A program made the position numbers and the translations under genes. The notes under the pieces were generated by a model. The model worked only from the letters and a program-made list of their open reading frames with translations, had not been told where the DNA came from and did not search any database. This document shows positions 1-50,601 of a DNA stretch of 50,601 nucleotides, piece after piece. How positions within the stretch are numbered: the first letter of the stretch is position 1; every line of letters starts with the position of its first letter. Source of the DNA: Prevotella sp. UBA7764 (GTDB lineage Bacteria; Bacteroidota; Bacteroidia; Bacteroidales; Bacteroidaceae); NCBI GenBank assembly GCA_002481295.1, contig DLDU01000005.1, positions 1 to 50,601 on the forward strand. Direction: 5' to 3'.

Positions 1-27
1 GCAATGTTTTCAGGGGCTTTTTTGTAC

Positions 28-140
28 GCCCCTCTCTAGCTCTTCCCGAGGGGAGAGAATTGCTAAACCATACCATCTGCCCGAATTATATGCTTTGTGG
101 GTATTGCGGTCCCCTCCCCTCGGGGAGGGCTAGGGAGGGG
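28..140. repeat. Two REP-like GC-rich palindromes, opposite orientation
   Basis: Positions 111-140 contain a C-run, a small CCCTCGGGG hairpin and then GGGCTAGGGAGGGG. Positions 28-60 carry a diverged copy on the other strand. A close relative lies at 32304-32333 and weaker ones at 4260-4281 and 32191-32225. All are intergenic. The form (short, palindromic, dispersed, next to gene ends) is that of REP elements. Assignment to one family is by eye. Confidence 0.55.
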
Positions 141-180
141 CCTATAATAATTTGCGTTTCTTTTCGTTATTATTAATGCT

Positions 181-1353
181 ATGCAATGGACAGATAGAAT
201 CAGACAGGTGAAGATTATTCTTGTGGTTATGGCAATCGTTATTGCCGTGGCCTCGCTTGTTGTGTCGCATAGTATGACGCGTGACTTGGAAGCGCAGGAA
301 CGCAGTCGCATGGAGGTCTGGGCGGAGGCTATGCGGTCGCTCAACCAGGCCGATGAGAACACGGATCTGAATCTTGTGTTGAAAGTGATTAACGACAACA
401 ATACGATTCCAGTCATTGTGCTCGACAGTAATGGAAAGGTGACAGACTTCCGCAATCTTTCCATCAATGCCTCTTCCCGTGCGGACAGCCTGACGAAGGT
501 CACACGGATCGGTCATGAGCTTTTAGCCAGAAAACGTAACATCAGGATCTTCCTCGATGAACGGCATCGCGACTATATTGATGTCTGCTATGATGAGTCG
601 TTGATGCTCAAACGTCTTTCCTGGTATCCCTATGTGCAGTTGGGAGTGGTTCTTCTCTTTGTGGTGGTAGCCATCTTTGCTTTGCTCACTTCAAAACGGG
701 CAGAACAGAATAAGGTATGGGTAGGTCTCTCCAAGGAGACTGCTCACCAGTTGGGAACGCCTATTTCCAGTCTAATCGCTTGGGTGGAGATGCTGAAAGA
801 GACCTATCCCGATGATACGTTGATACCGGAGATGGACAAGGACGTAAAGCGTCTGCAACTCATCGCAGACCGCTTTTCTAAGATTGGTTCTGTGCCGGCT
901 CCTGTGCCTACCGACCTCTTGGAGTTGTTGGGACATGTTGTCGACTATATGGACCGCCGTACAAGTAAGAAGGTGAAGATCCTGACCGATTTCCCTGCTC
1001 ATCAGGTGATCGTGGATCTCAATGGCTCCCTCTTTGAATGGGTGATAGAAAACCTGTGCAAGAATGCCGTGGATGCCATGGGCGGCGAGCAGGGAACTAT
1101 CACGCTGAAGGTGGAAGAGACCGACACATGGGTGTACTTGGATGTGAGCGACACGGGTAAGGGCATCCGCAAGCGTAATATAAATAATGTGTTCCGTCCC
1201 GGCTTCACCACAAAGAAACGAGGGTGGGGACTTGGGCTCAGTCTCGCCAAGCGCATCGTAGAGGAATATCATCATGGACGCATCTATGTCAAGGAGTCGG
1301 AGGTAGGCAAGGGAACTACTTTCCGGATAGAATTGCGTAAGTGCCACGCATAG
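181..1353 (+). CDS. Membrane sensor histidine kinase
   Basis: This 390-residue protein has a transmembrane segment at about residues 11-29, a roughly 120-residue extracytoplasmic region and a second segment at about 152-170, followed directly by the kinase core. The H-box is KETAHQLGTPISS with phospho-acceptor His189. The ATP-binding half shows an N-box (ENLCKNAVDAM), a G1 box (DTGKGI) and a G2 box (GLGLSLAKRI). No receiver, PAS or HAMP domain is obvious. It would autophosphorylate on His189 and pass the phosphate to a response regulator, but none is encoded nearby, so partner and signal are unknown. The start at 181 places the first membrane helix right after a short basic N-terminus. Confidence 0.88.
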   Translation: MQWTDRIRQVKIILVVMAIVIAVASLVVSHSMTRDLEAQERSRMEVWAEAMRSLNQADENTDLNLVLKVINDNNTIPVIVLDSNGKVTDFRNLSINASSRADSLTKVTRIGHELLARKRNIRIFLDERHRDYIDVCYDESLMLKRLSWYPYVQLGVVLLFVVVAIFALLTSKRAEQNKVWVGLSKETAHQLGTPISSLIAWVEMLKETYPDDTLIPEMDKDVKRLQLIADRFSKIGSVPAPVPTDLLELLGHVVDYMDRRTSKKVKILTDFPAHQVIVDLNGSLFEWVIENLCKNAVDAMGGEQGTITLKVEETDTWVYLDVSDTGKGIRKRNINNVFRPGFTTKKRGWGLGLSLAKRIVEEYHHGRIYVKESEVGKGTTFRIELRKCHA

Positions 1354-1396
1354 CCTTTGTTATCATTCCTCTTTTAAGAAAGTTTTTGCAGATAAA

Positions 1397-1428
1397 TTTG
1401 ACGCTATCAAAAAAAAATAGTAACTTTG
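1397..1428 (+). promoter_or_regulatory. Bacteroidetes-type promoter for the DUF177-rpmF operon
   Basis: TTTG at 1397-1400, a 20-bp spacer and TAACTTTG at 1421-1428 match the Bacteroidetes sigma consensus (TTTG, N19-20, TAnnTTTG). Transcription would start near 1435, so a gene start upstream of about 1440 is unlikely. Confidence 0.75.
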
Positions 1429-1461
1429 CAAACCAAATGTGATATGTCTGTTTGTGATATG

Positions 1462-1983
1462 TCTAATTTAGAGCAGTTTAAGATAGACTTAAAAGGCTTG
1501 TCGGAAGGCGACAATGTCTTTGACTATGATTTGAGCGACCCTTACTTCGAGGCTATACAGGCCCCGGCAGTGAAACGTGGTCATGTACATTCCTCGTTGA
1601 CGATACGTCGTACGGGGGATGTGTTCTATTTGGATTTTCACACAGACGGCTTTGTCATCGTTCCTTGTGATCTTTGCTTGGAAGATATGGAACAGTCCAT
1701 AGAGAGCGACGACCATCTGGTGGCAAAGTTTGGAGAAGACTATTCGGAGGATGACGACCTCGTCACGGTTAGGGAAGACAACGCTATTCTCGACGTGTCG
1801 TGGTTCATCTATGAATTTATAGAGCTCAGTATTCCACTCAGGCATGTGCATGCACCTGGAAAATGCGACCCTGCCATGATGAAGATTCTTCAAGAACATT
1901 CGGCCGCCCGAAGCGGTGATGAGGATACGGAGCCTGTGGATTCCCGATGGGCAGCATTGAAAAAGATAAAAGATAAAAATTAA
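1462..1983 (+). CDS. DUF177 (YceD-like) protein
   Basis: This is a 173-residue acidic protein of the DUF177/YceD family, which almost always sits directly upstream of the L32 gene and has been linked to 23S rRNA or ribosome assembly. The family's Cys pair is visible in VPCDLCLEDM, and a second conserved stretch follows around PGKCDPAMM. The start was set at 1462 because the promoter ends at 1428; an in-frame ATG at 1444 would leave a leader of only about 10 bases. rpmF begins 13 bases after the stop. The function is inferred from family and neighbourhood. Confidence 0.82.
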   Translation, partial: SNLEQFKIDLKGLSEGDNVFDYDLSDPYFEAIQAPAVKRGHVHSSLTIRRTGDVFYLDFHTDGFVIVPCDLCLEDMEQSIESDDHLVAKFGEDYSEDDDLVTVREDNAILDVSWFIYEFIELSIPLRHVHAPGKCDPAMMKILQEHSAARSGDEDTEPVDSRWAALKKIKDKN

Positions 1984-1996
1984 AGATTAAACAATT

Positions 1997-2182
1997 ATGG
2001 CACATCCTAAAAGAAGACAGTCTAAGACTCGTACACTCAAGCGTAGAACTCACGATAAGGCAGTAGCCCCCACATTGGCAGTATGCCCTAACTGCGGCGC
2101 TTACTATGTCTATCACACCGTTTGCCCGACATGCGGTTACTATCGTGGCAAGGTCGCTATCGTTAAGGAAGCAGCTGAGTAA
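1997..2182 (+). CDS. rpmF: 50S ribosomal protein L32
   Basis: This 61-residue basic protein has the L32 signature: an N-terminus beginning [12 protein letters not shown], then a zinc-ribbon pair CPNCGAYY and CPTCGYY. The four cysteines indicate the zinc-binding form. Length is normal. Its stop codon shares one base with the start of fabH, indicating translational coupling in the DUF177-rpmF-fabH unit. The plsX gene that often lies between rpmF and fabH in other phyla is absent here. Confidence 0.96.
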
Positions 2183-3204
2183 TGGGAAAGATTAACGCGA
2201 TAATCACAGGTGTTGGTGGCTACGTGCCCGACTATGTCCTCACCAACGAGGAACTGTCGCGCATGGTAGACACCAGCGATGAGTGGATTACTACGCGTGT
2301 CGGCATCAAAGAGCGCCGTATCCTCACTGAGGAAGGCCTCGGATCAAGCTATATGGGGCGCAAGGCTGCTAAGCAGCTACTTCGTAAAACCGGCGTAGAT
2401 CCGGATACCATTGATGCACTCATCGTCTCGACAACGACTCCTGACTATCCTTTCCCCTCTACGGCAAGCATCATTTTGGGTAAGCTAGGACTGAAAAACG
2501 CTTTCGCCTTTGACATGTCCTGCGCCTGCTGCGGCTTTATCTATGCCCTTGAGCAGGCTTGCTCGATGATTCAGAGCGGCCGTTACAAAAAGATCATCGT
2601 GGTTTCTGCCGAGAAGATGTCGTCGATTGTCGACTACACCGACCGACAGACCTGTGTGCTCTTTGGCGACGGTGCCGGTGCTGTGCTCGTGGAGGCAACG
2701 GAGGAAGAAGGCATTGGCTTCCAAGAATCGTTCTTGCGTACCGATGGTGCAGGCCTGCCCTTCCTTCACATGAAGGCCGGCGGCAGTGTATGCCCTCCCT
2801 CGCATTTCACGGTAGACCATCGTCTGCACTATATCTATCAGGAGGGGCGCAACGTGTTCCGCTATGCCGTGACAGATATGAGCGATGATGTGGACTACAT
2901 CATGAAGCACAACGGCCTGACGGCTGATGACGTGGACTGGGTGATCCCGCACGAGGCTAACCTGCGTATCATCGATGCAGTGGCCAAGCGTGCCGATCTG
3001 CCGATCGAGAAGGTGATGATCAACATCGACCACTACGGCAATACCAGTTCCGCTACCATTCCTTTGGCTATGTGGGACAACGAAGCTAAGCTGAAGAAGG
3101 GCGATAACGTCATCCTCACTGCTTTCGGAGCCGGATTTGTTCACGGAGCTATGTATCTGAAATGGGCTTACGACGGTGCTGCCGCAACAGCGGATAAAAA
3201 GTAA
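2182..3204 (+). CDS. fabH: 3-oxoacyl-ACP synthase III (KAS III)
   Basis: This 340-residue thiolase-fold enzyme starts fatty-acid synthesis by condensing an acyl-CoA primer with malonyl-ACP. The catalytic triad is visible: Cys116 in SCACCGF, His257 in VIPHEANLR and Asn287 in [10 protein letters not shown]. The N-terminal [18 protein letters not shown] and the [12 protein letters not shown] stretch are typical of FabH. It overlaps rpmF by one base, so it is probably translated from the same message. A hairpin terminator follows the stop. Confidence 0.95.
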
Positions 3205-3232
3205 CTCGTAAGATTCTTCATTCATAACAACA

Positions 3233-3275
3233 GAAAAACGCATCCTTCTTGTTATAGTAAGAATGCGTTTTTTTG
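3233..3275 (+). terminator. Rho-independent terminator after fabH
   Basis: An A-rich arm ending in ACGCAT pairs with ATGCGT followed by seven T residues (to about 3274); internal TTCTT/AAGAA pairing extends the stem. It separates the rpmF-fabH unit from era. Confidence 0.7.
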
Positions 3276-3309
3276 TTTATTGATATTGTATGTTTAATTA
3301 AAAGTACTT

Positions 3310-4191
3310 ATGCATAAGGCCGGTTTTGTAAATATCGTAGGAAACCCCAATGTTGGCAAGTCCACACTGATGAATCAACTTGTCGGTGAGAAGATCAGCA
3401 TCGCCACGTTTAAGGCGCAGACGACACGTCATCGCATTATGGGCATCGTCAACAAGCCCAACATGCAGATCGTTTTCTCTGACACGCCCGGCGTGTTGAA
3501 ACCTAACTATAAGATGCAGGAGATGATGCTGGCATTCTCTGAGTCTGCCTTGGCAGATGCCGACATCCTGCTCTATGTCACGGATGTGGTGGAGAACCCG
3601 GAGAAGAATCTCGACTTCCTGGAAAAGGTCAGGGAGATGAAGATCCCAGTGCTGTTGCTGATCAACAAGATCGACGAGACCGACCAACAGCATCTCGGAG
3701 ACATCGTAGAGAAGTGGCATGCCCTGTTGCCCAACGCAGAGATCCTTCCGATCTCGGCGCAGAACAAGTTCGGCATAGACATGCTCATGAAACGTATCGA
3801 AGAGCTGCTGCCCGAGAGTCCTGCTTATTTCGACAAGGACCAGTTGACCGACAAGCCGGCAAAGTTCTTTGTCTCGGAGATCATCCGCGAGAAGATCCTG
3901 CGCTATTACGACAAGGAGATTCCTTATTCCGTGGAGGTCGTCGTGGAGCGCTTCAAGGAAGACGAGCATCACATCCATATCAATGCTGTCATCTATGTAG
4001 AGCGCGACTCGCAGAAAGGCATCATCATCGGACATCAGGGCACTGCTTTGAAGAAGGTGTCGTCGGAAGCCCGCAAGAGTCTTGAGAAGTTCTTTGGTAA
4101 GGCGATCTACTTGGAGACCTTCGTCAAGGTTGACAAAGACTGGCGTAACTCTCAACGGGAACTCGACCACTTCGGGTACAACCCGCAATAA
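3310..4191 (+). CDS. era: GTPase Era, ribosome assembly factor
   Basis: Era (293 residues) binds the 3' end of 16S rRNA and helps 30S maturation. The G1 loop [13 protein letters not shown] is at residues 9-21, followed by G3 DTPGV and G4 NKID. The C-terminal third is a KH domain with the loop GHQGTALKKV. Length and domain order are standard. der follows 120 bases downstream in the same direction, so the window carries two ribosome-assembly GTPases side by side. Confidence 0.96.
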   Translation: MHKAGFVNIVGNPNVGKSTLMNQLVGEKISIATFKAQTTRHRIMGIVNKPNMQIVFSDTPGVLKPNYKMQEMMLAFSESALADADILLYVTDVVENPEKNLDFLEKVREMKIPVLLLINKIDETDQQHLGDIVEKWHALLPNAEILPISAQNKFGIDMLMKRIEELLPESPAYFDKDQLTDKPAKFFVSEIIREKILRYYDKEIPYSVEVVVERFKEDEHHIHINAVIYVERDSQKGIIIGHQGTALKKVSSEARKSLEKFFGKAIYLETFVKVDKDWRNSQRELDHFGYNPQ

Positions 4192-4259
4192 GAATGATCA
4201 ATGGTGAGTGTTGACGCATTCTACACTCCTATATTCCCCTGACTGTATGGCAGGGTGCA

Positions 4260-4281
4260 CTCTCCTTCGGGAGGGCCGAAG
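4260..4281 (+). repeat. Possible REP-like palindrome between era and der
   Basis: The stretch CTCTCCTTCGGGAGGGCCG resembles the core of the elements at 111-140 and 32304-32333. It lies in the only sizeable gap of this cluster. The similarity is short and could be chance. Confidence 0.35.
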
Positions 4282-4311
4282 AATGTTAAACTTCAGAAAT
4301 CAAACAACGAA

Positions 4312-5625
4312 ATGGCAAATTTAGTAGCTATTGTAGGACGCCCTAATGTGGGTAAGTCCACACTTTTTAATCGTATGACCCAAAGCCGCAGGGCTATTGT
4401 CAGTGATGTGGCCGGTACCACGCGTGACCGCCAGTACGGCAAGTGCAGTTGGAACGGCAAAGAGTTCTCTGTCGTAGATACGGGCGGCTGGGTCGTGAAA
4501 TCAGATGATATCTTTGAGGATGCCATCCGTCAGCAGGTGAGGGTCGCCACAGAAGAGGCAGACCTTGTGCTCTTCCTGGTGGATGTGGAGACAGGAGTCA
4601 CAGACTGGGATGAGGATGTGGCGATGATCCTTCGCCGTGCCAAACTGCCGGTCATCCTTGTAGCAAATAAGGTCGACAATAGCGGCAACGCTTACGAAGC
4701 CGCAGAGTTCTATCGTCTCGGACTGGGAGATCCCGTCTGCATCAGCGCGGCAACGGGTGGCGGTACGGGTGATCTGCTCGACATGATACTGACCAAACTG
4801 CCAAACAATGTCGACGAAGCACCGGAAGAGAATATCCCGCGCTTCGCTGTCGTCGGTCGCCCTAATGCCGGTAAGTCAAGCCTGATCAATGCCTTTATCG
4901 GTGAGGAGCGCAATATCGTCACAGATATTGCCGGTACCACACGCGACAGCATCTATACGCGCTATACCAAGTTTGGCTTTGACTTCTATCTCGTCGATAC
5001 CGCCGGTATCCGCCGTAAGAATAAGGTGAGCGAAGACCTGGAGTTCTATAGCGTCATGCGCAGCATCCGTGCTATTGAGAACAGTGATGTCTGCATTCTG
5101 ATGATCGATGCCACACGAGGCATTGAGGCTCAGGACATGAACATCTTCCAGTTGATACAGAAGAACAATAAGAGTCTGGTCGTCGTGGTCAACAAGTGGG
5201 ACTTGGTGCAGGACAAGAGCCAGAAGGCCATCGATACCTTCAAGAATGCCATCCACAACCGTATGGCTCCTTTCGTTGATTTCCCGATTATCTTTGCTTC
5301 CGCACTGACTAAACAGCGTATCTTCAAGGTGTTGGAAACCGCTAAGCAGGTCTATCTCAACCGTGAGACACGTATCGGTACGACGAAGCTCAACGAGGTG
5401 ATGCTGCCGATCATCGAGCAGACACCTCCACCTTCTACAAAGGGAAAGTATATCAAGATCAAGTATTGCTCGCAGTTGCCCAACACGCAGATACCCTCTT
5501 TCGTGTTCTATGCCAATCTGCCGCAATATATCAAGGAGCCCTATCGCCGCTTCCTGGAGAACAAGATCCGTGAGAACTGGTCGATGCATGGCTGCCCGAT
5601 CAATGTGTTTATCCGTCAGAAGTAA
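4312..5625 (+). CDS. der: GTPase Der (EngA), double G-domain
   Basis: Der acts in late 50S subunit assembly. The 437-residue product from 4312 has two tandem G domains: the first opens with [14 protein letters not shown] and the second with [14 protein letters not shown]. Each is followed by a DTxG element (DTGGW, DTAGI) and an NKxD motif (NKVD, NKWD). The C-terminal KH-like domain closes with the usual NVFIRQK-type end. The frame is open further upstream, but the start at 4312 gives the family's normal length and N-terminus ([14 protein letters not shown]). The next gene begins 2 bases after the stop. Confidence 0.96.
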
Positions 5626-5626
5626 G

Positions 5627-6025
5627 ATGCAGAGAGTATGGCGATATGTGGTGTTGGGCGCTGTCATGTCCTTGCCTATGGCATGCAAGAAAGCTCCGAC
5701 ACCCGCCGAGATAGCCGCCCATGCCGCGAAGGGCTATTACGACCAGCTGTTGGCAGGGAAGTATGAGGATTTTGTGGCTGGCACCTACATGCCCTATAAG
5801 ATTCCGGACAGCTATCGCAAACAGTTGGAGGACAATGCCCGGATGTTTGTGGCACAGCAGGAGCAAGAGCATCGTGGCATCAAGAAGGTGAAGATTCTCG
5901 ACGCCAAGGCTGATACGCTCAAGCATGTGGCCAATGTGTATCTGATATTTGAATATGGAGACAGCACTCGCGAAGAAGTGTGCGTGCCGATGGTGGAGAA
6001 GAAAGGCGTGTGGTACACACGCTGA
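5627..6025 (+). CDS. Small predicted lipoprotein
   Basis: A 132-residue protein starting 2 bases after der. The N-terminus is a lipoprotein signal peptide with the lipobox LPMAC (Cys about residue 20), so the mature protein should be anchored in the periplasm or outer membrane. The rest is mixed helix/strand with no recognised motif; a low-complexity helix (EIAAHAAKGYYDQLL) leads the mature part. A weak resemblance in length and pattern to small NTF2/DUF4878-type lipoproteins is only a guess. It is the last gene before a strong terminator, so it is probably co-transcribed with der. Confidence 0.78.
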   Translation: MQRVWRYVVLGAVMSLPMACKKAPTPAEIAAHAAKGYYDQLLAGKYEDFVAGTYMPYKIPDSYRKQLEDNARMFVAQQEQEHRGIKKVKILDAKADTLKHVANVYLIFEYGDSTREEVCVPMVEKKGVWYTR

Positions 6026-6057
6026 CGCTTCTCATCATGGTAGATAATATAGAATAG

Positions 6058-6098
6058 AAAAACGCTTCCTCTCACAATGGAGAGGAAGCGTTTTTTTT
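6058..6098. terminator. Bidirectional terminator between convergent units
   Basis: A perfect 12-bp stem (6061-6072 with 6081-6092, AACGCTTCCTCT) and an 8-base loop has A-run before and T-run after. It can serve the der-lipoprotein unit on + and the ABC transporter unit on -. Confidence 0.92.
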
Positions 6099-6113
6099 AT
6101 GCTGTTGGGTGAC

Positions 6114-6887
6114 CTAAGCGTTTTCTCCTTCCTGCATCTCCACCTTCTTCACCTTGCGGAACAGATCGCTGGCAAAGACCAGGTCGTTGAGTTTCTTGTT
6201 GGTGGAGCTGATGACTTGGTCTTTGTTGCCCTGCCACTCCTTATGTCCTTTGTAGATGAAGACGATGTTCTCGCCGATGCCCATGACCGAGTTCATGTCA
6301 TGGGTGTTGATGATCGTTGTCATCTGATAGTCTTTGGTGATCTCTGACAGCAGCTTGTCGATGACCAGTGAAGTCTTCGGGTCCAAGCCAGAGTTAGGTT
6401 CGTCGCAGAAGAGATACTTCGGATTGAGCACGATGGCGCGCGCAATGGCCACGCGTTTCTGCATACCGCCTGAGATCTCGTCGGGGTATTTGTTGCGGGC
6501 ATCGAGGAGGTTGACACGCTCCAGACACTCCTGTGCTCTTCTTGCACGCTCACGGGAGGTCATGTTGGAGAACATATCCAACGGAAACTGCACGTTCTCT
6601 TGTACTGTCAACGAGTCGAAGAGAGCCGCTCCTTGGAAGATCATGCCCATCTCGCGCCGCATCATCACCTTTTCTTTCTTCGTCATCGCCGTGAAGTCGC
6701 GCCCGTCGTAGAGAATCTGGCCTTCGGTCGGTTCAAACAGTCCTACGATATTCTTCATCAGCACCGTCTTGCCGGAACCACTCTGTCCGATGATGAGATT
6801 GGTCTTACCCGTCTCAAAGACAGTGCTGATGTTGTCGAGAACAGTCTTGTCCTCAAAGCGTTTCGTTAGATTTTTGACTTCTATCAT
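6114..6887 (-). CDS. ABC transporter ATPase, MlaF-like lipid transport
   Basis: This 257-residue ATPase has Walker A GQSGSGKT at about residues 35-42, the signature ISGGMQKRVAIARA, Walker B YLFCDEP and the H-loop THD. The signature GGMQKR and the adjacent MlaE-type permease place it in the Mla/Mce family that moves phospholipids between the membranes. It starts 3 bases after the permease stop, so the pair is one operon (permease first). No MCE-domain substrate-binding gene is seen beside it. Confidence 0.88.
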   Translation of the reverse strand: MIEVKNLTKRFEDKTVLDNISTVFETGKTNLIIGQSGSGKTVLMKNIVGLFEPTEGQILYDGRDFTAMTKKEKVMMRREMGMIFQGAALFDSLTVQENVQFPLDMFSNMTSRERARRAQECLERVNLLDARNKYPDEISGGMQKRVAIARAIVLNPKYLFCDEPNSGLDPKTSLVIDKLLSEITKDYQMTTIINTHDMNSVMGIGENIVFIYKGHKEWQGNKDQVISSTNKKLNDLVFASDLFRKVKKVEMQEGENA

Positions 6888-6890
6888 AGC

Positions 6891-7649
6891 TTAACTCAGT
6901 AATTGCGTAAGGAAAACGTCGGAGAAGAGGATGAGCACGCTGCTGCATACGACGGCATCGGTGGAAGCCTTGCCCACCTCGACGGAGCCGCCCTCCACCG
7001 TGTAGCCGAAATACGACGATACGCTGGAGATGATAAAGGCGAAGAACAGACTCTTGATGATGCTCATCCACATAAACCAGGGATTGAAAGCGTGGTGCAT
7101 GCCGGCAGTGAGATCGTCGGGCGACATCATGTGTCCGATGATCGCTGTGGCGTAGGCACCGATGATGCCCATGGCTGAAGAGAAGATCACCAGGAACGGC
7201 ATGATGGTCACCAAGCCGAGGATCTTCGGCAGGATCAGATAGTTGGCCGAGTTCACGCCCATGATATCCAATGCATCGATTTGTTGTGTGACGCGCATGG
7301 TGCCCAACTCCGAGGCGATGTTGGACCCCACCTTACCGGAGAGTATCAGACACATGATGGAAGAAGAGAACTCCAGGAGCATGATCTCACGCGTGGTGTA
7401 GCCGGTAGTCCAACGTGGCATCCACGGACTGGAGATATTCACCTTCATCTGGATGCAGATGACTGCACCGATGAAGAAGCTGATCATCAGCACGATGGCG
7501 ATGGAGTCGACTCCCAACTGAGACATCTCTTTAACATAGCGCTTCATAAACATGCGCATGCGTTCCGGACGCGCAAAGGTGCGTCCCATCAGGATGAGAT
7601 AACGTCCGAAAGTGGTGAGATAACGATGAAGCAACTTCAATAAAAGCAT
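6891..7649 (-). CDS. MlaE-family permease
   Basis: This 252-residue integral membrane protein of the MlaE/YrbE family has an amphipathic N-terminus and about five hydrophobic segments. Typical family stretches are present: VGSNIASELGTMRVTQQIDALDIMGV and the following LILPKILGLVTIMPFLVIF. It forms the membrane part of the Mla-like importer with the ATPase encoded next. A TACTTTTG box at 7673-7680 on the minus strand would give a leader of roughly 20 bases. Confidence 0.9.
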   Translation of the reverse strand: MLLLKLLHRYLTTFGRYLILMGRTFARPERMRMFMKRYVKEMSQLGVDSIAIVLMISFFIGAVICIQMKVNISSPWMPRWTTGYTTREIMLLEFSSSIMCLILSGKVGSNIASELGTMRVTQQIDALDIMGVNSANYLILPKILGLVTIMPFLVIFSSAMGIIGAYATAIIGHMMSPDDLTAGMHHAFNPWFMWMSIIKSLFFAFIISSVSSYFGYTVEGGSVEVGKASTDAVVCSSVLILFSDVFLTQLLS

Positions 7650-7672
7650 GGGCTATAACCTATTTGATGATG

Positions 7673-7680
7673 CAAAAGTA
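7673..7680 (-). promoter_or_regulatory. Putative -7 element for the Mla-like operon
   Basis: Read on the minus strand this is TACTTTTG, matching TAnnTTTG, and sits about 24 bases upstream of the permease start. A TTG lies about 22 bp further upstream, slightly longer than ideal spacing. Confidence 0.5.
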
Positions 7681-7754
7681 ACCAAAATCCCATAAAAAAC
7701 TGCAATAAACAGAAGAGTTTTTGCTTTTATCAATGTTATTAGGCGTTTTTTTAG

Positions 7755-7762
7755 TATTTTTG
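7755..7762 (+). promoter_or_regulatory. Putative -7 element for the LptB-like gene
   Basis: TATTTTTG matches TAnnTTTG and lies 17 bases upstream of the ATG. No TTTG at the usual distance was found. Confidence 0.45.
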
Positions 7763-7779
7763 CATTCAAAACTATTATC

Positions 7780-8691
7780 ATGGACGAAACATTACAAGCA
7801 CTTGTGCAGCAGGAGACCGAGGCTCGCCCCGATGTGGAGCACATGACTCCTGAGGAAGTGGACAAGTTGCTCATGAGCAAGTTGAAACATAAGGAGTTGC
7901 ATGCTGAGGGGTTGGTCAAGCGCTATGGCAAACGTACTGTGGCTGATCATGTCACGTTTAACGTCAAGCAAGGTGAGATCGTCGGATTGCTCGGACCTAA
8001 CGGTGCTGGTAAGACGACCTCTTTCTATATGACGACAGGATTGGTCGTGCCCAACGAGGGACATGTCTTCATCGATGATAAGGAGATCACGAAGTTTCCT
8101 GTCTATAAGCGCGCCCGTGCCGGTATCGGATACCTGCCGCAGGAGGCCAGCGTATTCCGTAAGCTGAGCGTGGAAGACAATATCATGGCGGTGCTGGAGA
8201 TGACGAAGCTGTCACACCAGGAGCAACTCGACAAATTGGAAAGTCTGATCAGCGAGTTCCGACTCAACAAGGTGAGGAAGAACAAGGGAGACCGTCTCTC
8301 CGGTGGTGAGCGCCGACGTACGGAGATTGCTCGCTGTCTGGCTATCGATCCGAAGTTCATTATGCTCGATGAGCCGTTTGCCGGTGTCGACCCTATTGCC
8401 GTGGAAGACATCCAGCATATCGTGTGGCGACTGAAATACCGCAATATCGGTATCCTCATTACCGACCATAACGTGCAGGAGACTTTGTCCATCACCGACC
8501 GTGCCTATCTGCTCTTTGAGGGACGTATCCTCTTTCAGGGATTGCCCGAGGAACTGGCAGCCAACAAAGTCGTGAGAAAGAACTATCTGAGCGACAACTT
8601 TGTCTATCGTAAGTTCCAGTCCAACGAGGAGGACAGAGCCTTTGCCGCCCAATCCCGGAAGTCTTTGCTTGCAGAAGTTTATGGCGGATAG
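7780..8691 (+). CDS. lptB: LPS export ABC transporter ATPase LptB
   Basis: This 303-residue ATPase powers extraction of lipopolysaccharide by the Lpt bridge. Walker A is [11 protein letters not shown], the Q-loop region YLPQEASVF is the characteristic LptB form, the signature is [15 protein letters not shown], Walker B is [13 protein letters not shown], and the H-loop is [10 protein letters not shown]. It carries an N-terminal extension of about 40 residues before the usual LptB start and a C-terminal tail of about 20, which makes it longer than the roughly 240 residues of enteric LptB; such extensions are seen in Bacteroidetes. It stands alone; the OstA-like gene at 19717 may act in the same pathway. 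Confidence 0.9.
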
Positions 8692-8715
8692 TAACTAACA
8701 ATGGAGATAAAAACT

Positions 8716-9078
8716 TACAAAAGTGCTTCTGCAATAACTTGCATTCTAGAGAGCGAAAAGCCAAAGAAATAGGGAGTTGAATGTCAGGAAAGGACTTTGA
8801 AAGTGAGAAAACAGTGATTTTTGGGTGTCATCTCAGTGGTTTTACCTTGTCAGAACGGTGCTTTGATGAGGTAAAACCACTGAGATGATCGAAAATTCTC
8901 TAGATAATTTATGGGAAAAAGGCGTTTTTGCAATGTGAGATAATGTAAATATAGTTCAACTTTCTGCTTATCAGGTAGTTATAGAATACTTGTAAAAATC
9001 GTAAAATCACGCCCAAGACCATGTCTGCTCGCAAAGATTGCCTTCTCGTGCCCGCTTTTTAGTCAGTTTATCCAACAA
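8716..9078. repeat. Intergenic repeat element, copy A
   Basis: The 678-base gap between lptB and tig has no gene. It shares several blocks with the gap before dnaK. Block i, 9029-9078, aligns ungapped with the reverse complement of 48204-48253 at about 38 of 50 positions, including 17 identical bases. Block ii, 8849-8866, matches 48373-48390 at 16 of 18. Block iii, 8891-8910, matches 48393-48412 at 19 of 20. TACAAAAGT at 8716 recurs inverted at 48601-48609. A perfect 18-bp inverted repeat (8829-8846 with 8870-8887, loop 23) frames block ii. Confidence 0.65.
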
Positions 9079-9250
9079 TTGCTGTTCTTCCTTGCAGTTT
9101 CCGGTTCGCAAGCAGGCTCCCTTTGAAGTAATCCTACCGGTGCTGCGGACAATCCTGTCGTGCCTTATCGCTGAGTAGTTACGGTGCTGAGATGATGGTT
9201 AAAAAAACAAATTTTTCCACCTTATATTAGGTAGATTGGTAAAATATGCG

Positions 9251-9258
9251 TAATTTTG
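9251..9258 (+). promoter_or_regulatory. Putative -7 element for trigger factor
   Basis: TAATTTTG fits TAnnTTTG. It would give a leader of about 105 bases before the tig start at 9370. No good TTTG at 19-20 bp was found. Confidence 0.5.
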
Positions 9259-9369
9259 CCAGTCAGTATGGCTCTTGTCGCTCGACGGGCGATAAGAGTT
9301 TGCTGTTTCCTTACGGAGATAAGTCATATAATCCTTGCGGAGATAAATCATAAACAATATAAACCAAAG

Positions 9370-10737
9370 ATGAAAGTTTCATTTGAAAATCCCGACAAGA
9401 TCAACGGACTGTTGACCATCACTGTCGAAGAAGATGACTACAAAAACGATGTCGAGAAGGAGCTCAAAGAGTATCGTAAAAGAGCTAATATCCCCGGCTT
9501 CCGCCCCGGAAAGGCTCCTATGGGCATGATCAAGCGTCAGTTTGAGTCCAGCGCCAAGATGGACGCTATCAACAAGGTGCTCAATGACGAGCTCCAGAAG
9601 TATATTGCTGACAACAAGATTCAGATGCTCGGCGAGCCTTTGGCCTCTGACAAGCAGGAGCCTCAGGATCTGGAGAAGCCGGCTCCTTATACCTTCATGT
9701 TCGACATCGCCGTCGCTCCAGAGTTCAACATCGAGCTGAGCGACAAGGATACTGTCGACTATTACGAGATCACTGTTGACGATGCTCTCGTTGACAAGCA
9801 GGTGGATATGTTCGCCAACCGTCTTGGCGGATACGTTGACGTTGAGGACTATCAGGAGAACGATATGCTCAAGGGTGACATCCGCGAGCTCGACGAGAAG
9901 GGCAACACCAAGGAAGGTGGCCTGACCATTGAGGCTGCTGTGCTGATGCCTAATTACTTGAAGAACGACGACCAGAAGAAGCTCTTCGAGGGTGCAAAGA
10001 AGGGTGACATCATCACCTTCAATCCTTCTAAGGCATACGACGGCAATGAGGTACAGATCTCTTCTCTGTTGAAGATCGAGAAGGATCAGGTTGCCAACTA
10101 CCAGGGCGACTTCAGCTTCCAGATTACTGGCATCCAGCGCTTCCAGAAGCACGCTGTGGATCAGGAGCTCTTCGATCAGACCTTCGGCAAGGACGCCGTT
10201 AAGGACGAGAAGGAATTCCGTAGCAAGATCGCTGAGGGACTCAAGGGGCAGCTCGTTCGCGACAGCGACTATAAGTTCCTGCTCGATGTCCGCAAGTATG
10301 CTGAGGACAAGATCGGCCAGCTGACTTATCCCGATGCTCTTCTGAAGCGTGTCATGAAGCAGGGCAGCAAGGAGAAGGACGAGAAGAAGCTCAACGAGAT
10401 GATCGACAAGAACTACGAGGCAAGCCTCAAGGAACTCAACTGGAGCCTGATCCGCAACAAACTCTCTGAGCAGACCGGCATCAAGGTCAATGACGACGAT
10501 GTCAAGGAGGCTGCCCGTGAGACCGCTCGCATCCAGTTCGCACAGTATGGCATGAGCAACGTTCCTGAAGAGTACATCAACAACTACGCTGATGAGCTCC
10601 TCAAGAAGCGTGAGAACGCCCAGGGCTTTGTGGATCGCGCTATCGACGTGAAGCTCTCTGACGCTTTGAAGAAAGTTGTCAAGCTGAACAAGAAAGAGAT
10701 TAGCCTTGATGATTTCAACAAGATGATGGGCGAGTAA
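9370..10737 (+). CDS. tig: Trigger factor, ribosome-associated chaperone
   Basis: Trigger factor binds at the ribosome exit tunnel and shields nascent chains. The 455-residue product has the N-terminal ribosome-binding domain with the signature region FRPGKAPMGMIKRQF (variant of GFRxGKxP), a diverged FKBP-like middle domain at about 150-245, and a long helical C-terminal domain. The frame is open upstream to 9256, but ATG 9370 gives the conserved beginning (MKVSFENPDKI) and lies behind the promoter. A clpP-clpX pair follows, the classic tig-clpP-clpX order. Confidence 0.93.
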   Translation: MKVSFENPDKINGLLTITVEEDDYKNDVEKELKEYRKRANIPGFRPGKAPMGMIKRQFESSAKMDAINKVLNDELQKYIADNKIQMLGEPLASDKQEPQDLEKPAPYTFMFDIAVAPEFNIELSDKDTVDYYEITVDDALVDKQVDMFANRLGGYVDVEDYQENDMLKGDIRELDEKGNTKEGGLTIEAAVLMPNYLKNDDQKKLFEGAKKGDIITFNPSKAYDGNEVQISSLLKIEKDQVANYQGDFSFQITGIQRFQKHAVDQELFDQTFGKDAVKDEKEFRSKIAEGLKGQLVRDSDYKFLLDVRKYAEDKIGQLTYPDALLKRVMKQGSKEKDEKKLNEMIDKNYEASLKELNWSLIRNKLSEQTGIKVNDDDVKEAARETARIQFAQYGMSNVPEEYINNYADELLKKRENAQGFVDRAIDVKLSDALKKVVKLNKKEISLDDFNKMMGE

Positions 10738-10782
10738 TGTGCGCATAAAATAAGATTTTAATAAAAAATAATCTCTTGATTG

Positions 10783-10868
10783 AAGAGGTTACCAGCTTTT
10801 TTTATTATCTTTGTGTAATCAACACGAGGATTAGGTTTGAAACCGGTAAAAAGAGCTGATAACCTCTT
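10783..10868. repeat. Inverted repeat flanking the clpP promoter
   Basis: Positions 10783-10803 and 10848-10868 are inverted copies with 2 mismatches in 21 (core AAGAGGTTAYCAGCT). The clpP promoter box TATCTTTG lies between the arms. The left arm is upstream of the expected transcript start, so the arms could be paired operator sites, or could fold in RNA reading through from tig. Confidence 0.6.
10806..10813 (+). promoter_or_regulatory. Putative -7 element for clpP
   Basis: TATCTTTG, a perfect TAnnTTTG match, lies 99 bases before the clpP start; the predicted leader is about 90 bases. Confidence 0.6.
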
Positions 10869-10912
10869 TTCTCGTATTTGACTATTAACATTGAATATAT
10901 TAAGGAAATCGA

Positions 10913-11581
10913 ATGAACAACGACTTTAGAAAATTTGCCACGGGGCACTTAGGCATGAACGGCCTGGCTCTGGATGATGTGGTCAAGGCGCAGCAACAAT
11001 ATCTCAATCCGTATATCCTCGAAGAGCGTCAGCTCAACGTCACGCAGATGGATGTGTTTTCACGACTGATGATGGACCGCATCATCTTCTTGGGAACTGA
11101 GATCGACGACTATACAGCCAATACGCTTCAGGCTCAGTTGCTCTACCTCGACTCTGTCGACAACGGTAAGGACATCTCTATCTATGTCAACTCTCCCGGC
11201 GGCAGCGTGACGGCAGGACTGGGTATCTACGACACCATGCAGTTCATCACCAGCGATGTGGCAACGATCTGTACGGGTATGGCTGCCTCTATGGCTGCTG
11301 TGCTGCTCGTCTCCGGTGCGGAGGGCAAGCGCTCCGCACTGCCTCATAGCCGCGTGATGATCCACCAGCCCTTAGGCGGTGTGCAGGGCCAGGCCTCGGA
11401 TATCGAGATCGAGGCCCGTGAGATCCAGAAGTTTAAGAAAGAACTCTATACCATCATCTCCAACCACTCTCATCAGCCTTACGAGAAAGTATGGAAAGAC
11501 AGTGACCGCAATTACTGGATGACCGCTGAGGAGGCTAAGGAGTATGGCATGATCGATACGGTGTTAACAAGAAAGCAATAA
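10913..11581 (+). CDS. clpP: ATP-dependent Clp protease proteolytic subunit
   Basis: This 222-residue serine peptidase forms the ClpP barrel. Catalytic Ser126 lies in GMAASMAAVLL and His151 in SRVMIHQPLGG; the Asp of the triad is expected near residue 200. The oxyanion loop region SPGGSVTAGLGIYDTM is standard. The N-terminus includes about 25 residues before the mature start, as in ClpPs that are processed. clpX follows after 28 bases, so protease and unfoldase are made together. Confidence 0.96.
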   Translation: MNNDFRKFATGHLGMNGLALDDVVKAQQQYLNPYILEERQLNVTQMDVFSRLMMDRIIFLGTEIDDYTANTLQAQLLYLDSVDNGKDISIYVNSPGGSVTAGLGIYDTMQFITSDVATICTGMAASMAAVLLVSGAEGKRSALPHSRVMIHQPLGGVQGQASDIEIEAREIQKFKKELYTIISNHSHQPYEKVWKDSDRNYWMTAEEAKEYGMIDTVLTRKQ

Positions 11582-11609
11582 TCTTAGTAACCAGGAGGAA
11601 TAAGAAAAC

Positions 11610-12860
11610 ATGCCGAAAAAAGTATGTAGCTTCTGTGGTCGTGACGAATCACAGGTGAAACTGCTTATCACAGGACTCAACGGTTATATCTGTGAGGACT
11701 GTGCCATGCAGGCTTACAAGATAGTTAAGGATACCGGCGTACTCGGCAACGTGGATGCGGAGGCCAGCGAAAAGTCTAAGGAGGCTTTCCGCAAAAAAGC
11801 CCGTATCCCCAAGCCTAAGGAGATCAAGAAATATCTCGACGAGTATGTCATAGGACAGGACGAGGCCAAGCGCTATCTGTCTGTGGCTGTGTATAATCAC
11901 TACAAGCGTCTGCTCCAACCGTCGGACGACGATGGCGTGGAAATCGAGAAGAGCAATATCATCATGGTAGGCTCTACGGGTACAGGTAAGACGTTGCTGG
12001 CCCGCACCATCGCCAAATTGCTTGACGTGCCTTTCACCATTGTCGACGCTACGGTGTTTACCGAGGCCGGCTACGTTGGTGAGGATGTGGAGAGCATTCT
12101 GAGCCGTCTGCTTCAGGTGGCCAACTACGATGTGGCAGCTGCCGAGCGTGGTATTGTCTTCATCGATGAGATCGACAAGATTGCCCGTAAAGGCGACAAC
12201 CCCAGCATCACACGCGATGTCAGTGGCGAGGGTGTGCAGCAGAGCATGCTCAAACTCTTGGAAGGAACCATGGTCAACGTACCGCCAAAGGGCGGCCGCA
12301 AGCATCCTGATCAGGACTATGTGCATGTCAACACCAAGAACATCCTGTTTATCTGTGGTGGTGCCTTCGACGGCATCGAGCGTAAGATCGCACAGCGACT
12401 CAACACGCATACGGTAGGATACAACTCCGTGCAGAACGCCCGTCATATCGACCGCGGCGATCTGATGAAGTATATCCTTCCGCAAGACTTGAAGTCGTTT
12501 GGCCTGATTCCAGAGCTGGTTGGCCGTCTGCCGGTGCTGACCTATCTCAATCCTTTGGATCGTGATGCTCTGCGCCGCATCTTGGTAGAGCCGAAGAACT
12601 CTATTGTCAAGCAGTACATCAAGCTGTTTGAGATGGATCACATCACGTTGTCCTTCACCGAGGAAGCTCTCGACTTCATCGTCGACAAGGCTGTAGAGTA
12701 CAAACTCGGCGCCCGTGGCCTGCGCTCTATCGTGGAGGAGGTGATGATGGATGCCATGTTTGACGTGCCGTCAAAACGCATCAAGAAGTTTGAGGTGACG
12801 CTTGACTATGCCAAGCAGCAATTGGACAAGGCTCATCTGCAGCGACTCGAATCGGCTTAA
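11610..12860 (+). CDS. clpX: ATP-dependent Clp protease ATPase ClpX
   Basis: ClpX (416 residues) unfolds substrates and feeds them to ClpP. The N-terminal zinc-binding domain is intact (Cys6, Cys9, Cys28, Cys31). The AAA+ core has Walker A GSTGTGKT at 121-128, the GYVGEDVES pore-region box, Walker [11 protein letters not shown] and sensor-2 LGARGLRSI. An unusually clear Shine-Dalgarno (AGGAGG) lies 14 bases before the ATG, uncommon in this window. Co-transcribed with clpP. Confidence 0.97.
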
Positions 12861-12967
12861 CCGGCTTGGCATTCAAGACACTCGCAGGTAGGAAATCAAT
12901 GGCAGAGGCCGTGGAAGCGGCCCTCTGCATATTACATTATTAATAAGAATCATCTAAGGAGCATGCA

Positions 12968-15196
12968 ATGACTAAGGAAGTGGACTTGACTCAAGCATTG
13001 AAGAAATACTTCGGCTTTGATCATTTCAAGGGCGATCAGGAAGCGATCATCCGTAATCTCATGGCGGGAAACAACACCTTTGTGCTGATGCCTACCGGTG
13101 GCGGCAAGAGCCTGTGCTATCAGTTGCCGTCGCTGATCATGGATGGAACGGCTATTGTCGTGTCGCCTCTGATCGCGCTGATGAAAAACCAGGTCGACGT
13201 CATCAATGGCCTGACAGAGGAAGACGGCCTGGCTCACTTCCTCAACTCGTCGCTCAACCGTGCAGCCATCAACCGTGTGGTGGATGATGTGCACAGCGGG
13301 CGCACGAAGTTGTTGTATGTGGCTCCTGAATCTCTAAATAAAGAGGAGAACCTTGAGTTCTTCTCTTCTTTCCATATCTCTTTCTATGCCATTGATGAGG
13401 CGCACTGCATCTCGGAGTGGGGACATGACTTCCGCCCTGAGTACCGCAACATACGGCCTACCATCAATCGCATCGCCGAGATACAGCATGTCGACTCGGT
13501 GCCGGTCATCGCTTTGACGGCAACAGCTACGGACAAGGTGCGGTCAGACATCAAGAAGAGTCTCGGCATCCTCGACGCGGAGGAGTTCCGCAGTTCCTTC
13601 AACCGTCCTAACCTCTACTACGAGGTGCGGCAGAAGATCAGTGAGGAAGACACCGACAGCCAGATCATCCGGTTTATCAAGCAGCATCCCGGCAAGAGCG
13701 GCATCATCTATTGCCTCTCGCGCAAAAAGGTGGAAGAACTCGCCAAGAAGCTTCAGATCAATGGCTTCAAGGCAGCGCCTTACCATGCCGGTCTGGACTC
13801 AGAGTTGCGCACAAAGACGCAGGACGACTTCTTGAAGGAAGAGATCGATGTCATCGTGGCGACCATCGCCTTTGGCATGGGCATCGACAAGCCCGACGTG
13901 CGCTTTGTCATCCATTACGACATCCCCAAAAGCCTTGAGGGCTACTATCAGGAGACGGGCAGAGCCGGACGCGACGGCGGTGAGGGCATCTGCATCGCTT
14001 TCTATTCTCCAAAGGACTTGAAGAAACTTGAAAAGTTCATGGAGAACAAGGATGTCAATGAGAAGGAGATTGGCTATCAGCTCTTGCAGGAGACCAAGGC
14101 CTATGCCGAGTCTTCAGTATGCCGTCGCAAGATGCTGCTCCACTATTTTGGTGAGGAATATCCGCAGGACAACTGTGGTAATTGCGACAACTGCCTGCAT
14201 CCGCAGAAGCAGTTCGAGGCTACCGATGCTTTGCTCATCGTCCTCAATGCCATCAAGGCAGTGAAGGAAAACTTCGACCAGGCTTATATCACCGACTTCG
14301 TCAAAGGGCGGGCTACGGACAACATCGTGCGCCATGGTCACAACAAACTGCCGGAGTTCGGTGCCGGAGCCAAACTCAACGAGGAGGACTCCTCTATTTG
14401 GAATCCCGTCATCCGGCAGGCTATGATCTCGCATTATATCCGTAAGGATGTGGAGAACTTCGGACTGTTGAAGCTGACGCCCGAGGGCAGGATGTTTATC
14501 AAGAGCCCGAAACCGTTCTTCGCTGTTCACGACCGTGAGTACGACGACGTGGAGGAGAATGCCGAGGGCGGTGTGAGTGCCCTCGATCAGGAATTGCTCG
14601 GCTTGCTGAAAGGCCTGCGCAAGGACGTGGCCCACAAACACAACCTTCCGCCTTACGTAATCTTCCAGGACATCTCGCTCTCGCAGATGGCGACGAGCTA
14701 TCCCGTCACTTTGGAGGAATTGCAGCAGATACAAGGTGTAGGGCAGGGTAAGGCCCATAAATATGGCAAGCCCTTTGTAGATCTCATCAAAAAGTATTGT
14801 GAGGACAACGACATCCAGCGGGTGGATATGATGCGTGTCATCAGCCTGCCGAAGAAGTCGATGAAGAAGCTGAAGATCATCGAGCTCATCGACCGCCGTG
14901 TGCCCTTGGATGAGATCGCCTCGATGCAGGGCTGTGGCTTCGATGATCTGATCGACGATATCGAGTCCATTGTCAATAGCGGCATGAAGGTAGACATCAG
15001 CTATTACCTCGATGACGAGGATGTCATTGACCCTGATGAGGTGGATGACATCTATGACTATTTCCGCAATAGTGACAGCGGTGATGTCAACCCAGCTATT
15101 GATGAATGTGAAATTTATGACGATGACGGAGGCCTTACCGCAGAGGAGAAAGTGCGCTTAGTATTGATCAAATTCCTTTCCGAGCAGGCCAACTGA
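12968..15196 (+). CDS. recQ: ATP-dependent DNA helicase RecQ
   Basis: RecQ unwinds DNA 3'-5' in recombination and repair. The 742-residue protein has Walker A MPTGGGKSLC (about 41-50), the DEAH box at 143-146 (IDEAHCISEWGHDFRPEY, which includes the RecQ aromatic loop), a helicase C-domain with GRAGRDG, and a zinc site with cysteines CGNCDNC after CRRKML. A winged-helix region and an HRDC-like domain (about 540-620) follow. An acidic tail of more than 100 residues makes it longer than enteric RecQ (about 610), as is common in Bacteroidetes. AAGGAG lies 7 bases before the ATG. Confidence 0.95.
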   Translation: MTKEVDLTQALKKYFGFDHFKGDQEAIIRNLMAGNNTFVLMPTGGGKSLCYQLPSLIMDGTAIVVSPLIALMKNQVDVINGLTEEDGLAHFLNSSLNRAAINRVVDDVHSGRTKLLYVAPESLNKEENLEFFSSFHISFYAIDEAHCISEWGHDFRPEYRNIRPTINRIAEIQHVDSVPVIALTATATDKVRSDIKKSLGILDAEEFRSSFNRPNLYYEVRQKISEEDTDSQIIRFIKQHPGKSGIIYCLSRKKVEELAKKLQINGFKAAPYHAGLDSELRTKTQDDFLKEEIDVIVATIAFGMGIDKPDVRFVIHYDIPKSLEGYYQETGRAGRDGGEGICIAFYSPKDLKKLEKFMENKDVNEKEIGYQLLQETKAYAESSVCRRKMLLHYFGEEYPQDNCGNCDNCLHPQKQFEATDALLIVLNAIKAVKENFDQAYITDFVKGRATDNIVRHGHNKLPEFGAGAKLNEEDSSIWNPVIRQAMISHYIRKDVENFGLLKLTPEGRMFIKSPKPFFAVHDREYDDVEENAEGGVSALDQELLGLLKGLRKDVAHKHNLPPYVIFQDISLSQMATSYPVTLEELQQIQGVGQGKAHKYGKPFVDLIKKYCEDNDIQRVDMMRVISLPKKSMKKLKIIELIDRRVPLDEIASMQGCGFDDLIDDIESIVNSGMKVDISYYLDDEDVIDPDEVDDIYDYFRNSDSGDVNPAIDECEIYDDDGGLTAEEKVRLVLIKFLSEQAN

Positions 15197-15273
15197 TCTC
15201 CTTGTCGCTGTTAAATAGCATTAAAGGCTAAAGAAATGGAGGCGCTCATCCTCTCCAATCGGAAAAAAATGAG

Positions 15274-15281
15274 TATATTTG
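15274..15281 (+). promoter_or_regulatory. Putative -7 element for the guaB operon
   Basis: TATATTTG, a perfect TAnnTTTG match, lies 28 bases upstream of the guaB start. An A-run precedes it; no clear TTTG at 19-20 bp. Confidence 0.6.
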
Positions 15282-15291
15282 CACGCAATAA

Positions 15292-16794
<1,503 letters not shown>

Positions 16795-16806
16795 TCATTT
16801 CTTTGC

Positions 16807-18237
16807 ATGAACAAATTATTCTATAGGAAACATGTGATAGTGGGCGCCATGCTTTTGTGTGGCACCCTCTCTTTTGCTCAGAGCGACGATCCTGTCATCA
16901 TGACCATCAATGGTCATCCGGTTCTTCGCTCTGAGTTTGCGTATTCTTATAAAAAAAACAATACCAATGGCGTCCTCGACCGTAAGAGCGTACGCGACTA
17001 CGTGCCGCTGTTTATCAACTATAAGTTGAAGGTGGAGGCCGCCAAGGATGCGCATCTCGACACGCTGTCGTCCTACAAGAAGGAGTTTGCAGGTTATCGC
17101 GACCAGCAGATCCGTCCGGCAATGATTGACAGTGCGGACATTGAGGCAGAGGCCAGAAAGATCTATGAGGAGACTCGTCAGCGCATAGACGATAATGGCG
17201 GCATGGTGCGCGTCTCGCATATCCTTATCGCCATGAAGCAAAAGGCTACACCCGATGAGGAGAAGGCTGCTAAACAACGTATCGACTCAGTTTATACCGC
17301 TTTGCAGCATGGAGCGGGCTTCGCTGCGTTGGCCCGTGAAGTGTCTCAAGATCAGGGTTCCGCCAGTGAGGGAGGGCAGCTGCCCTGGATAGTCAAGGGT
17401 CAGACCTTTCAGGAATTTGAAGATCAGGTGTGGAGTCTTAAAGATGGTCAACTGAGCAAGCCTTTCCTTTCGCCAGCCGGTTGGCATATAGTCTTAAGAC
17501 AAGGCCATCAGAACTTTTATTCTTACGACAGTCAGCGGTCGGACATTCTGCGATTCATCGACCAGCGTAACCTGCGTGAGCAGATCATAGATCAGAAGCT
17601 CGACACACTGGCCAAGCAACGCCATACCACTCCCGGCGCTGTGTTGGCGGCCAAACGGGAAGAGATGGAGAAGCAAGATCCCAATCTGAAGTATCTCATC
17701 CAAGAATACCACGACGGGCTGTTGCTCTTTGCTATCGCCGACAGTACGGTATGGCAGAAAGCCAAGAACGACGAAGCCGGTTTGGTGGAGTTTTTTCGCA
17801 AAAATCGTAAACGCTACCGTTGGGATGCGCCTCGCTTCAAGGGTATTGCCTACTGCACGCGTGCGCAGAAAGATATAGATAAGGTGAAGAAAACCGTGAA
17901 GCGTTTGCCGTTCAGCCAGTGGGCAGAGAAGCTTCGCGCCACTTTCAATGCCGACTCCGTGCTTCGCATCCGTGTGGAGAAAGGTATCTTCCGCATGGGT
18001 GACAACGCTTTGGTGGACAAAGAGGTCTTTGGTAAAGACACGATTGCCAAGCCTGTCAAGGATTATCCCTATATGGCCGTCTACGGCAAGAAGCTCAAAG
18101 CACCCAAAGAGATGGACGATGTGCGTGAACTCGTCGTGGCTGATTATCAAGATGCCTTGGAAAAGGAATGGGTAGAGCAGCTGCGCCGCAAGTATCCCGT
18201 CACAGTCAATGAGGCTGTCGTCGACACGGTCAAGTAA
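16807..18237 (+). CDS. Periplasmic parvulin-type peptidyl-prolyl isomerase
   Basis: This 476-residue protein begins with a signal peptide ending near LSFAQ and carries one clear parvulin domain at about residues 135-235 (VSHILIA ... EGGQLPWIVKGQ ... FLSPAGWHIV). The N-terminal part (MTINGHPVLRSEFAYSY) is the SurA/PpiD-like chaperone segment. It should act in the periplasm on outer-membrane proteins. A second isomerase of similar layout is encoded directly downstream, suggesting duplication and shared work. Which one corresponds to SurA or PpiD cannot be decided here. Confidence 0.88.
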   Translation: MNKLFYRKHVIVGAMLLCGTLSFAQSDDPVIMTINGHPVLRSEFAYSYKKNNTNGVLDRKSVRDYVPLFINYKLKVEAAKDAHLDTLSSYKKEFAGYRDQQIRPAMIDSADIEAEARKIYEETRQRIDDNGGMVRVSHILIAMKQKATPDEEKAAKQRIDSVYTALQHGAGFAALAREVSQDQGSASEGGQLPWIVKGQTFQEFEDQVWSLKDGQLSKPFLSPAGWHIVLRQGHQNFYSYDSQRSDILRFIDQRNLREQIIDQKLDTLAKQRHTTPGAVLAAKREEMEKQDPNLKYLIQEYHDGLLLFAIADSTVWQKAKNDEAGLVEFFRKNRKRYRWDAPRFKGIAYCTRAQKDIDKVKKTVKRLPFSQWAEKLRATFNADSVLRIRVEKGIFRMGDNALVDKEVFGKDTIAKPVKDYPYMAVYGKKLKAPKEMDDVRELVVADYQDALEKEWVEQLRRKYPVTVNEAVVDTVK

Positions 18238-18259
18238 GAAACAGATCAGAAATAGCAAC

Positions 18260-19720
18260 ATGAAAATAAGCAATAAGCGTCATATCCCCTTTGTCGCAGC
18301 ACTCTTGTTGGCTGTGGCTTCTCTTTCGGCCATGACCACCGTTCCCGGCTTGCCGGGTTCTCTGGGTCGTGTGGCTTCAGATTCTATGTCACATGACAGT
18401 ACGGCCAAAGAAGAAACTCCGATTCCCGAGAGCAGTGTCATCGACGAAGTCGTGTGGGTGGTGGGCGACGAGCCTATCCTCAAGTCCGATGTCGAGATGA
18501 TGCGTATGCAGGGGCAGCAGGAAGGGATGACGTGGGGCGGCAATCCCGACTGCGCCATTCCCGAACAGCTCGCCGTGCAGAAGCTCTTCCTCCATCAGGC
18601 TGAGATAGACTCCATTGATGTCAGTGAGTCAGAGATCGCCGCCGGTGTGCAGCAGCAGCTCAATCGCTGGATAGAGATCGCGGGCAGTCAGGAGAAACTC
18701 GAAGAGTATCGTAAGGAGTCCATCAACGAGATCCGCAGCGACATGCACGATGAGTTCAAGAACCAGCAGCTCATCCAGAAGATGAAACAGAAACTTGTCG
18801 AGGACGTGAAGGTCTCACCGGCCGACGTGCGTAGCTATTTCCGCAATGTCCCAAAGGACAGCTTGCCTTACGTGCCTACTGAGGTAGAGGTAGAGGTGAT
18901 ACAGGTTTCTCCGAAGATCAAGCAGAGTGAGATCAACCGAGTTAAGGACGAGCTTCGCGGATATACCGAGCGTGTCAACAATGGTGAAACGAGTTTTTCC
19001 ACGCTGGCCCGCCTCTATTCCGAGGATCCGGGGTCAGCCCGTCAGGGTGGTGAGCTGGGCTTCATGGGTCGTGGTATGCTGGATCCCGCCTTCGCTCAGG
19101 TGGCTTTCAACCTGACCGATCCTAAAAAGGTGTCTAAGATCGTGGAGTCGGAATTCGGCTATCATATCATTCAGCTCATCGACAAACGCGGTGATAAGAT
19201 CAATGTACGCCACATTCTGCTCAGACCTAAAGTGTCGCAAGACGAGATCGAAGCAGCTGAGCAGCGTCTTGACTCTATCCGCAACGACATCCTTGCCAAC
19301 AAGTTCACCTTCGAGTCCGGTGCCTCTTATATCTCTGATGATAAAGACACCAAGAACAATCAGGGTCTTATGTCTAATAGCACCGCCGACGGCATGACCT
19401 CGCGTTTCCAAATGAAGGAGCTGCCCACGGAGATCGCAAGAGTCGTCGACACGATGAAGGTGGGAGAGATCTCCGCGCCCTTCACACGTATCAATAATAA
19501 GAACAAGACGGTCGCTTGCATTATCAAACTCAAGAGTCGGGTGGAAGGACACCGTGCTACCATTACGGAGGATTTCCAGGTGATGAAGGATGTCGTCCTG
19601 GCCAAGGAGCGGGAGAATGTGCTCAATGACTGGGTCGTCGACAAGATCAAGCATACCTATGTCAGGGTCAACGACCGCTATAAAGATTGTAAATTTCAGT
19701 ATCAGGGATGGATCAGATGA
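18260..19720 (+). CDS. SurA-like periplasmic chaperone/isomerase
   Basis: The 486-residue product from ATG 18260 has a signal peptide (hydrophobic core FVAALLLAVASLSA), then the SurA-type N-domain (EVVWVVGDEPILKSDVE) and two parvulin-like domains. The first is at about 190-290 with GSARQGGELGFMGRG and the second begins at VRHILLRPKVSQ. Both the domain order and the WVVGDEPILKSD stretch match SurA, which escorts outer-membrane proteins through the periplasm. An upstream in-frame ATG (18209) lies inside the previous gene and would spoil the signal peptide. The stop overlaps the next gene by 4 bases. Confidence 0.9.
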   Translation: MKISNKRHIPFVAALLLAVASLSAMTTVPGLPGSLGRVASDSMSHDSTAKEETPIPESSVIDEVVWVVGDEPILKSDVEMMRMQGQQEGMTWGGNPDCAIPEQLAVQKLFLHQAEIDSIDVSESEIAAGVQQQLNRWIEIAGSQEKLEEYRKESINEIRSDMHDEFKNQQLIQKMKQKLVEDVKVSPADVRSYFRNVPKDSLPYVPTEVEVEVIQVSPKIKQSEINRVKDELRGYTERVNNGETSFSTLARLYSEDPGSARQGGELGFMGRGMLDPAFAQVAFNLTDPKKVSKIVESEFGYHIIQLIDKRGDKINVRHILLRPKVSQDEIEAAEQRLDSIRNDILANKFTFESGASYISDDKDTKNNQGLMSNSTADGMTSRFQMKELPTEIARVVDTMKVGEISAPFTRINNKNKTVACIIKLKSRVEGHRATITEDFQVMKDVVLAKERENVLNDWVVDKIKHTYVRVNDRYKDCKFQYQGWIR

Positions 19721-21522
19721 CGTTCCGCAGATTTTTCCAACACTTATCATATAGGCATGGAGCCGTTTCTCTTACGGCTCTATGCCTCTTTGCACTTTGT
19801 ATGCTGACTGCTTTCGCTGCTCCCCGCAAGCGCAAGGCAGTGGACAATAGGGTTTATCTCGTACATGCCGATGAGTTGAAGTTCGACATGTATGGGCCTA
19901 ACCCCGACGCTCAGATCGTCAAGGGACACGTCCACTTCCTTCACCGGGGGGCCACGCTGACCTGCGACTCGGCTTACTTCTACCAGACCACAAACTCTGT
20001 GCGTGCCATGGGACACGTGCATTTTCGTCAGCCACAGGACAATATCACGCTCACCTGTCAGCGCGCGTGGTACGATGGTGAGGAGCAGCTTCTGGAGGCC
20101 CGCAACGATGTCGTGCTCCATCATGCCAGACAGACGCTCTACACCGACTCACTCAACTATGACCGGCTCTACAACAACGCTTATTTCTTCCGTGGCGGAC
20201 GGCTCATCGACGGAACGAGCAAACTCAGTTCTGACTGGGGCGAGTACAACACCGAGACAAAGCAGGCTGTCTTCTACTACGATGTGCAGCTCCATACGCC
20301 AAAGACCCGCGTGTCCACTGATACACTTTATTACGATACGCGCACCTCGCAGGCGCATGTCGTCGGACAGTACACACCCGATAAAGGGCAGGGCACTCCA
20401 CGCGCCTCACGTATCATCAATGGGCAGAACGTCATCACCACCACCGACGCCTACTTTAATACCAAGACTGACAAGGCGGATCTTTATGGGCGCTCGACAG
20501 TTGTCAACAAGGAGAAAACGATCACTGCCGACACCTTGTTTTATAATAGCAAGACCGGACGCAACTATGGTCAGGGCGACGTGGTGTATGTCGACAAGCG
20601 CAATAAGAACAAGCTTACCGCTCATCTCGTCGTCTACAACGAGAAGACCGGGCGCGGCTTTGCCACGGGGCGTGCACTTGTCATGGACTACTCACGCCCC
20701 GATACGCTGTGGATGCATGGAGACACGATGCGTGTGGAGACTTTCCATATCAACACCGACTCGGTCTACCGCAAGGTTCATTGTTATCCCCGTGTGCGCA
20801 TCTTTCGCAACGATGCGCAGGCGGTCTGCGACTCTTTGGTCTTCAACTCCAAGGACTCGTGCATGACGATGTATCACGATCCGATTCTTTGGAACGGACA
20901 GCGGCAGCTCTTGGGCGAGAGGATCCTGGCATTTATGAATGACACCACGATCCGTGAGACCCACGTCCTCGGACAAGCACTTTCCATCGAGCTCATGCAG
21001 GACTCCACACACTACAATCAGGTGTCCTCCACCAATATGTTTGCTTATTTCCAGGCAGGCAAGATCCGACGCAGCGATGCCGTGGGCAATGTGCGTGCGA
21101 TTTTCTTCCCCGTTGACGATAAGGACAGCACACTGATCGGACTCAACTATATCGAGACCGACACCATGCGCTCTTTTGTCAACGATCAGCGTAAGCTGGA
21201 ACGTATTTGGATGCCGAAAGCCCAGGGTACGCTCTATCCGATGACACAGATTCCGGCGGGCAAGGACAAGCTCGATGTCTTTGCGTGGTTTGATTATATC
21301 CGACCAAAGGACAAGGATGATGTGTTCAACTGGAAGGCGAAAGCTTCGGGCTCGGAACTGAAACACATCAGGCGCCATGCCGCACCTATTCAGCAGATTG
21401 GCAATAAAGCCGTTTCGGAAAAGGCGGAAACGCCTGCACCGACTGCTGCCGGGGCGAAGAGTCATCAGACGCCGTCGCCGAAGACATCCCGTTCCCCGCG
21501 CAAGAGGACTGCAGGTAAATAA
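19717..21522 (+). CDS. OstA/LptA-like outer-membrane biogenesis protein
   Basis: A roughly 601-residue protein with a hydrophobic N-terminal signal (SLTALCLFALCMLTAFA) followed by repeated OstA-type strands: DAQIVKGHVHFLHRG, LTCDSAYFYQ, GHVHFRQPQDNITLTC and further DTLYYDT/DTLFYNS units. The family (OstA/LptA N-domain) forms the periplasmic beta-jellyroll path for LPS. Here the fold extends over about 500 residues, far longer than LptA (about 185), and there is no LptD barrel. The C-terminal 60 residues are basic and Pro/Ala/Lys-rich. ATG 19717 gives the common ATGA overlap with the upstream stop; ATG 19708 is an alternative. Confidence 0.85.
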   Translation: MTFRRFFQHLSYRHGAVSLTALCLFALCMLTAFAAPRKRKAVDNRVYLVHADELKFDMYGPNPDAQIVKGHVHFLHRGATLTCDSAYFYQTTNSVRAMGHVHFRQPQDNITLTCQRAWYDGEEQLLEARNDVVLHHARQTLYTDSLNYDRLYNNAYFFRGGRLIDGTSKLSSDWGEYNTETKQAVFYYDVQLHTPKTRVSTDTLYYDTRTSQAHVVGQYTPDKGQGTPRASRIINGQNVITTTDAYFNTKTDKADLYGRSTVVNKEKTITADTLFYNSKTGRNYGQGDVVYVDKRNKNKLTAHLVVYNEKTGRGFATGRALVMDYSRPDTLWMHGDTMRVETFHINTDSVYRKVHCYPRVRIFRNDAQAVCDSLVFNSKDSCMTMYHDPILWNGQRQLLGERILAFMNDTTIRETHVLGQALSIELMQDSTHYNQVSSTNMFAYFQAGKIRRSDAVGNVRAIFFPVDDKDSTLIGLNYIETDTMRSFVNDQRKLERIWMPKAQGTLYPMTQIPAGKDKLDVFAWFDYIRPKDKDDVFNWKAKASGSELKHIRRHAAPIQQIGNKAVSEKAETPAPTAAGAKSHQTPSPKTSRSPRKRTAGK

Positions 21523-21534
21523 TCTTCACTGTTT

Positions 21535-21861
21535 ATGTTTTTCTCTTCCCGCCGCCCCCGTCCCTTCCATCATACGTTCATCTACTACGATGAGCGGAGG
21601 GAGCGTCTGCGACAGTTGGAGAAGCACGCCCGTGAAGAACTGGCCGCTGAAGGTCAAGTGCCCAAGGAGGGTAGGGCAGCAGAGCACTTAAAGGAGGAAG
21701 GCGCTGAGGCCCTGCGTAGTTTCCGTCCCGAGGTTCTGCGGGGTACCTTTCTTCCTGCCGACAGTCGAGTGCACCATCGTCGTCCGGGCTTGCTCTCGGG
21801 TAATCTGCTGCTCATTGTACTCATCCTTCTATGTGTCGTTTTGTTTGTTTTGATGTTATGA
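21535..21861 (+). CDS. Small tail-anchored membrane protein
   Basis: This 108-residue protein of unknown function sits between the OstA-like gene and mutL with gaps of 12 and 4 bases, so it is very likely expressed. The first 80 residues are strongly charged with a helical R/E-rich stretch (RRERLRQLEKHAREELAAEG). The last 22 residues are a single hydrophobic helix (LLLIVLILLCVVLFVLML) ending at the C-terminus, which suggests a tail anchor with the charged part in the cytoplasm. No family was recognised. Confidence 0.75.
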   Translation: MFFSSRRPRPFHHTFIYYDERRERLRQLEKHAREELAAEGQVPKEGRAAEHLKEEGAEALRSFRPEVLRGTFLPADSRVHHRRPGLLSGNLLLIVLILLCVVLFVLML

Positions 21862-21865
21862 TGTT

Positions 21866-23800
21866 ATGAGTGATATTATCCAACTTCTTCCAGACTCAGT
21901 TGCCAATCAGATTGCAGCCGGTGAGGTCATCCAGCGCCCCGCCTCTGTCATCAAGGAGCTTGTTGAGAATGCTGTCGATGCCGGTGCCAAGCACATCGAC
22001 GTCGCCGTAGTCGATGCCGGACGCACGTCCATCCAGGTCATTGACGACGGCAAGGGCATGTCCGAGACCGACGCGCGCCTGGCCTTTGAACGCCATGCCA
22101 CGTCCAAGATCCGTAAGGCCGACGACCTCTTCGACCTCCATACCATGGGATTCCGTGGCGAGGCTCTGCCGTCTATTGCTGCCGTAGCGCAGGTGGAACT
22201 GAAGACACGACAACGAGGCGAGGACATCGGCACGCATCTGTCCATTGCCGGCGGTAAGGTGATGGGACAGGAACCGTGTGCTTGCCCCGAAGGTTCCAAC
22301 TTCATGGTGGAGAACCTCTTCTTCAATGTGCCTGCCCGCCGAAAGTTCCTCAAGTCCAACAATACCGAGCTCAATAACATTCTTACGGCATTCCAGCGCA
22401 TCGTACTGGTCTATCCCGATATCGTCTTCCGCCTTCACAGCAATGATACGGAACTGCTCAACCTGCGGGCCTGTGGCTTGCGTCAACGTATCGTCGACAT
22501 CTTTGGCAACCGTCTCAACCAGGACCTTCTGCCCGTGAAGGTGGAAACCTCGCTTTGTGGTATCCATGGCTTCGTGGGCAAGCCTGAGTCGGCAAAGAAA
22601 AAGAATGCCCATCAGTATTTCTTTGTCAACGGCCGCTATATGCGTCATCCTTATTTTGCCAAGGCAGTGATGTCGGCTTTTGAGCGTTTGATACCCCAAG
22701 GCGAGCAGGTGCCGTTTTTTCTCTATTTCGATGTCTCGCCGAAAGATATCGACGTCAACATCCATCCTACGAAGACGGAGATCAAGTTCGAGAACGAGCA
22801 GGCGGTGTGGCAGATTCTCAATGCGGCCGTGAAAGATGCTGTGGGTATTTTCAGCAATGCTACCACACTGGACTTTGACACGGAGGGTAAGCCCGACATT
22901 CCGGTCTTCGATCCCGGCAACAGGGCTTCCATGCCGAAGGTAGACTTCGATCCGCAATATAACCCGTTCACAGCGTCGGTGCCGTCCTCTGGTGGCTCCA
23001 GCGCCTTGCGTCCTTCCCGTATGGGCTCTGCCAACTTCCATGCCTCTCAGTTGGGGTCTGAGGGCATCCACGCCTCTCGCATGGGCAGTTCGGCATCAGC
23101 GTTTGCTGACCTCGACGCATTGGCGGGTGGTGCTTCGTCATCATCTTTCAATAGTACACCGTCTTCAGTGCCTGAGGATTTCTTCCCTCAAGAGAACTGT
23201 ACGACGGCAGGTGCCAAGCAGGTGCTTGAGGAAAAGGCGCCGTCGCACTACCAGTATAAGGGGAAATACATCATGACAGCCGTGAAGTCGGGGCTGATGA
23301 TTGTGGATCAGCATCGGGCACATATCCGCATTCTCTTTGAGCTGTATCAGAAGCAACTGGAGGCAAAGAAGATGCGGGCGCAGAAGGTGCTCTTCCCCGA
23401 GTCGCTGGAACTTACGGCTCAGCAGCAAGTGACCTTAGGACAGATCATGCCAGAATTGCAGGCTATGGGTTTTGAGCTGACAAGTTTAGGTGGAAATACG
23501 TGGTCGGTCAATGCTATGCCGGAAGGTCTTGACGGCATCAACGTGATGGATCTGCTCCACGACATGCTTGACGGTGTCCATGCTACGGGTGATGAGGCTT
23601 TACAGAAGGTCAATGAACAATTGGCATTGACGATGTCGCGTGCCGCTGCGATTCCTTATGGTCAGGTGCTTCAGAACGATGAGATGGAAAATATCGTCAA
23701 CAGTCTCTTCCTCTGCAGTAATGTCAACTACACGCCCGATGGCCATAAGATTCTCTGCATCCTCAAGCAGCAGGAGATAGAGCAGATGCTGGGGGAATAG
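21866..23800 (+). CDS. mutL: DNA mismatch repair protein MutL
   Basis: MutL (644 residues) couples MutS mismatch detection to strand removal. The GHKL ATPase half is intact: VIKELVENAVDAG, DDGKGM, HATSKI and GFRGEALPSIAAV. A Gly/Ser-rich linker (about 370-450) with repeated RMGS-type units follows. In the C-terminal domain the endonuclease motif DQHA(X2)E(X4)E reads DQHRAHIRILFE from Asp481: Ile replaces the first Glu. The late zinc-site Cys-Pro-His motif is also not recognisable. It may therefore lack nicking activity. The gene is last in the guaB operon. Confidence 0.93.
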   Translation: MSDIIQLLPDSVANQIAAGEVIQRPASVIKELVENAVDAGAKHIDVAVVDAGRTSIQVIDDGKGMSETDARLAFERHATSKIRKADDLFDLHTMGFRGEALPSIAAVAQVELKTRQRGEDIGTHLSIAGGKVMGQEPCACPEGSNFMVENLFFNVPARRKFLKSNNTELNNILTAFQRIVLVYPDIVFRLHSNDTELLNLRACGLRQRIVDIFGNRLNQDLLPVKVETSLCGIHGFVGKPESAKKKNAHQYFFVNGRYMRHPYFAKAVMSAFERLIPQGEQVPFFLYFDVSPKDIDVNIHPTKTEIKFENEQAVWQILNAAVKDAVGIFSNATTLDFDTEGKPDIPVFDPGNRASMPKVDFDPQYNPFTASVPSSGGSSALRPSRMGSANFHASQLGSEGIHASRMGSSASAFADLDALAGGASSSSFNSTPSSVPEDFFPQENCTTAGAKQVLEEKAPSHYQYKGKYIMTAVKSGLMIVDQHRAHIRILFELYQKQLEAKKMRAQKVLFPESLELTAQQQVTLGQIMPELQAMGFELTSLGGNTWSVNAMPEGLDGINVMDLLHDMLDGVHATGDEALQKVNEQLALTMSRAAAIPYGQVLQNDEMENIVNSLFLCSNVNYTPDGHKILCILKQQEIEQMLGE

Positions 23801-23846
23801 CCTGCTAAATCTAAAGCCTATTATGTTTAATAGACGATGAATAAAA

Positions 23847-23882
23847 AAAGGTTTTGGAACCAGATGGTTCCAAAACCTTTTT
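23847..23882. terminator. Bidirectional terminator between mutL and ompA-like gene
   Basis: A stem of about 16 bp (AAAAGGTTTTGGAACC, loop AGAT, complementary arm) is flanked by A-run and T-run; it can end both convergent units. Confidence 0.9.
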
Positions 23883-23902
23883 ATTTTTGAGCTTTTTCAG
23901 TC

Positions 23903-25066
23903 TTACTCAGCCACCTGCACTGTAGCGCGACGGTTGAAGGAAACAGGAGACAGCTCGTCAACACCACCCTTGCCGACGGTGTTGATGTTAGAGCGGTCTA
24001 CACCCATCTTCACGAGCTCGTCAGCAACAGTAGCTGCACGACCCTCAGAGAGCTTCTGGTTGATTTCTGGAGTACCGGTAGCGCTGTCTGCATAACCAGT
24101 AACGTTCAGCTTGCTGCCGTTCTCCTTAGCATACTGGGCGACAGCCTTCACGTTGACAAGATCCTTCTGAGAAGCGATGTCGGTGTGGTTGATGTTGAAG
24201 AAGACAGACACCGGAGTGGTGACGAAGTTCTTGACAGCCTTCGGGGTCTCTTTGGGCTGCTCGCTGAGGAGCTTCTTCAGACGTGCGTTCTCGGTGTTAG
24301 CATCGTCGAGCTGACCCTGGAGAGCGTCGAGCTGGTTCTGATACATAGCCTTCAGAGCGTCTACGTCAGGCACTTTGTTCCATGTGCTCTTGCCCAGGTT
24401 GAAGGTCAGACCCACCTCAGCATAGAGGTGATTGTCCTTGTCTTCCCATCCACGCAGATTGTGCGTGTTACCTTTGAAGTTACTGCTTGCGCTGTAACCG
24501 TCGAAGTCTTCCTCCATACGGTTCCAGCCACCTTCAACATAGACGTTCATCTTGTCGCACAGGCGCCAAGAGGACTGCAAACCGACGCTCAACTGCATAG
24601 CGTAGAGGTTGGTCTTGCAGTTGCGGGAGAAACCACCACCGGCAAAGGGAATCACGTTCCACACACGGTTGGGGTTGTAGCCGAAGAGCAGGTTGCTCAT
24701 GTTGAACATTACATGCTCGTTCAGTGTCCAGAATTTCATGCCGTTGCCAGCGTTGTTGCCGTCAGTGACAGCCTTGCCCCAGATACCCTGCAGTTTAGTG
24801 CGGAGTCCGATGCCCGGAGTAAACCACTTACCGATAGCGACAGAGGCGCCCGGGTTACTGCGGAACTTCTTGAACGGGCTCTTAGACAGACCCAGTCCGT
24901 GCTCCTCGTTGCTGTACCAAGCACTCCAGTCAACACCACCCTGGATAAACCAGTTGCTCCAGAAAGAGTTGGTGGCCACGCTGTACTTCTGTACGGGGGT
25001 TGTCTCCTGAGCCTGAGTGCCCAAGGCGAAACCGGCAAAAGCCAATGCAATGAATAACTTTCTCAT
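23903..25066 (-). CDS. OmpA-family outer-membrane protein (left copy)
   Basis: The 387-residue product has a signal peptide (MRKLFIALAFAGFALGTQAQ), an N-terminal eight-strand-type barrel region to about residue 225, a short coiled-coil linker (LDALQGQLDDANTENARLKK), and a C-terminal OmpA peptidoglycan-binding domain (NVTGYADSATGTPEINQKLSEGRA). It would tether the outer membrane to the cell wall. ATG 25066 is chosen because it begins the signal peptide. A related OmpA gene lies at 33178 in mirror position across the recombinase, each next to a surface-lipoprotein gene. Its own promoter box is at 25143-25150. Confidence 0.92.
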   Translation of the reverse strand: MRKLFIALAFAGFALGTQAQETTPVQKYSVATNSFWSNWFIQGGVDWSAWYSNEEHGLGLSKSPFKKFRSNPGASVAIGKWFTPGIGLRTKLQGIWGKAVTDGNNAGNGMKFWTLNEHVMFNMSNLLFGYNPNRVWNVIPFAGGGFSRNCKTNLYAMQLSVGLQSSWRLCDKMNVYVEGGWNRMEEDFDGYSASSNFKGNTHNLRGWEDKDNHLYAEVGLTFNLGKSTWNKVPDVDALKAMYQNQLDALQGQLDDANTENARLKKLLSEQPKETPKAVKNFVTTPVSVFFNINHTDIASQKDLVNVKAVAQYAKENGSKLNVTGYADSATGTPEINQKLSEGRAATVADELVKMGVDRSNINTVGKGGVDELSPVSFNRRATVQVAE

Positions 25067-25142
25067 AACTTTAACTATTAATAATTGATTAAATGAATGA
25101 TCTATTGATGCTTCTTCATTAAGCTTATACATGCTATGCGTG

Positions 25143-25150
25143 CAAAGTTA
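25143..25150 (-). promoter_or_regulatory. Putative -7 element for the left OmpA gene
   Basis: On the minus strand this reads TAACTTTG, a TAnnTTTG match, 77 bases upstream of the start; a leader of about 70 bases is predicted. The rest of the 267-base gap is T-rich with no gene. Confidence 0.55.
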
Positions 25151-25333
25151 ATAATTTTTTTCTTATGATGGCGTTTTTTCTCCTTTTTTTGCATTTTCCC
25201 CCCTATTTTTACGTGTAAGAGCCTAAGTAACGGTGTTTTTTGACCATATCCCGCTTTTATGCTGGGCTTTTTATCCAACATGAACGTCCCCTGATATGTC
25301 TAATCAAAGAGAGCCTAAACTCTCAACAAATTA

Positions 25334-26526
25334 TTACTGCTTCTTCACAGTCACAGCAACAGAGATGGTAACGGGCTGTCCGAATACATCCTTTGCCTTG
25401 ATCGTCAGCGTAGAAGGCACATCAGCCGTCGGGTTGGTGGTGCCACTCTGCGGTTTGAACTCGATCTTGGTCTTGTCGGCACTGAACACAGCCTTGAAGT
25501 AGTCTGCGTGCTTGCTGCCATTAGATGTCAGCTCAACACTCTCGAGCACATAGCAGTTCTTCAGCGCTGTAAGTGTCTTGCCGCCTAACTTGGTAGCATT
25601 GTAAGTGTTCTCGCTTGTAAACTTAGTAAGAAGAATCGTCTGATTAGCCTCTTCATACTTTAACTCAAGTTTGCTTGCGCTCCAAGTCATGATAGGAGCA
25701 GCGAGAACATCGCAGTAAATAGTCTTGAATGCATCGGAAGTCGGAGTATAGTCTTTGCCTGTTTCCCACTTGCCGTTATCCTTTCTTGTGCTGATACCAC
25801 CATAATTGTATGTGATGGTAGTAGCATGCTCGGTCGTGTTGTCAATCAACGAGGGAGCGACTTCCAGTTTGAAATCACGTGGATGAACCTCCAACGTCTC
25901 TTTATTCTTATCACCAGTTGTCTCAGCGAAGTTCACAGCATAGCGATAGATGTAATTGTCATCGAAGTTGATGACATTTACCATGTTCATGGTACCTTTG
26001 GAAGCCGAATTAGCAGCATTCCACTTCGTAGGATCTGCCTCGCCCTCAGGCAACAGATAGCAATTGTAGACACCCTTTACAAGCTGATTGTCCTTGAAGG
26101 AGTATTCCTTCGGAGCCGTTGGTAACACCACATACTTCTTCTGTGCAGCATCGTAAGTGTACTTGTCGAACTTGCCAGTTGTAGCGTTAGGAACATAGTA
26201 GTCACCGTTCTGGCCGTCCTTACCGTCTTTACCGTTCAGGCCGTCCTTGCCATCGATACCATTTGTACCGTTAATGCCATTCTTGATGGTGTAAGAATTG
26301 CCATTACTCAAAGCCAAGACAACACCGTCGCTTGTCGACGTGACGCTGGTGAGAATTGCACCATTGTCGATCTGCTTCTGAATCTTCTCCTGAAGGGTCT
26401 TCTACTCATCGATCTGCGATTGCAGATTGTTGATGTCGTCGTCGTAGTCCTTACAGGAAGTCAATGATGTTGTAGCGGAGGCAATCAGCGCGCTCACCAT
26501 CAATGTGCTCAATAATTTTTGTTCAT
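25334..26526 (-). pseudogene. Broken surface lipoprotein gene, left arm of the switch
   Basis: Read from ATG 26526 the frame hits a stop after five codons. Adding one base to the A5 run (26519-26523 region) restores a lipoprotein start with LTSCKDYDDDIN, the same lipobox and following residues as the gene at 28324. A second lesion, TAG at 26402-26404, interrupts the sequence after QSQIDE; one base change from CAG would explain it. Beyond it 327 codons are open, with collagen-like GxY triplets (NGIDGKDGLNGKDGKDG) and an end VFGQPVTISVAVTV resembling VFGQTPQTLYSVVTV of the right gene. The N-terminus resembles DUF4988/PL29-type N-domains. Two independent lesions favour a true pseudogene over a read error. 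Confidence 0.8.
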
Positions 26527-26556
26527 ACGACAAATTTAAATTAAACAATATAATTA
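26524..26556. repeat. 33-bp leader/start repeat, left copy
   Basis: Identical to the reverse complement of 28294-28326. It covers the ATG and the AT-rich leader just upstream in both surface-lipoprotein genes. Confidence 0.92.
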
Positions 26557-26609
26557 TTAAAAACTAACTCTCGACTTAATCTTCGCCGGCGTTTTCGCGT
26601 CTAACGAAA

Positions 26610-26633
26610 GACTGCAATCTCCGCCGGGGAGAC
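26610..26633. repeat. Crossover-site repeat, left
   Basis: 24-bp repeat, identical in inverted orientation to 28217-28240. It contains a small imperfect dyad, TCTCC-GCCGG-GGAGA, as expected for a tyrosine-recombinase core site. It lies 83 bases upstream of the left gene's ATG. Confidence 0.85.
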
Positions 26634-26657
26634 ACAACGGTGTCTTGAATCGAGATA

Positions 26658-26740
26658 TTACCAAAGCGTGGTAATGTGATTACAAAACTGTGGTAAAGAC
26701 ATTACCAAACTATGGTAAAGACATTACCAAACTGTGGTAA
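26658..26740. repeat. Four palindromic 17-bp iterons at 22-bp period
   Basis: Units start at 26658, 26680, 26702 and 26724 (exactly 22 bp apart) with consensus TTACCAAACTRTGGTAA, a dyad of TTACCA/TGGTAA. Spacers are 5 bases (TGTGA, AGACA, AGACA). The 22-bp period, two DNA turns, puts all sites on one face. They may bind the recombinase as accessory sites or a regulator. Confidence 0.88.
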
Positions 26741-26872
26741 CATCACAATTGTTTAACGCATTAGGTTGACTACGACGGGCCTTGTTTTTAAAGTTGGTTG
26801 ACCCGGTTAAACATTACTTTTATTTTTGATTGATATGTTGATGTAGCTTGGAGACCTGAGGCAAGCGCATTA

Positions 26873-26890
26873 TACACCTTATTATATATA
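26873..26890 (-). repeat. 18-bp post-stop motif, copy 1
   Basis: TATATATAATAAGGTGTA on the minus strand, 25 bases after the recombinase stop. Identical copies are at 34333-34350 and 43714-43731, also just after stop codons and in the sense of the upstream gene. Confidence 0.75.
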
Positions 26891-26915
26891 GGCCGTCTAT
26901 TACTGGGACAAAACA

Positions 26916-27950
26916 CTATAGGAGCTCTCCTTTTATTTGCTCTATCACCTTTTCATTTGCTTCGTCCACACGATGGGCAGCGATGGCTTCAAGATAGATA
27001 CGGGTGGTACGCTCCGAGGTATGTCCTAAGGCCGCGCTGATCACCGGCAGGGGCACATGGCTAGCTTGTGCGATGCTCGCCCACGAATGGCGTGCCACAT
27101 ACATCGTCAGTGGACGAGGCAACTCCAAGATCCTGCCTAATGACTTCAGCGCATAGTTCACACGATACTGCATCGTCTTGAAGGCCCGCTGCTCGTCTTC
27201 TACACCTCTTTTAATAATAGGGAGCAGATACGGCTGGCCGTCTTCATGGTACCACACGACGATCTTCTCCATCTCCGGCAACCATGCCATGCTGAGCCGC
27301 TGCCCCGTCTTATGCCGCCGGTAGACAAGGATGCCCTGCTGGATGTCGCTTCGCCGTAGGTACGCCATGTCGACGAACGACATCCCGCGTGTGTAGAAGC
27401 TGAAAAGAAAGAGGTCACGAGCAAGACGTTGCATCGGCTTCTTCAGTTCCATCCTCGCCAGTCTGCTGATCGTCACAGCGTCGAGCGCCCGCTTCGCCGT
27501 CTGCGCGTTGCCCGTGTAGACAGCGTCGAAGAGGACATTGGGCAGGTATAGTCCCGCCTCGTGCGCCTGGTTGCAGGCAGCTCGCAAACGCTTCATGTAA
27601 AAACCAATCGTGTTCAGCGACAGACCATCCCTGTGGAGTTGCGAATCGAAGTCCGCTATCCACGAGTCATCAAAGAGTGCGCCGGCATCCCCGTGTCTGA
27701 CCTTCTTCATCCGCCGCGCCGTACTTCGGTAAGTCTCTGCCGTGCGCACATGCCCCTGCCTCTCCTTTTCGTCTGCGACATGCTCCATCCACGCCATCAT
27801 GCGACCTACTGTCCATGGTGTGTCGCCATGAGCACCGCCCGTGGCGATGGCCGCCGACTTGATGTCGGTCAAGTGAAGTTGCAGAACCAGTGAATCAGAG
27901 TGAGAAAAGTACGAACGAGGTACTTCAAATGTTAAAATATTCCCTTTCAT
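26916..27950 (-). CDS. Tyrosine recombinase, probable DNA invertase
   Basis: This 344-residue site-specific recombinase has an N-terminal SAM-like core-binding domain (about 40-140) and a C-terminal catalytic domain. Catalytic residues visible are Arg188 (FYTRGMSF), Lys214 (RRHKTGQ), Arg287 in YVARHSW, His310 (ALGHTSERT) and the nucleophile Tyr319 (RIYLEAI). Tyr284 stands where many members have the first His of the H-x-x-R box, a common Bacteroidetes variant. It lies inside the 1.6-kb segment bounded by identical inverted repeats and between two divergent related genes, which argues for an invertase rather than an element integrase. No other mobile-element genes are near. Confidence 0.93.
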   Translation of the reverse strand: MKGNILTFEVPRSYFSHSDSLVLQLHLTDIKSAAIATGGAHGDTPWTVGRMMAWMEHVADEKERQGHVRTAETYRSTARRMKKVRHGDAGALFDDSWIADFDSQLHRDGLSLNTIGFYMKRLRAACNQAHEAGLYLPNVLFDAVYTGNAQTAKRALDAVTISRLARMELKKPMQRLARDLFLFSFYTRGMSFVDMAYLRRSDIQQGILVYRRHKTGQRLSMAWLPEMEKIVVWYHEDGQPYLLPIIKRGVEDEQRAFKTMQYRVNYALKSLGRILELPRPLTMYVARHSWASIAQASHVPLPVISAALGHTSERTTRIYLEAIAAHRVDEANEKVIEQIKGELL

Positions 27951-28013
27951 AGTGATAAAAAGATATTATTGTAACCTATTTTTCGGTTTGTTGATAAAAA
28001 GTCGCCCAAAAGT

Positions 28014-28044
28014 TTTGTTTTATGAAGAATAAACCTTAATTTTG
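28014..28044 (+). promoter_or_regulatory. Second rightward promoter inside the invertible segment
   Basis: TTTG at 28014-28017, 19 bp, then TAATTTTG at 28037-28044. It points toward the right-hand surface gene. A 31-codon open frame at 28061-28156 follows, with a purine-rich stretch too close to its ATG to be a good ribosome site. The rest of 27951-28323 has no gene. Confidence 0.65.
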
Positions 28045-28172
28045 CAGAGTGAAAAGAGGTATGTTATGGAGTGATTCAGTAGGACAAGCATGGAAATCTG
28101 CCTTAAATAAAAGGATGGAACCGCTAAATTTCAACAAAATTAAGCACCTTTCTTGAAAAAGACAAGATTTTA

Positions 28173-28204
28173 TTTGCGTGTCTTAAGAATTATCCCTATA
28201 TTTG
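28173..28204 (+). promoter_or_regulatory. Invertible promoter, currently facing the right gene
   Basis: TTTG at 28173-28176, 20 bp, then TATATTTG at 28197-28204, a near-perfect Bacteroidetes promoter. The -7 box ends 12 bases before the crossover repeat at 28217, so transcription starts at the edge of the repeat. No equivalent box is found at the left end of the segment pointing left. Confidence 0.82.
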
Positions 28205-28216
28205 CCACCAGATTGC

Positions 28217-28240
28217 GTCTCCCCGGCGGAGATTGCAGTC
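28217..28240. repeat. Crossover-site repeat, right
   Basis: Inverted identical partner of 26610-26633, 83 bases upstream of the ATG at 28324 and 12 bases downstream of the promoter's -7 box. Confidence 0.85.
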
Positions 28241-28293
28241 GTCTGCTGTCAATAGGCATGCGGTAAAGTCGCGTGAATTGAGAGTTAATTTAT

Positions 28294-28326
28294 TAATTAT
28301 ATTGTTTAATTTAAATTTGTCGTATG
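28294..28326. repeat. 33-bp leader/start repeat, right copy
   Basis: Reverse complement of 26524-26556 without mismatch; includes the start codon at 28324. No Shine-Dalgarno is present in this AT-rich leader. Confidence 0.92.
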
Positions 28327-31300
28327 AGAAAGACATTATTAAGTGTGATGATGCTCAGCGCCCTGACGGTCGCTACGACATCATTGACATCTTGTAAGGA
28401 TTACGATGATGACATCAACGCCAACACGACTGAGATTAACAATCTCAAGACGCAGTTGGCTACGTTGCAGTCGGCATTGGATCAGGCAAAGTCAGAAGCT
28501 ACTACTGCCCATGCCAACTTCGCAACAAAGGGTGATCTGAGTGATCTGAAGACAGAGATGGCTAAACTGGCTACTGCTGACGCTCTGCAGAAGGTTAAAG
28601 ATGACCTGACAGCACTGATCAACGGTAAGGTGAGCCAGAGTGACTACGATGCTAAGGTCAAGGAGATTGAGACTGAGATCGACGGTATCGATAGCAAACT
28701 CAACACACTGGGCACAAGCCTGAACAACTTGGAGACTGCTCAGAAGGCTGCTGACGCTAACATCAAACTGCAGCAGACTGCTTTGGAGAATCTGCAGAAG
28801 GCTCTTGAAGAGGGTCTCGCAGCTAAGGCTAACCAGAGCGACGTTACGGCACTGCAGAATCAGATCAAGGCACTGAAGGATGACATCAAGTCACTCTCCG
28901 GCTCAAGCTCTTCTCTCTCTGATCTGAAGAAGCAGATGGAGGACCTGAACAAGAAGGTGGATGAGCTCGGCACACAGATCAATGTGCTGACTGTCTTCGT
29001 TAAGCACGCTCTTGCTTCTCTGACCTTCATCCCCGACTACTTCACTGAGGGTATCGAGGCTGCTTTGGTTCCCGCATATGAGGGCGCTTACAGCGAGACA
29101 AGCGACAACAAGGCATTCACTACTAAGGGTGCTGCCACTGACCTGCTGTCTGGCTATGGCATCGCCCGCTACCAGGTGAGCCCGACGACAGTTGATCTTG
29201 TTGGCTCTAAGGCTGACTTCTATTCTTTGGCTTCTACTGTCCTGAGCCGTGCTGGCGCAAACCTGATCAGCCCTGTTAACACAGAGTTGACAGCCAATGT
29301 TCTGAAGGAAAACTACAAGGATGGTATCCTGACCGTTCCTTTCAAGGCTGACTTTGCTACTATCAGCAAGTTGGATAAGAGTAAACTTCCTGTTGCTGCA
29401 TTGCAGATCTCTCGTGGTGACACCACTGTTACTTCTGACTACGCGACAGTTGTAGCCAAGACTTTCTCCAGTATGGTTGTTGCTGATAATGGTGCTCACA
29501 ATGCTGTTGTGAAAGCTGATAACTGCCCACAGGGCGTTGACGGCCTGTACCACTTGTTCACAACATGGAGTACCATGACTGCTGCTAATGCCAACATCAC
29601 TCACCAAGTTGCCTACAACAGCCATCTGAACCTCGACTCTATCGCTGAGGTACACGTAACTGCTGACAACGCAGAGCGTACGCTTTCTGCTGCAGAGCTG
29701 AAGGCTCTGGGTCTGAAGGTGGTTTTCGTTCCTGTTGACTATACACAGGGTGGTAACAAGACAAGCGAGACCGCACATATCGAGCTCGAGACAGAGAATG
29801 GCCAGACAGTGGCTTATCCTCGCAACGTCACCGCTGACGGCAAGACCATTGAGGATAAAGTTGCCAACAACGCTTCTGTAGGCCGTGAGCCTATCGTTGT
29901 TGCAAAGGTCGTTGATGAGGCTACCGGCAAGAAGGTCTATGCTTGGGGCTATATCAAGATCAAGATCACCGCTCCTAAGCAGGCTATCTCTCAGATCACT
30001 ACTGATCCTATGACCTTCACAGGTGATATCTATGACAACTGCAAGGATGCAGAGTTGACGACTACCTGGTCTCAGATCGAGGCTTTGGTTTATTCTAAGC
30101 TCAACATCTCTAAGGAGAACTTCGAGGCTACTTACGAGCTGGATGACAACACATCTGACGCTAAGCAGTTTGAGGTGAAGGACGGCGCATATGCTGAGGC
30201 TGCCAAGATTGGTGTCGTAAGTGAGAAGCAGGACGCAAATGATCCTACTACCAACATCCTGAGCTGGAAGCTGAGCGCTGAAACACTGAAGGCTCTGAAG
30301 TCTAAGGTTGCTGTCAACAGCAATGGTGTCAGCACCAAGAGTGTGACGGTCTATGTCCACTTCAAGTTGAAGGGCAGCACAGAGGCCAGCGAGGGCGTTT
30401 ATGTTCCTCTGACGATCAAGGCCGGTCAGCTCCACTATGCTGTCGCTTCTATCGATGGTAGCAAGGTTCTTGCTCAGTGGTATAAGCTGAACTCTACCAC
30501 CAATGCTACTTCTACATCCGGTGATGATGAGGTTCGTATCAACGTGCCTGTTCCTACAACAGCTGACAACAAGCTGGAGGCTACTGAGTTCACCCGTGAC
30601 CTGCACAACTACTTCTTGAACAACACATTGAGCTACAAGCTCAACGATGAGACTCACTTCTCTGCTCTCAAGAATGGCAAGCTCGTGTTCAAGTTCATCA
30701 CTCCTTCCACAAAGGTCGGCAATGCTACATTCAATGCTGATGAGGAGGGTGCCTGGACCGTTAAGGGTGTCTCTGGTACCACTTATACTCTGAAGGTTGC
30801 CAATGACCGCGAGATCGACATCGTGAAGATGGGCGATCAGGATGTTAAGACACAAATTGTCTCTCTTGACGATAAGGGTAACATCACCTTCAATGAGAGC
30901 AAGATGGCTGACGATATCTTGAACTACAAGGGTCATAATGCACTGGGTGAGCGTGAGACCTTCACTGCTTACATCGGTATGGCAATTGAAGGCGCTTGCA
31001 CGGATGTTCCTTTGAATGGCAAGACTTGGTTCAACGTTCGCTTCGTACGTCCTGTTGACCTGACTCAGCCTGAGGCTTACTCTGTCAAGGATGCTCCTAA
31101 CGAGTGGCAGGACATCGATGTCGCTGACCTCGTAAAGGTTTACGACTGGCGTAACTATGTAGGTGATCCTAAGAACACCAATAAGGGTAAGGATGAGAAC
31201 AACAAGTTCGACTTCGCTTACTATGGCATTGAGCTCGCTACCGACGCAGAGGCTATCTACACCGATGCTAACCTGGGCTCTGACCAGCGTACAGTCCTGA

Positions 31301-31536
31301 AGGATGCTGCATCTATTGAGAAACTTGTCAAGACAAGCTCTATCAGTGGTCTGCTTCTGAAGCAGGGTAGCTCCAAGAGCCAGCTCCAGTACAAGAACAG
31401 CAGTGCTGTTACCGGTACCTTCCATCTGTATGTCCCTGTGAAGATGACTTACGTCTTCGGTCAGACTCCTCAGACTCTCTACAGTGTTGTCACTGTGACC
31501 AAGTCTGAAGGTCAGAAGACTGCTAAGAAGTACTAA
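28324..31536 (+). CDS. Large surface lipoprotein, putative S-layer-like
   Basis: This 1070-residue protein begins with a lipoprotein signal (lipobox LTSC, Cys at residue 24) followed by an acidic DYDDDIN. Residues 30-225 are heptad-rich coiled coil (LKTQLATLQSALDQAK, ALQNQIKALKDDIKSL). A conserved-looking junction (LTFIPDYFTEGIEAALVP) leads into about 800 residues of beta-rich, Ig-like sequence with almost no Cys. There is no C-terminal sorting domain or peptidase motif. The design is reminiscent of the phase-variable S-layer proteins described in Bacteroides thetaiotaomicron (BT1927 family). It has a phase-switchable promoter and a strong terminator of its own, which suits an abundant single product. 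Lipoprotein nature is secure; S-layer role is inference. Confidence 0.8.
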   Translation: MRKTLLSVMMLSALTVATTSLTSCKDYDDDINANTTEINNLKTQLATLQSALDQAKSEATTAHANFATKGDLSDLKTEMAKLATADALQKVKDDLTALINGKVSQSDYDAKVKEIETEIDGIDSKLNTLGTSLNNLETAQKAADANIKLQQTALENLQKALEEGLAAKANQSDVTALQNQIKALKDDIKSLSGSSSSLSDLKKQMEDLNKKVDELGTQINVLTVFVKHALASLTFIPDYFTEGIEAALVPAYEGAYSETSDNKAFTTKGAATDLLSGYGIARYQVSPTTVDLVGSKADFYSLASTVLSRAGANLISPVNTELTANVLKENYKDGILTVPFKADFATISKLDKSKLPVAALQISRGDTTVTSDYATVVAKTFSSMVVADNGAHNAVVKADNCPQGVDGLYHLFTTWSTMTAANANITHQVAYNSHLNLDSIAEVHVTADNAERTLSAAELKALGLKVVFVPVDYTQGGNKTSETAHIELETENGQTVAYPRNVTADGKTIEDKVANNASVGREPIVVAKVVDEATGKKVYAWGYIKIKITAPKQAISQITTDPMTFTGDIYDNCKDAELTTTWSQIEALVYSKLNISKENFEATYELDDNTSDAKQFEVKDGAYAEAAKIGVVSEKQDANDPTTNILSWKLSAETLKALKSKVAVNSNGVSTKSVTVYVHFKLKGSTEASEGVYVPLTIKAGQLHYAVASIDGSKVLAQWYKLNSTTNATSTSGDDEVRINVPVPTTADNKLEATEFTRDLHNYFLNNTLSYKLNDETHFSALKNGKLVFKFITPSTKVGNATFNADEEGAWTVKGVSGTTYTLKVANDREIDIVKMGDQDVKTQIVSLDDKGNITFNESKMADDILNYKGHNALGERETFTAYIGMAIEGACTDVPLNGKTWFNVRFVRPVDLTQPEAYSVKDAPNEWQDIDVADLVKVYDWRNYVGDPKNTNKGKDENNKFDFAYYGIELATDAEAIYTDANLGSDQRTVLKDAASIEKLVKTSSISGLLLKQGSSKSQLQYKNSSAVTGTFHLYVPVKMTYVFGQTPQTLYSVVTVTKSEGQKTAKKY

Positions 31537-31584
31537 GAAGAATATCGTAATCGGAACTGACGTTCCATTACTCAAATAACATGT

Positions 31585-31618
31585 AGAGGGGTGTCAACTT
31601 GTTGGCACCCCTCTTTTT
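31585..31618 (+). terminator. Terminator after the surface lipoprotein gene
   Basis: Stem AGAGGGGTG with CACCCCTCT, extended by CAA/TTG pairing, followed by five T residues. Confidence 0.9.
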
Positions 31619-31638
31619 CACTTAAATACATTTGACAA

Positions 31639-32160
31639 ATGAAATACCGTTATTTATATCTGTATCTGATGCTTGCGGCTTCCTTAGGTCTTACTTCATG
31701 CAAGGACAAGCAGAAGAACGTGAAGACGCTCGAGCAAGACTATGTCCAGCAACCACAGATGATCTTGTCGAGTAACGATAGCAACGAGGTACGTGACGCA
31801 GTGAACTACTATCTGACGGCGCTGAACCATAAGCAGGTCGACAAGGCTTTGTCAATGCTCTTCTATTATGATCTGAAGACGAACAAGGTGCGCCGACTCA
31901 CGGATAAGGAGAATGCTGAGCAGAGAGCAGTGCTCACTCGCTTTGCCGGTTACAGAGCAGAGATCGAGTATATCAAGTTTTTCCGCGAGAATGACTCTGA
32001 GGTAAAGTACAATATCTACTTCTCTGATAAACCTTCTACGCCAAGCAATCCCAATTGTATGGGCTTCATGATCCGCCCCGTTCGTTTGGAAGGTCGCTGG
32101 TATCTGACACTTGCCGGTGAAAACCAGGCTACATATAGTTCTCAGATTGACAAGCAGTAG
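31639..32160 (+). CDS. Predicted lipoprotein
   Basis: A 173-residue protein with lipobox GLTSC (Cys about residue 21) and a mature domain resembling a small cone-shaped NTF2-like fold (VRDAVNYYLTALNHKQVDKALSMLF). No catalytic motif is seen. It lies after the terminator of the surface-lipoprotein gene, so it may be expressed by read-through or an unseen promoter. Part of the envelope cluster that ends in the right-hand OmpA gene. Function unknown. Confidence 0.75.
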   Translation: MKYRYLYLYLMLAASLGLTSCKDKQKNVKTLEQDYVQQPQMILSSNDSNEVRDAVNYYLTALNHKQVDKALSMLFYYDLKTNKVRRLTDKENAEQRAVLTRFAGYRAEIEYIKFFRENDSEVKYNIYFSDKPSTPSNPNCMGFMIRPVRLEGRWYLTLAGENQATYSSQIDKQ

Positions 32161-32190
32161 TAGAGGAGGATATCACTCCTTACAGTCTCA

Positions 32191-32333
32191 CCCCCTTTGC
32201 CCTCTCCGGAGGAGAGGGGGAGCGGCTTACTTTCAAGAAGGTTGGTGCGGGAATAATGCCCGTCACTACACTGTCACCTTTGCACACGGATGAGTATTGC
32301 TTTCCCTTCCCCTTGGGGAGGGCTAAGGAGAGG
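32191..32333. repeat. REP-like palindromes between two lipoprotein genes
   Basis: Positions 32304-32333 closely match the element at 111-140 (core GGGGAGGGCTARGGAG). Positions 32191-32225 hold a second GC-rich palindrome (CTCTCCGGAGGAGAG). The 210-base gap has no gene. Confidence 0.5.
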
Positions 32334-32371
32334 TTTGAGATTTAGAGAGGGGCTCCATATTTTCATATACC

Positions 32372-32779
32372 ATGAAACGAATATTCTATTTACTATTATT
32401 TATGTCATTGCTGACAGCCTGCCATCGTAGTCAGAATGTACCGGTGTCTTATTCTAAGGCTCGCATCACGTTTGAGACCGATGAGCATAACTTTGGCGAC
32501 AGCGTGATCCACCATGAACCACAAACCTACGACTTCGTATTTCATAATGTCGGTGCGACACCTCTTGTCATCTATAAGGCCGAAGGCAGTTGCTTTTGTA
32601 CGCAGGCTACCTTTGATAAGGATCCTATTCAGCCCGGTGAGGAGAGCGTGATCCATGTCACTTATCAGGCAAACAATGGTACGGGACATTTCCTGCACTA
32701 CGTTTCCGTTTACAGCAATGGTGCTGACAGCACGGGTGTCACCTCGCTGCGTATAGAGGGCGCAGTAAGGGAGAAGTAG
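32372..32779 (+). CDS. DUF1573 lipoprotein
   Basis: This 135-residue protein has a short lipoprotein signal (LLTAC, Cys about residue 16) and one DUF1573 domain, an Ig-like fold common in Bacteroidetes. Family features seen are FGDSVIHHEPQTYDFVFHNVGATPL, the Cys pair in GSCFCTQATF and PGEESVIHVTY. Molecular role is not known for the family; a surface or periplasmic structural role is likely. Confidence 0.85.
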   Translation: MKRIFYLLLFMSLLTACHRSQNVPVSYSKARITFETDEHNFGDSVIHHEPQTYDFVFHNVGATPLVIYKAEGSCFCTQATFDKDPIQPGEESVIHVTYQANNGTGHFLHYVSVYSNGADSTGVTSLRIEGAVREK

Positions 32780-32988
32780 GCATCATATCTGTTCTTATGT
32801 TACTATATCTTTTCTTCTCTGTGGCTCTGTGTGATGAAAATTGATGCCGTTCTTTGTGTCCTTTGCGCCTTGGCGATAAACATGTTTTCTTCGTGTCTCA
32901 GTCACGAGCATTCGCTTGCTGATAAGTCTGTAAATCGCCTTTATTGTGAGATTTATAAAAAATTAATGTCAGATTCAGGCCTTTTTCG

Positions 32989-33018
32989 TTGCGGATTCAA
33001 TTATTTTTCGTATCTTTG
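32989..33018 (+). promoter_or_regulatory. Promoter for the right OmpA gene
   Basis: TTG at 32989-32991, 19 bp, TATCTTTG at 33011-33018. It gives a leader of about 150 bases before 33178. In the 398-base gap 32780-33177 nothing else is convincing; 32840-32880 contains a low-complexity CTTTGTGTCCTTTGCGCC stretch. Confidence 0.68.
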
Positions 33019-33177
33019 TCGAAAATTTAGATAAAAAAGAAGGGGGACGCCAAACACAAGTCATTTTCGTGGGGGAAGATGGATTGTGACAGGATGGATG
33101 TTTTCCTTTTGTGTGTTGTATGTGATACGGCATGCAAGCATAGACGAATTACAAGAACAATTATAAAAATAAGCGCT

Positions 33178-34302
33178 ATGAAGTTAAAATCACTCTTTAC
33201 GATTGCTGCCCTCGCTCTGGGGACAGTCTCTGGTATGGCCCAGGCTACTTACACAGCCAAGGACGGCACAGAGTACACATTCAAAAAGCATTTGTTCCTC
33301 GATCTCCAGGGGGGCGCACAGTACACACTGGGTGAGGCAAAGTTTGACAAGCTCATCTCTCCGAACGTACAGCTCGGTCTGGGCTACCAGTTCAATCCTT
33401 GGTTCGGCGCGCGTCTGCAGGCCAACGCTTGGCAGAGTAAGGGTGGCTACAATGGTATTGACGAGAATGGTAAGCCCGTTCCTGTGACTTCTACCTACAA
33501 GTTCAAGTATGTCGCTCCGGGCTTGGACTTCATGTTCAACCTGAGCAACCTGTTCTGTGGTTGGAATCCTAATCGTGTGTTCAACGTGACAGCTTTCCTC
33601 GGCGGCGGAGCCAACATTGCTTGGGCCAACGATGACGCTGTGGCTATGCATGCCGGCAACGGTGTAGTGATGCGCTATCTCTGGGACGGCACAAAGGTTA
33701 AGGCTTTCGGCCGTGGCGGTGTGGATCTGAACTTCCGCGTAAGCGATGCTGTAAGCATCATGCTCGAGGGTAATGCGAACATCCTCAACGACCGCTACAA
33801 CAGCAAGAAGGCCGGCAACGCAGACTGGTACTTCAATGCGCTCGCCGGTTTGCGCATCAACCTGGGTAAAGGCTATACCAAGAAGGCTCCGGAACCAGAG
33901 CCGGAACCAGCTCCAGAACCAGTGAAGGAAGAGGTTGTCGCTCCGGCACCAGCTCCAGCTCCAGTTCCTGTTCAGAAGGTTGAGCCGATCCGTCGTGACG
34001 TGTTCTTCCGCATCAACCGTTATTTGGTGACTACTCAGGAGCAGTCAAAGGTTGAGGATATCGTCAACTACCTCAACGAGCATCCTGATGCTAAGGTGAC
34101 CGTTACAGGCTATGCTGATGCCGGTACTGGTAACAATGTTATCAACGACCGTATCGCTAAACGCCGTGCTGATGCCGTGACCAAGATGCTGATGGATAAG
34201 GGTGTCGCTGCTGACCGCATCACTACTGACAGTAAGGGTGCACGCGTACAGCCTTTTGCTGAGAACGACAAGAACCGTGTCAGCATCATGATCGCTGAGT
34301 AA
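33178..34302 (+). CDS. OmpA-family outer-membrane protein (right copy)
   Basis: The 374-residue product has a signal peptide (MKLKSLFTIAALALGTVSGMAQ), a barrel region to about 235, a Pro/Glu/Ala-rich linker (PEPEPEPAPEPVKEEVVAPA) and a C-terminal OmpA domain (VTVTGYADAGTGNNVINDRIAKRRADAV) that should bind peptidoglycan. ATG 33178 starts the signal peptide and lies behind the promoter. It is related to the left OmpA gene; both share the barrel stretch around NxxRVxNV and the OmpA domain, but the linkers differ (coiled coil versus Pro-rich). Confidence 0.93.
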   Translation: MKLKSLFTIAALALGTVSGMAQATYTAKDGTEYTFKKHLFLDLQGGAQYTLGEAKFDKLISPNVQLGLGYQFNPWFGARLQANAWQSKGGYNGIDENGKPVPVTSTYKFKYVAPGLDFMFNLSNLFCGWNPNRVFNVTAFLGGGANIAWANDDAVAMHAGNGVVMRYLWDGTKVKAFGRGGVDLNFRVSDAVSIMLEGNANILNDRYNSKKAGNADWYFNALAGLRINLGKGYTKKAPEPEPEPAPEPVKEEVVAPAPAPAPVPVQKVEPIRRDVFFRINRYLVTTQEQSKVEDIVNYLNEHPDAKVTVTGYADAGTGNNVINDRIAKRRADAVTKMLMDKGVAADRITTDSKGARVQPFAENDKNRVSIMIAE

Positions 34303-34332
34303 TCGCATTTCCTGTCTCTCTGTGCCGTGCCT

Positions 34333-34350
34333 TATATATAATAAGGTGTA
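34333..34350 (+). repeat. 18-bp post-stop motif, copy 2
   Basis: Same 18 bases as 43714-43731 and the minus strand of 26873-26890; begins 30 bases after the OmpA stop and precedes the terminator. Confidence 0.75.
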
Positions 34351-34377
34351 GACAATTTGAGAGAAAATCCAATAATA

Positions 34378-34411
34378 AGAGGCTTCGGAATGTTTTCGAA
34401 GCCTCTTTTTT
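34378..34411 (+). terminator. Terminator after the right OmpA gene
   Basis: 10-bp stem AGAGGCTTCG/CGAAGCCTCT with a 9-base loop and six T residues. Confidence 0.9.
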
Positions 34412-34576
34412 AGGTTTGTGGCAGACTTGTTTAAATTAGTTTAAACGACAGAAAGAGCCTTTGTGGGGAATAGTTTTGTTTATGCTTTTGCACCCAGGAT
34501 TTTTAGTTAACAACATAAATATCGTTTGTAATTATGGGAGTTGTTATTTTCTAACGTTTTTTGCAGGTTGGAAAAG

Positions 34577-34607
34577 TTGCGATTCTCAAAACTTTGCATT
34601 ACCTTTG
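34577..34607 (+). promoter_or_regulatory. Promoter for the S1-domain gene
   Basis: TTG at 34577-34579, 20 bp, TACCTTTG at 34600-34607; the ATG follows at 34636. The rest of the 333-base gap holds the terminator and the 18-bp motif. Confidence 0.7.
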
Positions 34608-34635
34608 CAAGTAAGCATAACAAGCACATAAGACG

Positions 34636-35532
34636 ATGGATACAGAAATCAAGATTGGAAACTATAATACGCTGAAGATGACACGGGTGGCTGAGCGCCC
34701 TAATCCTCACGCCTTTGGAGGTAAGGAGACTTTCGGCATCTTCCTCGACGGTGGCAAGGAAGGCGAGATACTCATGCCGCAGAAATACGTGCCGGAACAC
34801 GTAAAGGTGGGCAGCGACGTTCATTGTTTTGTCTATCTCGACCAGGACGAGCGGCTCATCGCCACTACCGAGAAGCCACTGGCTAAGGTCGGTGACTTCG
34901 CCTTTCTGAAATGTTCGTGGGTCAACGAGTACGGTGCCTTCCTCGACTGGGGACTGATGAAGGATCTTTTTTGTCCCTTCCGTGAGCAGAAACGGCGCAT
35001 GGAGATCGGCGAGAGCTATATCGTCTATGTCTATGTTGACCAAGACAGTTACCGCGTGGCTGCTACGGCTAAGGTGGACCGCTGGCTTCACGACGTGCGT
35101 GAGGACAATGGCGGTGGATTGCACCGAGGCGTGGAAGTAGACCTGCTCGTGTGGCAGAAGACGGAGCTGGGTTTTAAGGTGATCATCAACAACCGCTATG
35201 CAGGACTGGTCTATAAGGATCAGATCTTCCAGTATATCCATACGGGCGACTGCGTGAAGGGCTACATTCTCAATGTGCGTGAAGATGGAAAAATTGATGT
35301 CTCGCTGCAGCCGATAGGGCGTCGGCAGACGCTTGACTTCGCTGAGATGCTGCTCGAATGGATCAAAGCGCACGACGGTCACTGCCCGTTCAACGACAAA
35401 AGTGATCCCGACGACATCAAACGTGAGTTTCAAGTGAGCAAGAAAGTGTTTAAGAAGGCTGTTGGTGATCTCTACAAGAGGCAGCTGGTCACTATCAGCG
35501 ACAGTGGGCTTGAGCTCACTAAGAAAAGGTAG
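34636..35532 (+). CDS. S1-like RNA-binding protein, CvfB family
   Basis: This 298-residue protein has several OB-fold/S1-like repeats: residues about 1-60, 65-140 (VGDFAFLKCSWVNEYGAFLDWG) and 150-225 (VDLLVWQKTELGFKVIINNRYAGLVYKDQIF), then a C-terminal winged-helix domain (about 235-298). This is the layout of CvfB (YitL), which binds RNA and affects virulence-factor or global expression in Firmicutes. Target RNAs here are unknown. It stands alone with its own promoter. Confidence 0.85.
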   Translation: MDTEIKIGNYNTLKMTRVAERPNPHAFGGKETFGIFLDGGKEGEILMPQKYVPEHVKVGSDVHCFVYLDQDERLIATTEKPLAKVGDFAFLKCSWVNEYGAFLDWGLMKDLFCPFREQKRRMEIGESYIVYVYVDQDSYRVAATAKVDRWLHDVREDNGGGLHRGVEVDLLVWQKTELGFKVIINNRYAGLVYKDQIFQYIHTGDCVKGYILNVREDGKIDVSLQPIGRRQTLDFAEMLLEWIKAHDGHCPFNDKSDPDDIKREFQVSKKVFKKAVGDLYKRQLVTISDSGLELTKKR

Positions 35533-35648
35533 TACTTATTACATATGATCCCCCTTCACCCATGATAAACGGTCATTTGGGTGTGGGGTGATGTGTTGTT
35601 ATTATTTTTGTTTGGCGGTGCGTGATATCTTGGATGTTAGGTGACAAG

Positions 35649-36317
35649 TTATTCCGCTGTGGTCTCGTCAGTGAGTCGGCCGTCGACCATGTGGATGGTG
35701 CGGTCGGTGATGGAGGCGAGGTGCTCGTCGTGGGTGACAATGACAAAGGTCTGACCGAACTTGTCGCGCAGGTTGAAGAAAAGTTGATGGAGCTCGTCCT
35801 TGTTCTTGGAGTCGAGACTGCCCGAAGGCTCGTCAGCGAAGATGACAGCGGGATGGTTGACCAAGGCACGTGCCACGGCGACGCGCTGCTTTTCACCGCC
35901 GGAGAGCTCGTTGGACTTGTGCCCTGCGCGGTCGGCGAGTCCCATGAACTCAAGCAACTCCATGGCACGCTGCTTAGCCTCACTACGTCCTTTGCCATTG
36001 ATGAAGGCTGGGATCATCACGTTCTCCAATGCCGTGAACTCCGGCAAGAGCTGGTGAAACTGAAACACGAAACCGATGTGCTCATTGCGGAAGTCGGCAA
36101 GCTTGTTGGTGGATAGCTTGCCCACGTCCACACCGTCAATGACGACCGAGCCACTGTCGGGCTTGTCAAGTGTGCCGATGATTTGCAGCAGAGTAGTCTT
36201 GCCGGCTCCTGACGGGCCGACGATGCTGACCACTTCTCCTTTGTTGATATGCAGGTCAATGCCTTTCAGCACCTGTAACTTGCCAAATGACTTGGTAATG
36301 CCTTTAACGTCTATCAT
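35649..36317 (-). CDS. LolD-like ABC transporter ATPase
   Basis: A 222-residue ATPase with Walker [10 protein letters not shown], a Q-loop, the signature [15 protein letters not shown], Walker [13 protein letters not shown] and H-loop VTHDEHLA. Length and the EPSGSLD box place it in the LolD/MacB group that drives extraction of lipoproteins or other envelope substrates with FtsX-like permeases. No permease is adjacent, so the LolD name rests on sequence class alone. It has a well-formed promoter on the minus strand. Confidence 0.85.
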
Positions 36318-36353
36318 GGGTGATAATTTGTAATCAATTTCTTTAGCTTATTG

Positions 36354-36385
36354 CAAAATTAGTCATTTGTTTTTGTACTTGCAAA
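36354..36385 (-). promoter_or_regulatory. Promoter for the LolD-like gene
   Basis: On the minus strand, TTTG (36385-36382), 20 bp, TAATTTTG (36361-36354), 37 bases before the start. Confidence 0.78.
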
Positions 36386-36399
36386 AGTTGAACGTTAAT

Positions 36400-38574
36400 T
36401 TATGCGTTCTGTTCCCCTTTACCACCTCTTTTCCCTTTCGGCATACTCAAAGAGATGCTTTTGTTTTTCATCCAGTCGCGCAGGGCGGCGTAAGCTGAGG
36501 TTTCCTCGGTATGCTGAGGCTGAGCGAAAGTCATGCGCATCTTGTCATCGCCATACTGGTCGGGGAAGATGATCATCAGATTCTTGCCTTTGAAGTATTT
36601 TGTGAGTTCTTCGGGCAGACGCTCTTGGGCAGCCTTGAACGACACGGTACCTTTACGGGCAGTGACAACGACGAAGAGATGGTCGTCGGCGATGGTGGCG
36701 GCAAGTTTGGGCATCTCGTTCCAATGCTCCATCTCTATATAGGTGGCGCGCACTGAGGCGTGGCGGTTCTTGACATATTCGTTGATCATCTGCAGCGTGT
36801 CCTTGCGGCCGTAGAAGACAATACGGCACTCCAGGTTTTCGGATAGTCGTGAGAGCCGTTCCACCCATCGGTAGAAGCCTGGCTCGTACTGCGCGCGGGA
36901 AGGCACGGCAACCTGTATGCGGCGCAGCGTGGCGATGGGATGGTTGAGGCGCGCCATGATGATCTGACGGCTCAGGCCGTTGAACAAACTCTGGTGGAAC
37001 TCACCCCAGAACTTCGGACTGACATTGGAGTGAGTGTGCATGCCGATGAGCACCTCTGTGGCCTGGAACTCCTTGAAGGCATGCTTGATGCCATTGGCGA
37101 TATTGGCGGCAATGCGCACCTGGGTCTGCAAGTGGACATCGGAGCCTGCGGCGTAGTGGCTGACCTGATCCAGCAGGCGTTGCCCGGCTGCTTGGTTCTT
37201 GCGGATGTTCTGGTCGTCATACACGACGTTCAGTGCCACAATGCCCTGTGGGCGCTTGACCGACCGCATCATCAGCGCCAAGTCGATGAGTCGGTTGGCA
37301 TATTCGGGGTATTTCACCGGCACGAGGATGTTTTCCACCGTCGTGGGCTCTTCTTCGTCGTGTGCCACTTCCTTGTCGCGGACAATGATGTGCTGTGCGG
37401 AGCGGTCGGTGACGATCGACGAGATGATGCAGGTGAAGAGAATCATGATGACCACGCCGTTGAGCATCTGCTCATCGACGAGAGGTTTCCCGTCGGCAGT
37501 TTTTAGCCCCATGCCCACCATTACCATGGCAATGGCTCCGGCAGCATGAGCTGACGACAGACCAAACATCATGTGCGCTGACGACAACGGCAGACGGAAG
37601 AGGAAACCGGAGAAATAGGCGGCGATGGCCTTGCTCAGCGTACCGATGATGACGAAACAGGCAACCACCCAGATGATATTTCCACCGGCAAAGAGCAGGC
37701 GTACGTTGATAAGCATGCCTACGCCAATAAGGAAGTAGGGGATGAACAGTGCGTTGCCGATGAACTCGATGCGGTTCATCAGCGGCGAGAGCTGGGGGAT
37801 ATAGCGGTTGAGGATGAGTCCGGCAAAGAAGGCACCGAAGATACCTTCCAGTCCGATGAGCTCGGCGAGCGCTGCCATCAGGAAGAGCATGGCCATGACA
37901 AAGATGAACTGCATGACGGCATCGCTGTAGCGGCGCAGAAACCAACGTGTCAGCCGGGGAACAGCATATAGCAGGACGGTGCAGTAGAGTGCCATCTTCA
38001 AGATGAAGAAACTCCAGAAGGCAAAGCCGCCACCACCTTGATGAGAGGCAACGATGACGGCCAGTACGATGAGGGCCAGGAGCAGGCTCACCATCGTGGC
38101 GCCCACGCTGATGACCACACTCGGCTTGCGCTGTAGGCCATAGCGGCTGACGATGGGGTAAGAGATCAGCGTGTGCGACGACATGATACAGGCCAGCAGC
38201 AGGGCGGCTCCCGTCGTATAGCCCAACAGGCTGATACCTGTGACGTAGTTCATCGCAAAGGGTATGGCAAAGGTCAGCAGACCAAAGACCAGCGCACGGT
38301 ATTTGTTGCGCTGCAGGCCGTCGAGATCCATCTCCAAAGAGGCTAGGAACATGATGTAGTAGAGGCCTACCCGGCCGAAGAGTTCAAAGGAGGCATCGCG
38401 GGAGAGAATGTCCAAACCATACTGACCAACAAGCACACCTGCCAGCACCATACCGATGATGTGTGGGATGCGCAACTTGCCCATGATGATTGGAGCCAAC
38501 AGGATGATGAGCAATACCACGAAGAAAATCAACGTGGGGTTGGTGATGGGGAAGTATGACGCAATGTTGAGCAT
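36400..38574 (-). CDS. CPA2-type cation/proton antiporter with Usp-like domain
   Basis: This 724-residue protein has an N-terminal Na+/H+ exchanger domain of about 12 membrane segments (residues 10-385) and a cytoplasmic half resembling universal-stress-protein domains (about 410-690: ENILVPVKYPEYANRLIDLAL, TEVLIGMHTHSN). Conserved family stretches include GLEGIFGAFFAGLILNR and the half-helix region around SSAHAAGAIAMVMVGMG. It would exchange Na+ or K+ for protons across the inner membrane. The C-terminal tail is basic. A divergent promoter region separates it from asd. Confidence 0.9.
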   Translation of the reverse strand: MLNIASYFPITNPTLIFFVVLLIILLAPIIMGKLRIPHIIGMVLAGVLVGQYGLDILSRDASFELFGRVGLYYIMFLASLEMDLDGLQRNKYRALVFGLLTFAIPFAMNYVTGISLLGYTTGAALLLACIMSSHTLISYPIVSRYGLQRKPSVVISVGATMVSLLLALIVLAVIVASHQGGGGFAFWSFFILKMALYCTVLLYAVPRLTRWFLRRYSDAVMQFIFVMAMLFLMAALAELIGLEGIFGAFFAGLILNRYIPQLSPLMNRIEFIGNALFIPYFLIGVGMLINVRLLFAGGNIIWVVACFVIIGTLSKAIAAYFSGFLFRLPLSSAHMMFGLSSAHAAGAIAMVMVGMGLKTADGKPLVDEQMLNGVVIMILFTCIISSIVTDRSAQHIIVRDKEVAHDEEEPTTVENILVPVKYPEYANRLIDLALMMRSVKRPQGIVALNVVYDDQNIRKNQAAGQRLLDQVSHYAAGSDVHLQTQVRIAANIANGIKHAFKEFQATEVLIGMHTHSNVSPKFWGEFHQSLFNGLSRQIIMARLNHPIATLRRIQVAVPSRAQYEPGFYRWVERLSRLSENLECRIVFYGRKDTLQMINEYVKNRHASVRATYIEMEHWNEMPKLAATIADDHLFVVVTARKGTVSFKAAQERLPEELTKYFKGKNLMIIFPDQYGDDKMRMTFAQPQHTEETSAYAALRDWMKNKSISLSMPKGKRGGKGEQNA

Positions 38575-38605
38575 AGATCTTCTATATTCCTACATAATTC
38601 TTGCG

Positions 38606-38683
38606 CAAAGGTAGCAATTATTTTTCAAACACTGAAAAATATTACATATTGTTCGTCTAATTGATGGGAAAGTTGTACTTTTG
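38606..38683. promoter_or_regulatory. Divergent promoter region, antiporter and asd
   Basis: On the minus strand TACCTTTG at 38613-38606 faces the antiporter; on the plus strand TACTTTTG at 38676-38683 faces asd. Neither has an ideally spaced TTTG. Confidence 0.5.
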
Positions 38684-38732
38684 CAACACGATTATCACCA
38701 TATCATTATAAAATAAGAGAAAGGAATAGATT

Positions 38733-39746
38733 ATGAGAGTAGCTATTGTCGGTGCCAGTGGCGCAGTGGGCCAGGAGCTTCTGCGTATCCTCGCTGAGCG
38801 TGATTTCCCCGTTGATGACCTTGTGCTGTTCGGCTCTACACGTAGTGCCGGCCGCCTTTACAACTTCAAAGGCAAGGACTATGAGGTGAAACTTTTGCAA
38901 CACAACGACGACTTCAAGGGTGTGGACATCGCCTTCACCTCTGCCGGTGCTGGTACGAGTAAGGAGTTTGCGGACACGATCACGAAGTACGGCGCTGTGA
39001 TGATCGACAACTCCAGCGCCTTCCGTATGGACGACGACGTGCCATTGGTAGTGCCTGAGGTCAACGCCGCTGACGCGCTGAAGCGTCCACGTGGCATCAT
39101 CGCCAACCCTAACTGTACAACGATCATGATGGTCGTCGTGCTGGAGCCTATTGAGAAGCTGTCTCATATCAAGAAGATCCATATCGCCAGCTACCAAAGT
39201 GCTTCCGGCGCCGGTGCCGCTGCTATGAAGGAGCTCGAACAGCAGTACAAGGAAATGGTAGAGCAGGGACATGTGACGACTATCAACAAGTTCCCCCATC
39301 AACTGGCCTATAATGTCATTCCGCAAATCGACAAGATGACACCCAACGACTACACCAAAGAGGAGATGAAAATGTACAACGAGACTCGCAAGATCATGCA
39401 CTCCGACGTACGCACCTCTGCAACATGTGTGCGTGTGAGCTCGCTCCGCTCGCATTCCGAGAGCGTGTGGTTTGAAACCGAGAAGCCGCTGAGTGTTGAA
39501 GAGATCCGCGAGGCTCTGAAGGGAGCTCCCGGCGTCACCGTCGTCGACGATCCTCAGAACTATGTCTACCCCATGCCGCTGGAGAGTGCCGGCAAAGACG
39601 ATGTCTACGTGGGCCGCATCCGCAAGGACCTCGCCGACGATAACGGCAACACGCTCTGGCTCACCGGTGACCAGATCCGCAAGGGCGCAGCCCTCAATGC
39701 CGTGCAGATCGCCGAGTACCTTATCAGAGAGGGCGACGTGAAGTAA
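38733..39746 (+). CDS. asd: Aspartate-semialdehyde dehydrogenase
   Basis: Asd reduces aspartyl phosphate to the semialdehyde with NADPH, feeding lysine, threonine, methionine and diaminopimelate synthesis. The 337-residue protein opens with the Rossmann motif [18 protein letters not shown] and has catalytic Cys128 in NPNCTTIMM, followed by the substrate-binding [13 protein letters not shown]. Length is typical. A 379-base repeat-rich gap follows. Confidence 0.96.
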
Positions 39747-39840
39747 GAAGCAAAGACGGGAAGCAGGGGGCGAACCAGAGCTCGGGAGAGGTGACAGAGA
39801 ACGGGCAAGCGACTGGGTAAGCTGCAGGGCCTGCGACGGG

Positions 39841-40110
39841 GCCTTGGCACAGCCAAGGCAAACCGAACCGCTAACGCAAAAAGAGCGGCCCCCTTCCTTT
39901 CGGTTCTGCCCTTGGTTCCCCGGCGCCCCCCTTCCTTTCGGTTCTGCCCTTGGTTCCCCGGCGGCTTCCTGCCTTCCGGCTCTGCCCTTTGGCTCCTTAG
40001 CTGCTCTGCCTCTGCTCTTGAGTTGCTGTCTCTTCGCGTGAGCCGTTGTGTTTGCTTCGCCTGTGGCGAAGTCCTCCCTTTGTGATTCAAGTCCTCCCTT
40101 TGTTATTCAA
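39841..40110. repeat. Tandem repeats upstream of the transposase-like gene
   Basis: A 37-bp sequence at 39889-39925 is repeated perfectly at 39927-39963 (38-bp period), with a decayed third copy from about 39964. A 20-bp unit at 40071-40090 repeats at 40091-40110 with one mismatch. An 8-bp stem hairpin (GCCTTGGC-ACA-GCCAAGGC) is at 39841-39859. The 379-base gap has no gene and is GC-rich. Confidence 0.85.
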
Positions 40111-40125
40111 TAATCTCCCCAGCCT

Positions 40126-41130
40126 ATGAATGAGGAACAATATCTACGGCACAAGCCTTTTGCCGGTCCTCTGAAGCCTTCCATGCAGCGCCGCGCCATC
40201 TTCAACGACTATCATGCGCGCCGCATCTACTTGCTGACGGTGACCACCGTCAACCGCTACCCATGGCTTGGCAAGGTAGTGGGGCGCACGACGGCTCCGC
40301 GCTATACCCTCGACTATCCTCATATTGTTCCCAGTCCTTTAGGCCTCGCCGTCTTGGATGCATGGCGGCATATCCCTGACTTCGTGCCAGAGATCTCCAT
40401 TGTCGATTTCCAGCTCATGCCCGACCACCTGCATGGCATTCTCTTTGTCCATGAGAGGATGGCGCGGCATCTTGGCAATGTCGTCGGTGGCTTTAAGAAA
40501 TCCTGTAACGCAGCCTTTCGCCGTATCATTCTCCACGAAGAGGAGAATCCCAAGGAACAGCATCACAAAGACGGTAATATGCTCTGGCAACTTGGCTACA
40601 ACGACCGTCTGCTGAATGATGAAGGGCAGATGGAGCGGTGGCGCCGCTATCTTCACGACAACCCTTACCGCCTGATGATGAAGCGCGAGCACCGTGACCT
40701 CTTCCGTGTGCAGCACAACTTCGAATATGCCGGCTACAGCTTTTCTGCCATCGGCAACCGCTTTCTCCTCGACTATCCCGAGAAGAAAGTAGTGCAGTGT
40801 TCGCGTCGTCTCACGGCTGAGCAGATCGAAGCCCAGCGTCAGCAGTGCCTGAAGGATGCAGCGCGTGGCGTGGTCTTTATCTCTCCGAGCATCTCGCCGG
40901 GCGAGAAGACCATCATGCGCAGCCTGTTTCTCCAGGGCTGTTCTCTCATCCATCTGCGTGAGAACGGCTTCACTGACTACTCCAAGCCCACAGGCCGCTC
41001 GATGCAAGCTTGTGCCGAAGGCCGCCTGCTGTTGCTGGCCCCATGGGAGCATCACAACGCCCGTACGACGATCCGGCGTGACCAGTGCCTAAGCCTGAAC
41101 GAGATGGCCAAAGCTCTCAGCGAGTGTTAA
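40126..41130 (+). CDS. REP-associated tyrosine transposase-like protein with extra C-terminal domain
   Basis: This 334-residue protein has a Y1-transposase (IS200/RAYT) fold in residues 30-200: beta strand IYLLTVTTVNRYPWLG, the HUH motif QLMPDHLHGILFV (His101 and His103) and a candidate nucleophile Tyr175 in RWRRYLHDNP, matching the YIxxNP region of RAYTs. Such proteins nick single-stranded REP hairpins. Residues 225-334 are an added domain (ISPSISPGEKTIMRSLFLQG, KPTGRSMQACAEGRLLLLAPW) that looks like a Rossmann/SLOG (DprA-like) fold, although that is inference. No transposon ends are seen, consistent with a domesticated RAYT. Confidence 0.8.
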   Translation: MNEEQYLRHKPFAGPLKPSMQRRAIFNDYHARRIYLLTVTTVNRYPWLGKVVGRTTAPRYTLDYPHIVPSPLGLAVLDAWRHIPDFVPEISIVDFQLMPDHLHGILFVHERMARHLGNVVGGFKKSCNAAFRRIILHEEENPKEQHHKDGNMLWQLGYNDRLLNDEGQMERWRRYLHDNPYRLMMKREHRDLFRVQHNFEYAGYSFSAIGNRFLLDYPEKKVVQCSRRLTAEQIEAQRQQCLKDAARGVVFISPSISPGEKTIMRSLFLQGCSLIHLRENGFTDYSKPTGRSMQACAEGRLLLLAPWEHHNARTTIRRDQCLSLNEMAKALSEC

Positions 41131-41157
41131 CGCTTATCACTTTTCTGTGGCTTCTTC

Positions 41158-41187
41158 TTGTTATATAGAAAAAAATGTGTATCTTTG
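41158..41187 (+). promoter_or_regulatory. Promoter for tRNA-Leu
   Basis: TTG at 41158-41160, 19 bp, TATCTTTG at 41180-41187; the mature tRNA starts at 41210. Confidence 0.75.
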
Positions 41188-41209
41188 CATCCACTACGAT
41201 TATTTTCAT

Positions 41210-41291
41210 GCGCCTGTGGCGGAATTGGTAGACGCGCTAGACTTAGGATCTAGTTGCTCACGCAGTGCAGGTTCGAGTCCTGTCAGGCGCA
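41210..41291 (+). tRNA. tRNA-Leu (anticodon UAG)
   Basis: Acceptor GCGCCTG (41210-41216) pairs with CAGGCGC (41284-41290). The anticodon arm CTAGA-CTTAGGA-TCTAG gives anticodon UAG, the T-loop is GGTTCGAGTCC, and a long variable arm typical of class II tRNA-Leu is present. 82 bases; CCA is not encoded. Confidence 0.96.
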
Positions 41292-41300
41292 CAAATGAAG

Positions 41301-41337
41301 AAATCCTAACCAGCGTTCGCTGGTTAGGATTTTTTTC
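41301..41337 (+). terminator. Terminator after tRNA-Leu
   Basis: A 14-bp stem (AAATCCTAACCAGC with GCTGGTTAGGATTT) closes on GTTC and is followed by a T-run. Confidence 0.93.
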
Positions 41338-41388
41338 CTTTTTCTGATATTTAACGCTCTCGGAAAAAGCATTTTAAAGAAAAAGCAG

Positions 41389-41396
41389 TAACTTTG
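41389..41396 (+). promoter_or_regulatory. Putative -7 element for glyS
   Basis: TAACTTTG, 35 bases before the GlyRS start. Confidence 0.55.
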
Positions 41397-41431
41397 CACG
41401 AAAGTATAATTTATTAGAAAGTAATAGAATT

Positions 41432-43000
41432 ATGGCACAAGAAGATGTTTTCAAGAAGATTGTGAGTCATTGCAAGGAATATGGTTTCGTATTCCCCAGT
41501 TCAGACATCTATCCTGACGGACTCGCAGCCGTCTATGATTACGGACCAAACGGTGTAGAATTGAAAAACAATATCAAGAAGTACTGGTGGGACAGTATGG
41601 TGCTTCTTCACAACAATATCGTGGGCATTGACGCTGCCATCTTCATGAACCCGACCGTATGGAAGGCCAGTGGTCATGTCGACGCTTTCAACGACCCGCT
41701 CATCGACAACCGCGACTCGAAGAAGCGCTATCGTGCCGATGTGCTCATTGAGGATCAGATCGCCAAGTATGAGGAGAAGATCGACAAGGAGGTGAAGAAA
41801 GCTGCCAAGAAGTTTGGCGATGCCTTCGACGAGAAGAAGTTCCGCGAGACCAATCCCCGCGTCCTTGAGCATCAGAAAAAGCGCGACGACCTCCACGCCC
41901 GCTACACCGAGGCCATGCAGGGCCCCGACCTTGAGGAGCTCAAGCAGATTATCCTTGACGAGGGTATCGTAGATCCTATCAGTGGTACGAAGAACTGGAC
42001 CGACGTGCGTCAGTTCAACTTGATGTTCTCCACAGAGTTCGGTTCCACAGCCGGTGCCACGAGCAAGGTCTACCTCCGTCCGGAGACAGCCCAGGGTATC
42101 TTTGTCAACTTCCTCAACGTGCAGAAGACCACGCGTCAGAAGCTGCCGTTCGGTATCGCACAGATCGGTAAGGCTTTCCGCAACGAGATCGTTGCCCGTC
42201 AGTTCGTCTTCCGTATGCGCGAGTTCGAGCAGATGGAGATGCAGTTCTTCTGCCAGCCCGGCACCGAGATGAAGTGGTTTGAATATTGGAAGAAAGCCCG
42301 TTTGGCCTGGCACGAGGCTTTGGGCATGGGCAACGACAACTATCGTTACCACGACCACGAGAAACTCGCCTTCTACGCCAACGCTGCCACTGACATCGAG
42401 TTCAAGATGCCGTTCGGCTTCAAGGAGGTCGAGGGTATCCACAGCCGTACCAACTACGACCTGAGCCAGCACGAGAAGTTCAGCGGCACAAAGATGCGCT
42501 ACTTCGATCCCGACACCAATGAGAGCTACGTACCCTACGACGTGGAGACCTCTATCGGCGTTGACCGTATGTTCCTCAGCGTCATGTGCCACTCTTACGA
42601 GGAGGAGAAGCTTGAGAATGGTTCCAGCCGTGTCGTGCTGCACCTGCCCGAGGCTTTGGCTCCTATCAAGTGCGCCGTGCTGCCGCTTGTCAACAAGGAC
42701 GGACTACCCGAGAAGGCACAGGAGATTGTCAACGACCTGAAGTTCCACTTCACCACACATATCGAGGCTAAGGACTCCATCGGCAAGCGCTATCGCCGTC
42801 AGGACGCCATAGGCACACCGTTCTGCGTCACCGTTGACGGACAGACCTTGGAGGACAACACCGTCACCCTGCGCTATCGCGACTCGATGGAGCAGGAGCG
42901 TGTGCCTGTGGAGAAGCTGCGCGAGATCATTGAGGACCGCGTGAGCATCACCAGCGTGCTGAAGAAACTCAGCAAGGAGATTGAGGGTCTTGACAAGTAA
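41432..43000 (+). CDS. glyS: Glycyl-tRNA synthetase (dimeric type)
   Basis: GlyRS charges tRNA-Gly. The 522-residue protein is the single-chain homodimer class II type, not the two-subunit enteric type. Motif 2 region is FGIAQIGKAFRNEIVARQFVFRMREFEQMEMQFF and the C-terminal anticodon-binding domain starts near 410 (IKCAVLPLVNKDGLPEKA). An insertion at about 95-190 is rich in Lys/Glu, as in this type. The FKBP lipoprotein gene starts 18 bases later and is probably co-transcribed. Confidence 0.95.
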   Translation: MAQEDVFKKIVSHCKEYGFVFPSSDIYPDGLAAVYDYGPNGVELKNNIKKYWWDSMVLLHNNIVGIDAAIFMNPTVWKASGHVDAFNDPLIDNRDSKKRYRADVLIEDQIAKYEEKIDKEVKKAAKKFGDAFDEKKFRETNPRVLEHQKKRDDLHARYTEAMQGPDLEELKQIILDEGIVDPISGTKNWTDVRQFNLMFSTEFGSTAGATSKVYLRPETAQGIFVNFLNVQKTTRQKLPFGIAQIGKAFRNEIVARQFVFRMREFEQMEMQFFCQPGTEMKWFEYWKKARLAWHEALGMGNDNYRYHDHEKLAFYANAATDIEFKMPFGFKEVEGIHSRTNYDLSQHEKFSGTKMRYFDPDTNESYVPYDVETSIGVDRMFLSVMCHSYEEEKLENGSSRVVLHLPEALAPIKCAVLPLVNKDGLPEKAQEIVNDLKFHFTTHIEAKDSIGKRYRRQDAIGTPFCVTVDGQTLEDNTVTLRYRDSMEQERVPVEKLREIIEDRVSITSVLKKLSKEIEGLDK

Positions 43001-43018
43001 TCACACAATAAGTAAAGA

Positions 43019-43663
43019 ATGAACATCAGCATCAAGCGCGTCATCAGAAAATGGAGTGGGGCTCTGCTTGTCGTTGTGGCAGGCAGCATGCTACTTGCCG
43101 CCTGTTCGGAGAGCGACGATACCGGCTCGGAGTTTGACGATTGGCAGAGTAAGAACACGACTTATTGGGACGCTCTCTACGCCAAGGCGCAGGACAGCGT
43201 CAAGGCTGGCAACGCCAATTGGAAGATCATCAAGAACTGGAGTCTCGAGGATTCATTGCAGTCCAAGAACACCGACTATATCATCGTCCACGTCAAAGAG
43301 ACGGGAACCGGAACGGTCAGCCCCATCTATACCGACACCGTGCGGACACACTATACCGGTCGGCTGATCCCCTCTGCCAGTTATCCCGACGGCTATCAGT
43401 TTGACTCTTCTTTGGGTCATGCCGTTTCCATGGATGAGGCCACGCCGACAAAGTTTGCTGTCAGCGCTGTTGTTGATGTTGACGGTTTCTCCACGGCTTT
43501 GCAAAACATGCATGTCGGTGACCGTTGGGAGGTATACATCCCTTATACCCTTGGCTACGGCGAGACGGCGCAGAGCGCGATTCCTGCCTACTCCACGCTG
43601 ATCTTCGACGTCAAGCTGGCTGCCTTCTATCCCAAGGGACAGAAAGTCCCCGACTGGAAGTAA
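43019..43663 (+). CDS. FKBP-type isomerase lipoprotein
   Basis: A 214-residue lipoprotein (lipobox LLAAC, Cys about residue 29) with an acidic spacer and a C-terminal FKBP domain (about 90-208). Domain features are VRTHYTGRLI, FDSSLGHAV, FSTALQNMHVGDRWEVYIPYTLGYG and the closing TLIFDVKLAAFYP. It would isomerise proline bonds in periplasmic or surface proteins. Many Bacteroidetes carry several such lipoproteins. It follows glyS by 18 bases. Confidence 0.9.
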   Translation: MNISIKRVIRKWSGALLVVVAGSMLLAACSESDDTGSEFDDWQSKNTTYWDALYAKAQDSVKAGNANWKIIKNWSLEDSLQSKNTDYIIVHVKETGTGTVSPIYTDTVRTHYTGRLIPSASYPDGYQFDSSLGHAVSMDEATPTKFAVSAVVDVDGFSTALQNMHVGDRWEVYIPYTLGYGETAQSAIPAYSTLIFDVKLAAFYPKGQKVPDWK

Positions 43664-43713
43664 GCCGACAGCATATCTTTTGGGCCATGCCCCGAAGCTT
43701 TTCATTGTGTCCT

Positions 43714-43731
43714 ATATATATAATAAGGTGT
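43714..43731 (+). repeat. 18-bp post-stop motif, copy 3
   Basis: Same 18 bases as 34333-34350; 50 bases after the FKBP stop. Here it is enclosed by a GTCCTA/TAGGAC stem (43709-43714 with 43729-43734). Confidence 0.75.
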
Positions 43732-43945
43732 AGGACGCGGCGGAGAGCATCGGGGCATGGTCTTTTTTGTTTGTTCCGGTCTTTTTCTGTTGTCTTCAAT
43801 GGCTGTCTTGGCAGCATAGTCCTCGGTGGCTGCTGTGCAAACGATTGTCCCGCGCTTCTGGGCTGAGAAATTGTTGTGTGCGCACACACTTTATTGATAT
43901 AGGTCAAAAATCCCCTCTTTTTGCATAAAAACGATAAGGGAATCG

Positions 43946-43976
43946 TTGTGGCATTGCGAAAATCATCCTATCTTTG
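43946..43976 (+). promoter_or_regulatory. Promoter of the C-poor transcript
   Basis: TTG at 43946-43948, 20 bp, TATCTTTG at 43969-43976; start expected near 43983. Confidence 0.72.
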
Positions 43977-44461
43977 CAGTGTCAAAAGGAAAAAAAGATG
44001 GCCGCAAGGGCATCAAGAGATATTTGAAAAGTTGAGAGAAATATACAAGGTAAGAAGTTCGTCAGGATGCGACGTTAGTAGAGAAAATAGAGAGAACGCA
44101 GGTAGAAGATGATTCAGGACGACAGGTAGAAGATGATTCAGGATGTACGGATAGGTAGAAGATTAGTTCTTTGAAAGGTAAGAAGAAAGATTGATTCAGG
44201 AAACGTGATAGGTGTTAGTATTAAAGAAGGGTATTAGTAATAGAGGAAAGGTATTAGTAAAGAGTAAGGTATTAGTGATTGAAGGATAGATGTTAGTAAG
44301 ATTGAGAAGTAATAGGTAGGACGTCCTTGAGGTAGAGAAGAAAGATTGAAGAAGTAAGGATGACAGACAGGGTGACACGATTCAGGATGACGAAGAAGAA
44401 AAGGTAAAAGATTGAATAAGAAAGATTGGTTTATAGTATAAAGAGAAAGCGAGGTAAAAAG

Positions 44462-44545
44462 ATGTATATGATGATGATGAGTATCATGTGTGCAGCAAGT
44501 GCTGCCGCATGGATGTGGGCAGAGAACAACGGCATGCGCCTTTAG
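44462..44545 (+). CDS. Possible 27-residue hydrophobic small protein
   Basis: ATG 44462 opens a 27-codon frame, MYMMMMSIMCAASAAAWMWA followed by a short polar tail. It sits at the 3' end of the C-poor transcript, where base composition returns to normal and C reappears. The hydrophobic stretch could insert in a membrane. GCGAGG lies 9 bases upstream as a weak ribosome site. Too short for firm coding evidence. Confidence 0.35.
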   Translation: MYMMMMSIMCAASAAAWMWAENNGMRL

Positions 44546-44607
44546 TTCCCCCCACGCGATTGGAAGGAGAATAGCATAGAAAATAGGTATTAACAGATAT
44601 AACGAAG

Positions 44608-44640
44608 GCGGTGTTCCAGTATATGGGACATCGCTTTTTG
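44608..44640 (+). terminator. Terminator of the C-poor transcript
   Basis: Ten consecutive pairs (44608-44617 with 44625-44634, two G-U), 7-base loop, then TTTTT. The MATE promoter overlaps its tail. Confidence 0.72.
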
Positions 44641-44668
44641 GTTATTTGGCGGAATCTGTGTAACTTTG
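44637..44668 (+). promoter_or_regulatory. Promoter for the MATE exporter gene
   Basis: TTTG at 44637-44640, 20 bp, TAACTTTG at 44661-44668; ATG at 44689. Confidence 0.72.
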
Positions 44669-44688
44669 CAGTATAATCAAAGAGTAGT

Positions 44689-46128
44689 ATGTTCAGCAAT
44701 AAGAAAAGCGAGGCCTTGTTGGCCAAGATACGTGAAGGATCCCCGTTGATGGGCAGCGAAAAGCTACGGCTCATCGTGGAGTTGAGTATACCTTCCATCC
44801 TGGCTCAGATCACCAGCGTGCTGATGTTCTATATCGATGCCTCCATGGTGGGCTCGTTGGGTACCGAGGCCAGTGCGGCTATCGGCTTGGTCGAGCCGGC
44901 CTCATGGCTTTTCGGTTCGCTGACTGCCGCCGCCTCGATGGGTTTTGCCGTGCAGGTGGCCCATTTCATTGGTGCCAACGACTTCCGTCAGGCCCGTCGT
45001 GTGATGAAGCACGGCTATCTGTTTTGCTTCGTCTTCTCGTTGGTGCTCATGGCCGTAGCCTGTGGCGTGTCCGGTCCGCTGCCCCGTTGGTTAGGTGGTG
45101 GCAGCGACATCCAGCACGAGGCCTCGGTTTATTTCTTCATCTTTTCGTTGGCCGCTCCTTTCTTCATGATGGAGAACCTCTCTTCTGCCATGCTCAAGTC
45201 GAGCGGCGACATGCGGCGTCCGAGTTCCATCGCCGTGCTGGCCTGTGTCCTCGACGTCGTTTTCAACTTCCTGCTCATCTTCCCCTCGCGCACCGTGAGC
45301 GTGCTGGGCATTGATATCCCGCTTTGGGGTGCCGGCCTGCGTGTGGAGGGAGCCGCTTTGGGCACGTCGCTGGCCTACGCTGTCACCTCGCTGATCCTCG
45401 TATGGTTCAATGTGCGTCGCAGTCCCATCCTGGCCTGGCATCTCGACCGCGAGCGTTTTGTCTGGCAACCGGAATATGTGATGAAAGCCTTGAAGATCAG
45501 TGCGCCGATGGCCCTGCAATATGTGCTGATGAATGGCGCACAGATTGTTTCCACAATGATCGTCGCCCCGCTGGGAAATGTCGCCATCGCCGCCAACTCG
45601 TTTGCCGTGACCGCCGAGAGTCTGTGCTACATGCCGGGCTACGGTATCGGCGACGCCGCCTCTACGCTTGTCGGACAGACCTTTGGTGCCGGACACCAAG
45701 ATCTCTGCCGCAGCTTTGCCTGGCTGACCATCGGCTTGGGCATGGGCGTGATGGCCGTGATGGGCGTGGTGATGTATGTCTTCGCCCCCGAGATGATCGG
45801 TTTCCTCACCCCTGTGGCAGCCATCCGCGAGCTGGGAACGCGCGTGCTGCGCATCGAGGCTTTTGCCGAGCCTTTCTTTGCGGCGAGCATAGTAGCCTTC
45901 CGTGTCTGCCTCGGCGCCGGCGACACACTCAAACCGGCAGTGATGAACCTCGCCTCGATGTGGTGCGTGCGCCTGACACTCGCCTATGCCCTGAGTCAGC
46001 ACTATGGGCTCGTGGGCGTATGGGTGGCCATGGCGCTGGAGCTCACCTTCCGCGGCTGCATCTTCCTCGTCCGCATCGCTCGTGGACGCTGGTACATGAA
46101 ACCGCAGGCTGCAAAGGCTGAATCATAA
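44689..46128 (+). CDS. MATE-family multidrug/sodium antiporter
   Basis: This 479-residue membrane protein has twelve predicted membrane segments in two related halves, as in MATE exporters driven by Na+ or H+. Family features are the N-terminal IVELSIPSILAQITSVLMFYIDASMVGSLG and the second-half counterpart SAPMALQYVLMNGAQIVSTMIV, plus GDAASTLVGQTFGAG. Substrate cannot be told. It has its own promoter. Confidence 0.93.
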   Translation: MFSNKKSEALLAKIREGSPLMGSEKLRLIVELSIPSILAQITSVLMFYIDASMVGSLGTEASAAIGLVEPASWLFGSLTAAASMGFAVQVAHFIGANDFRQARRVMKHGYLFCFVFSLVLMAVACGVSGPLPRWLGGGSDIQHEASVYFFIFSLAAPFFMMENLSSAMLKSSGDMRRPSSIAVLACVLDVVFNFLLIFPSRTVSVLGIDIPLWGAGLRVEGAALGTSLAYAVTSLILVWFNVRRSPILAWHLDRERFVWQPEYVMKALKISAPMALQYVLMNGAQIVSTMIVAPLGNVAIAANSFAVTAESLCYMPGYGIGDAASTLVGQTFGAGHQDLCRSFAWLTIGLGMGVMAVMGVVMYVFAPEMIGFLTPVAAIRELGTRVLRIEAFAEPFFAASIVAFRVCLGAGDTLKPAVMNLASMWCVRLTLAYALSQHYGLVGVWVAMALELTFRGCIFLVRIARGRWYMKPQAAKAES

Positions 46129-46158
46129 GAATAGTATTTTAGTTTTAAATAAACACAC

Positions 46159-48183
46159 ATGAAAAAACAAATCGTATTGTTGGGTCTGGCTCTCGCCTGC
46201 ACAGGCGCTTTCGCCCAGACTCCCACGTCGGGTATCGACCGCAGCAACCTCGATACCTCTGTGCGTCCCGGTGACGACTTCTACCACTACGCCGCTGGTG
46301 GTTGGCTCAAGAGCCATCCTTTGGACGCAGAGCATCCCGAGAACGGTGCTTTCGTCGACCTTGAGGAACTCAATCAGAAGCGTATCCAGGAACTCATCCT
46401 GCAGTATGCCAATCAGCCGCAAAAGCAGGGCACGCTCGGACAGAAGATCGGATCGCTCTACAATCTGATGATGGACAGCGTGCGTCTCAACCGCGAGGGA
46501 TGGGCTCCGCTGAAGCCGACACTCAACCGTATCGCCGCCATCAAGAACACACGCGAGTATCAGATCGTCACGGCTGCGCTCGACCGCAACGGCGAGGGCA
46601 CGATGATGTATGGCATCGGCGTGGACGCTGACCAGCGCAATGCCGCATGGAACCTCGTTGCCATCGGGCAGGGCGGACTCGGACTCGGCACGCGCGACTA
46701 CTACACATCCGACGACCCTGACAAGAAGAAGGTGCTTGAGGCCTACAAGACCTATCTGACCCATCTCTTCCAACTCGTGGGCAACGATGAGGCTACGGCC
46801 AAGAGCAAGATGCAGAAAGTGCTCGACATCGAGACTGAGATCGCCAAGGCCAGCTACGACGAGGTGAAGCTCCGCGATATCGACGGCAACTATCATAAGA
46901 TGAGCTATACCGAGCTCGTCGACCAGTTCCCCGGCATCGACTGGGGCAACGTGATGCTGGCCAGCGGCATGCCTGCCGTCGACAGCATCAACGTGGCTCA
47001 GCCCGAACCGATCCATGAGGTCGAGAAGATTCTGGCCAACACGCCGCTTGAGAATCTGAAGACCTATGCCGAGGCCAAGGTCATTAGCGGTGCTGCCAGT
47101 CAGCTCAGCGATGCTTTCCGCAAGGAGGCATTCCAGTTTGGCTCTGCGCTGAGTGGTGTCAAGCAGGACCGTCCGCGCTGGAAGCGTGCCGTAAGTCTGG
47201 TGAGCGGTACACTCGGTGAGGCTATCGGCAAGCTCTATGTCGAGAAGTACTTCCCCGAGAGCTCCAAGAAGAAGATGCTCGACCTGGTTCACAACCTGCA
47301 GACGGCTCTCGCACAGCGCATCGACGCCGCCACATGGATGGGACCCGCCACGAAGGCGCAGGCCAAGGACAAGCTTCAGAACTTCATCATCAAGATCGGT
47401 TATCCCGACAAGTGGAAAGACTATAGCGGACTGCAGGTCGCTGACTCGCTGAGCCTCTACGCGAATCTTCAGCGCATCTCACGTTGGGCTACCGACAAAT
47501 ATATCGCTGAGAAGGTCAACAAAAAGGTGGACAAGAGCGAGTGGGGAATGACGCCGCAGACCATCAACGCCTACTACAACCCCACGACCAATGAGATCTG
47601 CTTCCCCGCTGCCATCCTGCAGCCGCCATTCTTCGATCCCAACGCTGACGACGCTGTGAACTATGGTGCCATCGGCGGCGTCATCGGACACGAGATGAGC
47701 CACGGCTTCGACGACCAGGGATCACAGTTCGACAAGAACGGCAACCAGCACGACTGGTGGACAGCTCAGGACAAGAAGAACTTCAACGCACGCACAAAGG
47801 TGCTCGCTGACTACTTCTCAGGTTTCGAGGTGCTTCCCGGCGTGAAGATCAACGGACAGCAGACGCTCGGCGAGAACATCGGCGACAACGGCGGACTCAA
47901 CATTGCCTTCACTGCCTTGCAAAACAGCATGAAGCAGCATCCGCTGACCACCATCGACGGCTTCACCCCCGAACAGCGCTTCTTCCTGGCTTGGGGACGC
48001 GTATGGGCGTCGAATATGACACCGGAGGTGATTCGCTATCTCATCACCGTCGACGTGCACTCTCCCAACATGGCACGTGTCAATGCCGCTCTGCCACAGA
48101 TCGACGCTTGGTACAAGGCCTTCGGCGTGAAGAAGGGCGACAAGCAGTTCTTGCCCAAGAACAAGCGTGCGCATATCTGGTAA
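46159..48183 (+). CDS. pepO: M13-family zinc metallopeptidase (PepO/neprilysin-like)
   Basis: A 674-residue secreted endopeptidase with a signal peptide (LLGLALACTGAFAQ), the large helical M13 N-domain (GDDFYHYAAGGWLKSHPL is the usual start) and the catalytic domain. The zinc site is HEMSH (His511, Glu512, His515) in VIGHEMSHGFDDQG; the third ligand lies in GENIGDNGG. The C-terminus ends in W, as in this family. It would degrade peptides in the periplasm or outside. Codon use is like its neighbours. No promoter box was found in the 30-base gap before it, so it may be read from the MATE promoter. Confidence 0.94.
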   Translation: MKKQIVLLGLALACTGAFAQTPTSGIDRSNLDTSVRPGDDFYHYAAGGWLKSHPLDAEHPENGAFVDLEELNQKRIQELILQYANQPQKQGTLGQKIGSLYNLMMDSVRLNREGWAPLKPTLNRIAAIKNTREYQIVTAALDRNGEGTMMYGIGVDADQRNAAWNLVAIGQGGLGLGTRDYYTSDDPDKKKVLEAYKTYLTHLFQLVGNDEATAKSKMQKVLDIETEIAKASYDEVKLRDIDGNYHKMSYTELVDQFPGIDWGNVMLASGMPAVDSINVAQPEPIHEVEKILANTPLENLKTYAEAKVISGAASQLSDAFRKEAFQFGSALSGVKQDRPRWKRAVSLVSGTLGEAIGKLYVEKYFPESSKKKMLDLVHNLQTALAQRIDAATWMGPATKAQAKDKLQNFIIKIGYPDKWKDYSGLQVADSLSLYANLQRISRWATDKYIAEKVNKKVDKSEWGMTPQTINAYYNPTTNEICFPAAILQPPFFDPNADDAVNYGAIGGVIGHEMSHGFDDQGSQFDKNGNQHDWWTAQDKKNFNARTKVLADYFSGFEVLPGVKINGQQTLGENIGDNGGLNIAFTALQNSMKQHPLTTIDGFTPEQRFFLAWGRVWASNMTPEVIRYLITVDVHSPNMARVNAALPQIDAWYKAFGVKKGDKQFLPKNKRAHIW

Positions 48184-48203
48184 ACAATCGCTGAAATCCT
48201 GTT

Positions 48204-48609
48204 TTGTTGGATAAACTGACAAAAAACGGCCTCTGAGAATCGATTCTTTGCGAAGAAGTGTCCTCTCGGCCGCAATTTCGCGATTCTCGTGAGAGTTTTT
48301 AAAAGCTACTGATTATTAGAGAATTACAAACTTTTGGCTGATTTCTGCCGAAGAAATCGTTGAGATGCTTCGGTCAGAAAGGTACTTTGACCGAAAATTC
48401 TCTAGAGAATTTCTGATGAAACAACCGAGATGATCCGGTCATTACGGTAGTTTCATAGCGAGAAAAGGGTGATTTGACCAAGTCAAATCACCCTTTTCTG
48501 TGTTTGATTGGGCAAAAAACATAGAAAATGCTTGTTTTCGCCTTGCGTCACTCTTTTTTGCTGATACTTCCATCTCTAGATTGAATGTTCAAGTAGACAG
48601 ACTTTTGTA
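48204..48609. repeat. Intergenic repeat element, copy B
   Basis: Second copy of the element at 8716-9078, overall inverted. It contains a perfect 18-bp palindrome (AAATTCTCTAGAGAATTT, 48394-48411) and a perfect 18-bp stem with a 3-base loop (48461-48478 with 48482-48499) that could also end the pepO transcript. The 625-base gap 48184-48808 has no gene. Confidence 0.65.
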
Positions 48610-48690
48610 AAAATGCTTTCCGCCTCTTCCCCGCGATCCTTAGGCTTTGACAAAACGGCTCATGGTCTGACGCACTTTCTATATAGCGTG

Positions 48691-48703
48691 TGACATTATG
48701 TCA
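48691..48703. promoter_or_regulatory. Small dyad upstream of dnaK
   Basis: TGACATTATGTCA has five-base arms about 106 bases before the dnaK start. No CIRCE operator and no TAnnTTTG box were found, so how dnaK is switched on is not visible. A regulatory role for this dyad is a guess. Confidence 0.25.
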
Positions 48704-48808
48704 TACCTCTCCCCATGCCCACAGCCGTTGGCACACGCTTTGTTATTTAAGGGGCGGACAATCAAGTCCAACAGTTAACATCGAATAATAAATAAAATAT
48801 ATACAATT

Positions 48809-50601
48809 ATGGGAAAGATTATTGGAATCGACTTAGGTACTACCAACAGCTGTGTGGCTGTGTTTGAAGGCAATGAGCCTGTAGTGATCGCAAACTCTGA
48901 AGGCAAGCGTACGACACCGTCTGTTGTGGGCTTCGTTAAGGACGGTGAGCGCAAGATTGGTGACCCGGCAAAGCGTCAGGCTATCACCAACCCGAAGAAC
49001 ACTGTCTACTCCATCAAGCGTTTCATGGGTGAAACCTACGAGCAGAGCCGCAAAGAGGCTGAGCGTGTGCCTTACACAGTGATCAACGACAACGGTTATC
49101 CAAAGGTGCAGATCGAGGGTGCCGCACATCCTTACACACCGCAGGAGATCTCTGCTATGATCCTGCAGAAGATGAAGAAGACCGCTGAGGACTATCTCGG
49201 TCAGGAGGTCAACGAGGCTGTCATCACCGTACCTGCTTACTTCTCCGACTCGCAGCGTCAGGCTACCAAGGAGGCTGGTGAGATCGCTGGTCTGAAGGTG
49301 CGCCGTATCGTCAACGAGCCTACGGCTGCCGCTCTGGCTTACGGTGTCGACAAAGCCAACAAGGATATGAAGATCGCTGTCTTCGACCTTGGTGGTGGTA
49401 CGTTCGATATCTCTATCCTTGAGTTCGGTGGCGGCGTGTTTGAGGTGCTCGCTACCAATGGTGATACCCATCTGGGTGGTGATGACTTCGACCAGGTGAT
49501 CATCGACTGGCTCGTCAACGGCTTCAAGGCCGACGAGGGCATCGACCTGACCAAAGATCCGATGGCTATGCAGCGCTTGAAGGAGGCTGCTGAAAAGGCA
49601 AAGATCGAGTTGAGTTCTACGACGACCACGGAGATCAACCTGCCTTATATCTCTGCTGAGGGCGGTGTGCCTAAGCACTTGGTGAAGACGCTGACACGTG
49701 CTCAGTTTGAGCAACTCGCTCACGACCTGATCCAGAAGTGTCTGGTACCTTGCCAGAACGCTATCCGCGACGCTAAGCTCTCTACCAGCGACATCGACGA
49801 GGTGATCCTCGTGGGTGGTTCCAGCCGTATTCCTGCCGTGCAGACACTGGTGAAGAACTACTTCGGCAAGGAGCCCAGCAAGGGCGTTAACCCTGATGAG
49901 GTCGTCGCTGTGGGTGCTGCTATCCAGGGCGCTATCCTCAACAACGAGAAAGGTGCCGGTGATATCGTGCTGCTCGACGTCACACCGCTGACCCTTGGTA
50001 TCGAGACCATGGGTGGCGTGATGACAAAGCTGATCGACGCCAACACGACCATTCCTTGCAAGAAGAGTCAGATCTTCTCTACCGCTGTTGATAACCAGAC
50101 GGCCGTGACCATCCACGTGCTGCAGGGTGAGCGTCCGATGGCTGCTCAGAACAAGAGCATCGGCCAGTTCAACCTTGAGGGTATTGCACCCGCTCGCCGT
50201 GGTGTTCCACAGATCGAGGTGACCTTCGATATCGACGCCAACGGTATCCTGAACGTCAGTGCCAAGGATAAGGCTACCGGCAAGGAGCAGAAGATTCGCA
50301 TCGAGGCTTCCAGTGGCTTGAGCCAGGACGAGATCGAGCGCATGAGAGCTGAGGCTAAGGCCAACGAGGATGCTGATAAGAAGGAGCGTGAGAAAGTGGA
50401 CAAGCTCAACCAGGCTGACTCCATGATCTTCACCACCGAGAACTTCCTCAAGGACAATGCCGACAAGATCCCTGCTGACAAGAAGCCGGCCATCGAGGAT
50501 GCTCTCAACAAGCTGAAGGATGCCCACAAGGCTGCCGACGTGGCTGCCATCGACACAGCTATGGCTGCTCTGAACACCGCTGTTCAGGCTGCCTCAGCCC
50601 A
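48809..50601 (+). CDS. dnaK: Chaperone DnaK (Hsp70), 3' end beyond window
   Basis: DnaK folds and protects proteins with DnaJ and GrpE. 597 complete codons are present, and the full protein should be about 630-640. The ATPase domain starts [18 protein letters not shown] and has [31 protein letters not shown] and [14 protein letters not shown]; the linker is followed by the substrate-binding domain ([20 protein letters not shown]) and part of the lid. The gene runs off the window end, so the C-terminus is unseen. Start 48809 gives the normal N-terminus. Nucleotides 48204-48609 upstream hold a repeat element. Confidence 0.97.

Follow-up and report, generated by a model that had tools for sequence, protein, structure and literature searches.

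The 50,601-nucleotide stretch of Prevotella DNA analysed here (the window) holds 1.6 kb of DNA between two back-to-back sets of surface-protein genes, and this piece carries both a promoter and a recombinase gene. The question is whether it can be inverted by its own recombinase, so that a single promoter serves one gene set or the other. We consider it very probable that the piece is such a self-contained flip cassette, in which the recombinase inverts the 1.6-kb segment and the promoter drives either the right or the left lipoprotein gene. A preceding sequence-only reading had proposed an invertible promoter cassette with the recombinase inside, aimed at surface lipoproteins, and this was supported: the promoter lies between inverted repeats and is reversed in a sister species (genome G274). 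The contig of the window belongs to a 2.85-Mb Prevotella genome (71 contigs, 88.6% complete).

The segment is bounded by a left repeat at 26610–26633 (plus strand), the presumed recombination site, and a right repeat at 28217–28240 (minus strand). The two are exact reverse complements over 24 bp (28 nt at 96% in a separate repeat search). Each contains a palindrome of the form TCTCC-N5-GGAGA with an asymmetric centre; the left core, TCTCC-GCCGG-GGAGA, occupies 26618–26632 and the right core 28218–28232. Among exact inverted repeats of at least 18 bp in the window this pair ranks second in length. The longest (34 bp) links 26523–26556 on the minus strand with 28294–28327 on the plus strand, and consists of the leader and ATG of the left and right lipoprotein genes. 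The earlier count of 33 identical bases over leader and start codon was therefore right about the shared leader and one base short in length.

Recognised sites elsewhere had been named as an observation that would speak against the switch. Genome-wide, the TCTCC-N5-GGAGA form occurs 19 times, compared to once for a control pattern, leaving 17 palindromes besides the two of the cassette. None of these 17 has the cassette's core centre, and none is preceded by TTTGC at 8–30 bases; the one promoter–core match in the genome is the cassette itself. We cannot explain the genome's excess of these palindromes. Three palindromes of this form are on contig C64, whose end also has a partial integrase match.

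Between the repeats, at 26916–27950 on the minus strand, lies the gene for a 344-aa tyrosine recombinase, the presumed invertase, just as the sequence-only reading had placed it. It matches PF13102 (42 bits; cut-off 22.3) and PF00589 (28.6 bits; cut-off 27.1). When aligned to XerA and XerD, the protein keeps five of the six active-site residues R-K-H-R-H-Y (Arg, Lys, Arg, His and Tyr), and the first His is replaced by Tyr.

The main outward promoter, P2 (TTTG-N20-TATATTTG; 28173–28204, plus strand), is a consensus match of the Bacteroidota type 12 bases inside the right repeat, as reported earlier, and it is identical in G274. A second outward promoter-like site, P1 (TTTG-N19-TAATTTTG; 28014–28044, plus strand), had gone unnoticed; it points the same way as P2 and is identical in G274 and in a further genome, G305. 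These two consensus matches in the segment compare with a mean of 0.02 in 300 base shuffles. No consensus promoter pointing out of the left end of the segment was found, in agreement with the earlier description of that end.

The non-coding stretch from the recombinase gene to P2 (27951–28172) is unusually conserved, and holds P1 together with a possible leftward recombinase promoter, with the −7 box TAATTTTG and a −33 match assessed visually. Over the 289 columns that run from the start of the recombinase gene to the end of the right repeat, window and G274 have 18 mismatches (93.8% identical). The recombinase coding sequences are 82.2% identical, with 56 of 89 four-fold sites the same. Between these two species, 27951–28172 is better conserved than the adjoining recombinase gene. 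The rightward transcript from P1 folds better than shuffled sequences (z −2.31; 4 of 200 as good). The recombinase leader gave no sign of a structured RNA, its fold being poorer than those of most shuffles (z +1.61; 194 of 200 as good). A short reading frame lying between P1 and P2 was discarded on account of a stop in the copies of the sister species. An Rfam search gave two matches only, both far below the gathering scores.

On the right side, P2 is aimed at a 1070-aa lipoprotein with the lipobox SCKDYDDD, as had been stated; its open frame is intact (28324–31536, plus strand) and its leader with start codon occupies 28294–28327. The AlphaFold2 model has a coiled-coil stalk and tandem beta domains (mean pLDDT 83.6). 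We take this lipoprotein and its left counterpart to be surface proteins, going by their sequences. Further along the plus strand are genes for a small 173-aa lipoprotein (31639–32160) and a DUF1573 protein (32372–32779), and the cluster ends, three genes down from the large lipoprotein, with an OmpA-family protein (33079–34302; PF00691), in which the barrel model PF13505 scores 24.4 bits, below its cut-off of 28.7. A terminator-like hairpin follows the cluster at 34377–34407 (plus strand). Another (13 pairs, then a T run) lies directly 3' of the large lipoprotein gene at 31585–31614 (plus strand); this weakens the reading of the right side as one operon, and the downstream genes may be transcribed less or apart.

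The left cluster is on the minus strand. Its leader and start codon (26523–26556) are identical to the right leader over all 34 bases, and a lipoprotein gene follows at 25334–26525, recognised by homology. The earlier claim that related lipoprotein genes diverge beyond each repeat thus stands as far as leaders and homology go; what it had missed is that the left gene is broken. Two lesions were observed: the signal peptide is where the frame breaks off, and about 40 codons further on there is an in-frame stop. The start codon at 26525 does not share the reading frame of the lipoprotein, in which 327 open codons remain. Residues 65–326 of this remnant resemble residues 634–919 of the left lipoprotein of genome G107 (33%). 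Its closest protein elsewhere, P0241 (94%; in a cluster of 13), has the same internal start point; judging from these protein starts, the break is probably common to other sequences and not an assembly slip. The OmpA-family gene of the left cluster (23903–25132, minus strand) is intact, and its product is 95.9% identical to that of G274 and a distant paralogue (25%) of the right one. A hairpin of terminator type on both strands follows at 23845–23882 (listed on the minus strand). That inversion would swap the transcribed gene is therefore only half true here: on the left, the OmpA gene is whole and the lipoprotein gene is not. With the left lipoprotein broken, the two-state reading is incomplete in this genome, where a flip would be nearer to ON/OFF than to a gene swap.

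A fixed orientation in relatives had been named as the case that would refute inversion. The comparison comprised one relative with a complete syntenic locus, G274, and there the segment is reversed. Its recombinase is 84% identical to that of the window. At the G274 locus (L069), window positions 23536–25280 and 28279–34833 align piecewise with order and direction kept, and 26944–28419 aligns in reverse; the promoter–recombinase block is flipped between collinear flanks. P2 is the same letter for letter, and in G274 points left at an intact 1152-aa lipoprotein; P1 points left there as well. The 1070-aa lipoprotein on the right of that locus is 88.5% identical to the one in the window, and at this unpromoted end a −7 box, TATTTTTG, stands by itself with no −33 box. 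The G274 segment also has an extra stretch (L069 11289–12488) encoding a 399-aa protein to which no Pfam family could be assigned with confidence. As read from the aligned sequences, the anatomy, the conserved promoter and the opposite orientation in the sister species are observations. Both orientations occur, one in each of two species, and from this we infer inversion within one population.

Searches for the opposite orientation within the same species and for more sister species gave the following. The window's own assembly has no second contig with the left end. A scan of genome contigs gave two loci, those of G274 and G305; the G305 recombinase is on a 3035-bp contig that ends inside the segment, from which orientation is not readable. 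Among 396 genomes around G274 (many of them again genomes of the genus), only G274 itself was found at E≤1e-100. Scans of viral contigs gave seven pattern matches for the recombinase, none of them a relative, and no stretch matching a 22-bp piece of the core.

We then placed the recombinase within its family. A search of 398 genomes of the genus gave matches at E≤1e-50 in 80 genomes, with 111 places listed (window included); the 101 loci examined are the window and 100 fetched loci, and 10 of the listed places were left out. An automatic count of palindromic site pairs classed 8 loci as having the recombinase inside, 28 as having the pair on its 3' side, 1 as other and 64 as none; this last class also takes in contig ends and imperfect sites, and so does not prove that sites are absent. 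Checking by hand brought the inside class to seven: L084 was removed (its repeat is OmpA coding DNA), L179 was set aside as unknown, and L069 was added (one core mismatch). The 3'-side class fell to 24 with the removal of L135 and L161 (runs of N), L141 (a simple repeat) and L116 (three sites). When exact inverted repeats were counted more loosely, 14 loci fell in the inside class, 47 in an adjacent class and 40 in none; some of these repeats were coding matches. Thus, at least 24 of the 101 loci have a small inverton (126–202 bp between sites, mostly TCTCTT-N3-AAGAGA) 3' of the recombinase gene, an association that we count in favour of recombinase-driven inversion.

The seven loci with the recombinase inside the segment are those of the window, G274, G120, G339, G107, G094 and G389. 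The first five adjoin lipoproteins with the SCKDYDD motif, and in all of these the promoter is at the 5' side of the recombinase gene and diverges from it; G107 (L071) is without a recognisable TCTCC core. In G120, G339 and G107, each arm likewise has, in this order, a large lipoprotein, a small protein and an OmpA-like protein, going by sequence likeness. In G094 (L181 5622–7335) and G389 (L185 5484–7513) the segment, with CCTCT..AGAGG cores, lies between divergent operons of outer-membrane receptors; both G094 receptors have TonB plug domains, and the SusC/SusD label in G389 is by likeness.

Five of 14 SCKDYDD loci (window, G274, G120, G339 and G034) carry a core ahead of each of the two divergent lipoprotein genes, and a two-box promoter ahead of just one of them; the other nine do not show this paired layout. 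In G034 (L074), the paired switch (14466–17305) contains an AbiL-like AAA ATPase gene and its 170-aa neighbour, and the recombinase gene lies outside at 8137–9171. The half-sites TCTCC/GGAGA are common to these cores. Within a locus the two ends have one and the same centre, and G120, G339 and G034 each have another; shared half-sites around a locus-specific centre would be expected where recombinase arms enclose a crossover region. Window and G274 share a centre, the left G274 copy differing at one half-site base.

On a tree of the 101 proteins, the bootstrap of which had not settled, going by the well-supported branches, at least five changes are needed to account for the inside state, which shows no clear clustering (as low a number in 65 of 500 shuffles). 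These sequences suggest that the state may have arisen more than once, or may have been missed in relatives.

In the mechanism that we propose, leftward transcription of the recombinase gene probably starts at a promoter of its own within the conserved non-coding DNA. The recombinase would bind the palindromic TCTCC-N5-GGAGA cores at both ends and presumably itself catalyse inversion of the 1.6-kb segment. The strong outward promoter would move with the segment and drive either the right or the left lipoprotein gene and, if transcription reads on, also the genes behind each down to the OmpA-family gene. In this genome the left state would yield no complete lipoprotein, and might nevertheless yield the left OmpA protein. 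Against this model we counted the Tyr in place of the first active-site His, the hairpin at 31585–31614, the lone −7 box of G274, the missing core in G107, the outside position of the recombinase in G034, the 17 further palindromes, the broken left gene and the single relative complete enough for comparison.

The alternative that survives best is that the switch is locked or dying, one orientation now being kept in the lineage with its left lipoprotein broken. The two lesions fit this, as does the start of P0241, which suggests a shared break and not an assembly slip. The frame of the recombinase, both cores and the promoter are, however, intact and conserved, and the conserved left OmpA gene suggests that the left state may still matter. 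Compatible as it is with a flip design, we regard this alternative as unlikely, though a serious contender.

The opposite orientations could also have come about by homologous recombination between the inverted leaders, with the recombinase doing another job, for instance at distant sites. In favour of this are the leaders, which are exact inverted repeats of 34 bp here and measure 92 bp in G107 and 103 bp in G120, as well as the coreless locus of G107, the outside recombinase of G034 and the 17 other palindromes. The positions of the breaks argue otherwise: between window and G274 the direction changes between P2 and the leaders, where the core lies (not placeable to the base), and the core-to-leader DNA stays with the outside and not with the inverted block. 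The core centres, which match within a locus and differ from one unrelated locus to another, and the single promoter–core combination in the whole assembly also stand against leader recombination, which we judge very improbable. Finally, a mobile element with terminal inverted repeats inserted between two lipoprotein genes, which a gene flanked by inverted repeats resembles in outline, is hardly credible given that promoter and cores recur in the control regions of lipoprotein pairs in other genomes, that the enzyme is of the phage-integrase family and that the locus is syntenic in the sister species.

As to the origin of the cassette, twenty further loci were chosen from leader matches, hence not at random (G027 and G081 are also among the 101). 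Eighteen of them have an SCKDYDD lipoprotein by motif, with a −7 box upstream in 15 of the 18 and an inverted site pair, of the small type, in one (G058). A fixed promoter is therefore usual in the sampled relatives of the lipoprotein, and the invertible cassette is probably derived. This suggests a route to such switches in which control of a lipoprotein passes from its usual fixed promoter to an invertible one, and the recombinase ends up within the switch. More tentatively, and with the odds somewhat against it, we propose that in Prevotella diverging duplicated lipoprotein genes were repeatedly made into mutually exclusive two-state switches by capture of the ancestral fixed promoter and a tyrosine recombinase in a flip cassette. 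In this reading, the leftward recombinase promoter and P1 overlap within non-coding DNA that is better conserved than the enzyme, and this might couple how often the segment flips to surface-gene transcription.

Among known systems, the Hin flagellar switch of Salmonella is alike in having invertase and outward promoter inside the segment, and two surface states alternate there. Hin is a serine recombinase, and Pfam gives the enzyme of the cassette phage-integrase families only, not those of a Hin-type switch. The present cassette thus differs in its tyrosine recombinase, and also in its type of site and in the paralogous surface genes at both ends. In the accessible part of PMC5903667, Hin is the named example of an invertase gene inside its invertible segment. 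The invertase inside its own switch, singled out earlier as the unusual point, is accordingly not new in kind, and within this recombinase family it recurs at 7 of 101 loci.

Promoter inversion for surface proteins was correctly described as known in Bacteroides, where tyrosine recombinases invert promoters for surface products, as the available portions of the reports describe (PMC4747536, PMC12548429, PMC12632263). In B. fragilis Tsr19/BF2766, likewise a tyrosine recombinase with Bacteroidota promoters for surface products, one inverted promoter precedes a cluster with a lipoprotein gene; the recombinase, encoded close to one promoter segment, acts on a remote segment as well (PMC4747536, in part). 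Here, the recombinase is inside, and no second promoter–core combination was found in the assembly. BT1927 of B. thetaiotaomicron, a large S-layer lipoprotein with a putative outer-membrane barrel partner, is also behind an invertible promoter (PMC12548429 and PMC12578637, in the parts available); BT1927 is ON/OFF, whereas here one promoter lies between two divergent lipoprotein genes. B. intestinalis has large invertible TonB/SusD surface clusters, often flanked by a dedicated recombinase gene. Surface gene clusters are under inversion in both cases; there the clusters themselves appear to invert, whereas here promoter and recombinase move and the surface genes stay (PMC8375218, accessible part).

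A literature search by titles and abstract starts, with subscription papers mostly outside its scope, found no such switch in Prevotella; by titles and abstract starts it also found no tyrosine recombinase inside a promoter inverton, hsdS loci being outside this scope. In hsdS loci, a tyrosine recombinase lies within the shuffled region. The cassette looks like a working switch of a known general type, Bacteroidota promoter inversion, and what looks like the new part, on sequence grounds, is the Hin-like anatomy with a tyrosine recombinase, an uncommon layout. Prevotella thereby gains a phase-variation system that can be tested directly, since its enzyme, core site, promoter and both gene sets are defined. 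A forced state of the S-layer lipoprotein gives B. thetaiotaomicron phage resistance (PMC12548429, in part), which makes such a role worth testing here.

The segment has further features downstream of the recombinase gene. Four tandem 22-bp units with the palindrome TTACCA-N5-TGGTAA (three exact, one with a mismatch) occupy 26653–26740; exact copies occur nowhere else in the genome, which has two other one-mismatch places, and a control pattern also gave 6 matches per strand. As period-22 arrays are common in the 101 recombinase loci of the genus (34 arrays), we claim no switch role for these palindromes. Next to them, 88 bp of non-coding DNA (26751–26838) are 84% identical to two places in genome G002 and one in G038, and could be left over from a mobile element. 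The 18-bp sequence TACACCTTATTATATATA is found at 26873–26890, 34333–34350 and 43715–43732 of the window, once in one direction and twice inverted.
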